This document shows positions 1 through 64,000 of a stretch of DNA of 64,000 bases, one piece after another. The notes beneath the pieces were generated by a model. That model ran no database searches, was not told where the DNA came from, and saw nothing but the letters and a program-made list of their open reading frames with translations. Positions within the stretch are counted from its first letter, which is position 1. The number at the start of each line of letters is the position of its first letter. The position numbers were made by a program, and so were the translations under genes. Origin of the DNA: Hydractinia symbiolongicarpus (Eukaryota > Cnidaria > Hydrozoa > Anthoathecata > Hydractiniidae); contig NC_079884.1 of NCBI RefSeq assembly GCF_029227915.1, positions 15,874,001-15,938,000 of the forward strand, given 5' to 3'.

Positions 1-3000
1 ACTCGTTTTGTTGAAAAAATATAGCACCAGAAGTTTCATACAGAACAGGATCAGTGAAAGAACTTAGTGTACACACATTCTCAGCTACTATAGTGAATAA
101 TAAATAAGTATCTCATTCACTATATATAGATATTTTTGCAGAGAAACCTAGCTAGCTAGCTACTTTAAAAAAATCTTCTCAAGCCAAAAAAAAATCTGAT
201 ATTTTAGCTTAGGGAAAAAACTATACATACTACTACACACTGGGTACTTGAAATTCATAAGAAATAGTAAAAAAGACATCCTGAAAGCTAAAAGTTCACA
301 CTACCTCCACCGTCCATCTTTGGTTGATTGGTTATAAACACGAACAACGTGGACTGTTTGCATTCATCTTGTTAGCTACAGTTGAGAAATTCTGTCTACC
401 TTGCCTTTTTTTTGCTTATTTGCTTATACGCGATGGCAAAGTAGTTTTTCATCTCCGCATTCTCTCCGTGCAAAAAAGCAAATATATCAACTTTGACACG
501 CTTTCTTGCTTATTCTTTAATAAGCGAGAAAGCAAAGTTGCTTTTCGTTTCGCTTGCTCAGAGGAGTATCTATCTACTTTGTTTGGGAAAGTGAATAAGC
601 ACAATAAGCAAAAACACAACTTCCTTACCAGACTTCCTAAAAATTACAAGGAAAACTATACACACGAGACGCGTGCGGGCTTTTTCTCTACGTTTTTGAA
701 AGTAAGCGCGCGCTTATCTTGCTTATACCTCCATCCGACCCTGGATGGTGCCAAACTTGAATAAATATACAGACCGCAAACATTCAATAACAAATGAAAC
801 GAATATGGCGGCTTCATCTTTATTCCTTGAATCTTTACTTTCTTGATCTTTACTCGCAAATTTTTTTTAGCAAGTTCAGTAGTATAAAAAAATAAAAATA
901 ATGTTCTTTTCACTTGTTCAACATTTTTGCTATTTTGATCTTCAACTTCGTCTAATCACTTTGTGTACATTGACTCGTGAACATCACAATAAAGAAAAAT
1001 ATATCCCATTGTTTTTTAATTTAGCCACCCGTTTGGCAAATGTGTAAAAATACTCAATTACAAATAATTCAGCACTCACAAAGACGTAAACAAATTTGAT
1101 TTATAGTTGGACTGTTTTATGGAGCAGACGACCAAGTAAGTCAGTCTGGTCTTTAAAATCAACACTTTTCATTAACTTTTATTCAGCAGCCGTGCCGAAG
1201 CGCAGTTCGCCTCTCCTTTAAAAAATGTGCATAGCCGAGCAATATAGTAGGTGTTGAAAGATGCCGTCATACTGTAAACAAAAAAGTATCAGGACAACAG
1301 TGGGAGAAAAATGATACGGAACGTCAATAGTCGACGATTGCACAAGAATATAGATACTCTGCATTACGAACGTAATACCACATTGTATGTACAATATATT
1401 TTTCCTTAAAAAATGAATGACCAGCTCCAAGTTTTTGAAATATCTAGCTACTAGCTAGCTAGCTTTAAAAATATGTTTTGAATGTTCCGAATTACTTAGA
1501 CATTTGCTTTATTTATAAATTAATTTTTATTTACTTGTGAATAGCTTACCGTGTGGTTAGTCCATTGGTGTCTAACATTTTGCTTTTTAAATAAAACGCC
1601 TATGTGACTGTTGTTGTCTTGACTTTCGTCCAACTGTTAGATAATCGCAATTACCTTCAAAGGGATACACATGTTTTTTCTAATTTTGTTTATAATTTTT
1701 CAAATATTTGACTCTGGATATTTTTGCTATTTTTTAACTATAGATCGACTTTTCCCGACGGTGAATCATCATGTTTATTTTTAAAAACAACACTAAACAA
1801 AGTAAGTGTATATGCTCTGTATCGTTCTTCTTTTTTACTTGCTGTAGTTTCATATTACTTCTTGTAGTATTACATAAGTAGTCTGTAAATAGTGTATAAC
1901 TTCTTACTTTTAATATACTAAAAGAATATCTCATTCGTCAGTAAACAAAAGAGTACTCAAACGCTTAATAGAAATATTTCCATATCAATTTTCGTTCCGC
2001 GGAATATACATTCAAAAAAACCGAACAACATAAAACCAAGATTAGTCATGAGGACATTTTTAGTTTGCAGCGAAGTAGTACATATATGGTTTGTTTACTT
2101 GCATTATTTGCAAAATTAATTTGTCACATAGATTGTTATTTTGGTGATAATATGGCATAATAGTATGTATCTGCCAGACACTGGGCCGTTTTAATGGTTT
2201 CTAAATTACTCTTGGTGTTAAGTGAGCTAGGTATTAGCTAGCTTTGAATATAATATATATGCGTAGCTAGCTGGCTGACTGACTATGGCTTGTTCCAAAC
2301 AATGTGAAATTTCAAGCTGTTTATCAAAATTTATCCTGTGTATCCAGTCATTGAGTGTACCCTATTTTTTAAACAACACCTGTAAAAGTACCATTATCCA
2401 GGCTTACTGATAGTGCTTTTAATAGTTCTCCTATTATAAAGGGTGTCTTAGCCCGTTTACTTTCTTTTTCAAGTGAAACAACAAGGATAGTTTTGGAAGT
2501 ATTTAAAACTTTGCACATTCCACACATTTGTTGTTTAAGAATTAGGATTGACTTTCTTATCGTAAAACTTTCCTTGGGATGTTCCTGCTTATTTTTCTCA
2601 TATCTCTATCCTGGGTTGTATTTGGTAAAAGAATTATTTAAAAATGTAAGGTTGACAAAAGAGATGATAATTCTGATTTTTTTTTTTCAGAGAGTTACCA
2701 TCTTAGTATTTTTTTTAACTTCCCAGTCAAAACAAAATTTTCTTTGGTAGGATCACTTTACAAAGCAATTTAAAAATTGTTTCTTAAAAAAAAAAAAAGT
2801 TACTCGAATGGTTCTGAAGTAATGCCTAGAGTGAGAGAAAATTCGCAACTAAAATTTTGTCCACAAAATGCTTCTCTGGTCAAACAAAAATTAAGCATGC
2901 TTTCAGCTAAAATTCAGATGTTGTTATAAAAAAAAAATGATATAGAGAGTGCAATGATTTATGATAAGCTATATGCTGCAGATTACTTATAAACTTTAAG

Positions 3001-3300
3001 TAATAAGATTAACCATATAGTCAGTGAGAGAAAGAGAGTAGCGACAGAGAGAGTGTGACAGTTACATAATCACAACTGTCAATAGTCTGAAAATAATAAT
3101 TTTTGATATCTTTTATGCCAACAAATTTTATAAATCCTTTTGTTGATTACTGCTAAGCAGCTATATCTACAACTCTTGATGTTGAAATCTCTTTACTTCA
3201 CCATCCCCTTCCCCGCAAAGTCAATATTCCGCGAGGTCGATCTGTCATTTTCAGTAACTTAACGTTATTCGCCTTTTTTCCTTAAGTGTTATCAATATAA
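1..3300. other. Gene-poor AT-rich stretch
   Basis: No convincing coding exon is seen on either strand. The longest open frame (324-764, plus) begins at a non-ATG codon and is rich in inverted repeats, so it is not supported as a gene. The stretch holds dispersed TAGC microsatellites (about 148-162, 1444-1463, 2262-2272), long A or T runs, and a hairpin at about 490-541 inside a zone rich in the word GCTTAT (about 400-730). Confidence 0.6.
486..543. repeat. Imperfect inverted repeat (hairpin) in a GCTTAT-rich zone
   Basis: The left arm GCTTTCTTGCTTATT and the right arm AATAAGCGAGAAAGC are reverse complements with one mismatch around a 4-nt loop. AACTTTG and CAAAGTT lie further out. Further GCTTAT words occur at about 410-430, 590-610 and 705-725. 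This may be a relic of a small foldback element; no target duplication was found. Confidence 0.4.
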
Positions 3301-3394
3301 TATTTATTACTGATTTCCACAAAATATTAAATCTTCGATATATTCCCATCCACAATAACGATACGTAGCTAGCCAGAAAAGTTTTTCGACAATC

Positions 3395-4331
3395 TCAAGA
3401 ACTGAAAGTATTTCTTCTTTTAAGCTTTGAACTTCTTGCTAATATAATGGTCGCATTGATAAATGAGTTTGAGTATAATATTATGAGAAAAAAGTTGCCT
3501 AAGCGATTTAAAAAAAGAGTTTCTTCAAGATCGTGATGGGTGAGATATACTACAACAAAGATAACCAATTGAGGTGTATTGCATAGAGCAGCGCAAAAGA
3601 ACATCAGTACAATTGTTTCAGTCAACCTTCTGGTATAATCAGTATTGGTGTGACGATTGCTATTCATCTTTGCTGTAGCTTTTCGAACGCGGAAAACTAA
3701 ATAAATTTGAGATGCGCCCACTATAACAGTGAAGATGATTTGTGCGCTAGTTGTGATGGCTACAGCTATTGACGCCTTGTAGCGAAAATTGTTTTTTTTT
3801 AGTACGTTCATCAGCAGTGTTTCGTCGTAATAATCATATATTGCAAAGATAACACCTGTTGCGAAACAACTTAGTATACATAAAGAAATAACATACTTTA
3901 AAATAAATCTTGAAATCCCAGAATGTAGGCGCGGAGCTGTGACCAATGCGCACCTGTCCAATGATATTATGATCGTCATAATCCATGAGAAAAAGTACGG
4001 AGACACAAGAAAAAAAAGTGCGAACGGATACAATGCACAAATTGTTTTTTCACTGAAGCCCATAAAAAGGAATTGTGGCGGATGGTATGGAAAACATGCC
4101 AACAAAAATATCAGATATGCTTTGAATAAGAAAATACTTGTCAACCTTTGCTAATCTTCTTTTTCTCAACGATTTGATTAGCATTAAGTTAATGGAAAGT
4201 ATCAGTAGCATTACGACAACATTAATCGATATCATGATGTAGTTGACAGTTTGTGAGTTTTTGCCACCGGTGGTGATACAGATATATTTATCTGAAATGT
4301 TTGTTTCATTGGTTGTAAAATTTTGTAACAT
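3395..4331 (-). pseudogene. Rhodopsin-like (class A) GPCR, one frameshift
   Basis: This is an intronless seven-transmembrane receptor-like gene read in two overlapping frames. The first frame (4331 down to 4050) encodes an N-terminus with several N-x-T/S sites, TM1 and TM2. The second frame (to the stop at 3395) encodes TM3 to TM7. At the end of TM3 it has LDRC where class A receptors normally have DRY. TM6 carries CNTPQL, and TM7 carries NSFINATII in place of NPxxY. The frames meet near 4053-4062, just before the extracellular Cys that pairs with loop 2, where one extra base fits the paralogue at 7665-8654. It is either a recent pseudogene or a functional gene with a sequencing error. The ligand is unknown. 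Neighbouring copies are also broken, which favours family decay. Confidence 0.75.
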
Positions 4332-4599
4332 ACTGTCTTCATAAATTTTAATATTGTTACTTCTATGTTCTATCTCGATTTATTTGACAATAACCGTGTT
4401 GGTTGTGTTGTTGGTTCTGATTTTGCTAATTATTAAAAATACCCAATTCTATCTCTTTGTTTTTATGCATAAAGCATTTTATTTCTTTTTTTTCTACTTG
4501 GAAAAAAGAAGAAATTTGATTTATTTTAACACGTGCAAAAGTTGTTTACAATCTAATTTCAAGTAAAACTTTTGTACAGCCAAACAAGAAAAAACATTT

Positions 4600-6590
4600 A
4601 ACAAAGACAACATTGATTAAATTTATGTCTAATGTTTTATGAAATTGTAGTCTGTCTACTGCTTTTGTTTAAAACAAATATGTCGGTAAGAAACGTTAAT
4701 GAGTCCAAACTAAATAAAATGGCCAAACACCATGGTAGAAAAACAAACAAAATTATCAAAATAGATAATAAAAAGGCTAAACTGAATAAATAAAATGTTA
4801 AACGTGAACATCAATAGCCGAATGTGATAAAACATAAAAGGGAATATAAAAATTCGGAATTAAAAAACAGTTGAACCTGAATTAATAGCCGAACTTGAAC
4901 CAATACTTTTGATACATTAGCCTTTACCGTTACAATATTACTAGAATAATACTTCTTAGAGATCTAACGTAACTTGAAATCTTCTTAATATTTCCATCAA
5001 CATCACTTTCAGACAATGTGTGTAGCTACCAATCATTAGTTGTCAGAAAAGTTTTGCAACTATTATCAAGAACTGGAAGTGTTTTTCTTTTGGTCAGCTT
5101 TAAACTTCTGGCTAATATAATATCTTTTCATTTGTACCTTTTTTTACTATTTGGAAAATTTAATTTATTTCGATATATTTGCAAAAGCTGTTAACATTAC
5201 AACTCTTGATCTAACTTTTTCGTGATATTTTCGTAATCATGAAATCCATTTAATTAATAAAAAAAAATTAAACATGAATAAATTGAATAAGAAAAAAGTT
5301 TTGTTGACCTAAGAAATAATGCAGTAGCATGCAACACGCGGCTGATATTCCACCCTATTTCGTATGGATTTCTTGGGCCATTTAAAATAGGGGAAAATAC
5401 AATTACCTACTTTGAGATAACAACTTCGCGTGCTTGGGTCAGGCTAGTTCGTCATTAAAAATAAAACTTTTCACTTTTCTCGTGTGAAACTTACGAAACT
5501 TTTTGTAGAACAGTCTCGGAAAACATTGTGTTTATAATCCCTACTTTTGCATTTTTTTAACATTGTTATTGTTATTTATTCATTTAAAGCCAGCTTTTCG
5601 TTCTTTGTTTTTAACTCCTGTTCTATATCAAAATAGCATGTGTTCACGTTACCAATAGAAATTTCTTTTAAATTGAATTAATAACAACAAAACATAAAAT
5701 TTAACAAAGTTTTGCAATTTTAAAAAATTAATGTTTTTCCAGGTTTTATTGCACGCTATATTATAGATGCTACGGCTGTGAAGAAAAATAAAAGTAGCAA
5801 TTGGTGTTTTCACAAAAGAATTAGGGAAATGATTAAAAAAAACAATGGGAATCGGAGAAAAGAATGGAGAAAGTTCGCTAAAATAAAATTTGTAGAAGCG
5901 TACCATTTGAGTGGTTTATGGGAAAAAGAATTCACTAAAAAATCGGCCTGCTTTTTTTGACAAAAAGGTGAGCTCTTAACCCCTTGCCTGTTTGTAAAAA
6001 AATTTATCATATTTTATCAAAATTTATCCCAGATTTGTGTTCTCTGTTTAGACTGAGATTTTTTAGAGGTCAAATATTTACGGGTCAAATATAACTTTTA
6101 AATGGCTTAAGCTCTGTTCATAAAACATGATAGGAATATAGTATTGGCATAAAAGAAAATGACTGTCAGGGATAATAATTGACTGACGTCAGCAATTTTG
6201 CTATGACATCATCATTTCTCACATTTTTTCTATTTTCTCGATCGAGAATCGTCAAAAACAGTTATCAAATGATACAGGTGGTGATGCAGCTAGCTCTTAT
6301 CTTTCTTTTCTTTGTCTCTGTATGGTACTTTTCACTTGCCCTACCACCCCGACACAAATAAGACTAACAAGACGTTTGTAAGGGTAGCATAGCTTAGATA
6401 AAATTAAGATCGTCTATGTTATTGTAAATTATCGTATCCTCATCCAATGTCGGCTTGATATTGAAAAAAATTTTTTAAATAACTATTATTTTGCTCTAAT
6501 TTTAACATGATGTCACACATAATACACCTTTCCCGAAATTTTTTCTCGAAACATAAAAACGAGGCGGATGTATCATATTTTTTTGAATTT
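4600..6590. other. Intergenic, mostly featureless
   Basis: Apart from the GPCR relic at about 5036-5205, no gene is supported. Short open frames near 5649-6010 and 6179-6361 lack recognisable domains and look like chance frames in AT-rich DNA. A CCTTTCCCGAAATTT motif at about 6527 resembles the terminal repeat of the MITE-like element at 18543-18893, so a fragment of that family may be present. Confidence 0.5.
5036..5205 (-). pseudogene. GPCR relic: 5' flank joined to C-terminus
   Basis: The stretch at about 5045-5120 closely repeats the 3' end of the GPCR gene at 3395-4331: the region encoding the ILARS-like end of TM7, the Lys-rich tail and the sequence beyond the stop. The stretch at about 5140-5205 resembles the upstream flank of that gene near 4488-4550. 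The receptor body between them is missing. This fits a tandem duplicate whose coding middle was deleted. The similarity was judged by eye. Confidence 0.5.
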
Positions 6591-6595
6591 TTAAA

Positions 6596-6910
6596 ATGGC
6601 TGCCGGACAGAGTGTAAATGAAAGTTTATTAAAAAACATCAACGAAAATATCAACATTATCCTGCAAAAATGTGGAATGCGATTATTAAAACAATGGACA
6701 GAGGACGAAAATTTCAATATTTCAACCAGTTCTCTTTACACCAAATCTTCTAAGGAAAAATTTACTGTAAAAGGAACATGCAAAGCAAGCACGAAAAAGA
6801 GAATACAGCATTGCTGTAACCTTGAATATAAACAATGGTGAGGTAGCCAGTGGTGAATGCGACTGTCCTGCTAGAAAATCAAGTGCTGTTACCATGTTAT
6901 GGTACTTCCT
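6596..6910 (+). pseudogene. Fragment of a SWIM-type zinc-finger protein
   Basis: An 81-residue open frame starts with ATG at 6596 (MAAGQSVNESLL). Immediately after it, in another frame, the translation contains GECDCPA, resembling the CxC half of a SWIM zinc finger (C-x-C-xn-C-x-H). The matching CxH half is not visible, and the frame breaks near 6800-6840. SWIM proteins of this type are common in transposon-rich invertebrate genomes. I regard this as a truncated remnant, not a working gene; the assignment rests on a short motif. Confidence 0.3.
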
Positions 6911-7664
6911 TTTGAACTTGCAGATTATTTAATGCTTCAGATAAAAACTGTTCCTGATAATGTAGCTTGTAAGAGCAGAGCAAGAGAATGAGGCGTTCCA
7001 TGAGACAGTGTAAGCCAGCTATGAATATTTCTATTGAAAAACAAGCCAGCTCCAGAGTAGCATGTATCTTAAACAATCCGAGAATTAATGACAACCTTGA
7101 TGCATGAATACGAACTATGAATGAATATTTAGGGCAAAAGGCAAAGAAGATTGGTTTCAGCCATGTTATTGATTTTGATTTGCCAGGAACCGTAGTGCAA
7201 CTTAATTTATTTTGGATGCGGATGGAGTGGTTATTGACATGAGAACAAGCTCTCCAGAACTCATCGAAGGAAAAGCAAAGCGTAGTTCTTACTGTTGATG
7301 AAAGCATTTCGAATTTTTTTAAGAAAATAATTTTTTGTGGAATTCTACATCATGTGGAAATGAGTTGTCACATTTTTCGAGAAAAATCTATTTGGCGTGA
7401 GTAGGGTTTACATTTTAAAAGGTTGTGCATTTTGGCTTATCAAAAATGAGCTAATCCATACCCTGACTTGGCATTTTATTTTCGCAATACTTAACTATAG
7501 AAACTACCAAAATAGGGTTTCAAAAACGGTCAAAAATATAACAGATTTACAAAATGTCAGTCCCACTGGAACAGCATTTTTGCATTTAAAATAAGTTGGT
7601 AGTGAAATACCCTCTTATCACTTAACCAAAAGAGGGTTAAATGCCAGTATTGACTTACATTTAG

Positions 7665-8654
7665 CTACATTGTATAATCTGTCCTTACATTCGCATCCTT
7701 TTTCTTAAAGAAATACATCGTTATTGATTTTCTCAGTTTTGAACTTCTAGACAACAATAAAACGGCATTTAGAAAACAGTTATAATAGATTATGAGAAGA
7801 ACCCAAAAATTTAAACGAGTGAAAAATAATCTTGGTTCTAAATTGACCTTTGATAAAACTATGAAACACTGTATCACTAAATGCGGCGTATTACATGCAA
7901 CAGCATAGAAAAACATCATTGCTATTGTGACTGTCATTTTTCGGTTGTTATTGTTGTTGGAGTGACGACTGCCTTCCATTCTTGCCATACGCTTTCTAAC
8001 GTAAGGATTAAATAAATTTGAGATGCTCGAATTAAAAGTGTAAACAAAATTTCCGCTCCAATGATAACAACGCCTGCGATTGTTAAGGTGTGTTTTTTTT
8101 GTAGACCTTAGATATTCTTCTGAAGCTTTCAAAAGTCTTTCATTATGATATTCAAAGAAGAATAAAATACCAGCTGTAATGCAAAGAGTAAGTGCTACTG
8201 GAATGAAATAAGTTAGGAATGGCGTACAATATTTCGAATGAAAGTGCGGATACGTAATTAAAACACATCGATCCAATGATATTATTATTATTGTCATTGC
8301 CCAAGAAATTAAGTATGGAAACATCAGGAAGAAATGAACAAACGGAGAAAATGAACACAGTGTTTCTACACTAAAATCAAAATGGGAAAGCACAACTGTT
8401 GGTGGAGTAAACAAACCAACACCAAGATCTGATATGGATAATACCAAAAATTAATTGTCCACTTTTGATCGTTTAAGCTTTACCAATGCATGAATCAAAA
8501 TAGAGTTGATGAAAACTATTGACACCATTAAACCAAGATATAGTCCTATGAGGACATGGTTGTTTTCGTCTCTACTGGTAGCACCTGTGCTGACACAAAC
8601 ATAATTTGCTGATGTATTTGTTGTGTTAAATGTGAAGTCATTGCTATACTCAAG
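7665..8654 (-). pseudogene. Rhodopsin-like GPCR, stop codon and two frameshifts
   Basis: This is a paralogue of the receptor at 3395-4331. From the 5' side, an extracellular part with N-x-T sites and TM1 is read up to an in-frame TAA at 8451-8453, where the paralogue has Tyr (KVDKY). After the stop the same frame continues through TM2, TM3 (SLDRC) and TM4. TM5 is readable only in another frame (about 8030-8095), after which the original frame resumes for TM6 (CNTPHL) and TM7. No in-frame ATG precedes the first part before an upstream stop at about 8655. So there are at least three lesions: a nonsense codon and two mutually compensating indels around TM5. It is very likely a pseudogene. Its ligand class cannot be told. 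Confidence 0.75.
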
Positions 8655-8659
8655 TTATA

Positions 8660-9495
8660 AAGGTACATATACACCTGAAATTTTAGGATTAAAAAATTTG
8701 TCATACAAAAAATACATCGTACAACAACTGCTAGAAATTATAAGAAACCGCGGATGCCAGATTTGATAAGTTAATACAATATCTCCATGTGACGTACTTG
8801 GTAGGTGATTAAGGCATGTAAAACATATGTATAAAGCACAAAACTTTTAATATTTATAATCATATTTAAATTTATTTTTGAAAGCGCTGTTAGACTATCT
8901 TATATCCTGGTAAATTCCTTTCAAATCAGCTTCTCCTTTTTTTACTCCTGGTTTGATTCCAGCTTTTAACCAAGACTGTCGGTTCTTTTCATCTCTGCTT
9001 GGTTTTATTTCTTTTGAAAACCTTTTCATACTTCTTTTAATTTGTTACAACATCAATATTCTTTCACTATGGTTTTTGTTTTTCGCCTAATTTCTTTGTG
9101 AACAAGATATTATATCTATGAAGAATTAGAATTTTCTATATAATTTAAATCTATAGGCTAAACTCAAACTTTAAATAAAACTCATTTTAACAAGAAAGTT
9201 TACAGTACTAAGATCATAAATCCGCAGAAGCTGATAGTTAATAACTTTATTTCGCATGGTTCTTAAACCTAAATCAATCTCATAGACTATAGTGGGACAT
9301 GTATTTTTAAAAAAGGGGTTTATTGTTAAGTAGTTATATTAATATTTTAAATATTAAGGACATGAAACTAATAAACTTAAAAACTTAAAAATCAGGAAAA
9401 TCACTTCATCTTATTTTTTCCTGAGTCTTTCGGTGTCTCACATTTTGGTGTGAGAAAATTAGGAAAAATTCTTTCTTGGTACTATTTGTAGTGTA
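8660..9495. other. Intergenic, no feature seen
   Basis: AT-rich sequence between a GPCR pseudogene and the minisatellite. I see no supported exon, RNA gene or repeat on either strand. Confidence 0.5.
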
Positions 9496-9499
9496 TCAC

Positions 9500-12040
9500 T
9501 TTGTAATTCCGTTGCATTTTGTAATCCAATTTTGCCCATCACACTTTGCAACCCATTTTGTCGCACTTTGTAATCCCATCACACTTTGTAACCCATTTGT
9601 CGCACTTTGTAATCTCATCACACTTTGTAACCCATTTTATCGCACTTTGTAATCCCATCACACTTTGTAACCCATTTTATCGCACTTTGTAATCCCATCA
9701 CACTTTGTAACCCATTTGTCGCACTTTGCAATCCCATCACACTTTGTAACCCATTTTGTCGCACTTTGCAATCCCATCACATTTTGTAACCCATTTGTCG
9801 CACTTTGTAATCTCATCACACTTTGTAACCCCTTTTATCGCACTTTGTGATCCCATCACACTTTGTAACCCATTTTATCGCACTTTGCAATCCCATCACA
9901 CTTTGTAACCCATTTTGTCGCACTTTGCAATCCCATCACATTTTGTAACCCATTTGTCGCACTTTGTAATCTCATCACACTTTGTAACCCATTTTATCGC
10001 ACTTTGCAATCCCATCACACTTTGTAACCCATTTTGTCGCACTTTGCAATCCCATCATATTTTGTAACCCATTTGTCGCACTTTGCAATCCCATCACACT
10101 TTGTAACCCATTTTGTCGCACTTTGCAATCCCATCACAATTTGTAACCCATTTGTCGCACTTTGTAATCTCATCACACTTTGTAACCAATTTTGTCGCAC
10201 TTTGTAATCCCATCACACTTTGTAACCCATTTGTCGCACTTTGCAATCCCATCACACTTTGTAACCCATTTTGTCGCACTTTGCAATCCCATCACATTTT
10301 GTAACCCATTTGTCGCACTTTGTAATCTCATCACACTTTGTAACCCCTTTTATCGCACTTTGTGATCCCATCACACTTTGTAACCCATTTTATCGCACTT
10401 TGCAATCCCATCACACTTTGTAACCCATTTTGTCGCACTTTGCAATCCCATCACATTTTGTAACCCATTTGTCGCACTTTGTAATCTCATCACACTTTGT
10501 AACCCATTTTATCGCACTTTGCAATCCCATCACACTTTGTAACCCATTTTGTCGCACTTTGCAATCCCATCATATTTTGTAACCCATTTGTCGCACTTTG
10601 CAATCCCATCACACTTTGTAACCCATTTTGTCGCACTTTGCAATCCCATCACAATTTGTAACCCATTTGTCGCACTTTGTAATCTCATCACACTTTGTAA
10701 CCAATTTTGTCGCACTTTGTAACCCATCACACTTTGGAACCCATTTTGTCGCACTTTGCAATCCCATCACACTTTGTAACCCATTTTGTCGCACTTTGTC
10801 ATCTCATCACACTTTGTAACCCATTTTGTCGCACTTTGTAATCTCATCACACTTTGTAACCCATTTTGTCGCACCTTGTAATCTCATCACATTTTGTAAC
10901 CCATTTGTCGCGCTTTGTAACCCATCACATTTTGTAGCCCATTTGTCGCACTTTGCAATCCCATCACACTTTGTAACCCATTTTGTCGCACTTTGCAATC
11001 CCATCACATTTTGTAACCCATTTGTCGCACTTTGCAATCTCATCACACTTTGTAACCCATTTTGTCGCACTTTGCAATCCCATCACATTTTGTAACCCAT
11101 TTGTCGCACTTTGCAATCCCATCACACTTTGTAACCCATTTTGTCGCACTTTGCAATCCCATCACATTTTGTAACCCATTTGTCGCACTTTGTAATCTCA
11201 TCACACTTTGTAACCCATTTTATCGCACTTTGTAATCGCATCACACTTTGTAACCCATTTTATCGCACTTTGTAATCCCATCACACTTTGTAACCCATTT
11301 GTCGCACTTTGTAATCTCATCACACTTTGTAACCAATTTTGTCGCACTTTGTAACCCATCACACTTTGTAACCCATTTTGTCGCACTTTGCAATCCCATC
11401 ACACTTTGTAGCCCATTTTGTCGCACTTTGTAATCCCATCACACTTTGTAACCCATTTGTCGCACTTTGCAAACCCATCACACTTTGTTACCCATTTTGT
11501 CGCACTTTGTAACCCATCACACTTTGTAACCCATTTTGTCGCACTTTGTAACCCATCACACTTTGTAACCCATTTTATCGCACTTTGCAATCCCATCACA
11601 CTTTGTAACCCATTTTGTCGCACTTTGTAATCTCATCACACTTTGTAACCCATTTTATCGCACTTTGTAATCCCATCACACTTTGTAACCCATTTGTCGC
11701 ACTTTGCAATCTCATCACACTTTGTAACCCATTTTATCGCACTTTGCAATCCCATCACACTTTGTAACCCATTTTGTCGCACTTTGTAACCCATCACACT
11801 TTGTAATCTATTTTATCGCACTTTGCAATCCCATCACACTTTGTAACCCATTTTGTCGCACTTTGTAATGTCATCACACTTTGTAACCCATTTTATCGCA
11901 CTTTGCAATCCCATCACACTTTGTAACCCATTTGTCGCACTTTGCAATCTCATCACACTTTGTAACCCATTTTATCGCACTTTGCAATCCCATCACACTT
12001 TGTAACCCATTTTGTCGCACTTTGTAATCTCAAACCTTTC
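9500..12040. repeat. 2.5-kb minisatellite, about 39-40 bp dimeric unit
   Basis: About 60 head-to-tail units. Each is a dimer of two related 19-20 bp halves: one reads CACTTTGTAACCCATTTTGT, the other CGCACTTTGCAATCCCATCA with TGTAATC or ATCTC variants. A higher-order period is visible: marker variants such as ATCATATTTTG (about 10053 and 10569), CCATCACAAT (10131 and 10646) and AACCCCTTTTATCG (about 9826 and 10341) recur 515-516 bp apart, i.e. 13 units. The right end decays into imperfect copies at about 12020-12075. Open frames on both strands across the array are a by-product of the unit lacking stops in some frames; they are not supported as genes. Confidence 0.95.
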
Positions 12041-12079
12041 GTAATCCTTTCATGTCACACTTTTTAATCTCTCAAAAAT

Positions 12080-13650
12080 GATGAGCATAAGGTTTCTTTG
12101 ATCGGACGAATTTAAATACTTTTTTTTCAAATATTTCTAAGCTACTGAAACGTGTATATATTGGGTATTTCGTGTATATTATTCTCATACAAAACTTATA
12201 CAAAAATACAGAAATAGCCAAATAATCTTCCAGTAAATAATAATTTATAAAATAATTTAGCTTTTAAAAAAAATATTGAAAATAAATTTTTGCATTGAGC
12301 GTCTCCAGATTAAGCATTCTATTTCCGATGTGACTATTAAGTTTTCGGGATGGTAAAACTAAGTATCTGTGCTATGTATACAAGACATTCTGAAACACGT
12401 TTAAAAAGTGGCGCAAAATCACTTCTTTGGATAGGTAGCTATGCTCATTTACTGTGAAAACATATATCAGCAGATTTATTTTTATCTATACGTAACAATG
12501 AGGACTGTCATTCCGATTGTGTCACAACAGCTATCGCGATAACTTTCAATAACTTAAAGTTTTGGCATTAAGTCAGAACTTGAAATATTTTTTAAGTGTA
12601 AATAGTATATTGCACAGATAAAGATAAAGTATGACTTGCTTAAAATTCTGAACATTCCAATCTCGTGACAATTATCAGCCACTTTTTTTATCCTGTCTTT
12701 AGCGATTTTCAAACAAACCTTCTCTTAGCAGTACATGATATATATATATAGATAAATTATCCTTTCAGCGGTCCTCTCTGTCATTCTAGCTCTAAAATTA
12801 TTTACGAGAAACGTACTACTTACTGAAATTTAAAATAATATTTGGGAAATTTTCTGTTTTTCAGCTCTTTCTTGAAATGGGCCAGGTAAATAACGTCAAG
12901 AATGTACGGCTGTACTTTCCACAATGTCCGCATTATGGAACAATCTGTTCCGCGATCCGGAACGGTCCGAGATATTGTGAAATTGAGGCATGTTGACGTC
13001 AAGATATTAAATCTAACCATGTAACCATGCTAAGTACGGTGTGAACATTGACAAGTTCGGAGTGCATGTTACTTAAATAGAAACGGCGTTTTTAATTGCT
13101 TGTGGTTGCGATCATATATTAATTTGTTATCTTCCGAATCCCAAATACGGAATAGTGTGATATGTTGTTTTATCCTTATGTCAGGGCGGCGATACTTTTA
13201 TCGCACTGGATGCGTATCTCTACCGTTTTCTCCCGGAACATAAAGCCGATATGTTGTTGTTTTCTCCTTTATCTGTTTTCCGATAGTGGAACTGAAATCA
13301 ACATTGAAGTAAACTGTGAAATTTGGTTTAAATTTAACTCAGCCCAACATTAGTTTTTTTGTCCAATTAGTCGTTAGTTCGTAGAAAATTTCACGTAAAA
13401 TTGCCCGTCGTACATACTTCCTGCATCGTTATTTCATACATTCTTGTTCGACTATTAGCACGAAGTAATGAAATTACTTGGGATTGGAGTTATTACTATG
13501 ATTATAGGTGCAATTGTAATGTGGTCTTTGAATATAAAACCCTGGTTTCTCAGTAAGGAACTTAGTATACTTTTGGCTCACCGACAGATAGACAACGAGT
13601 ATTATAATATACCCTAGCTGGATGACCTGGCGTTAAACTCAAAGTTGAAC
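12080..13650. other. Intergenic, no gene supported
   Basis: AT-rich. Short frames at 12820-13020 (minus) and 13162-13353 (plus) have no recognisable domain, splice context or composition bias. No RNA gene is seen. Confidence 0.45.
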
Positions 13651-13654
13651 GCTT

Positions 13655-13945
13655 GCACATCCAACCCTTTAGATCTTGGTGTTGGTTTGTTCACTTCACC
13701 AGCAATTATGCTTTACCATGTCGATTTAGAAACAGTGTTTTTCCTTTCTCCGTTTCTTCATTTCTTCCTGATGTTCCCATATTTATTTTTTGGGCACTGA
13801 CAAGAATGATATCATTAGATCGGCAGCACCTCCCCAGCACGAATAGGATGAGTTATGTATCCGCACATTCATTCAAAATATGGTACACCATTTGTTAACT
13901 TTTTTTTATTCCAGTGCCACTAACTCTTAGCATTACAGCTCGTTA
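13655..13945 (+). pseudogene. GPCR fragment (TM2-TM4), opposite strand
   Basis: The plus-strand translation contains DLGVGLFTSP followed by LHFFLMFPYL and later ISLDR and a Tyr-Pro-His-like stretch. These match the TM2-to-TM4 region of the receptor at 7665-8654 (DLGVGLFTPP, VHFFLMFPYL, SLDRC). The reading frame changes at least twice, with stops between segments, and neither the N-terminal nor the C-terminal half is present. It is a decayed, inverted member of the local receptor family. The inference rests on by-eye similarity over about 90 residues. Confidence 0.6.
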
Positions 13946-14025
13946 TCACAAGGAGAGTCTTTTCGGAGTTCTTTCCGCGTTTTTGTAAAAAAAACGGCTC
14001 ATTTTGTAATAAAGCTACTTTTCGG

Positions 14026-14230
14026 TGAATGAACTGGTGGAACCAAATGTTTTGGTAATTTTTGTGCTGAAATTCATGTCTCGTAAACGTTCTGGTGAAA
14101 TCACATGTTCTGAAGCTTCTGTTGAGGGTACCGATGCTTCTGATGAATGTCCTGGTGAAGTCAAGTGTTCTGATGATTCTCATGATGGGGGTTGATGTGT
14201 AGAGTCATCCTGGTGAAATAAGATGCTGTG
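14026..14230. repeat. Degenerate tandem repeat, about 60-bp period
   Basis: The block CTGGTGAA(A/G)T-CA-(A/C)-GTGTTCTGA recurs at about 14090, 14152 and 14208 with spacing near 57-63 bp and further degenerate TTCTGATG words. It lies just after a GPCR fragment. Confidence 0.35.
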
Positions 14231-14239
14231 GTAATACTG

Positions 14240-17200
14240 CCGTTTGAATAGATAATTCCAGTGGCATATCCTTGTGATACTATTACAATATTATAACTGT
14301 TAACTCACAAAATCGATCTGTACTCGAGCAATGTTACCTAGTGTGGAACACCAAAGCCGTTTCTGTACTATTCAACGTAAAATTTGACATATTTTTACTC
14401 TCTCTGGGAAAGGGTTTAGACGAACAGTTCTGCACAACTCTGAACCCGCAAATACATTAATGCTCAGGCATTTTACTAAGGCGAATATCATTGCGTAATA
14501 TTAAATGGTGATAGAAGAGATTAGCCAAAAAACGAGTTTGATGATAAATAAAGGAGTTCATTTCTAATTATTTTTTGTTAAGGCTGTTATTGTCTTTTCT
14601 CTTAAGGAGGTGTTGAGTCTAGTGCAGTTGTTTCACGGTTCTGTAAGCACCCAGCTTTATTGTTACTACTATAATGCGCTTAATGGAAAGAGAACCTTCT
14701 TACTTTCATCTTGGAGGAAGAAAGCTTTCATTTAAAATATCAATTAATTTTACCTGGAGGTTTGATTACAACAGTACTAACCAACCAATCCACTCCGAAT
14801 TACCAGAAACATGTAATATCCCAAGTAACTTATTCCAGAAAATTAACGAAGGACTAAATTAACGCGAATTTTTAAAATTGGATTTTAATAAATTTCCTTT
14901 ATTAATGTATAACGTAAATATCCAGATCATTTTTTTCAACCCACACACGCATATTTCGTGTTCCTTCTGTTAGACGCAAAAAGAAAATTTAGTATACGAT
15001 TCCGTCACCCAATGTGATAAACATCTGATGTTGTAAACAATTTGTAGAAAACAAGAGAAATCGGTTGTTAATGAACCCATTAACAAAAATTAAGATTCCC
15101 GATTGAGATTATTTTAATGCTTTTTGTAAGTCAGTTGAGCTAAATTGCGTTAATTACATTTTTTTTTAAGTTATTATAGGCATTCGCGTTAATTTTGTGC
15201 CTCGTTAAATAAAGTAGGTTTCACCAATTAATTTAACGAAGATATTCATTATATTTATCTGTCTTAGCACCAAAATCACAAAAAACATTTGATGCCACCA
15301 GGAGAGTCACCAAAAAATACCTTTATTACAAAACAAAACATATGTATTTTTTTAGGGCTGAGTTATCTTGTATACGAAATAGCTCAAACAAATATGTCAG
15401 TTAAAATACGGCGGAAGGAAACAACTTCAGCTCTTTAACCTAATGGAGATGGTAACAGCTTTAAGAGAAAACCCGTGCTTGTTGTTTTAACTTTCCTTTA
15501 CACGTCCATGTGGTATTATCTTATTTTCCTTTTTTGATGCACATAAGAAAAAGCAAAAGTAACAAAAAACTGTGTTGTTTACCAAGATCATGAGCTCATT
15601 GTCATCCGATTCGTCAGGGCTTTGCATCCCACATTTCGCTATGCCATATACCAAGGACAAACCAGGACAAATACGTTAATAAAACTACTTACATGCGCAT
15701 CACTAACATGCTGCCTGACAGTGAGAGGAATTTGATTACCGATTATACTCACCGGTCATGATCAAAAGTCCTATCAGGGTAAACCATCCTTAGTTTAGGA
15801 TGGTCTAAGGGATGTGCTCTGATAAAGATTATGGAGCAGTATGTTGGTGCTGCTTGCAAAACATATTTTATTTAAATTTATTCATTTTATTCGCCCTCTA
15901 AGCTTCTAATTTCAGCTATCTGAAAGGGCTATATCATTGGGGCAACTACAAAAGAAATTGTATTTGTAAAGGCATCCGGATGATGAGGAGAATACTGGCA
16001 GCATGTTCACCCGATTTGCGGCCGTGCTACCCAATTTTTTTTTACGGCTAAAAATGATTTTGTTACTTAACGTGCATATTTAAAGAAAATTATAACTCGT
16101 TATGTTAATTTATTGCAGCTTTCAGTCATTTTCAGGCGTCAAATTCCAGTTGTTGTTGTTTTTTTTTACCATGTTGGCTGCTTTCCCCAAAACTTAGGAA
16201 ATGTCACAATAAATTTCTATTTTAACTGTTAAGCAAGCAAGCTCGCCTAAAACGGTTGAACTGGCACATAAACTGATAATGACCGGGAAAGGTAGATTTG
16301 GCGTTAAAGCGAGTTGACTTAAAACGAGCAAGCATTGCGAATCAATTCGCCAGTTGCAATCACCCGTTTAGTTACAAAAAACAGTTTTATGTTGTTGCAA
16401 ACTATTCAGTATGCACTTCATATTTACTTAATATGATATTGAACGGGAGCGATATAAAAAATCAAATGAAAATTTTATGAGAATCACATCTGCTCGCTCT
16501 TATTTTTTTTTAATGGAACTTTTCATTCTCTCTTCTTGGGTACCACCATCCGCTATTTTTAACATACTCATAACGTTCATTGTGTATACAAGTGACCAAC
16601 CCCTGACCAGAAAGTGCGTTCATCCAGCCTTAGTTCCTAAGAGCTTGAAGCTAAGAGTAAATTTTTGATCTCAGCCTAAAGTTGCTAAGCATAGTACTTA
16701 ATTTTTAAAAAAATTCAGGTTGCCATTTTTGCAGTTTGATTTCATATAATTTGTTAGAAAAAGAAGACTTTTTTAAACCTATCCGCTCCAGTAGGGATCC
16801 CGCCCTTCCCTGCCATTGTTTGTTTTCATCGACGATTTTTTTAAACATTTTGTCTCTAATTAGCGACATCATTATTGCAAATAATTCAGTTCGCTAATAA
16901 CTAGAGGTGTCCGGCTTTTAAAAAGTTGGTTTTTCGGACTTATTATAAAAAAAAATGTATTTTCTATATGTCTGTTTTTTGGAGTTGTGGGATTGTACAA
17001 GAGAGACAAAAGAGTTAACAATAGAGTGAACCCTGGAGGATAAAAACTTGAAATACTGGTTCGGTACCATTTTAACGTTTACCAACTGGTATGGTATCCT
17101 TGTTTTAGAACACCATACTTTGGTTCTTTAATAAAACCCGAAAGTAACTTTACAAGACTGTGAAACCGTCCAACATACACGGCACGACGTATTAAAAACT

Positions 17201-17445
17201 GGCTAGCATTACTAACAAAGGGAGTGAATATCAACCCCGTCCCCAGGGCATCTTGTGTCTTTTCTGACTTCGGGCCGAAAGAGAGACAATAGGTATTTTC
17301 ATTTATTCATTTTATCATTTTATAGTCTTTTTATAGTCTTTTGACTGGAAAATGAGTTGAATGGTTTTTTAACCTACTATATGTACTAGATTCATTCTCA
17401 TGAGGATTTTTGGTGTACACTAATTCACAACAGAGTCTGGGCAAA
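14240..17445. other. Long gene-poor stretch
   Basis: Only short isolated open frames (for example 14674-14862 plus, 16298-16480 plus) occur. None has a recognisable motif or flanking splice sites I can defend. A CGGGAAAGGTAGATTT word near 16286 resembles the terminal repeat seen at 18543 and 18893. I see no tRNA or rRNA. Confidence 0.45.
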
Positions 17446-17909
17446 TACCTTAAGTGGATAAATTTTGGCGAGTATTTAATTTGGCAAATGACCAAAACGG
17501 AATATTTGGCGGGGATTTAATTTGGCGGATGATAAATTTTATAAAATTTGGCGAATACAAAAAAAAGTTTATTTTGACGGGGATATATTTTGGCGAATGA
17601 CACAAAGAAATGAATTTTTATGTCTTGAAATGTTTTAAAAAATAAGAATAAACCTATATATAAACATTTAAAAACAATCCTCTTTATATTTGTATTTATA
17701 TTAAAACTTGTGAATAAAAAAAAAGTTCGTTTTTATGGGAAAAAAACATTTTTCTTTTCTTAATTAAAAAAAACGTATTTTTTTTAAATTTGGCGGGGAT
17801 TTAATTTTGCGAATAGTCAGTTATCAAAATTTTGGCGGGTATTTAATTTGGCGAATTTTGCTGAAATTCGCCAAATTTAATCCTCGCCAAAATTTATCCA
17901 CTTAAGGTA
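17446..17909. mobile_element. MITE-like element with about 40-bp terminal inverted repeats
   Basis: The left end reads TACCTTAAGTGGATAAATTT followed by TGGCGAG(T)ATTTAATTTGGC. The right end is its near-perfect reverse complement, finishing CCACTTAAGGTA. If the flanking TA is counted as a target duplication, the element is CCTTAAG...CTTAAGG with TA on both sides, as for Tc1/mariner-type insertions. The interior contains four more copies of the GGCGGGGATTTAATTTGGCG-like motif and no open frame. It is non-autonomous; the superfamily is inferred only from the TA flanks. Confidence 0.75.
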
Positions 17910-18542
17910 ATCTATGAACTTATTCGGGTGTTAGAACATACAGGGAAAGAGAGAACTAAAAGAAGAACCTCCACACCCAAGCACGTCCTCAAGGGCTGTT
18001 TACTGTTAAAAATAGGGAAGGACACGACCCTGAAGACGGAGTTTGTTTCACCTTAAATATTGAAGAAAGTTACATTTGAACACAACACAAATTAAATTTT
18101 TACTCCTTAAACTTCAAGAAAATGATTGTTGTTCCAACACCCTTGAGAAACATTATTGTTTACAAGTTCTTCCTGAATTTTCTGGATATACTTTCTGACA
18201 ATCTATTGAATCAGAAAACTACTGAGACATGGATGAAATATTTATAATATAATATTTGCTAACGGCAGCATTTCCTTTTTTTTTGTGAAGCTTGGGCTGA
18301 TTGCCGCTGCGGTATTCTGGTGGCAGTATCTCTATTTTGATTCTAAATAATGTTGAGGAACCTCTGTATATTTATATTTTTATCATCCAGCGTAATTACT
18401 CATGTTAAAGGACTTTTTTGCAGACTAAGCATGTATGACCACGTAAGACTTATATAACTTTGCATCCTGTTTCCATTGAACAACTTTTACAATTTCCGTC
18501 CCAGCATCTACGTACAAAAGAAGTGGAGACTATTTGTAATAG

Positions 18543-18893
18543 ACCTTTCCCGAATTTCTTAATGTCAAACCGAATCAAAGCGGTCGATACTAAAAATGGT
18601 TCTTATCCCTAAGTTCCTTAGCAAAAGGTAGAACAAATTACCTAATTTCGTAAATATTTCTGTTCGTTAAGTGCCTCACTTCCGGGCTGAAAGTTACGGT
18701 CAAACCCTTTACATGGCCTTTATAATTATTTTCTTCAAATCTAAATAAAATGCAACCAGAATATTATATTGCTCTAAAAACTACATTTTTTTCATGATAA
18801 TTTAATTTCCATCTGAATATCCTAATTCGAAGAGCACAGAATTTTGGATGACGTCATAATTATTATAATTTATGAAATTCGGGAAAGGTGTAT
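18543..18893. mobile_element. MITE-like element, CCTTTCCCGAATTTC inverted ends
   Basis: The left end ACCTTTCCCGAATTTC and the right end GAAATTCGGGAAAGGT are exact reverse complements about 350 bp apart. The interior has no open frame. Single related ends occur at about 6527 and 16286, suggesting a dispersed family in this genome. Target duplications are not clear. Confidence 0.6.
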
Positions 18894-18899
18894 TTGTAA

Positions 18900-19960
18900 G
18901 CAATTAAAATATATTAAATTCTTGATCTCTGTGAAACATATTTAGACAAAATTGCCAAGATTCGAGAGAAGATTAATCTTTACTTATTCCTGTTTTGTAC
19001 ACACTGAAAGTACAAATTTTAACAAGATTACTTGGTAATGTTTTTTAGTTCCTCATATTTTTTGCACTTTTTTACTCACAGCTAGAAACGCTTTTAAATT
19101 TGAACACAAATAAAACAGAAATTTACCTGAAAATTACTTGACTATAGGATTTAGGTCAATTTTCGGGAGCAGTCAATTTATCCACAATTGTATAATAAAA
19201 AAAGACACTGGATACCACAACAGAGCAAGACGAGATGTGACGTATCGCTGGAAGCCACGTAGTTTGTGTGTGGTATGTCTCGTTTGCTACCACAAACTAT
19301 GCGTATTTAAAACATATAAATTCATATAAAGGTTTCACTATTTTCCATCTCTCAAACACCATCACAGCAATAAAATCCCGCTACGAACTTGACCAGGTCA
19401 TATAATAACCATACAGTTTCTCACGAAGTTGGAATCAATACTTTTAGACTTGAGAACGCAAATAAATTAGTCAATATCAACATGCCCTACCTTAAAGACA
19501 TGGGAACGAATTTGCAAGGGATGGTTATTATGACAAAAGACAACAAACAAATACAATATCAGCACGTTCTCCAACCGACATATATTCATGGGTTTTTTTT
19601 CAACCTAATTTAAATAATACATATTATAGAACTGCGTGCTGGATGGTTTGAAAGTTAATCATAACTTCAGTGTGAAGTATATAAAAGAAAAATAAATCTT
19701 CATAAGCAAAGATAGATCATCCCAATCGAGCGCATTTAATTTTCACCATAGTTATCAGAGGAAGAAAAAATCACCACTCATTTCACTATATACGGTCTTG
19801 TATAAAATATACGATGAAAAAAATAGACAAACACTAAGTGTATTATAAACAAAATATGTATATTATATTTATATATATTTATATAGAAAAACCAAAATGA
19901 AATTCTACACCAAAAAAATAACCCAAAATCATGTCTACTTTGAGAATAATTTATTTCACA
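18900..19960. other. Downstream flank of the NPDC1-like gene
   Basis: Short frames at 19138-19329 and 19389-19613 (plus) have no recognisable domain. The region probably includes the 3' UTR of the minus-strand gene ending at 19963. I see nothing else. Confidence 0.4.
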
Positions 19961-19962
19961 AA

Positions 19963-22900
19963 CTATTTCGGATGAAGCTTCGGCTCGTCTTCCGTTGGAG
20001 TGTCCCCTTGACTTTGATTGTCGCTCTGCTTGTCGCTATGGTGACTTTCTGCATCACTGAACAATGGGTTAACAATCTTCATATCACCAGGCTGCAACAG
20101 AAGAAAACAACGTTTTGTCAAACATAAAACAAACACCGTATCAATATACAACTAGGTAGAAAGATTACCTTTCCTCGCCTTAAATTATAAGATTGAAACC
20201 TCTCTGCAAGAATTAACACGTAGATAAACGCACGTGAGAATATGTGTAAAAAGATTTATTGTTAAAAAGAACTGAAGGAGAGCATAAACACACTGACAGT
20301 TTATTTTGGGAAAAACGCACGAATTCATGATACACTTGACTAAATTTATATATATATATTGCGTTGTTATTTTATCATAGTTCTTGAATAAATGGTAAAA
20401 GTTATTACACAGTATCCCCTGTGCAAAAAAAACAGGCCACTCTCGCACACAGAGACTATTTCCGTGTCCAATTATCAGCAAATCATTAAGACCAATTCAC
20501 TTCCCCAAAACACATAAAATTAAAAGAAGGGTGAAAAATGCGTGATTTGATCAATCCGCAAAAATACTAGGCCACACCAGAGGTAATACATGGTAACAAC
20601 ATTAATAAAACCATGTGTTTGTTACATAATGCTTGTTATTCTCGGCTTAACACACGAGGTAGGCAATGAACGCCACGAGATATAGAGATCGTTAACAAAC
20701 CCATTAAATCATTAAGATGTGATTAACACTCATCAAAGTACTTCCATACATAGAAACAGCATAACACTTATCAATTTTTCAGAAATGTTAAATAAATGAT
20801 AATGATGTTGAAACAGCTTCTTTCATAAAACAAAACAAAATCAAAAGAAGGACACCTACAGCAGCAAGACCAGGACATTCATACACAGTATCTTCGTCTT
20901 CTTCTTCTTCGTCAGAACTACCCTCCATGTGGTATTTCTCCGCCACATCGGTTGGTCTATGAAAAAAAAAATCCGGGCATAACATAGAAATAAATGAAAT
21001 TAATCATGACACAAAAAATCTTACAATGTAAACAAAACAAAGACTCACTCCATTTGTTGCATTTGTTTTTTAGCGTGTTGATAATGAAATACCTCCGCAC
21101 TTTGGACCATTTTGTCATCGTTTGTTTTACCCTAAATTTGTACACATTACGATGCAAAATAATAACTTGAAATATCCTAAAAAACTGTGCTGAGGGAAAA
21201 AAGCAAACAAATAACTCATTAGCACCATAAAATTAGACATTTTACAAAACAATTTACAAAATTAGAACCAATTATAGAAGTTGATGTTTTAAAACCATCG
21301 TCAGACGACGAAAGTCAAAGGCCACTCCTGAAAAGATATAAACAGAAAGTCTAGAAAGTCTAGAAAACACTGGATAAGTGCTTAAATACGCTAATTTGCA
21401 GTTTTAGAGAGAAAAATTGGTCTCGCTTTAACAACTATGTTTTTTTACAAGGGATATAAAACATGGTCCTGCTTCTCAGATGGAGTCTAATTTTATAACT
21501 TCTATCACAGGGTTGTGGTGCAAAACAGTTTTGGTCCTACAGTAATCATCTACCTTTTTCCCATTTGGCGAATTTATTTTGCCAGTTTCTGGTAACACAT
21601 TCTTTTCTTTTGTTTCTTGACGAAGTCTAAGTACAATAGATAATATTTTACAATTGATAATTAAATTTTATTATCTTTCATTTTTCTTCTTTTTTCATTT
21701 CTAATTCTAACTTTTTTCTATATATAAAATGATGCTATTATATTACATATCCAGCTGAAAACAAATTGAATTATTTGTTATCCTACTAGAAACATGAAGC
21801 AACATCAACAAAATGTATTACTTGAACCAGCAGTATCCAGCAAGTATTATCCCTGCAAGTCCTGCTACACAGCAACCAGCAATAACAGCTAAATAGACAA
21901 ATAATATAATAGACAAAATATATATACTTGTCCTACTTGTAGTAAAAATTTTAGATTACCACCAATTTTGATATTTTTAAGAAAGTACATACATACATAC
22001 ACCTCTCAATTTAGAAAGAGGAAGCTCCATTATGTAAAATATGTATAATTTGATAAAAAATTGAAAATTATCATTTTTATCTCAATTCACCATCATAGAA
22101 AAAATACCTAAAAACTCCTTTAATCTACTAGTAATTTTTTTTTTTACATTTTAAAAAACGATAAAGCAAGTAATATTACTCCAAAAATTTATGACCACGA
22201 CTTTCACAAAACTTATCAGGTATCAAAACCTGTAAAATAATAGAGTAAAATATAATTATATATAGGTAATTGGCTGCAGAAAGACACCCGAGATTAAATA
22301 TATGTTAAAATATAAACCTTTTTTTAAAAAAAAGACTTACCTATAAATGAAACATGATCAAGACCATCTTTGTTCAGTTTGTTAGAAGTTACTTTGCTAC
22401 CTTTCACATGAGCATGAGATGGACTTTTTGTAGCATTTTTTGATACATTGACATTGGGCTCATAAAACACCTCCTTTGCATCAATATCATTAATAAGTTT
22501 TTGCCGCTTTTCAACAGAATCATCAACTTTAATACTTGCTATTTGATCATTATCAACATCTTTCTTGACAGGTTGCTTAACATATTCTGGAACATCATTC
22601 TCAATTTTCCTTTTGTTTAACAGACTGTCTTTTTTTCTAGCAACAATCATTTTTTTATTTTCATTATCATTATGGTGTAAATAATGCAAAGCCTTCTTGA
22701 CATGGTGTTTTGTATGATGTACTAATTCTTTCTTTTTCTTCTTATGATGCTGGTGTATGTAATCATGCTTAGCATTTTCAAAAGCGCTTTTTAGGGCATA
22801 TTTGAAATCCTCCTGATCATATTCATCATAACCATCATCTTCATCTTCGTCACCATCGTCATTATAAATTCTGTATCGTTTTACTCTTGGTACTTGACGT

Positions 22901-23646
22901 TTTCTATATCTGTTTTCTTCTTCTTCCTGTATTGCATCAATGACTTGAAGTAAAGCATCTTCACGTGTCCCATAGTCATCATTTTCATAATCATCTACAC
23001 CATGGTTGAACGCTCCTGCACCTCTATGATTATGAAGGCTAGCACTTCTTGAAAAACCTACATATATAAAAATTATGGTAAAGTAATTTAAGATGTCAGT
23101 AATAAAAAAACACAAATCTTTCTTTACTGAAACCTAAAAATTTAGCTTGCTGAGAAATTTCCAATGTTTGAGAATTTTTATAGGAGTCATTTAAAAAGTA
23201 CTATAGTTCTTAAGGATTTCATGCAATAACATACAAAAACAACCACCAGGGGAGAGTGTATTTGTGTAGTTAAGTGAAGGAAAGATAAAAAATTATTTTT
23301 GCCTGACGCGGAAAATGTAAACATTCAAAAAGGTCTATAGCTATAGCTACAATATGTTAGCATGAAAAGTTGTCATGAGTTGTCTGGTAGAGCGCGGTCT
23401 GCGTGCTCAAAACGGGGATAAAATACTCTAGGACTTTCCCAGCATGGCCCCTCCTGGCAATAATAGACAAGGTATTTAGTCCCTTCCTATTGATGAGGCT
23501 AGTCATGTATGATATGCACATTTACCTATCTAGCAGAGTCAGTAGCCTAGCTAGTCTTTGTAGCTAGCTAGCTATATATATACGAGAAAACACGACTTAC
23601 CTTGACAGAGAGAAATCAAAAGTAAGGATACGTTTAAAATGAGCAT
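19963..23646 (-). CDS. NPDC1: NPDC1-like single-pass membrane protein (7 exons)
   Basis: Seven exons with consistent phases: 23601-23646, 22341-23057, 21822-21888, 21554-21626, 21049-21131, 20860-20956 and 19963-20091, giving 403 residues. Exon 1 encodes a signal peptide (MLILNVSLLLISLCQG). Exon 2 encodes a 239-residue extracellular part, first acidic, then with the basic site RKRQVPRVKR, a DE-rich patch and a His/Lys-rich stretch. Exon 3 encodes the transmembrane helix (VIAGCCVAGLAGIILAGYCW). The tail contains AEVFHYQHAKKQMQQME, an acidic SSDEEEEDEDTVYECPGL block and the motif GDMKIVNPLF. The tail arrangement (YHYQH-like segment, acidic TVYECPGL, NPLF) is that of neural proliferation differentiation and control protein 1, a neuronal vesicle/membrane protein in vertebrates. 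The ectodomain is not recognisably conserved. The start is chosen for the signal peptide and the good donor after it. Confidence 0.87.
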
Positions 23647-23659
23647 AACTTTTCTCCTA

Positions 23660-25040
23660 ATATATCAAGATACATTGTATCTTTACCAAATATTTTTGAT
23701 GGGAACAGTAAATAATGCGTCAGCCTGCAACAAATTTCTTCCTGTATCCCACACACTTTCTGTTCTATTTGCTCACTTTCTACTTCGCCATTATGTTCTG
23801 TTTATGTAGTTTAGTCACGTGATCCATAATTGCGCTACAATCATTGGCTATCTATTTCGAGCAGATGTTCGATATTTACAGCAAGCAGCGCGAATAAATT
23901 ATAAATTCCGGACAACCTCGTCCCAAGGGCTTTTTGTTTCTCACCGACGTTGACCTGACACACACCTAACGAAAGTCGTCCTTCACACTGTCAAATGTCT
24001 CAAAGAAAAAAAAGAGGACCTGGAATCGAGCCTTGCCGAGAAGGTTATAAGCCCACCCTCTCCAGCAGTGACCTCTCCAGCAGACAACAACATCGTCCCC
24101 AGGTTTTTTTCATTTTCCTGATTGGATATTCTTTAGACAGAGAGAAGTAATTCTTCTCGTCGTCCAATTGTCACAGAAAGAGAAAAAGAGCCATCTCAAT
24201 CATAGTTAGTCTTTACAACTATGTCTGTATAAAGAGAAGCATTTTTCTAATCCCGCGATAATATTTCGATTGAAACAGTTAAACAGTTTTGAATCCCGTA
24301 AGAATAGTACAAAGATTTCTGGTGAGTCTTGAAATGTTACCGAAAATATCAAGACACTTTTTATAGTCCAAGGATAGGCTTCCTGGCTTGGCTTATGCGC
24401 ATATGGCAGAAAAGACTTTGGAAACGTATACATTCAAAGCAGTTGTTGTGTTTTCAATTCGTACATGTAGATGCACTGCTACCGATAACACACGGTTCAT
24501 AACTAACACGGTACACTACTAGTGGAAGTTCTTCAGTCTTCCCCCTCAGAAATTAGTAAGGTTATTCTCCGTTGAGCGCAGTGCATTAGAAAATAAGTTT
24601 AAAATAATATATTTAAGAAAAATCCTTCATCAATTGTATATATAATTTTATAGCTCTAAATGCAGGAAACTTAACTACTAAATATTTTTTTTGAGCAGTT
24701 TATATAGCAAAATTTTGGTAAGTGATTTTGTATTTAAATATGGCCAGTCTTTTTATTAACGTAGCAAAAAAACTTTATCCTGAGAAAATCTGTTTTTTAC
24801 TTATTTGTGGGTTTCTTCACGTTATATAAAGTGAAAAACGGGCGCATGGTAACTCGTTGTAGAAAAATCTTCATTCGAGTGTCGACTTTCATTGAGTGAG
24901 CTTTTCAGTTGTAGGTATTAAAGGACTTTTAACTTTATGGAAAAAACAAAATAGATTACTGCATTCGAATTTATTTGTAAAAAACCTAGCAAACTGAAAG
25001 AAAATTACAAACAGGAACATAACAAAATCAATTTATTTTT
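23660..25040. other. Upstream flank of NPDC1-like gene
   Basis: Likely holds the promoter and 5' UTR of the minus-strand gene starting at 23646, but no specific element can be identified. The minus frame at 24206-24433 has no recognisable domain. A TAGC microsatellite lies at 23545-23574, inside the first exon's upstream side of intron 1. Confidence 0.4.
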
Positions 25041-25041
25041 A

Positions 25042-25146
25042 TCTATATTAAAATGCCCGTATACGTCTTTCTGTCTGTCTGTCACGCAAAATGGTAGCTT
25101 AGCTGCGACGGGCGAACCCGCGGATTTTCCACGGGCTAACGACTAG
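25042..25146 (+). mobile_element. Short non-autonomous Helitron-like element
   Basis: It begins TCTATATTAAAATGCCCG and ends with a GC-rich hairpin (CCCGCGGA, loop TTT, TCCACGGG, one mismatch) followed 10 nt later by CTAGT. A 5' TC, a 3' hairpin and a CTRRT end, with no terminal repeats or target duplication, are the hallmarks of Helitrons. It is only about 105 bp long and has no coding capacity. It is GC-rich compared with its flanks. Confidence 0.5.
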
Positions 25147-25513
25147 TATAAAAAATTCTAGATTTAAACCAAAAAGAAACAAATTACTTAAAGGGAACTG
25201 AAAAAGATTGCGAAAGTATGCAAGAATGCGAATTCATAACTTCGGGTCGCCCTGTTACTCCACAGAACTTGTACAACTTGATTGCCTGCAACACGAAGTT
25301 GCTGTAAAATACGGAATAAGTGGCCTTGAATGCCTTTGAGTTTGCAAACATTAAACATTGCATTCTTTTGTTCTGCTGTATTTAAACTACTTGTCTTTTT
25401 GTCACATTTCTGACTATTTTTTTACAAAGTTAACATACCTATTCTATTGGCACAAAAGATACAAAAAAACAACATAAAACCATCATGGATATATCTATTA
25501 GGATAAAAACTGT

Positions 25514-28500
25514 TTATTTCTTCATGTAAGGATACGACCAATGTGGGAGGGGAGCCAACGATTCTTTGATAGCTTGCGGTGATGTCCATTTTTGGAGATA
25601 TGTCAACATACCGGCTTTGTCATTTGTGCCTGTATAAAAGAAATAATATTGATCTTTTAAGCGTCACATGGATATGTTACAAAAGAAAACGCAATATTTT
25701 GTTTTCAATCTTATAGAAATATAATTTTCACAGGTGGTACACGAGACAATTCGATGGGAAAAAAATGGGAAAAAAATCTAATTACATTCCTGCACAAAAG
25801 AATCTATTTCGTTTAACACGAGAATTACTTAAATTCTTGAAACCCAAATAACGCCTTCCAACTCGCTAACTCCTGACAAGTCGACTTAACTCCTAAGACG
25901 TCGACATAACTCTTAAAACGTCGACATAACTCCTAACAAGTCGACATAACTCTTAAAACGTCGACATAACTTCTAAGACGTCGAAATAACGTGTGAACTG
26001 TAAAACACGGTAACAACAAAACATGTATCGTGAGAAATACCTGAACCACGAGCACCACCAAACGGTTGCTGTGCCACAACAGAACCTGTTGATTTGTCGT
26101 TGACGTAAAAGTTACCGGCCGTGTGTCTTAACTTGTTGCTAGCGCAGTCCAGAAACTCCCTTAAAAATAAAATGACTGGTGTGAGAATAGAAATTATCAG
26201 CAGGAGGAAAAAAAAAAACATCCTTTGAAACGAAAGTTTATACCTATTTCGTGAAAACACTGAGCCTGTTAAGCCATATGGCGATGTGGTGTTAACCTAT
26301 ATTGCACGAAATTTATCAACAAAAAGTTAAAGTAAAACACGGCAATCATATCCTTTGCGACTAGAAATGACGACAATATGATTCATTTTATTGTTATTTG
26401 GGGAACGAGTTTAGTAAAAGAAGAACGCGTGTAAAAATTCGGAGTTTTACAAACGAATGAATTCATTTATAACCGAATGACGATCTCTGTATTCAGGCGA
26501 AGTAGCCGGTAGAGAAGATCCTATCCAACGAAGAAGGTTTAAGTTTTGTTAGGACTAGGAGGTCTGGAACTTACTAGGTCTAACGCAGCGTCCACTTTAT
26601 CAGGAGAGTACACATACACTGTGCATACCGGACCAAATATTTCCTATAATCCGGAAGTATATGTTTTAAATTTCGAGTTATATAGCAACACAGAAATGAT
26701 GAAAAATAACAGGTCTGATTTTTTACAGAAAGTCTACAAGAAACTTACTTCTGACATAAGTTTTCCACGAGGATCATGACTTAGGATCAAAGTGGGCTCG
26801 ACAAAATAGCCTACACTAAAAATATATCACAAAATCTAAAATTAACAACAAGAACATTAGCAATAACAACAAAAACAACAACAACAGCAACAAGCATAAT
26901 AATTCACTGAACAATCTAATTAGGGAAATTCTTTTCTTTGCGCAACATAAGAGTTAGAAAGCAAAAAAGAGCTTAAGAACAACGAACTTATAAATGTCCA
27001 GTAGAGTCTGTGGAAAGGCAAACAAGAACCTACAATCACGGACAAAATAGAATGAAACAACACAGCTAATTTTGAAGCTCACCGCAACAGGTGAATACAT
27101 AGACTGTTTTCACATTAAAGTCGCGCATTTTAAACTTGTCTTGTTGTTGCTGACGTAAGTACGACCATTTATCACGAAATTCAAGACCTTCGTGGGCCGC
27201 AACATGGGTTATTTTTCTGTGTTGGGGTACTAAAGAATGCCACTTTTACTTGGATTACGTGTGCGGAAATAAAGACTTTAAAGTCCACCAGGTACAAAGT
27301 ATAGACCATTTGACGCAAAAGTGCCTTTGTTTCACTAGCTTTGTCCACGGTCGTAGTTGCAACCGTAAAATGTTTATGGCGTTTTTTTGTCGTTTTTTTT
27401 TTAATCCTAAGAAATCCATAGATATCTTTATGTTAGTGTTGTGATATTATGACATGATAAGACTAAACTTTAAACTTTAGGAAAATGATACCCAATAATA
27501 GAGTTGTATAATAAAACAATCAAACAGTTTCACAAAAAAACTTCACCATAATTAGAAGAACGACTGTGAAAGTTAAAGTCGCAATTAACAACTCAACATT
27601 TTTCACGTTTCACAGGAGGATGTGAAAGTTTGTGGTTGCTAAACAAGATGCATACAAACCTATCGTCACACTTGCCACCAGCCAGTACTTCATATTCGGT
27701 CGACGAAGAGGCGTGCTCGATGTACGATTTTATTTTATTGAATGACTAAGATTAAAACAAATTTTATAAACAACAAAAGAATAAAAATTCCCAATTCGTT
27801 TGAACATTTTTTCTCTCAGATATTTTAAGCAAACACACAAAAACAGATAAGTTAGGATACAGATGAGCACACTCTTGAAATGAATGTATAAAAGGTCAGC
27901 AAAGATGTTATAAAGTGCATTTAATTGACTCGTCCAGTCAAAATAACATTCAATTACTTACAGTTTGATCAATAACAGCACTCAAGAATGAAGAATAGTC
28001 ATCACCCTGTTAACAAAATAATTTTTGATGAGAAGGTACACTTTTTTTTTTAGAAAACACTTGATTCAAGTTTTACCGCACTTTTGGTTTTAAAAGTTTC
28101 TGAAATTGTCTCTCAGCTATTGTTTTATTAGGATGGTATGTATCGCGCTGTATAATATGTTTATATTATAAACCAAAGCACTTATTTTCCACTTCTGAAA
28201 TATATTGGACAACTCAGTCTAAACGTCAGTGTTAAGCATCCTGGCAATGCTCACCCACTCAAATGCTTCACCCTTTTCAATAAGGACAGGTGAATAGGGA
28301 CAGCTAAGGACAGGTAAATAACAAATTTGGAAATTTTCATATAACAGACAATAATAACTAAAATTGATTTGCCATCATGCTGTCCTCTCTTCTTGAGAAC
28401 TTTTTTTTTGTTTCCACCACCCACACAAAGGTTTACTCTGGATTAGACCATGTTTTTATACTACTTTCATTAACTTGAGATTTTATTTATTCACCAAATT

Positions 28501-31500
28501 TTAAAATTATCGCTTACTCGTCCTAATTTTAACTTTTCTATCTCGGTGATCAACTTTTCTTTAATCTAAAAAGAAAGCAAAAGATAGATAACTCTTTAAT
28601 AACAAAAACCTTACATCAATTGTGTTTCAAAGAAAAAAATCCTAATTTTGCAATAATCAATTTTTATTAGGGACAGGTTGTTTGCTGGTCTCCGTATCAG
28701 GATAACACTATTATGACATTACCTCAGGCCATAGGTTCTCCGGAACGTAGACTCTTGAACAAGCGGAACATTTTTGACCGGAGTATTCAAATGCAGACCG
28801 GATCGTTCCATTTACAACGGAATCTAAAAATATTAGCATTTAATTTGACTCTTATTGAAAACTAAAGTCCTACAAATTTAGAAATATCTATAGAACCTAA
28901 GAGGATAGATAACTAACATGGTTTGAAAAAACATCAACGCTATACTTCGATTTTATTTGGTAGCAGCCAAGTTTGATACTTTTTGAAACAATAAAATACG
29001 ATAATAAATTACCTATATCAGCCTCCTCGTGGACAAAATGATAATTCTTTCCACCACACTCTAAAAGAAATAACAAATTTATATTTAAGAGAATAAAGAC
29101 TAAAGATAGAAATGCAGAGGTTCTAACTTAATTACCTCCAACAATCTTTGGAAATGTTCTAAATACAAAAAATAAAATAAATAAATAAAATACAATCAGT
29201 TTAAAGTATTTATCTTGAACTAAAAATTACTTTATCAAACCACTTGACTACAGATGTAAATAAAAACTTGTACTCACTTGAAATTGTCGATACTTTCACC
29301 AATATTTTTCCAAATAGTTCTGAATGTTCTACAAAATAAACATAAAATTAATAAATTATGCATGATCAAAATCTGAATGTAGACAGAAACTTCTATTTGT
29401 TTGATCCAAGTAGGGTAATTAAAAATTGAAAACAACCATTTTTTAAACGCAAGAATTCTTTTGCAGAAACCATATGAAGCAATCCAAGCAGTTACCTTGA
29501 ACTTCCTGTGAAGGTTATTCCTGCAAGATCTGGATTATTTTTAATGACATCACCAAAGGTAGGGCCATCAGCAGGAACAAATTGTACAACACCTAAATAT
29601 AGACACTATTGTTAAACGCATTACTACATTATTGCACTGTCATCCAATACACGCCAAAGTTTTACTACTACAACGTTGGTTTGTTTGTAATGGTTGAACA
29701 AGATTTTAAAGGTATACACAGGGCGACTGAATACAACAGTTGCCACCTCCTGGAGACAGTGTATTGCATAAAATAAAGGCTAAAGGGAAGATGTAATAAA
29801 GCCAACAAGATAGGCTTAAGTAATTCATCAGGCAAAAATAACAGAACAAAGTTTGACAAGCATACCATCTGGTAGTCCTGCTTCTTGCATGACTTTGTAG
29901 AAGTGGTAGTTTGACAGAACAGCTGTGTCGGAGGGTTTCCACAGAACTACATTACCCATCATGGTCGGTGCGGATGCCAGGTGTGCTCCAATTGCAGAAA
30001 AATTGAAAGGAGAAATTGCAGCAACAAAACCCTGGGAAGAGATGTAGTTTCAATAGAACAAGTAGCACATGTGCGCACATATGAAAGATACTCAAAACCA
30101 GTTTCAAAGTGAAAATGTATTAACGCATTGGGTAAGAGCTTAAAAATTGTTTTTTTTCTGCTGAAACAGGGAGTGCACAATAGAATTAATAACATTTAAT
30201 GATATAATACTAGGAAGTGTGTGGCATATTCAAACAGTTGAGCGTCACATATCTCTCCACCTTTCATGACGAAAAAAAAGTTAAAAAGGCTGGTAGATTT
30301 ATTGCAAAAGCAAAAAGATTCACATTTTTTTGAATTATTACAACCTGGCCGTGTGCGAGAAAAGCGTACAACAACTATGGTTCATGTGGTTTTCGAAACG
30401 AATAAAAAAGTAAAATAAACTTCCAAGCAACTTAGAGGAAAACTGGGATCTATTGAGCTGTCCCTCCTCTAAGGATTATATTTTTCCTCTAATTTGTAGG
30501 CCAGCATCAGACTTAGTGCCTCTCCGATTGAAATAATACCCAGTTGCTTAACAGAAAAGACAGCATGCAATAGAAAACTAGAACGTCAAAATTTTAAAAA
30601 AAGTTTACCTCAAGACCACGCCACGTGACACTGTTAATTATGTTGTCTGGTTGATGCAGAGGAGGGCTCTGATGGATCATCTACAAGTAAATAAGAATGC
30701 ATTTATAACACCTGTTTTAAAAGCAAACACAGGGTAGCCACAGGAATTCAGAAATAAATTCTATGAATTCTCTCTACCTTTTACAACACGTTCCTAAAAG
30801 TGAGGATTTGCAGTGAGATGTGCATGTCGAGGAAAAAGATGACAGAAACAACCAAAATACAAAAAAAAGACTTGTTTATAATTTTTGTTAATAGAAAAGT
30901 TTCATGACTCCCTGACGTCTGGAATTTCCATCACTTATGGGTATGAACCTCATCATTCTCGGTTAACGTCCGTTTTCCATGCTAGCATGTTTTGGAAGGG
31001 TATATTAATGACCCTCTTCCATTCTGATCTAGACTGTGTTAGATCTAAACTCAACTTCCTCTGTATCAAGTCTGTCCTTATAACCTCCTGCCAAGTCTTT
31101 CTCGGTCTGTCTCTGGGCTTTGCCCCAAGAACTATCAAGTCTCTACACTTTCTTACCCAATTACCCCCTCCATTCTTTCCAAGTGCCCCAGCCAATTCAA
31201 TCTTCTTATCTGGATAACGTCTATAATTCTACGGATACTAAGCCTGCTTCTTAGCTCATCTGAACTCTTTCTGTCTCTCAGACTGGCGTTACACATCCAC
31301 CTAACCATTCTCATATCATTCCTTTCTAAAGGGTCAAGATCTTCCTGCTTCACTGCCCATGTCTCACTACCGTACAACACTTCTTACACAGGCCTCATAC
31401 AACCTACCTTTTAACTCAATTGACAAGACTCTGTTAGTCAACAAAGAAAGTAACTCTCTGAACTTTTTCCAAGCAGAACCTATCCTGCAAGTAACACTTC

Positions 31501-34500
31501 TTCCAACACCCCCTTCACTGCCCAACATATCACCTAAGTAACAGAAGTTCTCAACTATCTCTAACGAGCCACTGTTGTACATCATTGAAGCTGGAAATAC
31601 TTCATTCTCTATAATCTCACCTTTGCAACGCTTGCATACAAACTGAATGTCAGCTCTTAACCTTCCACCAATACTACTGCACTTCTTATGTACCCAATGC
31701 TTGCAAGTCTGACAAAAGAATGAGTTACTACCAACCCCTTTCCTGCAAACGCCACAAGGCCACTTTCCAACTACAAGGTCACACTTGGCTGCAATGCTAC
31801 TAATCATGACTTTAGACTTAGCTGTGTTCACCCTTAGCCCTTTCTCTTCTAGTCCTTTCTTCCACTTCTCAAACTTTTCAACTAATTCTTCCATCGACTC
31901 TGCTATGAGAACCAAGTCATCTGCATACAATAACTCCAATGGACAACCTGTTCTGAACTCCATCGACAGCGCTTCTAAGATTAGAACAAACAACAAAGGA
32001 CTAAGTACAGAACCCTGATGTACACCAATATTTACACTAAATTCATCACTAAGTGAATCATGAATTTCCTTACATTAACAATAAATTTTACTTTGTCTTT
32101 GTTATTTTGTCAAGATGGGTCTCTAGTTTTTTTTAAACCCTTTGTTAATACTTAAACCACCCATGTTAAGACAAAGTTTAAATTTTGGTTTTAGTTGAAT
32201 TTTTCTAGCAATTCATACAGAAAGTCCTCTATATTGCATATTTGTTATAAATGATGTCTCCAAATTAGGGTGAAAACTTGTGGTCAAAATGGGAGAAAAA
32301 GTTTGTTTATTTTACTCAAATCTTATGTTCCTTTTCATAACATTATTATAAGAGCTGGCACTTTGTAAAAAGTACTAACATAAAAATTGGCTAGTCCTTC
32401 TTTTAAATTGTTTTGGAAGAAAAATATAACCTTTAGGAGATTTTTTAACTTGGAGAGAAGCTGTTTCACAACAGCAAAACATAAAAGGCAACACTTTTAA
32501 TTCATCCAAAATAATATTTGCATACAAGAAGATATAGTTTGTTGGCATATGTGAATCAATTATATCCAGCCATTGCATGATCTCAGCCTGAATTACTTGA
32601 TCCTCTAGCGTTAGCTTGTAAATTTCATATTTTTCATGTGCTTTTTTTGTTTTCGCATAAAGCTGAGGCCACACCAGCAGTGATGTTTATTCCTGTAAAA
32701 ACACAACTACAAAGCACATTGTAAACTTTCTGGATGGTTTTACCCACAGGTAGTGGTTACCATAAGAGTGTCCACTTTTTTATCACTTCTGTTGATAGTA
32801 ACTAAAAAATAAGCACATAGGCAAAACTTTTTGACAGCATGTTTTAAACCATGAAGGGTAGTCACAGGAAAAGGTAACCCACATTTAAAGGTTAGAAAAA
32901 CTTTTGCTCGTATCGTAGAAATCTTGCATTCTTTTTTACCATTTTTAAGAAATGTGCTACCTTTGGCAGTAATGTCAACCTTCATCTCTGAAATGATCTA
33001 GTTTACTGGCTGGAGAAAAATTTAAACAAATGACATATGCCTGGTTATGAAGCAAAGGTGACCTTTTAGCACTTTTGCAGAATTAATTAAACCCATAACT
33101 ATTTTGAATTTTTAACTGTTACTTCCTATTTCCCTAACAACAAACTTTCTATAATAAAAAAGTTGCAATAGGAAGGCCTCCTTCAAGTTTTATACCACAA
33201 ATTTATGATTAATTCCTTTACCTTTCCATACTCTACATTGAATCTCAAGAAGTCAACAAGTTCAGCTACACAATCAATATCCGCTTGAATTGCAGTTTTT
33301 CCTTGCCCAACCATGCACGTTGCTAATGATTCGTAACGATACTTTGTAGCAATTAAACTAGCCGCTCGCGACAAAATACGAGACCTAAATACCACAATAA
33401 CAAAAAAAATCACAACCAGGAAAAAAATTGTGAAATTAAAAATTTATTCACTCTTGAAAATGGTCTCAATGCCATGAGAACTTAGTCCTATGAAATCCAT
33501 CTAAAACATACAGCATCCTTTTCAGTACATCACAAATGATCAATAAAATACAAGTAAGTAAATAACAAAATATATATGGAATTTAATGTAATGATAAGCC
33601 TCTCAGATGAAAAGAAACAAACTACTTGAAATAAACTTTAATGAAACATTGTCATGGAAACTACAAGTCAAGGTTTCACTATGTTATCTGTTTTGAGACG
33701 ACTGCAAAAATTTGCTCTTTTTCGTGTAAGAAAAAGCTTAGCAGAATGATTAATCATATCAAAACTAGTAACTATCCACTGCTAAACTTGTACATAAACT
33801 TATTACTGATAAAAATGCCCCTTGCTACAGCAAAGAAGAACACGTTTAAATTTACAGCAGCTGAAGCCTATGAACTCTCCGCAATAATTCAAAAGAAAGA
33901 AGATTTCATTAAAATTTACATTGATGCTGTTGTTTTGCCAACATTCCTTCTATCTCTTTGTTAGGTAATTGATTGAAATAAGAATGACAATCGTTTGTAA
34001 CGTGAAAATATGTTCAAACTAAATAAAAATATTGCAGAACTTACAAAGATTATACAAAATTCAGATATACATTAATGAATAAAATAAACATACCGGATGG
34101 CCACATGCTTACTTGAGAGTGTGCATGAACCAAACTAAGTGGTATTTCGTTCTTGATTTGCTGTTGGTTAAATTGATTGAGTGATATGCCACTAGGTGAT
34201 AGCACAGGGAAATCTGATGCATGTTTCCTCATCCACAAGTAGCCATTAAACCATACAGAATCCGGTTAGATAATTTCGAGTGAAGAGTTGCGTCTGGTGC
34301 CAATGTCGGCAATCATATCTGATTTGATATATTTCCAACTTTGAGATGACGTGAATCTTTCTATTTCTATTACACGGTTTCTGACCCATTGTTTCAAAGG
34401 ACACTTCTCATTGCAAATCCAGTGAAGTGTGATTTGACTGTCAGTAAATTTGTGACTTTGATGATTTTGTTTAAATGCTCTTTACTTCCCCAGTGTGTGT

Positions 34501-37500
34501 GTTGAGTACTGCTGCAGACAATTCTGCTCTTGGTTATGTATTTTCTGGGACCAATTTTGAATGTGAGAAGATGAGTTGGCATGAGAATCCATCTGTGGTT
34601 GGAAATCGAACGTAGATAGTGGAACAAATGAGGTGTTGACTGGCATCTGCTAAGTCAAGGGAGTTAATGATGTTGCATTTACAGGGACGATGGCTCTTTT
34701 GTAGGTGATGTTTTTGATGTCCAAGATCATTTCAAAGTGTGATATTCATAAGTTGCGTAGATTGTCAGGTATTACATCATCCCATGATAGTTTACGTTTT
34801 ACGAGGTCGTGAAGATCGATCTTGAGTGTGGCAGTAATTGGTGGGAGAAGTCCTGTCATGTCGAATATATCTCTGCTGTTTTTGATGTGCAGATTCTTCT
34901 TGTCAACTTGTTTGGGACTTCTTTGATAGCGTCAACTTTCTTTCTGCGATATTTTTTGGCAAAGTCCAATTCTTTGATGTCAAGAGATAGAAGGTCCTCC
35001 TTAGGATGCCATTTAGCTCCAGGAACTGAAATGGTGACTCCATCAGATGACAGGGCTTTAATTGGATCCTGACCAGACATTGTAACTCCCTTAAGTGTAA
35101 ATCCACCATACGTGAGAATCTGTTCGATTTCGCCTGAGATCTTCAATACTTCTTCTAATTGGTCTCCTCCAGATAGGCAATCATTGACATAAACATCTTC
35201 ATTGACGATGCGGTTCATTTCTGGGAATTGATGTTGATATATTTTAACAGTTTCACAAAGTCCTCTCTCTGCCTGGTTTCCACTGGATTTCACTCCGTAT
35301 ATAAGCGTTTTGATAACGTTTTCTTCTGGTGCCTTTGTTGGATCAAGACCTGCTTGCCAAAGATAACGTTGTAGACACGGGTGTCACTCTTTAAGCTTCA
35401 CTGAATTGTAAATTTTTTGAATATCAGTATGGAATCCTCTCCAACGCAAGAAAATTTCTAGTAGCTTGTTCATATTATTTCTCCCCTTTGCGACGATGTC
35501 GTTTAGGGAGAAACCACTTGATGTTGGCATGGATCCATCAAACGCAATGCAACATGGCGTTGTAACAGATGAATCTTTCCAAACTGCTCTCCATGGGATG
35601 AAATTTTTTAAAGGATTGATAGAGAGCTGTTGCTGAGTTGATGGAGAAAGATTTTTGACGTAATCGACGAATTTGGATACCCCAAGTGACTAATCGCTGA
35701 TGAAGGAAGTCAATTGGTGAAAACCTGTGAAACTACAATTCGACTATCATGACATTCAGTGGAGATTATTTACTAAGCCCCACGTTGAATTTGATACGTG
35801 TCCTGTCGGTGGACATAACATGAATGGACTTGTGGAAAGAAAGATTCGTGAAATCAAATCGTCTATTTCCAAGTCAATCTTAAACCAGCGTCTTTCAATC
35901 CTTCAATGGGAGACCTTCAGTGCAAGAGCTGCAAATAGCGTCAATGACTTACCATTGGGAGTTCGAGATTACGATAGAAACCTTGAAGCTTTGGACATCA
36001 TCACTCCAAACCGACTACGACTTGGACATAACAAGGAGAGAAATCCCACTGGCGACTTCGTGGTTTCAAATGACACCATTAAAATTATACGCCAAAATCA
36101 GAATGTCTACAATACATGGTTTGAGCTATGTTTAACCACTCGCGTACCTGGTCTTATTGCAAAGCCAAAATGGTTCAAATCAGAAAGCAACTTAAAGAAA
36201 GGAGACTTTGTCTTGTTTACAAAACAAGATTCTGTATTGCGTTCAACGTATCAATTTGGTATTGTCGATTATATCGAACTGAGTCGAGATGGAAAAGTTC
36301 GAAAAGTCAACATTCGTTATCAAAACACTGGGGAAAGTACAATTGAACTACTTATCGATCTTCAAGAAATCTTGTTGTTATTCATCGAATTGATGAGACT
36401 TGCATAATGAATGACTTTTACAAGGCTAGTTTTGTGAAATGAACTTAGCAATCCTAAACATGTGGGGGAGTGTAGGGTAAAACCCACTTATTTATTTCTA
36501 ATCATTTATTTATTGTATATATAAAAACAAAAAGAAAAATTTTTCAAAAATGTAATTATCTTACTTTCAAAAGTGTATTTTATTCACGGTTTTTCTATTT
36601 TTTTGCATTCAGTTGTTGTTCAAGTCAGGTAAGACATATGATGAGAGAATTCAAAGTTTGTCTCGATTAATCTTCAAGGCTTCAAATAATAGCTTCACTT
36701 CAAATACCACTTAGTTTGGTTCACGCACACTCTCAAGTAAGCATGTGGCCATCCGGTATGTTTATTTTATTCATTAATGTATATCTGAATTTTGTATAAT
36801 CTTTGTAAGCAATATTTTTATTTAGTTTGAACATATTTTCACGTTACAAACGATTGTCATTCTTATTTCAATCAATTACCTAACATTCATATATCTGAAG
36901 TAATTTTTAGTTTAAAAATAAATTTTACGGACTGTTTATTGTATTTTTATTTTTACATGCATTTTTAGTTTAGGCAGAAGAGTCATTTGTTTTTATTGGA
37001 AGCAGATTAATAATAAATGAATAAATAAGTAAAAAAGTTCACTCTACCTAACTATATTAAATATTAAAAGCCTTTTAAAATTTATCAACTATTTCAGACT
37101 TTACAACACTTCTTTTATACCAACACAGAGATGCATCCAAATTAGTGAAGAACAAACCTGGCATCGTATGACATATTCTCCCATTTCTGTCGCTTAATAA
37201 GAGCATTTTCAATAGCCTTTTCAATCAATTCCTGTATAAAAATTTTGAACTATGCAACAACCTGATACTGTGACAGATGGGTAACAACAGTAAGTTTTTT
37301 AACTACCTTGTCAGCATAGTAGAATTTTGCAATTTTATTTTGATGATCATAAGGCTAAAAAAAAATTAAAAATCATTCCAAATAAGGTGCTCTCAGTCCC
37401 AAAGTATATAGCGTGGCCCTTATGTAAATAACCAATTATGCACCCCAGTGCCAAATAACTTCCCACTATGATTCGGTGCCAATGTTATTGGACTGGGTGC

Positions 37501-39004
37501 TTATTTGAACTGGCCATCGTAATTGATAAATGACTGCAACATGTTAATAGGAAGTTTTCCATATTCTAAAACCAAACAACAAGGATAAAATACATTTTTA
37601 AGTAACAAGAGGTGCCATAAAATGAAAAAATATATAATTTTTCTGGCCTGCCCAATCATTGCATTAGTTGTGCTGCTAATTCTTACCCGCTGAGCCAGGT
37701 GGCTGGTACAAAAGTTTTTTTGATAACACAGACTTTGTATATTGGAGTTTAACATTTACTTTAGCTCATATATTTGTGATTTTTAACTGCCATCCACCCT
37801 TTCACTTAAGTTTGCTTTTGGCATGTTCCCTCCTTCGTACGAATACACTTCATACGATTAATAAGGTTTTTTTAAAAAAGAAGTGAAAATAAACCATATT
37901 TGTAGAAATGAAGTGATTTACCATGAACAGAGAATTGTGCAAGTGAACTAAAATTAAAATTAGGCTCCAAAAAAAGCCTACAAAATAAAATAAAAACCTG
38001 ACTTTCATACCGATACTTGGTACTTTACATCACTTGTTTTAAACTCCTGACCACCAATAACAATTGGAATATCTTCACAAGATTTGGAAATTCTTCCTAC
38101 AGCTTCCTGCAACTTTTGTGTCACTTGGTCATTTGTAAAATCTGTTGCAGGTTCATTAAGAGGCAAATCTGGATGGTTTCCAACAGAACGAACTCTAGTA
38201 AAAGTTGTGTTAAGTCAGGTTAAATTACTAATGATGTAAATCATTCCTAGATATTGAAGATTCTATGCAGTAATAAATTAAAATGTAAAGTAGTGTTCCT
38301 AGGAAGAATATGTGGCTAATTTTTTATTCCAATAGGTCTTACATTTGAATAAATTCATAACAGAATTAGGATGTATATTAGATTTACAGCAAATAGGTTG
38401 AAACTCTTACCATCATCCTTCTTCACATTTCCTTGACAAAAATTATGTGAAGTGTGAAAAAAGTTGCTTATATATATGTCAAGAAATACGCAAAATTAGA
38501 TTTGAAGAATTAGTGTACTAATAGAAGTAAAAATGCATGTTTGTTGACATTGATTTTTTAAAAACATATTTCAAATATGCTTTTATTCATTGCATAAAAA
38601 TATTCTTTGCAAAATTGATTAGACCCCACTAACAGGATGTTATTTGCATGACAGAAGTTAGTTGTGGTCGACCCTTTAAGGAGATAGAAGGTTTCAACAA
38701 ACATCCTTTTTCATCAGACAATCACTTTCACTGTTCACCATCATTTTTTTGCCAGACTGTCTTGTATGGACATAGAGGTAGTGTTGTGTTCACAATTCGA
38801 GATTTGCAAGAACAATGTATTTTACTTATGGTTTGTGAATATATACAATATAGAATGGAGGCTATGAGACTATGATAACAAATAAGAAGGTGCCGATAAG
38901 CCACAAACGTCCGCATATACAAGGGCGAGTTTGGACGACTTTCGAATTAAATTGGCAGCTGTTCTCCGAAACCACCCGCACTTTCCTGAACTCGCCCGGA
39001 GCAT
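25514..39004 (-). CDS. ALDH4A1: Delta-1-pyrroline-5-carboxylate dehydrogenase, mitochondrial
   Basis: Oxidises glutamate semialdehyde (from proline) to glutamate with NAD in the mitochondrial matrix. Phase-consistent exons, 5' to 3': 38011-38194, 37307-37354, 37158-37231, 33222-33384, 30609-30680, 29866-30031, 29496-29592, 29278-29328, 29136-29158, 29013-29060, 28723-28823, 28518-28565, 27962-28006, 27660-27745, 26749-26815, 26575-26643, 26244-26296, 26041-26159, 25514-25629. Family signatures include MVGQGKT, ISPFNFSAIG, WKPSDTAVLS, QFVPADGP, GECGGKN (catalytic Glu), EYSGQKCSACSR (catalytic Cys), EIFGPV, NDKSTGSVVAQQPFGGARGS and the end WSYPYM. No lesion is seen. The first exon is tentative: ATG at 39002-39004 opens an Arg/Ala-rich presequence-like stretch (MLRASSGKCGWFRRTAANLI), but its donor phase does not match exon 2 directly. 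Introns contain a LINE, a BEL/Pao element and a minisatellite. Confidence 0.93.
25861..25990. repeat. 20-bp minisatellite in ALDH4A1 last intron
   Basis: About six copies of a 20-bp unit, roughly ACGTCGACATAACTCCTAAG, with AAGTCGAC and ACGTCGAC variants. It ends about 50 bp from the exon at 26041-26159. Confidence 0.8.
30943..32072 (-). mobile_element. 5'-truncated LINE with PHD-like finger after the RT
   Basis: A non-LTR retrotransposon 3' fragment in an ALDH4A1 intron, antisense to plus. From about 32072 downwards it encodes the end of the reverse transcriptase with an intact catalytic LLYADDLVLIA, then a Cys/His cluster (CGVCRKG, FCQTCKHWVHKKC, FVCKRC). A C-terminal part follows ([27 protein letters not shown]), in frames broken near 31370 and 31170. 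It ends in GAATGATGAG after the conserved AACGGACGTTAA. The same family is seen in a longer copy at 44506-46412. The clade is uncertain (RTE-like or related); it is 5'-truncated and inactive. Confidence 0.85.
33959..34147 (-). repeat. Partial LTR copy, inverted relative to 36697-36885
   Basis: This is the reverse complement of the 3' part of the BEL/Pao LTR, differing by a few substitutions and a 5-bp insertion near 34035. It fuses directly to pol coding sequence at about 34147. Confidence 0.85.
36471..36885 (+). repeat. BEL/Pao LTR
   Basis: Starts TGTAGGGTAAAACCC directly after the purine tract TGTGGGGGAG and ends ATTACCTAACA. The TG...CA boundaries are as in LTR retroelements. Confidence 0.75.
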
Positions 39005-39009
39005 TCCCA

Positions 39010-41370
39010 AAAAGCAATTTCTTGTAACATACCCTGCGGACGATAGTTGAAAGAAGGCGCTTGAAGAGAAAGGAGTTAATAAAGTGTATAAGTTATTTAT
39101 CAAGTAAATCTTATTAAAAACCATCAAAAACAGTTCTTCTAAGAACTTCGCTATCACATAGTAAGTTTATTTTAATTTTTATAGTTTTTTAAATTATTTA
39201 CTGTCTGTCTGTTTGTGGGGGGTTTTTTGGGCATTGTTCAGGTCTACGCGGGTTTTTCTCGATTACAAATGTAAAGCTACAACATAAAAAAGAGACAGTA
39301 ACACAAAATGACAGACATGGTGTAGACATATGATACGTGTAAAAGAAACAGAGTTGACATATTGGTACCAGAATAGTTTAGATAATCATAGTATAAATTT
39401 AAGGAATATCTGCTATTTTAGTTCCAGTTTGCCTCCTCAAAAATCATCCCCTGAATTAGAAATTATCTTTATATTTTCCTTTGAAATAAATTTATTGAGA
39501 TATTGTCTGACTAGAAAAATCAGCTCAATTTATCTCAAAGCTTACCTCCTGCAAGAAACAAGTTGGCTGGGTGTGCAGGTAAACTTTGTTTAGTTACACA
39601 CCTAGTGCACATCTAGTCACAAATGTCAAATTAATGTTGCATCTTGAGTGTGTTGGTGCTGCCTTTGATACTATCTAGCTAACTAGCTATAGCTAGCTAG
39701 CTAGCTACAACTTTTACAAAAGGAAAGGGCTGATAAATACGATAAATATAGCTAACACTTATTTCTTCCCCTCTTTGTATACCAGGAAAAAAACATTACC
39801 CTGCAGTCATTCTTGGAAGAATCTTTTTGGACAATCGCAACATCGTTTTATTTTGTTTGCCGTACGAAATTCTTGGAAATGTGTTTGCAAGGCCTGGACG
39901 AAGCACCTTCAGCATTAATCGTGATTCCCTGGTAAAGTTTTCACCAAGCTTAACCGTGGTTTCATGCATAATTATCTTTTTTTTAAATCAGTTTACGTAT
40001 TTTAATAGAGGAAATGTGACCCATGTAATTGGTGATTGGGCGTGTTTCCCTGCTTAATAGCTCGCCCCTGAAGCCGATGTGGACTGAAACCCTCAAAATA
40101 GTTTGCCCGCCGCCGTGCGAGGAGTAGAGCCAGCTGCGGGATTAGTAGTATATCGTGACTTACCCCAGAATTATATTAAATTTTTCTAAGTTTGAAATTG
40201 ATTAAATTGCAAAAGCTTCTTTATTTTTTAAAAAAAACAAGGCATATAAACACAGCTATTTTTAAGCTTTTTATTTGTACATATCACATTAACCGGCTTA
40301 GCAAATATCAGTTTATATATGTTTGTTTTGAGGTGAATAAAAAAATTAAACTGAACTAATATTGCATGGATAAGAGTAAAATGAAAGAATTGCAAACCTC
40401 ACGAGAAAAACATGGTGAGGAGTTTTCTTTATTAGACTGTATAAAAAATTTGCATGTTTTATTTACTTTATTTTATCCGTCGTCAAATTTTAGGATGCAT
40501 TTGCAGGAAGATGTGAGTTCTGTGTTTTTTGTCTTTTTTTCTGTTTCCTTCTTATTAGATTGTTTAACTTTTCGCACGACGTTGAGATCATATATAAGGT
40601 TTATTTTGTAGAAAGTGCACTACAATGTTCACATGTACTAAAAGTATTGAGACGATATTTATAAAATAGATCGACTAGATTAGATGTTTTTTTATAAGAC
40701 TTCCAATATACAAAAATTATTTGAGAAACAACCGTAAGATAGAAAAAAAATTAATAAAAACTACACTTTATTTAATCATAGTCTATACAATGAAGCAAGA
40801 CTATGATTTCGATATACGTGAAGAAAGACTTCATAAAATATTTGCGTATCCGCCCTAGGTATTATGTAGCCAAACGCGTAGATTAGATTCTGTTGTTCCT
40901 CTCCTCAAAGACATCTCCCTGAAATGTATCATCATTCACCCCGAGGGAAAATCTTTGAATATCGATAAAAAAAAGTCACACTATTTGATATTTTCGCCTT
41001 CATTTTCGAATATACCATAAGTTAAGAGAGAGGGGGGGAGGGGGACTCCTGAGCGCAGGAGGAGAGGCCAAAAACACCCTTGGTCCGTTTTTTTATCTGT
41101 TAATGTTTACAAATTTTCAAAGTGCTCATTTTTAACATGGTAGCGCAGGTCATGCTCGTTCACATTCCATAAAATAAAAACAGACAAAACAACACAACCA
41201 GCAACCGTATCCTGACCAATGGGGAAGTCTTTATAAATACAATAAATGTTAAGGAGAAAAGTCAACCTTCAAGTTACTAACACAAGAAATGCATATTTCT
41301 TTCACCCATTATTCTTTTAAATATAAAAACATTTTGAACCTCTCGTTTGTCCTCTCCTTTTTATTTTGCT
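39010..41370. other. Intergenic region between divergent ALDH4A1 and RalGEF genes
   Basis: Probably contains the promoters of both divergent genes. No clear exon is supported: frames at 39330-39593, 39827-40057 and 40366-40611 lack recognisable domains. It holds a TAGC microsatellite (39673-39707) and a G-rich tract at 41025-41045. Confidence 0.4.
39673..39707. repeat. TAGC microsatellite
   Basis: Imperfect (TAGC)n run. Similar runs occur at 148-162, 1444-1463 and 23545-23574, so the motif is dispersed in this genome. Confidence 0.7.
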
Positions 41371-44300
41371 ATGTCCTCACACCATCGCCATGTTATGGGT
41401 GGTGATGGAACTGTGAGATCAAAGTTGTGGTGGAAAGGTAATTCAACAATGACTCGTAAAACTGTGCTATCAAAGTCCTTATCAGATCCCACAAAACGGC
41501 TGGTATCGTCGTCATTGACAAATCTTTCAACGAAAGCGAAGCATGATAGTGCTTGTCCTTCTCCACAGGTAAAAACACAAACTTGTTGCTGTAGTAGAAG
41601 CCTATTTTATTGGAATTGAATATATTGCTAAGATAATTGTATAGCAGGTATAAAACAAAGATAAGCTTTGCTATCCTTTTAATATTAATTGGCATAATAA
41701 TAATAATAATAAAAAAAACCTGTAGTTAGTAGATTGTTTCCACTGGGGGTCACTAGAACAAATAAGAAACAAAAAATGATAAACCTGAGACTGCCTCAGC
41801 TCAATCAAACATAGTAACATTTATAATCTGTGAAAATTGAAAATAAAAAAAATAAAAAAAAAAGATTAAAAGTTAAAAGGTGATCTCCATTAGAATTTGC
41901 CAAATACATTAGAGACAGAAGTCTTAAACGAAAGCAGATTCCATCACAGGTTACTTGGTCTGGAAGATTATTCCACACTTTTGCAGCTCTAAATGGGAAG
42001 GCTTTTTTGCCAAATTCCGTATTGACCAAGGGAAGTTTGAACCTGTTTTTTGAAGCTCCTCTTGTTTGATGATTATGACAGTTTTTTGTCAAAAGGAATT
42101 TTGAGCGCATGTAATCAGGCGCAATGTGATTCATGGCTTTGCAAACTAATATGGCATCGTTTTTGATGAGTAAATTGTTCATTGAATATTCCCTCTCTTT
42201 TCCAAGAAAGGTACGGACACATTTTAATCGTTTTTCTAGTTTTCTCAATCTACCTTGGGTGGCACAAGCCCATGCCGAGGAGCAGTAGTTGAAATATGGC
42301 ATGACGTGTGAGGTGTTAAACAGGATGCAATGGTTCTAATTTTAGAATATTTAATTAGTATTTTTCTATTTATGTCATTAATGTGCTCTTCCCATTGCAT
42401 TTTTTGATTAAATGATCTTTAACTTTTTTGCTCCTCTTCAAAGGAATACCCACATAGTTGATAGTTTTGTTCTCAACTATTTTTAACTGGCTGTTGTTGC
42501 TGAAAAAGATGGTTTCAGCTTTGTCCGTATTAATAGTCATTTTGTTATTATTCAGCCAGAGGTCGACTTGCGAAAGTTCTAACTCGACCTGGGAGACAAG
42601 GGTATCCAAATTTTTATGGGACGAAATAATTATTGTATCATCTGCATATAGATGGTGGTAGTAGATGACAGATTTTAAGTCATCAATATACAAAAGAAAG
42701 AGCAACACAGATCCCTGCGGCACCCCAAAAGCGTCTTCATGAAGCAGATCTGATCCTGTGTCATTTACAAGAGTCAGCTGCATTCGGCCTGTTGAGTAGG
42801 ACTCGAACCAGTCAAAGGCAGCATCTCTGATGCCAAAACTGTTAAGTAACAATAATGACTTACTTTGATTGTCTCACTTGATTACTCAGTGGTATCACAA
42901 ACACAACCAGTAGGAACACAACAACACAACTTGATCCGCAACACAACAACACAACTGGATATCAACACAACTGCACAACCACTTGAGGCCCCACCAAGAA
43001 CATTCACTATTGTTTACAGTCTATATTATGGAGACAACATATTAATATCAACAAAAACACCATAGTTTTTTTAACAAAATTTTATGATCAACAGTGTCAA
43101 AAGCTTTTTTAAGTTCAATGAGCACAGCACAAACAAAGTTATGTTGGTCGAGCTCAGTGAGAATAAAATCAGAGACATCGACTACTGCAGTTTCTGTGGA
43201 AAAGAGTTTTCGAAATCTGGACTGTCTGTCATTCAGGAAATTGTGCTCAGAAATAAAATGAGACATTTGCTCATGCACTAACTTTTTAAAAATTTTCATA
43301 GGAATTGGCAAAATGGAGATAGGCCAAGGATCTGTTTTATTACCACTTTTAAAAATAGGCGAGACCCTTTTAGTCTTCCAACATTTAGGTACATAACCAG
43401 TAAATAAAGATTTGTTGAAAAGACTTGATAAATAAATACTTAAAACCGAGGAACCTGCTTTTTAGCAGTCGTGAACCAATTCCATCCAAGCCTGTAGCTT
43501 TATAAGTTTTAGTGAACTAATTATTTTTTCAACACTTTTGGTCTCAATACGAGCCCACCGAAAAATCGTGTCCGCTAACAGGTGGATTAACATTAGTAGT
43601 GTCAGAAGAAAATTTAGAGGCTAGTTTGGCAGAAACACTGACAAAAAATGAATTGAATGTGTAGGAAATTTCTTTTGGGTGAAAAGTTTCTGTACCATCG
43701 TTTTGGACTACTCGCTTTACTGAGGTAGTATTGCCTGACTTATCAGGAACCAGTTTTTTTAGGGTTTTCCAAAGTTGTTTTGGCCGTTTTTGAAGGTCCT
43801 GCAAAATGTCATTATAGTACTCGTTTTTGAGTCGATTTTTGAAACCTATTACCTAGTTCCTTTTTTGTTTGAAAGCTTCCCAGTCTATGATGGATTTTGT
43901 TTTTGATGCTTTTCGTTTCAAGAAGTCTCTTTCTTTGATGGCTATTATTATTTCATCAGTGGCCCATGCCTCAACACGACCAGAAAATCTATGTGTTTTG
44001 AAAGGGGCATGTTTGTCAGCCACTGTTTTAACATTTTTATTCAGTTTCTCACATGCTTCATCAAGGTCATCATAATTATTAAAATATGACCAGTCTAAAT
44101 TCCTGAGGTCCTTCAGAAAAGCCTCTTCACTGAAGTTCTTGTAGCTACGAACCTTGATAGTTCTAGGTTCAAATTTTGGCCTTTTGAATTTTCTGATCAC
44201 ATAAACTAAATTGTGATCACTGATGCCTAAATCCATGACACCAGTTTTAGAAATACAAGAACTGTTAGAGAGTATCAAGTCTATAAGAGTGCTACTATTT

Positions 44301-47300
44301 TCAGTAACACGAGTTGGCTCCATTACACAGGTTTTTGGTACTCTGCAAATCACTACCTCCGGGTGGCCTGTAAACCCCACACAAGTAAATAGGTTTAGTT
44401 TTTTTCAGGCACACTTTCACCCATAGTGAAACCAACCTGTTGTCTTTCAAGATATTTTGATACCAAAATAACAAAAGAAAAATTGCTTACTTATTTTTTT
44501 CAAGTGAAGCAAAGCAAACGAAGAAGACTAATCAAGATGTTGTAGGTGAGAAGTGTATACGTAATGTTGAAGGTGTTTTGGCTAGCACAGAGTAGGAGAA
44601 AAGGGTAGCTTGGAAGAATTATTATCAGAGGTTGCTTAACACTGAGTTTGATTGGGATGAGGATAATTTGTCTGGTGATGATGTTGTAGAAGGGCCGGCT
44701 ATGCAGATCAAGACAGAATGGGTAGTGGAGGCTATTAGGAAATTGAAGATTGGCAAGGCTGCAGGAGTATCAGGTATTGTTGCAGAGATGGTAAAAGCAT
44801 GCAGATATATTGGTGTTGAACTTATTACAAGTCTTGCTAACCAGATTATAAAGGATGGTGCTATTCCGAATGAGTGGCAGGCAAGTGTAATAGTGAATTG
44901 TTTCAAGGGCAAGGGTGATGCATTAGAAAGAGGTAACTATGGAGGTTTATAGTTGGTTGATCAAGTAATAAAAGTTATTGAAAGAGTGATTGATAAGTTA
45001 CTTAGAGAAAGAATTGATATAGATAAGATGCAATTTGGTTTTGTTCCAGGACGTGGCACTACAGATGCAATATTTTTACTCAGACAGCTTCAGGAAAAGT
45101 ATTTAGGAAAGAGAAAGAATCTGTATTTTGCCTTTGTAGATTTAGAGAAAGCTTTTGATAGAGTGCCATGTAAAGTTATTTGGTGGGCTATGAGAAAATT
45201 AGGTGTGGACGAGTGGCTAGTTACGATGGTACAGTTTATGTACAGCAATGCTAGAAGTCGTGTAAGGATTAATGATTCACTTAGTGGTGAATTAAGTGTA
45301 AATGTTCGTGTACATCAGGGTTCTGTACTTAGTCCTTTGTTGTTTGTTCTAGTTTTAGAACCACTGTCGATGGAGTTCAGAACAGGTTGTCCATGGGAGT
45401 TATTGTATGCAAATGACTTGGTTCTCATAGCAGAGTCGATGGAAGAATTAGTTGAAAAGTTTGAGAAGTGGAAGAAAGGACTAGAAGAGAAAGGGCTAAG
45501 GGTGAACACAACAAAGTCTAAAGTCATGATTAGTAGCATTGCAGCCCAGTGTGACCTTGTAGTTGGAAAGTGGCCTTGTGGAGTCTGCAGGAAAGGGGTT
45601 GGTAGTAACTCAATTTTTTGTCAGACTTACAAGCAATGGCTACATAAGAAGTGCAGTAGTATTGGTGGAAGGTTAAGAGCTGACATTCAGTTTGTATGCA
45701 AGCGTTACAAAGGTGAGATTATAGAGATGAAGTATTTCCAGCTTTAATGATGTATAACAGTGGCTCATTAGAGATAGTTGAGAACTTCTGTTACTTAGGT
45801 GATATGTTGGGCAGTGAAGGGGGTGTTGGAAGAAGTGTTACTTGCAGGATAGGTTCTGCTTGGAAAAAGTTCAGAGAGTTACTTCCTTTGTTGACTAGAA
45901 GAGTCTTGTCAATTGAGGTAAAAGGTAGGTTGTGAGAGGCCTGTGTAAAAAGTGTTATGTTGTACGGTTGTGAGACATGGGCAGTGAAGCAGGAAGATCT
46001 TGACCATTTAGAAAGGAATGATATGAGAATGGTTAGGTGGATGTGTAACGCCAGTCTGAGAGACAGAAAGAGTTCAGATGAGCTAAGAAGCAGGCTAAGT
46101 ATCCGCAGAATTAAAGATGTTATCCAGATAAGAAGATTGAATTGGCTGGGTCTCTTGGAAAGAATGGAGGGGGATGATTGGGTAAGAAAGTGTAGAGACT
46201 TGATAGTTCCTGGGGCAAAGCCCAGAGACAGACCGAGAAAGACTTGGCAGGAGGTTATAAGGACAGACTTGATACAGAGGAAGTTGAGTTTAGATCTAAC
46301 ACAGTCTAGATCAAATTGGAAGAGGGTCATTAATATACCCCGTCCAACCCATGCTAGCATGGAAAACGGACGTTAAGCCAAGAATGATGATGATGATGAT
46401 GATGATAACTCATGTATAAAACTCAATTATATTTAACATATTGTATTCTGATAAAGATATTTTTTCAAAATATGATAAATAAAATTACTCTCACACAATC
46501 AGTTCAAAATTAACGCAGTTTATATTCACATTATATTGAACATTTTAAGCACAACTTATTATCAATCCTTAACTGGTGAAAGAAAATTCGTTTCCCGGAG
46601 GATAAAACAACTTGGCACTATGTAATTCTTTTGCTCCAGATTTATTCTGACTTATTAACCCAGGGTTTTTAAACTAAATGGGTTGGTTGTACGAACAAAA
46701 TCATTTGTATATTTTCTTTTCTTCTTCTGAAGGAGTAAAGTTAAAAGATAATCAGAAAAAAAAATATTCTTTATTCACTCCATGTGTCTGCTCTTTATTA
46801 GTAAAAATAATAAAAAATTAATTTTTGATATGCGATATCAGATTTCTAAAATTATTTGCTTAATGTTTTACAAGATGTACAAAAGCTATATGATTTTTTT
46901 TATCATATTTGACCTAATTAATACATCTACATACGCACCAAAAGCCCATGTATTAGGTGATCTTCTTATGTCTCATGCTCTTTGCATTTCATATATAGGC
47001 TCTTCCTTGGATAGAGATGGAGGAAAATGGTGCATTGTATAATACTATTTTAAAGAAAGTAAGGTATCGGTCACACACCTTAGAAGACTTGGATGAAGGT
47101 GATTTATCCTTTAAGCAATGGGAAACTATAAAAGTCAAACAAATAAAAGCAGCATCGTTAGAAAAACTTGTAGAACATTTAACGCCGATATCTGAAGAAG
47201 AAGCTCAATCTGACCCTGGGTTTTTATTGGCATTCCTATGCACCTACAAAAGTTTTTCAACGACAACTGAAGTTATAGACCACCTGCTAAATAGGTATAT

Positions 47301-50300
47301 ATCGATTTGCATTACTTTACTTTAGAATGATGACCATATAGTGTGAATTGATGCTGCTTTTATTAGATTTTTGAAAGTTCTATAAGACAATAGAAATATC
47401 AGCTACTGAATGACTAACAACTCAACAAAGTACCTGAAGGGAATTAAATTTTGCAACAACTAATTTTTGTTAGAAATTTTTAGAAAATAAAACTTAATTT
47501 TTTGCAGAAACTAATTTTTCGAAAATTCATGAAAACTCATAAAAATTAATTACTGCGAAAATTAATTGCGGGTATATGTATAAGTTGATGTCTTTTTCTT
47601 TCTTTTTTTCTTTTTTTTTAATAGAAAAACTGCATTACCGTGTTATTATTTTTTATGATGCTCAAGATTAGTGTAAATGTTGTCCATGTCTATCTCAGCA
47701 ACCAGTGTATATAATAAAATAAATTGCAGCAATTGTTATTGTTTTTTTCATTTTATTTTATTATTTGTTTTGAGTTGCTTGATAGTGACACAGTAACAAT
47801 TATTAGAAAGAAAAAAAAGATGTAAAAAATATCTCTAGAATTGTGTTATAGAAAATCTGCATGAAAATCATTCTAGGAGTACTGCATAAACAATAAGGTT
47901 AAGGACATATTTTTTACCTATTTGGTTGTACACTCTGAAAACAATAGTGTGAGCTTTTATTGTAACATATTTTAATTAACATCATTCCTATCTTTCAGAT
48001 TTGAATTTTGTGAAAATTACAAATTAACATTACATGAGGATGAAGCCAATAGAATTATCAGGTTTAAAATTAATAATTTCAGATTTGAAATTTTCCCTTC
48101 CATGTTGACATACTACCAAGAAATATATATTGTGTGTTTGTGAAAACATCTGTGAACAGCTGAAAATGGCATAAATGTGTATTGCCTAGTTGTGTGAAGA
48201 TATTTATATGTCTCAAAACTTATAATAGAATAGTACATGTAAGTAAAAACTCCCTTTTTTAATTCTCGTATTTCTAGATTACTACATAAAGAAAAACGGT
48301 GAAAATGAAGTTTTTCCAGTGAAATATTGTCCATGTAAACTCCCTAAATTTTATAAAAAATTTGCTTTGTTGAAACTATAACATGTAATTTGGGAATTGT
48401 TATTCAATATAATATAGTGTTTTATCGTTTTTACAGGCGTATTTGTTCTGTTTTATCAATTTGGATAGACCAGTATCCTCTCGACTTTGACGAACCTCCT
48501 TCTTATAACAATCTGAACCGCTTAATTCGTTTTATGGAAAAACGCAGTCATATTTTAAGTGCAAAAGATCTTTATACTCGATGCGACCATAAGTTGACAA
48601 CTCTTACTGTTAGTCCTTTTGATGATGAACGTAAGTTGTTTATTTTTTTAAGCCAGCATACTGTAAAGGAATAAATTGTGCTCATCCTGTCAACAATTTT
48701 AATGACACCTGTAATTATTCTTGTCTAGGGCCACTTAAATTTAAATTTTGTTCCTGTATATCTGTCATTGGCTGTAATTGCAAAAGAAGCAATTCATTTG
48801 GAGAAGATGAGAAAAGCTTTGAATTAAAAACGTTCTCTGCTGCCTTTATAGCAGAACAATTAACTGTTGTAGATTCTGTAAGTGATTAATTTAAAAGGAA
48901 AATTTTTTGCTAATTCAAAGAATAAAAATTGCTTATGTAGCCTTTACCTTTAAAAACATTTTCTATTGAATCAACAAGTAATAAAAACTGACTCATTTCT
49001 TAATTGTTTTTATTTTCAATTCAAGTTTTTCAATTATTTTATAGGAATTGTTTCTCAGGGTTGTTCCACGTGAATGTCTTGCTTATTTTTGGTCTAAAAG
49101 AGATCCATCCAAAGGTTCAAAGGCACAGTCAATCAAATTAACTGTTGAACAGTTTAATTTTGTAACTTTGAAAGTTACCTCTACAATACTGAATGCTAAA
49201 GATAAAACAAACACTTATACTTCGTCAGCACGTGCGAAAGTGATATCAAAATGGATAGATGTTGCACTGGTAAGATTCTGTTCACCCTTGTAATACACAT
49301 TCATATTTTACTTAAATCTATAAGAATAAACACAAATAAACTTCTTTTTTGTATGTCTACTGCAAGCATCTTTGTGATATTAGGTCACTCATTTAATATA
49401 TGAAAACTTCAACATTTGGCTTCACATGTTCTAAACAGAAAATACTACTGCAACTAAAAAAAAGCTTGCATGTAAAAATCTGACAATTAACATATTTTTT
49501 TTAATTTACAGGAATTGAGAGATTTGAAAAACTTTTCTAGTTTGAAGGCTATCTTATCTTCATTACAAGTAACAGCTGTCTATCGATTATCATGTTCATG
49601 GGAACTTGTCTCTAAGTAAGTTTATTGTAACTGTTTATTGTATTTTTATATATTTTGGGGGTTAGCAGGAAAACATTAAAATTGGATATTTAAAAGGTAG
49701 CTGGTTCCAGTTGTTTTAATATAATTATTTTGGCAAGTGAAGGTGTAACCTTGTATATTTTCTTCTGATTAATTTATTTGTGGTTATAATTGTTATCTAT
49801 TGATGTGTGCTACCTCCAACATTTTAACTAAATTTTCAGACAGAATTGTATTCGAACCCACACACTTCACTTCACAGCGGATTTAAGTGACTTTTCTAGG
49901 GCTTACATCTTGAACTGCTCGTCCATCCCTTCATAGCACCAATTCTTCTGTATCAAACACCTTTCTTTGCTAGCTTAGTTACGTTTTTTTAGGTTGATTA
50001 GTTACATAGTTTACGATTTTTATAATTTAGATACTCAATGGAATTATATGAGGAGTTGTCAGAAATATTTTCAAATGATTCTAATCAAAAAGCATCCAGA
50101 GACTTACTCGTGCAGGTAAAACATTTGAGTAATCATGATAATTTTGAGAGCTTGATACTGAGAATGTGTTGAAACATCAGTAAGCATCGGTAGATAATTT
50201 TTCAGTTACATTACCACTGCTGCTTATATAAAAATCTGCAATATATATTATTTAAATAAAGTGCCAAACATATTTTAATACCATAAAAAAATTAAGTATC

Positions 50301-52882
50301 TCCATTGAAAGGATAGTATTCCTAACTAATTACGTCAGAAATGGTATATTTCACAGGTAATAATATTTCATAACTGATATGTTGAAATGTTTTCCCTGTC
50401 ATTTTTTTATGTAATGGTTAGATGTGGATTTTTCTGTTATACTGCCATTTAAGAGTGTCATTAAAGCTTGATGGAAAAAGAAAGAAAAAATACATTTAAG
50501 ATAATCTTGATGTACAAAAACGACTCTCCTCAGTGAATGACAGGCTCTATTTTCTGTTATCAGGAATTGTTTTCGATCTCATTTAGGTGCTCTAAATAAT
50601 TTTAACAAATAGTTTCCTCAAAAAATTATTCTTATGTCCAATAGAAGCAGAACACAACAAAGCAGATCATCATTACCAAAAAAGAAATCTTAGTAACAGG
50701 AAAATCTTAGTAACAGGTGTTTGCACAAAACAATGATGCAACACATTGTTTATTGCAATGTACTGTCTTTTTTTATACAACGCAAGGCTGAGTGGCAGTG
50801 AACGTGTATGTTGAACCTTTCAAACAAGAATATTTCTTAAGAAACATTTGGGCCTTTAATGGTCCTGATTAATTTCACGTTTCTTAAATAAAAAAGTAGT
50901 GTATTGATGTTTCATAGTTGTGCATTTGTAATAAAAAGATTTATGCAGCGTCTGCATCTTGTTCAGCATTGATATCTTCATCTTGTTTGACGAGGTAACA
51001 TTCTTTTTTTTATATATATATTTAGGAAGGAACTGCAAAATATTCTACTAATTCTCTTCGCAAATCAAAATCTAAACGTCAGTCATGGATGAAAGAGGTA
51101 CTCTTAGTTTATATGCACCTGTATCCTCTACGTTCATAATAACATTATTAACCAAATGGAATAATTTTTGTGCCATCTAAATGGGTTTAACCCCTATAGA
51201 AATTAGTTTCTCAAAAAACTAGGTCCTCAAACTAAAGACTTTTAAAATGTCTCTCCCCACCCCTCCCGTCTTTCCAAAAAAAAGAATTTGCTTAAGCCAT
51301 TAAAATGATGTTTCCACCCTCTTACCTTGTTGAAATTAACAACAGAATTTTTGATAAGGTCTTGATAATAAAACAATCATCATAACATGCATGGCAACTA
51401 TGAAAATCTTTTATTTCAATGTAGGGGGTAACTCAGGGAACAGTACCATACCTTGGAACGTTTCTAACTGATCTTACCATGATAGATTCTGCTCTTCCAG
51501 ACAATATCAAGGTATGAAGTATTATTGTTATTTATTGTTGTTTTTTAAGGTTTATGCTAAAAATTATTTTGGTCTATTTTTTTGCAAAATATTTGCATTT
51601 TAATTAGATAGTAACATGCTTGGTAGTAATAATGCACATAACATTTAATGTTATGTAAGCATTTGTGTGTGTTTTAGGAAAATTTAATCAATTTTGAAAA
51701 GAGACGTAAGGTAGGTTTATTTTCAAACCTTTTGTAAATTGATATTCTTGCAGAAAAAATGTTGAGCAACAAGCACTTAACTGCCTAGCATGGAATCTGT
51801 GGAGGTCAAAGTATTTTCTAAGAATATTGGATTTTTTTTGTATTTGATAGGAGTTTGAGATAGTTGTACAAATCAAACTACTGCAACAAGCAGCTAAAAA
51901 CTATACATTCACCCCAGTTGAAGATTTTTTTATGTGGTTTAATTTGATAAAAACATACACAGATAAAGAAAGGTAATTTTTCTTTCATCAATTTATGACA
52001 GTAACATTACTAATATAGGGGTTGTTTACCTAATTATTATGGTTGGTTATGAGGGTGATTATTAGTGAAGCACAATCATCAAATATTTTCATTAGTCTAC
52101 AAAGGCTATATTAGAGTATTTAAAGCTTCTATTTACAGAGGTTATTTTTTTTAATGTGCTCACTCTAGCTATGAAAAATCATTGGAGGTGGAACCACCAC
52201 CACCAAAAGACGGTAGCAAACCCACCACTCCTCAACCCCAAAGGAAGTCAGTCAGCATAAAGTAAGTTTGTGAATTTTAATCAAGCCAAAATGTTTTAAA
52301 AAATTTTGAAAAATATACTAATTTAAAAATTACCCAATTTGTTACCTCAATGACCACCATTAATGAGGACCACATGATGATCTTGGTTTAACACTACTTT
52401 TACCGATTTATCTTAGGAGGTATTTGAGTGAATCTGATCTTCTCCACAAGATGGATAATGTTCATAAAAGCCTTTCGTCATTTTCACTCGTTCAACTTAA
52501 GCTGGCAAGACACAATGTATGTAGTTTGTGGCAGTATTTTTTACTGTAAGGTTTAAATGTCGCGAAAGTTGATAGTATGACAGTGAACAACGTTGCTTAC
52601 ATTCGTACTATTTAGGCAGGATAGCAACATGTTTTGCATTCAAATTTCTGGACCCACAGATCTTTATCATCCATGTATAAAAATTTTAACTATGATGTCA
52701 AATGCTCCTAATCAATATTGAACATTAATCTTGTATTGTTGCTCAAATGACAGCAACAAATTGATGCTTCTTTAAATACCTCCAGAGATAGGGAAATGTT
52801 TCTTCTGGCGCAACGTACATCACGCGCACGTGCACGCCACAGTCAACCACAACAAATCCCTGATCATCTAGTACCTATAGGG
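41371..52882 (+). CDS. Ral guanine nucleotide exchange factor (RalGDS/RGL family), 3' part beyond window or lost
   Basis: Activates Ral GTPases by promoting GDP release, usually downstream of Ras. Fifteen phase-consistent exons: 41371-41568 (tentative first), 46999-47294, 47999-48061, 48437-48630, 48729-48877, 49045-49269, 49512-49615, 50031-50115, 51026-51097, 51425-51511, 51678-51710, 51851-51972, 52169-52261, 52417-52516, 52754-52882; 650 codons without a stop. Exons 2-4 form the RasGEF N-terminal (REM) domain ([24 protein letters not shown]). Exons 5-12 form the CDC25-type catalytic domain ([55 protein letters not shown]). Exons 13-15 are a Pro-rich and basic linker. The expected Ras-association domain is not seen; a GTAAGT donor at 52883 leads straight into the virus-derived element. 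The first exon ([13 protein letters not shown]...) is chosen because its donor phase and reading fit. Confidence 0.9.
41693..44400 (-). mobile_element. CR1/L2/Jockey-type LINE, decayed, with a nested insertion
   Basis: Antisense LINE in RalGEF intron 1. From 44380 downwards it encodes the C-terminal endonuclease domain ([19 protein letters not shown]) and a linker. The reverse transcriptase follows ([15 protein letters not shown] at about 43070; GVPQGSVL and [11 protein letters not shown] at about 42640-42740), then the C-terminal region ([22 protein letters not shown]). It ends in an ATT-type tail (about 41693-41712). Frameshifts break the ORF, and a 200-bp insertion (about 42855-43062) splits the reverse transcriptase. 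The catalytic YADD is intact but the copy cannot be active. Confidence 0.85.
42855..43062. repeat. About 200-bp nested insertion with CAACACAAC tandem words
   Basis: It separates two adjoining reverse transcriptase segments of the surrounding LINE. It contains four or five AACACAACAACACAACT-like words at 42900-42980. No coding capacity or clear target duplication is seen; the element type is unknown. Confidence 0.55.
44506..46412 (+). mobile_element. LINE with PHD-like finger, GAT tail, catalytic Asp changed
   Basis: A longer copy of the family at 30943-32072, inserted in RalGEF intron 1. The segment at 44632-44950 ([16 protein letters not shown]) ends at an in-frame TAG. The segment at 44953-45747 holds the reverse transcriptase palm ([36 protein letters not shown]) and the Cys/His cluster. 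The segments at 45747-45935 and 45957-46376 hold the C-terminal region ([24 protein letters not shown]). It ends with AACGGACGTTAAGCC and six to seven GAT repeats. The catalytic YADD is YAND, so the copy is inactive. The 5' end is truncated before the endonuclease. Confidence 0.87.
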
Positions 52883-53112
52883 GTAAGTACTTACCATGCT
52901 GTGCTTAGTCATGTATATCAAGGTAAAGTCCCTATGATGCTATGTTTATCCATGCATATCAAATCAATGCAGCAAATAAGTAAAAACAGTTCTAGCGCAC
53001 ATGAAGGTAAATTCCCCTGCACTGCTGACGTCATCAAAAATCAACACATGCGCAGTAGCATCCAAGATACTGAGCAAACCAAGGAGAAAAAAAAGAGGGT
53101 TGTGGTGATAAC

Positions 53113-53697
53113 ATGAGTTGGTTTAGGAATACACCAGATCATATCAAGACACAGGACATGTGCCACTGGATTATTGAGGAAAGGCCCTACATGTTCGAGT
53201 ATGTCCCGGACCAGTTCAAAAAGCAGGACATGTGCGACAAGGGTGTTGAAGAGGATCCCTACATGCTGGAGTATGTCCCGGACCGGTTCATGACGCAAGA
53301 CATGTGCAACATGACCGTTGAAGAGTATTCCTACCTGTTCAAGTATGTACTGGACCGGTTCAGGATGCAGGACATATGCAACTGGATTGTTAAGGGAGAC
53401 CCCCATTGGATCGAGGATGTGCCAGACTGGTTCAAAACGCAGGACATATGCAACAAAGCTGTTGAAGAGGATTCATGTCGAATCGAATATGTCCCGGATT
53501 GGTTTGTTACCCAGGACATGTGCTTTAGGGCTGTCAAAGATGAGCCTGAACTACTCGATGCCTATTGTCAGAGGAAAGCGGGGAAGACCAGAATTGGGAA
53601 AGAGCTGCTTCCGATGGCCTGGCATCCCGACAGGGCTATGGACTGGTGCTTTTCGGAAGATGAAAAGGCAGATCTTGAAAAGTTGTGGAGCTCCTAG
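53113..53697 (+). CDS. Repeat protein with about 32-residue VPDxF..QDMC repeats
   Basis: An intact 194-residue ORF made of six repeats of the form YVPD-x-F-(K/M)-TQDMC-(N/D)-x-AVEE-(D/E)-P-x-x-(L/I)-EY, followed by a different C-terminus with AWHPDRAMDWCFSEDE. Comparable repeats are known from giant viruses and large virus-like transposons, where they are of unknown function. Predicted soluble, helical, repeat-type (solenoid) fold. It lies at the edge of the element. The ATG at 53113 is chosen because it opens directly into the first repeat. Its intactness contrasts with the decayed capsid genes nearby. Confidence 0.75.
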   Translation: MSWFRNTPDHIKTQDMCHWIIEERPYMFEYVPDQFKKQDMCDKGVEEDPYMLEYVPDRFMTQDMCNMTVEEYSYLFKYVLDRFRMQDICNWIVKGDPHWIEDVPDWFKTQDICNKAVEEDSCRIEYVPDWFVTQDMCFRAVKDEPELLDAYCQRKAGKTRIGKELLPMAWHPDRAMDWCFSEDEKADLEKLWSS

Positions 53698-53698
53698 G

Positions 53699-53730
53699 TT
53701 ATCTCATAGCCCCTCAGGGTTATAAGATAA
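53699..53730. promoter_or_regulatory. Hairpin between repeat-protein stop and next start
   Basis: Arms TTATCTCATAGCCC and GGGTTATAAGATAA pair with one mismatch and one G-T wobble around loop CTCA. It begins 2 nt after the stop at 53695-53697 and ends 1-2 nt before ATG at 53732. The right arm resembles the one at 62472-62482. It may be a terminator, a promoter, or both. Confidence 0.5.
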
Positions 53731-53731
53731 A

Positions 53732-53902
53732 ATGGAACAATGTAAAGACTGTAAAAGGTTACTTGACGAGTATGACAGGTGTAGCTGTGGACAAAGGCTC
53801 ATGATAGGGGCTAAAATGTTGTGCTGGTACTGTTATCAAGAGTATATCACATATAACGGGGGTAGTTGCGTATGTAATCCTCTGACGCTGTTGAAAATTT
53901 AA
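53732..53902 (+). CDS. 56-residue Cys-rich zinc-ribbon-like protein
   Basis: A short intact ORF, ATG at 53732 and TAA at 53900-53902, encoding four closely spaced Cys pairs: CKDC, CSCG, CWYC and CVC. This layout suggests a small zinc-ribbon or treble-clef metal-binding protein, possibly nucleic-acid binding. The start lies directly after the hairpin at 53699-53730. The stop overlaps an AATAAA polyadenylation-like hexamer at 53901-53906. Nothing in the sequence shows its function. It reads in the same direction as the repeat-protein gene, 34 nt downstream. Confidence 0.55.
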   Translation: MEQCKDCKRLLDEYDRCSCGQRLMIGAKMLCWYCYQEYITYNGGSCVCNPLTLLKI

Positions 53903-53993
53903 TAAAAGAGATGCTAAAATTTGAGACTTCAAAAAGAATGGCTGCTAAGTGATGATTAAAAAACCATATATTTTATAGGTCTTGTATATTTTG

Positions 53994-54019
53994 TATATTT
54001 TATAGGCCTATAAAATATA
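53994..54019. terminator. 26-bp perfect palindrome between convergent genes
   Basis: The sequence is perfectly self-complementary and centred on GGCC (54005-54008), with arms TATATTTTATAGG and CCTATAAAATATA. It lies between the plus-strand gene ending at 53902 and the minus-strand gene ending at 54080, so a bidirectional 3'-end or cruciform role is plausible. No loop is present. Confidence 0.45.
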
Positions 54020-54079
54020 TAAAATTTAGGCTTGTAAACAGGTGGTGAATCTAGGTAGTGCTTACATACTGTACAGACG

Positions 54080-54659
54080 CTAGTTTCTGCCTTCTCCCCG
54101 GCCTTTCGCAACTAGCTGGGCACGTTTGCGTTTATTGATGGCGTCCACAAGGCCTTTAAAGCCTTGACGTATCTGTTCCTTCAATAACATGTGACGTTGT
54201 TTCTCCTGCATAATGAGACTAAACTCGTAGTCACTGATAACCCCATTTTCTACTGATTTTGAAATAATATCAACAATAGAGTTTAATTTCGACTCAGCTA
54301 ATAGCCTTATACTTTTATGCTTCTTGGATTTGACACCATGCCTTTTTGAGGCGTTCCGCAGACCAGCTTGCCCAATTCCCATGGCTATTGTGATACCCCC
54401 ATGGCAATACAGAGGGGAGCCCCTAAACCCGTGGCTAATGCCTCAATTCCAAGACCTGAGGTTATAATGCTGACACTCAATAATCCATGGACGCAGAAGC
54501 ATACCCACGTCCCATGCATTTTGAACTTCTATGAAAGTCCGTCCCGTTCTTTGATTTCACTTCGCAGGTACTTTTCAATTTCTCCAATCTTGTCAAGTCT
54601 ATATTTTTGGCTTTCGTGGATAGTATCATCCTCCACAGGCGCACTTGGTAAAATTGGAT
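54080..54659 (-). pseudogene. Polinton small membrane-associated protein, frameshifted
   Basis: The N-terminal part, read from about 54659, is acidic (SAPVEDDTIHES) and helical, then stops near 54530. A hydrophobic glycine-rich stretch (IITSGLGIEALATGLGAPL) follows at about 54400-54480 and stops. A final 100-residue ORF (54382-54080) contains SKLNSIVDIISKSVENGVIS. The order (coiled-coil N-terminus, hydrophobic hairpin, helical C-terminus with a D-x-EF motif) matches a protein often found in invertebrate Polintons. Its function is unknown. At least two lesions separate the parts, so this copy looks dead. Confidence 0.5.
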
Positions 54660-54678
54660 GGAGCTTCGTTACATCCAT

Positions 54679-55123
54679 TTATTCTATGAGCAAATGTATT
54701 GTGATGCCATTAAAGGAAACATTTTTGTCATGATGGCATTCATCTGTCAGCATGAACTCGAGGCGATCCGTAGAACCCTTCAGGGGAAGGTATATCGGAG
54801 TGTCAAAAGTCCAGGTCACCATGTCCTCCCAAGCGTTTAATTCCTTGGTGGGAAGCAAAGCGAGAATTGACTTTTTTCCATCCAGTAGGCAGTCGTCTTC
54901 GTCCAGCTGCGGGCAAACGAGTCTCAATCTGTAGTAGACGTCAGCCTTGTAGACTACATCGTAGTCGCCCTTTGTGTAGTACTTTTTACTGGGGTCGTAG
55001 GGCAGGCCCATAAGCTCTTGCAGTTGTCGATGAATGACCACCGTATACCCGTCACTAACACGGATCCTAGAGAGTCCATTTTTTAGGACAAACAGCTTTA
55101 TCTGCCTCTGCCTTGCCGTTCAT
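54679..55123 (-). pseudogene. Minor capsid (penton)-like protein, frameshifted near its start
   Basis: The main ORF (55041 down to 54679, 120 residues) contains LQELMGLPYD, YRLRLVCPQLDEDD and a C-terminal beta-rich segment ending in ITIHLLIE. Its in-frame upstream extension reaches about 55115. A different frame provides the likely start ATG at 55121-55123 (MNGKAEADKAV). The pattern of hydrophobic beta strands and the final 'acidic loop then ITIHL' ending resemble the single-jelly-roll minor capsid proteins of Polintons. It lies close to the major capsid gene, as expected for virion genes. The assignment is by pattern only. At least one frameshift is present. Confidence 0.45.
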
Positions 55124-55566
55124 GATCTCAATTCAAGTAACCCTCTGATCATGCCCTGTCTTACGGATGACAAGTTCATTCTTGCTGTAAAGGTTCAGCC
55201 ATATAGGTCGAATACTAATAGATTTCAGAGCTATGAAGTGTCCTATCCCAGGTAATCCTCGAAAATTGTGGGTTTTTCAATGTCAGTGATGTAGAGTTGA
55301 TGAATATCTATTCGTACAATCCTAGGGCAAGGTACGCGCCAAACCATGGGAGATACTCGCAAAGGCTCAAGGGGGGTGACCTTTCGGTGCAGGATATTGT
55401 TATCGATAATCAGGGCTCCTCGTTCAAGGTGAAATTTCCAGACATTTTTGTCGACTATGAGTTAGGGGTAGCCAATGGCGGGCTGGTGAAGGAGTGGAAC
55501 AGTCACCCTTTTAGTCCATGGTCTACACAACTTAAACTTTTAATCAACAAAGGCTCCTACAATTAG
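55122..55566 (+). pseudogene. Unrecognised element ORF with frameshift
   Basis: Two adjoining frames, about 55122-55255 and 55265-55566. The second holds an 88-residue ORF from ATG 55300 (MNIYSYNPRARYAPNHGRYS). It contains beta-rich alternation (DIVIDNQGSSFKVKFPDIFV) consistent with a structural protein, but I do not recognise a family. Its likely start shares the CATG at 55121-55124 with the divergent minus-strand gene. Confidence 0.35.
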
Positions 55567-55580
55567 CTCTGGAATTTGGG

Positions 55581-55962
55581 GTGTCTGGCAGTGAGCAGGA
55601 ATGGAAAAACGAAAGCATGTTCAATAGTTGGCAGCTCCATCGTCAAGATTATCCCGGTCCAGGCCCAAGTTACTTCGACGAAGACTCGTGGAGTCGCTGG
55701 ATCATCGAGAAAAGCCAGGGCCTCACCCGCATTGGTATTGAAAGGTTATTACAAAGCGTGCGCTCCTACGCATACCTAATTCTAGAGAGTCAGGCAAATG
55801 CGAGATCTGGAATCATCGGGAATCAAGGCAGTGCAATTGATGCCCAACATCTGTACCTAACAAAGTTTGAGGAACTAGTAATTAGGGACACCAATTATTG
55901 GATTATTTTTCCATTGGTGTTAATCCAGTAGGAGTCATCATCGCCTATATCTGGCTTAGGTA
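55581..55962 (+). pseudogene. Unrecognised element ORF with C-terminal membrane segment
   Basis: A frame from 55581 (no ATG until 55617) encodes a Trp/Asp-rich, helical protein (SWQLHRQDYPGPGPSYFDED, then QSVRSYAYLILESQANARSG). Near 55900 the frame shifts; the alternative frame gives a hydrophobic anchor (VNPVGVIIAYIWL) ending at TAA 55960-55962. It may be a small membrane virion protein. The family is unknown. Confidence 0.35.
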
Positions 55963-55994
55963 AAGTCTACTGTGTTTCATCAAACATATTAGAC

Positions 55995-57258
55995 TTATTT
56001 TCTCTTTCCAACATGGGCTACGACAAAAGCAACAGAGGCTGCGAGTGCTATATACAAGTGTTTGGCTGCGTGTTCGACAATCTTTGCCGCTACTCTTAGC
56101 AAGAACGAGACTATGGTACCAATAATCCAGGTAATGCAGCACCTGCCTTGGCTGCTAGGTATTTTAGGAATCTTTCAAGCCTTTCCAGCTGCTTCTCTAC
56201 AAATCCCTTCCCTGCGGAACTTCCTCCTGCACCTGTCGCGGCACCTCCCCCTGTCACAGCGAGTACAATAGTGGAAATCAGTAGACCAATAGCAGAGACA
56301 ATACTCGCTATAGTCAGCCCCTGCTCCTTGAAGAGGATCTTGAGCTTTTCAAGCAGGGACGTGTCATCCCCAGCGATTTTTATTAGGGTTTCCTTAATAC
56401 CCTTCAACTGATTAACAATTTGAGATGAGAGTAACCCATCTGCCTCCTGCGCGGCCTTTTTCTGATCCTCTAATTTTTCAATTTCCTCCCTGACCTTCGC
56501 GATATCCCCATTCCATATTTCCTGCTGTTCCTCACTAGCTCCGGGTGTAGCCTTTTTTTCTCAAGTCTTTTCACCTTTGTCTCTGCCTTGTCTATCTCGC
56601 CATCATACAAGATCATCTTGCCCTTCAATAGCTTCAAATTGCCATGTATGGTTTGAATCTCCAGGTTGAGCCCCCTTCTTTCGCGTTCGGTGAATACTTC
56701 ACCACCACCAAACGAAGTATCTTTTTGTATAAAGCTCTCAGTTTGATCCAGGGTATCCTCAACGTTTCCTGCAAAAGTATCCATTTCGATATCCTCACCC
56801 TTCTCCTCAACCTCCTTCTCTATATCCGCATATTTTTGCATAAGGTTCTGGGCCTGTGCCTTACTGCCCTTGTTGGGTGTAGTATAGTCGGCAAAACCTA
56901 AGGCTTGCAGACGCGTACTACCTAACAACTTTCGTATCTGGCCAACAGTTTTTAATTTACCGTTAAGATTTGTAATCACTATACCATCGACAGCAAGTTG
57001 ATTCCCCGTCATTTCAAACTCGTTGTAAAATTTCGTGGATGGTATCAGGTTCAAATCCTTACTAAGGCGTTCGTAAAGGTCGTCGACCTTTGATTTTAGT
57101 ATATCCTGCCTATGCCCTGGAAGCCTAGTCCCCGGAACACCCTGTTGTACCTCTGACAAAAGGCCCCGGCGTTGCTGGAGGCCTTGGCGTATCTTCAGGT
57201 CTGTCATCTGGACGGCCCCCTCCTCAATATCGGGTTCAAATACTGGATTCGCCGGCAT
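55995..57258 (-). pseudogene. Long coiled-coil virion-like protein with hydrophobic C-terminus, frameshifted
   Basis: The start is placed at ATG 57256-57258 (MPANPVFEPDIEEGAVQM), which faces the capsid gene start across 37 bp; the earlier in-frame Met at 57282 would overlap that spacer. About 255 residues of charged, heptad-rich sequence follow, including DLYERLSKDLNLIPS and DTLDQTESFIQKD. The ORF ends at 56470 and the protein continues in other frames. The stretch at 56407-56111 holds coiled coil followed by the hydrophobic segment TIASIVSAIGLLISTIVLAV and a Gly/Ala loop. A last hydrophobic part ends at about 55995. Similar large coiled-coil proteins sit next to the capsid gene in invertebrate Polintons; function unknown. 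There are two or more frameshifts. Confidence 0.55.
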
Positions 57259-57295
57259 ATCTTTTATTGTAAAAAAAATCATCTAAAATAAAGAT
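57259..57295. promoter_or_regulatory. Divergent start region with mirrored AATAAA(A)GATATG
   Basis: A 37-bp spacer between divergent starts. Reading outward, the minus gene begins AATAAAAGATATG and the capsid gene begins AATAAAGATATG, so the spacer plus start codons form an inverted repeat. This suggests a compact bidirectional promoter recognised by element-encoded or host machinery. Confidence 0.5.
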
Positions 57296-58573
57296 ATGAG
57301 TAACACATTCGGAAGTACATTGGATCCATACGGTAAAACGAAACAGCTTTTTGGTCTCAAAGGAAGGTGGCCACGTGTCCAGATTACTAATACACCCTCC
57401 ACGCTTAATCAAAATGAGGACTTGTACGTGGATATTCCTAACATGCGACAGGATGAGGTTATTTTTCCAGGGTCTATGAAACTGTTGTTTGACCTGGAAC
57501 TCACAGGAACAAACACGAAGTGCACCATCGTCTCGAATATAGGCAAAAGCCTGGTGCGAGATTTACGTATTACCTTGAATGGCAACAAGGTGCAAAATAT
57601 CAATGATTTCAACACGTTCGCAGTCTACCGGGACTTGTGGCTACCATAATTGACCGCGAAAACAATTTAATCCCTGAAGGCATTACCCCAATGATGGTAC
57701 CATGCGGGCCCTACAGGTCAAGGTCACTGAATATGTCGGGACGGATGAAAAGAAGGCGATTGCTGCGGCCTATGGTAACACTTTCTGTATTCCGCTGGGG
57801 AAGCTCTTCGAGTTGACTAGGGACTTGCCGTTTTATCCGCACAGCCTGTATGATAGATTACAGTTTGTCCTACATTTTGCCTTACATAACGACGTTATCA
57901 AGGATGCAGGTGCGGCAGCCTCGGGGAGCACGGCGGCAAAGCCGGCCGATGCCACATATAAAATCACCAACATCAAGCTAGAGTTTGACAAAATCACTCA
58001 CGAGGGTCTCGCGAGTGCCATGATGTCCCGTTACGCAAGACTAGCACTACCCTACAAAAGGATCCTAAGAAGCAAAGTAGTCACAATGAAAAAGGCTGAT
58101 ACCAGCTACAACCTTCAGATTGACACCCCGGCGAAGATTTTGAAAGGTGTCCTATTACACTTCGTGGACCCATCAAAAGTAAAGGCTTATTCCGGTATCA
58201 ACGAGGTGTTCTACAATCCTTAGATCGAAAAGATTCCATCACAGTCGAGGGGGAGCCTAACGAGCTGTACTCTCATGCCATGCTTGCTAAGGATCATTTG
58301 GAGCAGATCATAAATTTATTCGGTAATCACGATTCCAATGTGACGATTGACCAATTCTTCAATGAACGATACGCCCTGTTTATCGACTTTCGATCAAGCC
58401 CGGACCACACTCTTCAGGGCTCTGGGAGACCCCTACAACGCCTGAGTGACGGCATCACCCTCCATATGACAAAGAAAGCTGACGGATCTGGGGATATTCG
58501 GTGTTACGTATACTTGCTTCAAGACGCTCAGCTTAACGTACTCGACGGCCGTTATCATTCGGTGGAATACTGA
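57296..58573 (+). pseudogene. Major capsid protein (double jelly-roll), frameshifted
   Basis: The hexon-type capsid protein of Polintons/adintoviruses, in three segments. The first, 57296-57649 (117 residues), contains MSNTFGSTLDPYGKTK, the VDIPNMRQDEVIFPGS strand region and ITLNGNKVQNINDF. The second, 57702-58223, contains GKLFELTRDLPFYPHSLYDR, ITNIKLEFDKITHEGLA and the second jelly-roll strands. The third, 58280-58573, ends RYHSVEY. Breaks lie near 57645-57700 and 58220-58280. The intact length would be about 425 codons, as expected for the family. It forms the icosahedral shell in relatives. The start is supported by the AATAAAGAT block just upstream. Confidence 0.8.
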
Positions 58574-58579
58574 AATAAA

Positions 58580-58970
58580 ATGGCTACCCTCGCGATAATG
58601 GCAGGGGAGCGCTAATTAACGCACTCGCGTTCAGCGGTACAAATTTCCTATTCAGTAAACTCGGTGGACACGGCGAAGCGAAGCACAAGAGGCATGACGA
58701 AGCTATGGAAAATCTACAGAACGCCCAGGCTCAATGGGTACGCGATCGACAAGCCAAGATCGACTGGTTTAACAGGCAACGAGAGCTTAAACGGCAGGCC
58801 GGGAGGAGCTTTAAGGAGTTTGACGAGGGTATGTACAAGTACTACATTACTACACGGCCCCGAAGTTGTCGGATTACTACAAACCTAGCAAGAAGCAACA
58901 AAATGGAGAGTTCACTTTCGTTATTGGATCATTGACCCTTCTAGGGTTTGTGGCCTACAGGTATTTGTAA
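58580..58970 (+). pseudogene. Small element protein with N- and C-terminal hydrophobic segments
   Basis: ATG at 58580, 6 nt after the capsid stop, in the context AAATAAAATGG. The N-terminus is hydrophobic. The centre is charged and Gln/Arg-rich (NLQNAQAQWVRDRQAKIDWF), followed by FKEFDEGMYKYY and, in another frame, a final membrane helix (VIGSLTLLGFVAYRYL) ending at 58968-58970. Frames change near 58610 and 58850. It may be a small virion membrane protein; the family is not known to me. Confidence 0.45.
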
Positions 58971-58973
58971 GAA

Positions 58974-59007
58974 TGTTTTTGACATTATAATAAACATGTC
59001 AAAAACA
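58974..59007. promoter_or_regulatory. Perfect 12-bp hairpin containing the integrase start codon
   Basis: The left arm TGTTTTTGACAT (58974-58985) and right arm ATGTCAAAAACA (58996-59007) are exact complements around a 10-nt loop TATAATAAAC. The right arm is itself the first four codons of the integrase. The hairpin begins 4 nt after the stop of the upstream small gene. Confidence 0.55.
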
Positions 59008-59877
59008 CATATCATTACTGAGGAGAAGGCAGAAAATTTTAGCAATATCTACTATACCCCAGAACATCTCTGGACTGGACGAAAAGCCATCAAATTGCTA
59101 GCCTCAGAAGCTGGCTTATCAAAAAAGAAGGTCACTCACTGGCTGTCCAGGCAACTGCTCTGGCTACGACATATCAAAGGCCCGAAACGTATCGATTACC
59201 CGCATTTCAGTATCACGAAACCAAATCAGATGCACCAGTTTGATCTACTTTATATGCCTCATGATAAGCTGTATGGAAATACCCATAAATACCAGTGTGA
59301 TAACGGCTCCGAATTCAAGTCAAGTGTAACGAAACTGTTAGAGGACAAGGGGGTGGAGATTAAACGGGCCACCACCAAGTATCGACATACCTTCACAGCG
59401 TTTGTGGAAAGCTACAACAAAATACTCGCTGAGAGACTCTTAAAACCCCAAGATGCGCAAGAGTTAGTCACCGAGGAGACGTCAAGCACTTGGGTAAAGC
59501 ATCTGTACACTATTGTGAAAAATTTAAACAATACCAAGACTACCATGATCGGTATGAAGCCTGACAAGGCGATCCAACTGGATGATGTACCACTTGCCAA
59601 GGAGCAACAATATCCCGAAGAGAAGTCATTACCCGAGGATGGATTATATTTGTATTTGTTGCAACCTGGAGAGGAGCATGGTGATGCGAGACGACGCGCA
59701 ACTGACGCCTGGTGGAGTAAAAAGACGTACAGGTTGGATAGGATCGTAGCAGGTAGTCGTGTGCTGTACTATTTGAAGGACGGTCCTAATCGTAGCTTTG
59801 TCTCGGAAGAACTCATGCTTATTCCCGAAGATGTCGAAATACCCCCAGAGGGGGTTAAGGCTTGGTATATTGGATAG
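58996..59877 (+). CDS. Retroviral-type integrase (RVE), internally deleted
   Basis: A 293-residue ORF. The N-terminal helical region contains IYYTPEHLWTGRKAIKLLA. The core has MHQFDLLYMP (first catalytic Asp), QCDNGSEFKS (second Asp) and FVESYNK (catalytic Glu). The C-terminus has a chromodomain/SH3-like end (WWSKKTYRLDRIVAGSRVLYY). Only about 19 residues separate the two Asp residues, where the family has roughly 55-60, so about 40 residues of the RNase H fold are missing in frame. The protein should be inactive even though the frame is open. In relatives it inserts the element DNA into host chromosomes. A start 48 nt upstream is possible but lies before the hairpin. Confidence 0.85.
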   Translation: MSKTHIITEEKAENFSNIYYTPEHLWTGRKAIKLLASEAGLSKKKVTHWLSRQLLWLRHIKGPKRIDYPHFSITKPNQMHQFDLLYMPHDKLYGNTHKYQCDNGSEFKSSVTKLLEDKGVEIKRATTKYRHTFTAFVESYNKILAERLLKPQDAQELVTEETSSTWVKHLYTIVKNLNNTKTTMIGMKPDKAIQLDDVPLAKEQQYPEEKSLPEDGLYLYLLQPGEEHGDARRRATDAWWSKKTYRLDRIVAGSRVLYYLKDGPNRSFVSEELMLIPEDVEIPPEGVKAWYIG

Positions 59878-59890
59878 GGTAGGGTTCTAG

Positions 59891-59922
59891 AATTTTTACT
59901 ACTTACAGGAGTAGTAAAAATT
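59891..59922. terminator. Perfect 13-bp hairpin, ACTACT family, copy 1
   Basis: Arms AATTTTTACTACT and AGTAGTAAAAATT pair around the 6-nt loop TACAGG. It lies 13 nt after the integrase stop and 9 nt after the stop of the convergent minus-strand gene. Shares its stem core and the flanking TTAGYGYCTGC with copy 2 at 60752-60783. Confidence 0.7.
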
Positions 59923-59931
59923 AGCGTCTGC

Positions 59932-60714
59932 CTAGTCATCTAGTGCCGGAACACCCAAATCGTACAGGTCATCCCAAGTAAGGTCGATAAGCCTGAAATG
60001 GTTTCTGTAACGCTCCACATGCTCCTCCTCTTCAAACCGATTAAAGGCGTGTATACCGTTGGGGTTGTCTATGACTACAATCTCTTCTGCGTTTGAGTAG
60101 TTGTCCTTGAACCACAATAATGCTAATATTGCGCCTCTGAACACGCGTGCAATAATAGGGAAGATGATGGTACTCGTCCTGTGCGCTGTGCTTGCGATGG
60201 ATTATGATGACGTTGTCTTTACCTAGATCTTGGGCATGTGGTACATGTCTTTCTCGAAGCCTTGCATTTTCCTGGGTCTGTACCTCAAGTTTATCCCCCA
60301 GCACCACGAGTCTCTATCGTCTAGATCGTCCATAAGAATAGCGATGGCAATATCCCTGTCCTCGATGGTCTCCTGTATTTTTTCCACCCCCTTCCCAGCC
60401 AACCATTTTGTCAAAGCTACGGCTCTGGGCTTTCTTGACTTGACAACAATTTCCAATGCGCCTGGTAACGTGACAAAGACATCGTGTGAGTTTTTCCCTC
60501 TTCCAAGAGGTAGGGTGGCACCCCCACCCCTTTTTCCTACAATTTCTTGCCTTGTAGTTTCCTCAGCCAAATATTGAAATTTACGTGCCATATCAGCAAT
60601 GCCTTAGAACCGTCCTAGATCGGCTCTTTTAAAGAGAGGTTGATTTTGTTCATCGAAGAGAGTCTCGATTGCTCCGGCAGGCACTGTGTTGAATAAGGTG
60701 AGCTTTGAAGACAT
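59932..60714 (-). pseudogene. BRO/MSV199-like protein, several frameshifts
   Basis: The start at ATG 60712-60714 opens SSKLTLFNTVPAGAIETLF...PLFKRADLG. The next frame (60591-60223) has GGGATLPLGRGKNSHDVFV and VVKSRKPRAVALTKWLAGKG, the pattern of BRO-N/MSV199 domains of large DNA viruses, followed by DRDIAIAILMDDLDDRD. The next frame (60307-60150) contains LRERHVPHAQDLGKDNVIII and LPYYCTRVQRR. The last (60144-59932) contains NPNGIHAFNRFEEEEH and LYDLGVPALDD. The order resembles the MSV199 plus DUF3627 arrangement of iridoviruses. It is probably DNA-binding. At least three breaks are present, so this copy is inactive. Confidence 0.65.
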
Positions 60715-60751
60715 TTTAATATACAAGGGGCCAGCCAGAAGATTTCACCTG

Positions 60752-60783
60752 TAATTTTACTACTCACAAGAGTAGTAAAATTA
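60752..60783. terminator. Perfect 14-bp hairpin, ACTACT family, copy 2
   Basis: Arms TAATTTTACTACTC and GAGTAGTAAAATTA pair without mismatch around loop ACAA. It ends 8 nt after the stop (60792-60794) of the minus-strand ATPase gene and precedes the next minus-strand start at 60714. Confidence 0.7.
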
Positions 60784-60791
60784 GTGCCTGC

Positions 60792-61600
60792 TTACGACAT
60801 ATCAAACGTCCCTTCGAATAGCTCCCGCGTATCATCTTCAGGTAGCTTTTTTGTATGGACAAATCTTCCATACAAAAAAGTTTAGGTGGTCACTCGAGAA
60901 TTTTCCAAGTCTTAGGGTGCTCCAATCTCACATACAGGCACGCATGTTTGGATTTTTCAACCCAACCCTGATCTCGCCCAGTCGGAAATTAGGTTGGTTT
61001 CCTCGTCTATCATTTTCATGTCCGATCTTTCGTTTGGATACCACAAAAACAGGACTTTTTTCTGTCTCCTCAAATTTTTAGGCAAGGCAGTGTACGACTG
61101 CGTGAGTAGCCACAAACTATGCTTCCTAGTCTGCATGAGACCGCCAATTCAAGCAAAGGCTGACGTTTTTTACCAAGGTCTTCATTAGCAATAAAGTCAT
61201 CCATGATAAACATCCATGATAAAGCGTCTCTTCACCTGCCAGTAACGACGATAATTTTTGTATCCATTCAAACAGCTGATCCTTGGGGTCTATCAGAAAC
61301 ACGTAATCATGTCTTATTCCATCTAATTGTTGGACACAAAATAATGATATTGTAGAAATGTTGTCTATATTCATTTTCAAGCAGGTCCAGAACACGCTGA
61401 GTTTTCCCCCAGCTTGTAGGTCCTGTAAAAATACAACTGTGTGGGTCCTTTACGATGTCTAGCATCATTTTATTGATAGCACCATTTTTTATTATGTATT
61501 TTCGGGATAGTCGACAGACAATCGGTACAGATCCACGCACCGCCGTAGTTATTCACCAGATGTCCCGGCAGGCAGGGCAGAACACGGTCTTTCGAGTCTT
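60792..61600 (-). pseudogene. FtsK/HerA-type packaging ATPase, frameshifted
   Basis: The 5' portion (61540-61307) carries the Walker A motif FTGPTSWGKTQRV at about 61400-61425 and IIILCPTIRWNKT. The next frame (61395-61126) and further frames down to 60792 carry a hydrophobic strand with an acidic end (YVFLIDP), and the C-terminus ends KLPEDDTRELFEGTFDMS. In Polintons and related viruses this ATPase pumps DNA into the capsid. The exact start is unresolved because the frame upstream of 61540 has no clear ATG. Several indels break the ORF. A perfect 13-bp inverted repeat (60846-60858 with 60868-60880) lies within its 3' end. Confidence 0.65.
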
Positions 61601-61626
61601 GTATTCTAGGGGTAGGGAAGAATATG

Positions 61627-61862
61627 TTATTTTTTTCCTTCTAGGAACCGCAAGGCATTGCGGTACCTCTTGACGAGCCGTGCTTTTTCCTGAGAAATGG
61701 GGCAGGGCTCAGGATTAAAGAAGGGTGCCTTGATTGGTGTTTTCAACAGCTCGGCGTACCGAGGCACAATATCATGGGAAATATGGTGTAGAGACGTAGG
61801 TAATTTTCATCCTGTTGGACCTTTCTAATTTCTGCATCTATTTTGATGGGGTCTACATCCAT
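61627..61862 (-). pseudogene. Small element ORF, frameshifted
   Basis: ATG at 61860-61862 abuts the stop of the upstream gene (61863-61865). It encodes about 36 residues (MDVDPIKIDAEIRKVQQDEN) before a stop near 61745. A second frame continues with NPEPCPISQEKARLVKRYR and ends at 61627-61629. Family unknown; one frameshift. Confidence 0.4.
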
Positions 61863-62120
61863 TTATTGTTTGGGGACGATCCACCCCTTGGCCACGGCCA
61901 TCTCGCGACTCGCTCTGCCTGCAGAAAAATAGACCACCATCTTGAGGACGTCGTTAGTATCCATCTTGGTAGAGGGGCGTGAAATGCCCAAGAATTTCTT
62001 ACCTGCTAAGGCACAAGCAAAGGTATAACCTAAATCGATTATGGTCTCATACAACATGTCCAAAATTTCCTTCTCTTTGGGGCTAATGTTACTTTCCATG
62101 TGTGCTTTGCTTGTAGTCAT
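61863..62120 (-). CDS. 85-residue element protein, intact
   Basis: An intact small ORF beginning MTTSKAHMESNISPKEKEI, with a mixed helix centre (LYETIIDLGYTFACALAGKK) and the end ASREMAVAKGWIVPKQ. No family is recognised. Its ATG follows TTAAATAA closely, like other starts in the element, and its stop directly abuts the next gene start, suggesting co-transcription. Confidence 0.55.
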   Translation of the reverse strand: MTTSKAHMESNISPKEKEILDMLYETIIDLGYTFACALAGKKFLGISRPSTKMDTNDVLKMVVYFSAGRASREMAVAKGWIVPKQ

Positions 62121-62154
62121 TTATTTAATGCATTCGGAAAATATCGATTTGAGG

Positions 62155-62451
62155 CTAAGATTTGCCCTGTTTCCCCTGCTGAGGCTCGGGGGCCGGGTTT
62201 TGAGATTTGGGGGCAAATTTGTACCACACCCCAACCCCCACTGCCAATATGGCCAGCGTGCCAATACTGTAAATGTAGACGTTTGACTGTACGGAACTGG
62301 CCTCAGAAGAGGTTTTCACTGCAGGTTCTACTGTACCTTGTTGTTTCATTTCTTCCTTCCTCTTCTTCATCAGTGCCGCCAGCTTGTGACCCTGCGCAAC
62401 TCTTCCCGGATGCTTTAGTGGTTTTGTAATAACTCTCTCTTCTTCACTCAT
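62155..62451 (-). CDS. 98-residue basic single-pass membrane protein, intact
   Basis: A complete ORF. The N-terminus is basic (GRVAQGHKLAALMKKRKEEM), followed by a Ser/Val-rich linker, one transmembrane helix (YIYSIGTLAILAVGVGVWYK) and a Pro/Gln/Lys tail. Similar short basic membrane proteins occur in invertebrate Polintons and may be virion components; the function is unknown. The start lies directly against the hairpin at 62450-62482. Confidence 0.6.
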   Translation of the reverse strand: MSEEERVITKPLKHPGRVAQGHKLAALMKKRKEEMKQQGTVEPAVKTSSEASSVQSNVYIYSIGTLAILAVGVGVWYKFAPKSQNPAPEPQQGKQGKS

Positions 62452-62482
62452 TTATCTTATAGCTCTGAAGGATAAGATAAAT
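62450..62482. promoter_or_regulatory. Hairpin abutting a start codon, TTATCTTAT family
   Basis: Arms ATTTATCTTAT and ATAAGATAAAT pair perfectly around an 11-nt loop. On the minus strand the hairpin runs straight into ATG at 62449-62451. The arm ATAAGATAAA-ATG repeats the arrangement at 53722-53734. Confidence 0.5.
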
Positions 62483-62486
62483 TTTA

Positions 62487-62949
62487 CTGTCCTCAGGGAT
62501 CTTCCTTAGTCTCCGCCTCAGCCTCTTTCTCACATGCCTCGCGGTATGGCCAATGACTAAGATAGGCGCCAAACACCTGCCAATTGTACAATAAACGACG
62601 ATCCCCAAATCCGTCATGCTATCTCTAATTATAGCGTCCTCTTCAATGTCCCTACGATGTCCACGAAATTTCCAACAAGATTTGCGTACAGATTGACTAC
62701 GTGGGTAGTTAAAGCCTTAGCTGTCTTCTCCCCCTTCTCTTGGAGCTCGCGTTGTACGTACTCGGCATGCACCTTTTCAATAGCCTCATCAGGGGCCTTG
62801 TCGATAAAGCCTTCTGTACAATTTTTGGGTAGGAGATGTCCTTTGCCCTTACGCAGGGCTTCTTTTAAAGCTTGGCGCTTATCGGTAGGCTGTTCAACGT
62901 GTTCAAAAGATTCTGCGGAGGTGTCGAATACTTGTGCAAGCTCTGTCAT
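62487..62949 (-). pseudogene. Element protein, probably frameshifted, C-terminal membrane segment
   Basis: An ORF of 106 residues (62949-62629) starts MTELAQVFDTSAESFEH in an AATAAAGATG context. It contains KGHLLPKNCTEGFIDKAPDE and a helical stretch ending VNLYANLVGNFVDIVGTL. Past its stop another frame gives a hydrophobic segment (IVVYCTIGRCLAPILVIGH) and an Arg-rich tail to about 62490. Family unknown. Confidence 0.45.
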
Positions 62950-63042
62950 CTTTATTAATAGTTTTTTTGTATCGAAAAAAACAAAACGCGATCAGGGCAT
63001 AAGGTAGAAGTATAGCGATATACAAACACACTTCCATGTTTA

Positions 63043-64000
63043 TTAAGGCTTAAACCGCAAGCGGGGAGGTACGTATCCACGGGCTAGAGTCATAATCTGG
63101 TCCTGTTGCAGGAGCCTTTTGTCATCCCCTCTATTAAGCGCTAACTTGTTCACCTCTTGTGTAAAGACCTTATGGTTCTTGTTCTGAATTAAAACCTGAC
63201 TTTTGTATATATCAACACCTTCCTTCAGGCATTGTCTATAATCGTCGAAAGTGATAGACTTTTTCGTAACACATCTTTTCACGCCCTTTGCTTTCCTGTC
63301 ACCACCCTTTTTCGTAAGACTCTCATAGGCATATAGTTTTGCTCTCAACGTTATGAACTCCGCCATAATTTCCCTGCTAGTTCGTCCTTCATCAGGCCAA
63401 CGACTTTTTTGTTTTCCCCAATAGGGAGGGGCCTTTTGTCTTTCGCACTGTAGGCGCTTGTATCGAAACGTTTCTTAACGTCTTGTGCAATGTCGCGATA
63501 AAAGTCCTCTGTCCGAATGTGTTAAACGAAGCTGTCTGTGTCCATGTAACAGAGCTGCAGCTTGATACCATATTTGGGATGCATATAGTCATAGTGGAAC
63601 TCGTACATGACTAACTTTGACATGTCCAGTATGGCCTGCCCTATGTATACAGGCTTGTTCATTTTGACCTCGGTTTCACTCATCTCTACACCTAGGAGGT
63701 TTTTACTGAACCTGAGTCCACCCTTAAAATTCGGCTTCATCACAAGCTTCATATATACATCCTCGTTGGTGACAAGTTTGAAATTACGATGGTTCCGGAT
63801 ATTTTCCATCGTCTTACCAAACACGGCCAAATTCATGAGCTTATAAAAATCCTTCTCGAAATCATTTTTGGCAGCCGTTCTCAGCCTCGTGTTGTGATCG
63901 ATGTATCCCCTAAGAAATGGCTTCTGGTTAAACTGGATGACCCTATGTACTTTCTTCAGATCAAGTCCATGCCTTATAGCCTCGTGAAGGGCTCTGATAT
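63043..64000 (-). pseudogene. Protein-primed family B DNA polymerase, C-terminal part, frameshifted
   Basis: The gene continues beyond the window. The visible frames run from about 63836 down to 63522 (NLAVFGKTMENIRNHRNFKL, NKPVYIGQAILDMSK, then motif C YMDTDS at about 63530-63545). They continue in other frames across 63521-63367, and the C-terminal 107 residues (63366-63043) contain KGVKRCVTKKSITFDDY. The palm motif KxY-like and DTDS residues are those of Polinton/adenovirus-type polymerases that replicate linear DNA from a terminal protein. Breaks lie near 63521 and 63370, the latter an indel in a GGGAAATT stretch. Inactive as it stands. Confidence 0.8.

Follow-up and report, generated by a model that had tools for sequence, protein, structure and literature searches.

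Recurrent hairpins at the gene ends of a Polinton-type element in Hydractinia symbiolongicarpus, candidate RNA 3'-end signals

Messenger 3' ends in Mimivirus follow a hairpin rule, by which hairpins at the ends of the transcripts are cut by an RNase III-like protein and the ends are polyadenylated. Virophages depend on a co-infecting giant virus. In the available parts of the published accounts, hairpin-forming palindromes that are not conserved in sequence terminate the transcripts of Mimivirus (PMC4402537), palindromes between open reading frames are tied to the upstream stop codon in the Marseilleviridae (Noumeavirus), with one 3' end mapped within the hairpin (PMC5413956), and in the virophage Sputnik, a small virus, 16 gene ends carry hairpins as signals for polyadenylation (PMC6723459). 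The accessible portion of a review also names the Iridoviridae and the pithoviruses under the hairpin rule and describes virophages as using the late promoter of the giant virus together with this rule (PMC11814242). Among the literature matches listed, as far as their text was available, there was no report of gene-end hairpins in animal Polintons or adintoviruses, and no account was found of how animal Polintons end their transcripts.

The window analysed here, a stretch of 64,000 nucleotides from the genome of Hydractinia symbiolongicarpus, contains a decayed Polinton-type element of about 14.6 kb that runs from 52784 to approximately 67,374 and has many diverged copies in the same genome (Table 1). 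The element has the terminal inverted repeats of a Polinton/Maverick (82% identity over 317 alignment columns, measured against positions 3058-3374 of stretch L053 on the opposite strand), a protein-primed polymerase B recognized through homologues with PF03175 (the piece in the window itself has no Pfam match) and a retroviral-type integrase recognized through a homologue, P0001, that matches rve (PF00665). The internally deleted integrase copy of the window gave no match of its own to the rve-type Pfam model. Polintons are flanked by a 6-bp target-site duplication, and the flanks of the element (acctcc and cctctt) are in partial agreement only. Reading frames are broken in many of its genes. 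The MCP-like candidate has unnamed homologues and no solved relative, and its predicted model (pLDDT 43) was too poor to use; the open reading frames on the polymerase side contain Rho_N and Endonuclease_7 domains only. Within the subset of the element's open reading frames that was scanned, there was no match to capping, RNA polymerase, poly(A) polymerase or RNase III genes. A DUF4116-like cargo protein with six 72-nt repeats (53123-53546) lies beside the left end of the element. Elsewhere, the window holds a RasGEF_N exon at 47,017, outside the element, and a 32-bp imperfect inverted repeat at 17827-17895, which is probably a small transposable element.

Table 1. Coordinates in the window of the terminal repeat, genes and hairpins of the element
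Feature	Position	Strand	Remarks
Left terminal inverted repeat	52784..53057	.	Right repeat at ~67,058-67,374, beyond the window end
Hairpin J1	53699..53730	+	14-bp stem, 2 mismatches, 1 nt after DUF4116 repeat gene stop 53695-53697; P 0.010
Hairpin J2	53988..54025	.	Between convergent genes; passes in 3/4 mapped copies
Hairpin J5	55963..55996	.	15-bp stem, 2 mismatches, between two convergent inferred stops; P 0.002
Hairpin J8	58974..59007	+	12 bp, 3 nt past stop 58968-58970; integrase start codon within the 3' arm
Integrase gene, decayed	58996..59877	+	~48 residues absent before CDNG, present in relatives
Hairpin 1 (J9)	59891..59922	.	Perfect stem of 13 bp with loop tacagg; integrase on one side, BRO-like gene 1 on the other
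BRO-like gene 1, frame-broken	59932..60715	-	C-terminus ..LYDLGVPALDD*; Bro-N E 4.3e-4, under the curated cut-off; copies
Hairpin 2 (J10)	60752..60783	-	14-bp perfect stem, loop acaa, after the BRO-like gene 2 remnant
BRO-like gene 2, putative C-terminal remnant	60792..60845	-	C-terminus ..LFEGTFDMS*; from the ends in L034/L041/L044
Hairpin E	60846..60880	-	14 bp perfect, 9 nt after ATPase stop 60890-60892; second sequence family
ATPase-like gene, frame-broken, start approximate	60890..61862	-	PHROG terminase large subunit, E 1.9e-5 for 60960-61148; C-terminus in copies
Hairpin J13	62450..62482	-	11 bp; preceded by a small membrane-protein-like gene (inferred stop 62493), followed by the next start
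Protein-primed type DNA polymerase B, C-terminal part	63043..64000	-	Some homologues with PF03175

The initial annotation of this DNA had drawn attention to hairpins 1 and 2 as two near-identical perfect hairpins close to gene ends, and this placement holds: on the minus strand hairpin 1 begins 9 nt past the stop codon at 59932-59934 and hairpin 2 begins 8 nt past that at 60792-60794. Hairpin 1 is also 13 nt past the plus-strand integrase stop (59875-59877) and therefore sits between convergent genes. The common block TTAGYGYCTGC is present at both hairpins, and the described difference in stem length is indeed paired on both arms (T4/A4 versus T5/A5). The loops differ as written, but less than had been claimed, since their gene-sense sequences are CCTGTA and CTTGTG. 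Of the two upstream genes that had been named, the BRO-like gene before hairpin 1 stands, but the gene before hairpin 2 is not the ATPase; it appears to be a truncated second BRO-like gene, whose end at 60792-60845 we infer to be the owner of hairpin 2. In L034 and L041 the end of this gene follows a Bro-N match and is itself followed by the same hairpin as hairpin 2; in L044 the end ..FDIDMS* is accompanied by a hairpin of the hairpin 2 type. The C-terminus of the ATPase in copies is ..LYVRLEHPRTWKILE (..TWKILE) or close to it, which places the ATPase stop of the window at 60890-60892.

The units of hairpins 1 and 2 are alike over about 45 nt from the stop codon onward, and the coding and downstream sequence that flanks them shows no likeness above shuffle level. 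A recent local duplication that included coding sequence, which had been put forward as a counter-explanation, was rejected because the flank alignment scores are no higher than those of shuffles. The insertion of a MITE was rejected because the homology is one-sided from the stop codon and no target duplication is visible by eye. A Rho-independent terminator, defined in the available part of PMC4402537 as a G-C-rich stem followed by a run of U, was also discarded: the stems are AT-rich and no T run follows hairpins 1 and 2. Comparison of 53,000-64,000 with Rfam families (histone 3' stem-loop etc.) gave a single match, with an E value of 0.77, away from the described hairpins.

The two hairpins do not form the special pair they had been taken for; they represent one family among several, and both stand behind BRO-like genes. 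The window has seven perfect stems of at least 11 bp (loop 3-12), six of them within 53,900-64,000, compared with a mean of 0.25 in 20 simulated first-order Markov sequences of the window's length. When mismatches are allowed, 53,100-64,000 contains 10 hairpins with a score of at least 8, and the midpoint falls in a gene gap for 7/10. With mechanical borders the gaps occupy 7.7% of this region (p 1.6e-6), and with inferred borders, three of which were set after the hairpins had been seen, 4.7% (p 5e-8). Hairpin E was classed as coding in this count and becomes a gap hairpin once the ATPase stop is placed. The hairpins at J1, J2, J5, J8, J9, J10 and J13 have P values of 0.001-0.010 against shuffles and 0.005-0.0125 against coding segments, so that a hairpin at P 0.010 or less is present at seven of the eight stop-side junctions that offer 25 nt or more. 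No significant hairpin was found at the eighth, J12 (34 nt of room), in five short gaps (6-17 nt) or in the divergent gap J6. Of J7, J11, J12, J14 and J15, all without a significant hairpin, most are too short to hold one. As at the 3' ends governed by the hairpin rule, a palindrome thus stands just after the stop codons of many genes, with exceptions.

The stops at J2, J5 and J13 were placed from the reading frames of decayed genes, partly with the hairpins already in view. The C-termini obtained in this way at J5 and J2 (..YIWLR* and ..EWLLSDD*) have counterparts in L052 (..YIWLK* and ..EWLLSED*), which put the J2 stop at 53957-53959, a few nucleotides from the border used in the junction test. 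No relation to the hairpin unit was found for the gene end at 54080. In RNA folding, the values for hairpins 1, 2 and E were reached by none of 200 shuffles and that for J8 by one; the value for J2 was reached by five and that for J13 by 68, the latter being no better than shuffles.

Copies of the element were gathered with a DNA search using 58700-60100, which returned at least 86 matching pieces (40 of 1002 first-look candidates scored). In a selection by integrase similarity, in which the hairpin played no part, 35 stretches beyond the integrase end (with L063 duplicating L064) and 25 at the integrase start were compared. The hairpin 1 unit was recognized by sequence homology, with pairing ignored, in 20/35, and a hairpin with a score of at least 8 lies at the mapped place in 18/35; L074 and L088 have the homology unit without such a hairpin. 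The J8 stretch was recognized by homology in 24/25, with a hairpin above the same score limit in 16/25. The proposal of an element-specific gene-end signal, with a hairpin at the homologous gene ends of related copies, is supported by this recurrence. The remaining 15 of the 35 stretches have other arrangements behind the integrase, some of them without a hairpin; in L068 and L073 a different hairpin directly follows the integrase stop.

Pairing is kept through change at both junctions, in 88-89% of the ungapped pair cells. At J9 209/235 such cells are paired (19 distinct copies and the window), versus 29-55% for slid partners, and at J8 223/252, versus 32-55%. The J9 paired count was reached by 11/500 shuffles. 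Its six double-change cells, reached by 6/500 shuffles and compared with 2-5 for slid partners, are changes from T-A to A-T (twice) and to C-G (twice) at 59897, from C-G to A-T at 59899 and from T-A to C-G at 59903. Two of the four measures at J9, pairs with a double change (98/500 shuffles) and extra pair types (89/500), are not outstanding. J8 has three double-change cells (2/500 shuffles; 0-2 for slid partners). The controls at J8 and J9 leave the relatedness among copies in, and since one J8 arm is coding (the integrase start), protein constraint helps to keep that arm. In place of ACTACT/AGTAGT, copies have the arms CACTAC/GTAGTG, AATACT/AGTATT or AACTACT/AGTAGTT; structure is kept while sequence varies, as at 3' ends under the hairpin rule.

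A second set of copies was chosen by the hairpin itself. The ACTACT hairpin pattern occurs at 19 places in the 481-Mb genome and the reversed control pattern at none. Two of these places are the window's own, two (C4:25384027 and C13:18356193) are unlike and were left out, and 15 lie in fourteen 9.9-kb stretches, the longer matches of which to the window are mostly of 66-83% identity. Because the fourteen stretches were selected by hairpin 1 or 2, those two junctions are uninformative there, and J9 (6/6) was excluded from the totals as a selection criterion. When a pass is defined as a score of at least 8 and P of 0.05 or less, 14/27 stop-side junctions pass (J1 1/1, J2 3/4, J5 0/2, J8 7/11, J12 1/3 and J13 2/6), compared with 0/7 for the divergent J6, 0/6 for J7 and 5/135 for thirteen coding controls. 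The counterpart of J1 is a 12-bp perfect stem in L043, the sole copy mapped there. Hairpins near the place of J2 are also present in L047 and L041, the J13 hairpin is also present in L042, and J5 has a weaker counterpart in L042 (score 7) and none in L052. Six copies have extra hairpins near window position 55315, and several have others at places that extrapolate to ~61,800-62,400; the window has neither. In L039-L052 these two places hold further families, TTCATCCTTTCT.. and ATTTCTATTTGT.., which are absent from the window. The two unlike places, L031 (C4:25384027) and C13:18356193, are TTTTACTACTGTTxAACAGTAGTAAAA palindromes, and L031 has no match to the integrase, ATPase or BRO pieces of the element.

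When three C-terminal signatures were looked for in the element and in 49 fetched stretches, 25 rows were obtained, of which 16 are behind ..LYDxGVP.., three behind ..FDxDMS* or similar and six behind RLLELAE* (stretches L039-L052 were chosen by the hairpin, L054-L088 were not). Behind ..LYDxGVP.., 14/16 hairpins are of the ACTACT type or its variants. Behind RLLELAE*, the ACTACT type is found in L039, L046, L050 and L085 and a GTATGG type in L077 and L084; hairpin E of the window belongs to the latter type. Since two families alternate behind RLLELAE* and three gene ends are served, the hairpins resemble mobile modules whose position at the stop codon is preserved. In 12/12 copies the gap from the ATPase stop to the start of the following gene has no hairpin with a score of at least 7, and hairpin E has no counterpart there. 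Loops of inverted appearance are seen among L048, L050, L063, L068 and L073 (cttgta/tacaag): the loop of L048 is inverted relative to most copies, and L068 has cttgataa where L073 has ttatcaag. These loops suggest flipping at the DNA level, and arm conversion may therefore account for some of the perfect pairing.

Within 60 nt after the stops of the integrase and BRO-like genes 1 and 2 there is no AATAAA or ATTAAA; one or other motif is present after the stops of the MCP-like gene, the genes ending at 58970 and 62155 and the PolB gene. The element has 13 AATAAA..ATG sites versus 1.7 in shuffles, and the rest of the window has 7.5 per 10.3 kb. AATAAA stands 0-5 nt before start codons at, for example, 57268 (-), 57287 (+), 58574, 58989, 62125 and 62956 within 53,900-64,000. 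A role of AATAAA as a poly(A) signal was set aside for a start-linked reading because two of the sites flank a divergent promoter; the motif may be a start-proximal promoter element.

Viral relatives were sought in IMG/VR. The integrase and capsid-like queries found no relatives there, and the polymerase query found one Polinton-like viral contig, L019, which is 57% alike in the polymerase. In this contig 2/8 stop-side junctions pass at P<0.05, with no clear pattern. Near its end L019 has ACTTAATT hairpins arranged in an array, together with tandem repeats rich in GC (6203-6616 and 12626-13146). The ACTACT hairpin pattern was found in two stretches of viral contigs, which on reading look like coincidences, and in 16 of prokaryotic contigs, which were counted for hairpins only.

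We consider it rather probable that the hairpins are RNA 3'-end signals of the element's own genes, at which the messages end. Transcription just past the stop codon would allow an AT-rich stem of 11-15 bp to fold, and the folded stem would halt, or be cut by, the transcription or processing machinery, and the messenger would end at that point; where genes converge, a single palindrome could serve both strands. The hairpins could be read by the RNase III and poly(A) polymerase of a helper virus, as for Mimivirus and Sputnik, or by Drosha or another RNase III of the host. This interpretation draws on the stop-side position, the use between convergent genes, the absence from the divergent gap, the kept pairing and the lack of AATAAA or ATTAAA after three stops. 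Against it stand the junctions that have no hairpin, the AATAAA or ATTAAA motifs after some other stops, the 2/8 in L019, the failure of J13 in four of six and of J5 in both mapped copies, the two J9 measures that are not outstanding and the poor RNA fold of J13. In a doubtful extension of this interpretation, a large DNA virus acting as helper would supply the machinery that transcribes these animal Polintons or ends their messages, which would amount to a virophage-like life in a cnidarian.

The main rival places the palindromes at the level of DNA, as sites of recombination or template switching at which gene cassettes are duplicated and exchanged, with arm-to-arm correction maintaining their perfection. 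Conversion of one arm by the other can indeed retain pairing, and the same unit behind two BRO-like gene ends, the swapping of hairpin families behind one gene end (RLLELAE*) and the inverted-looking loops (L048 versus most copies, L068 versus L073) are all consistent with such a module. It leaves the proximity to stop codons, the convergent placement and the absence from the divergent gap unexplained, and we regard it as fairly unlikely. The hairpins at J8 and J13 include or touch the next start codon, as would be expected if they regulated translation or transcription of the following gene; this is improbable, however, given that no start is near J2, J5 and J9, each of which is flanked by convergent genes, and that the divergent start-start gap passes in 0/7 copies.

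A host RNase III of the Drosha/Pac1 kind might instead degrade or silence transcripts of the element rather than mature their 3' ends. In the available part of PMC8421224, the fission yeast Drosha homologue cuts a stem-loop and so brings about termination without polyadenylation. An element would nevertheless be expected to lose such a site, yet pairing persists across the copies to the extent given above, and this explanation too seems very unlikely. Chance formation of palindromes in AT-rich DNA may account for the J14 hairpin and one coding hairpin of score 8, which look like background, and some hairpins do occur in the rest of the window. As an explanation of the whole set it is scarcely credible in view of the simulated expectation, the clustering in gaps and the recurrence in divergent copies.

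If true, a conserved modular gene-end signal would provide direct, testable marks for Polinton transcription units and would aid the annotation of decayed copies. It would also link animal Polintons to the way in which giant viruses and virophages transcribe their genes, and would allow the existence of a helper virus in animals to be tested. The likeness to Mimivirus, the Marseilleviridae and Sputnik lies in the palindromes at gene ends. Unlike in Mimivirus, the host of the hairpins is an animal Polinton-type element, several of the hairpins form near-identical families and no capping, poly(A) or RNase III gene of its own was found among the open reading frames scanned. The Marseilleviridae differ from the element in being large viruses with virion-borne transcript maturation proteins, and Sputnik in depending on Mimivirus, whereas no helper is known for the element. 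With its terminal inverted repeats, polymerase B, integrase and ATPase-like gene, the element is itself like a Polinton/Maverick. Taken together, the comparison suggests that a family of animal Polintons may end its messages in a virus-like way.
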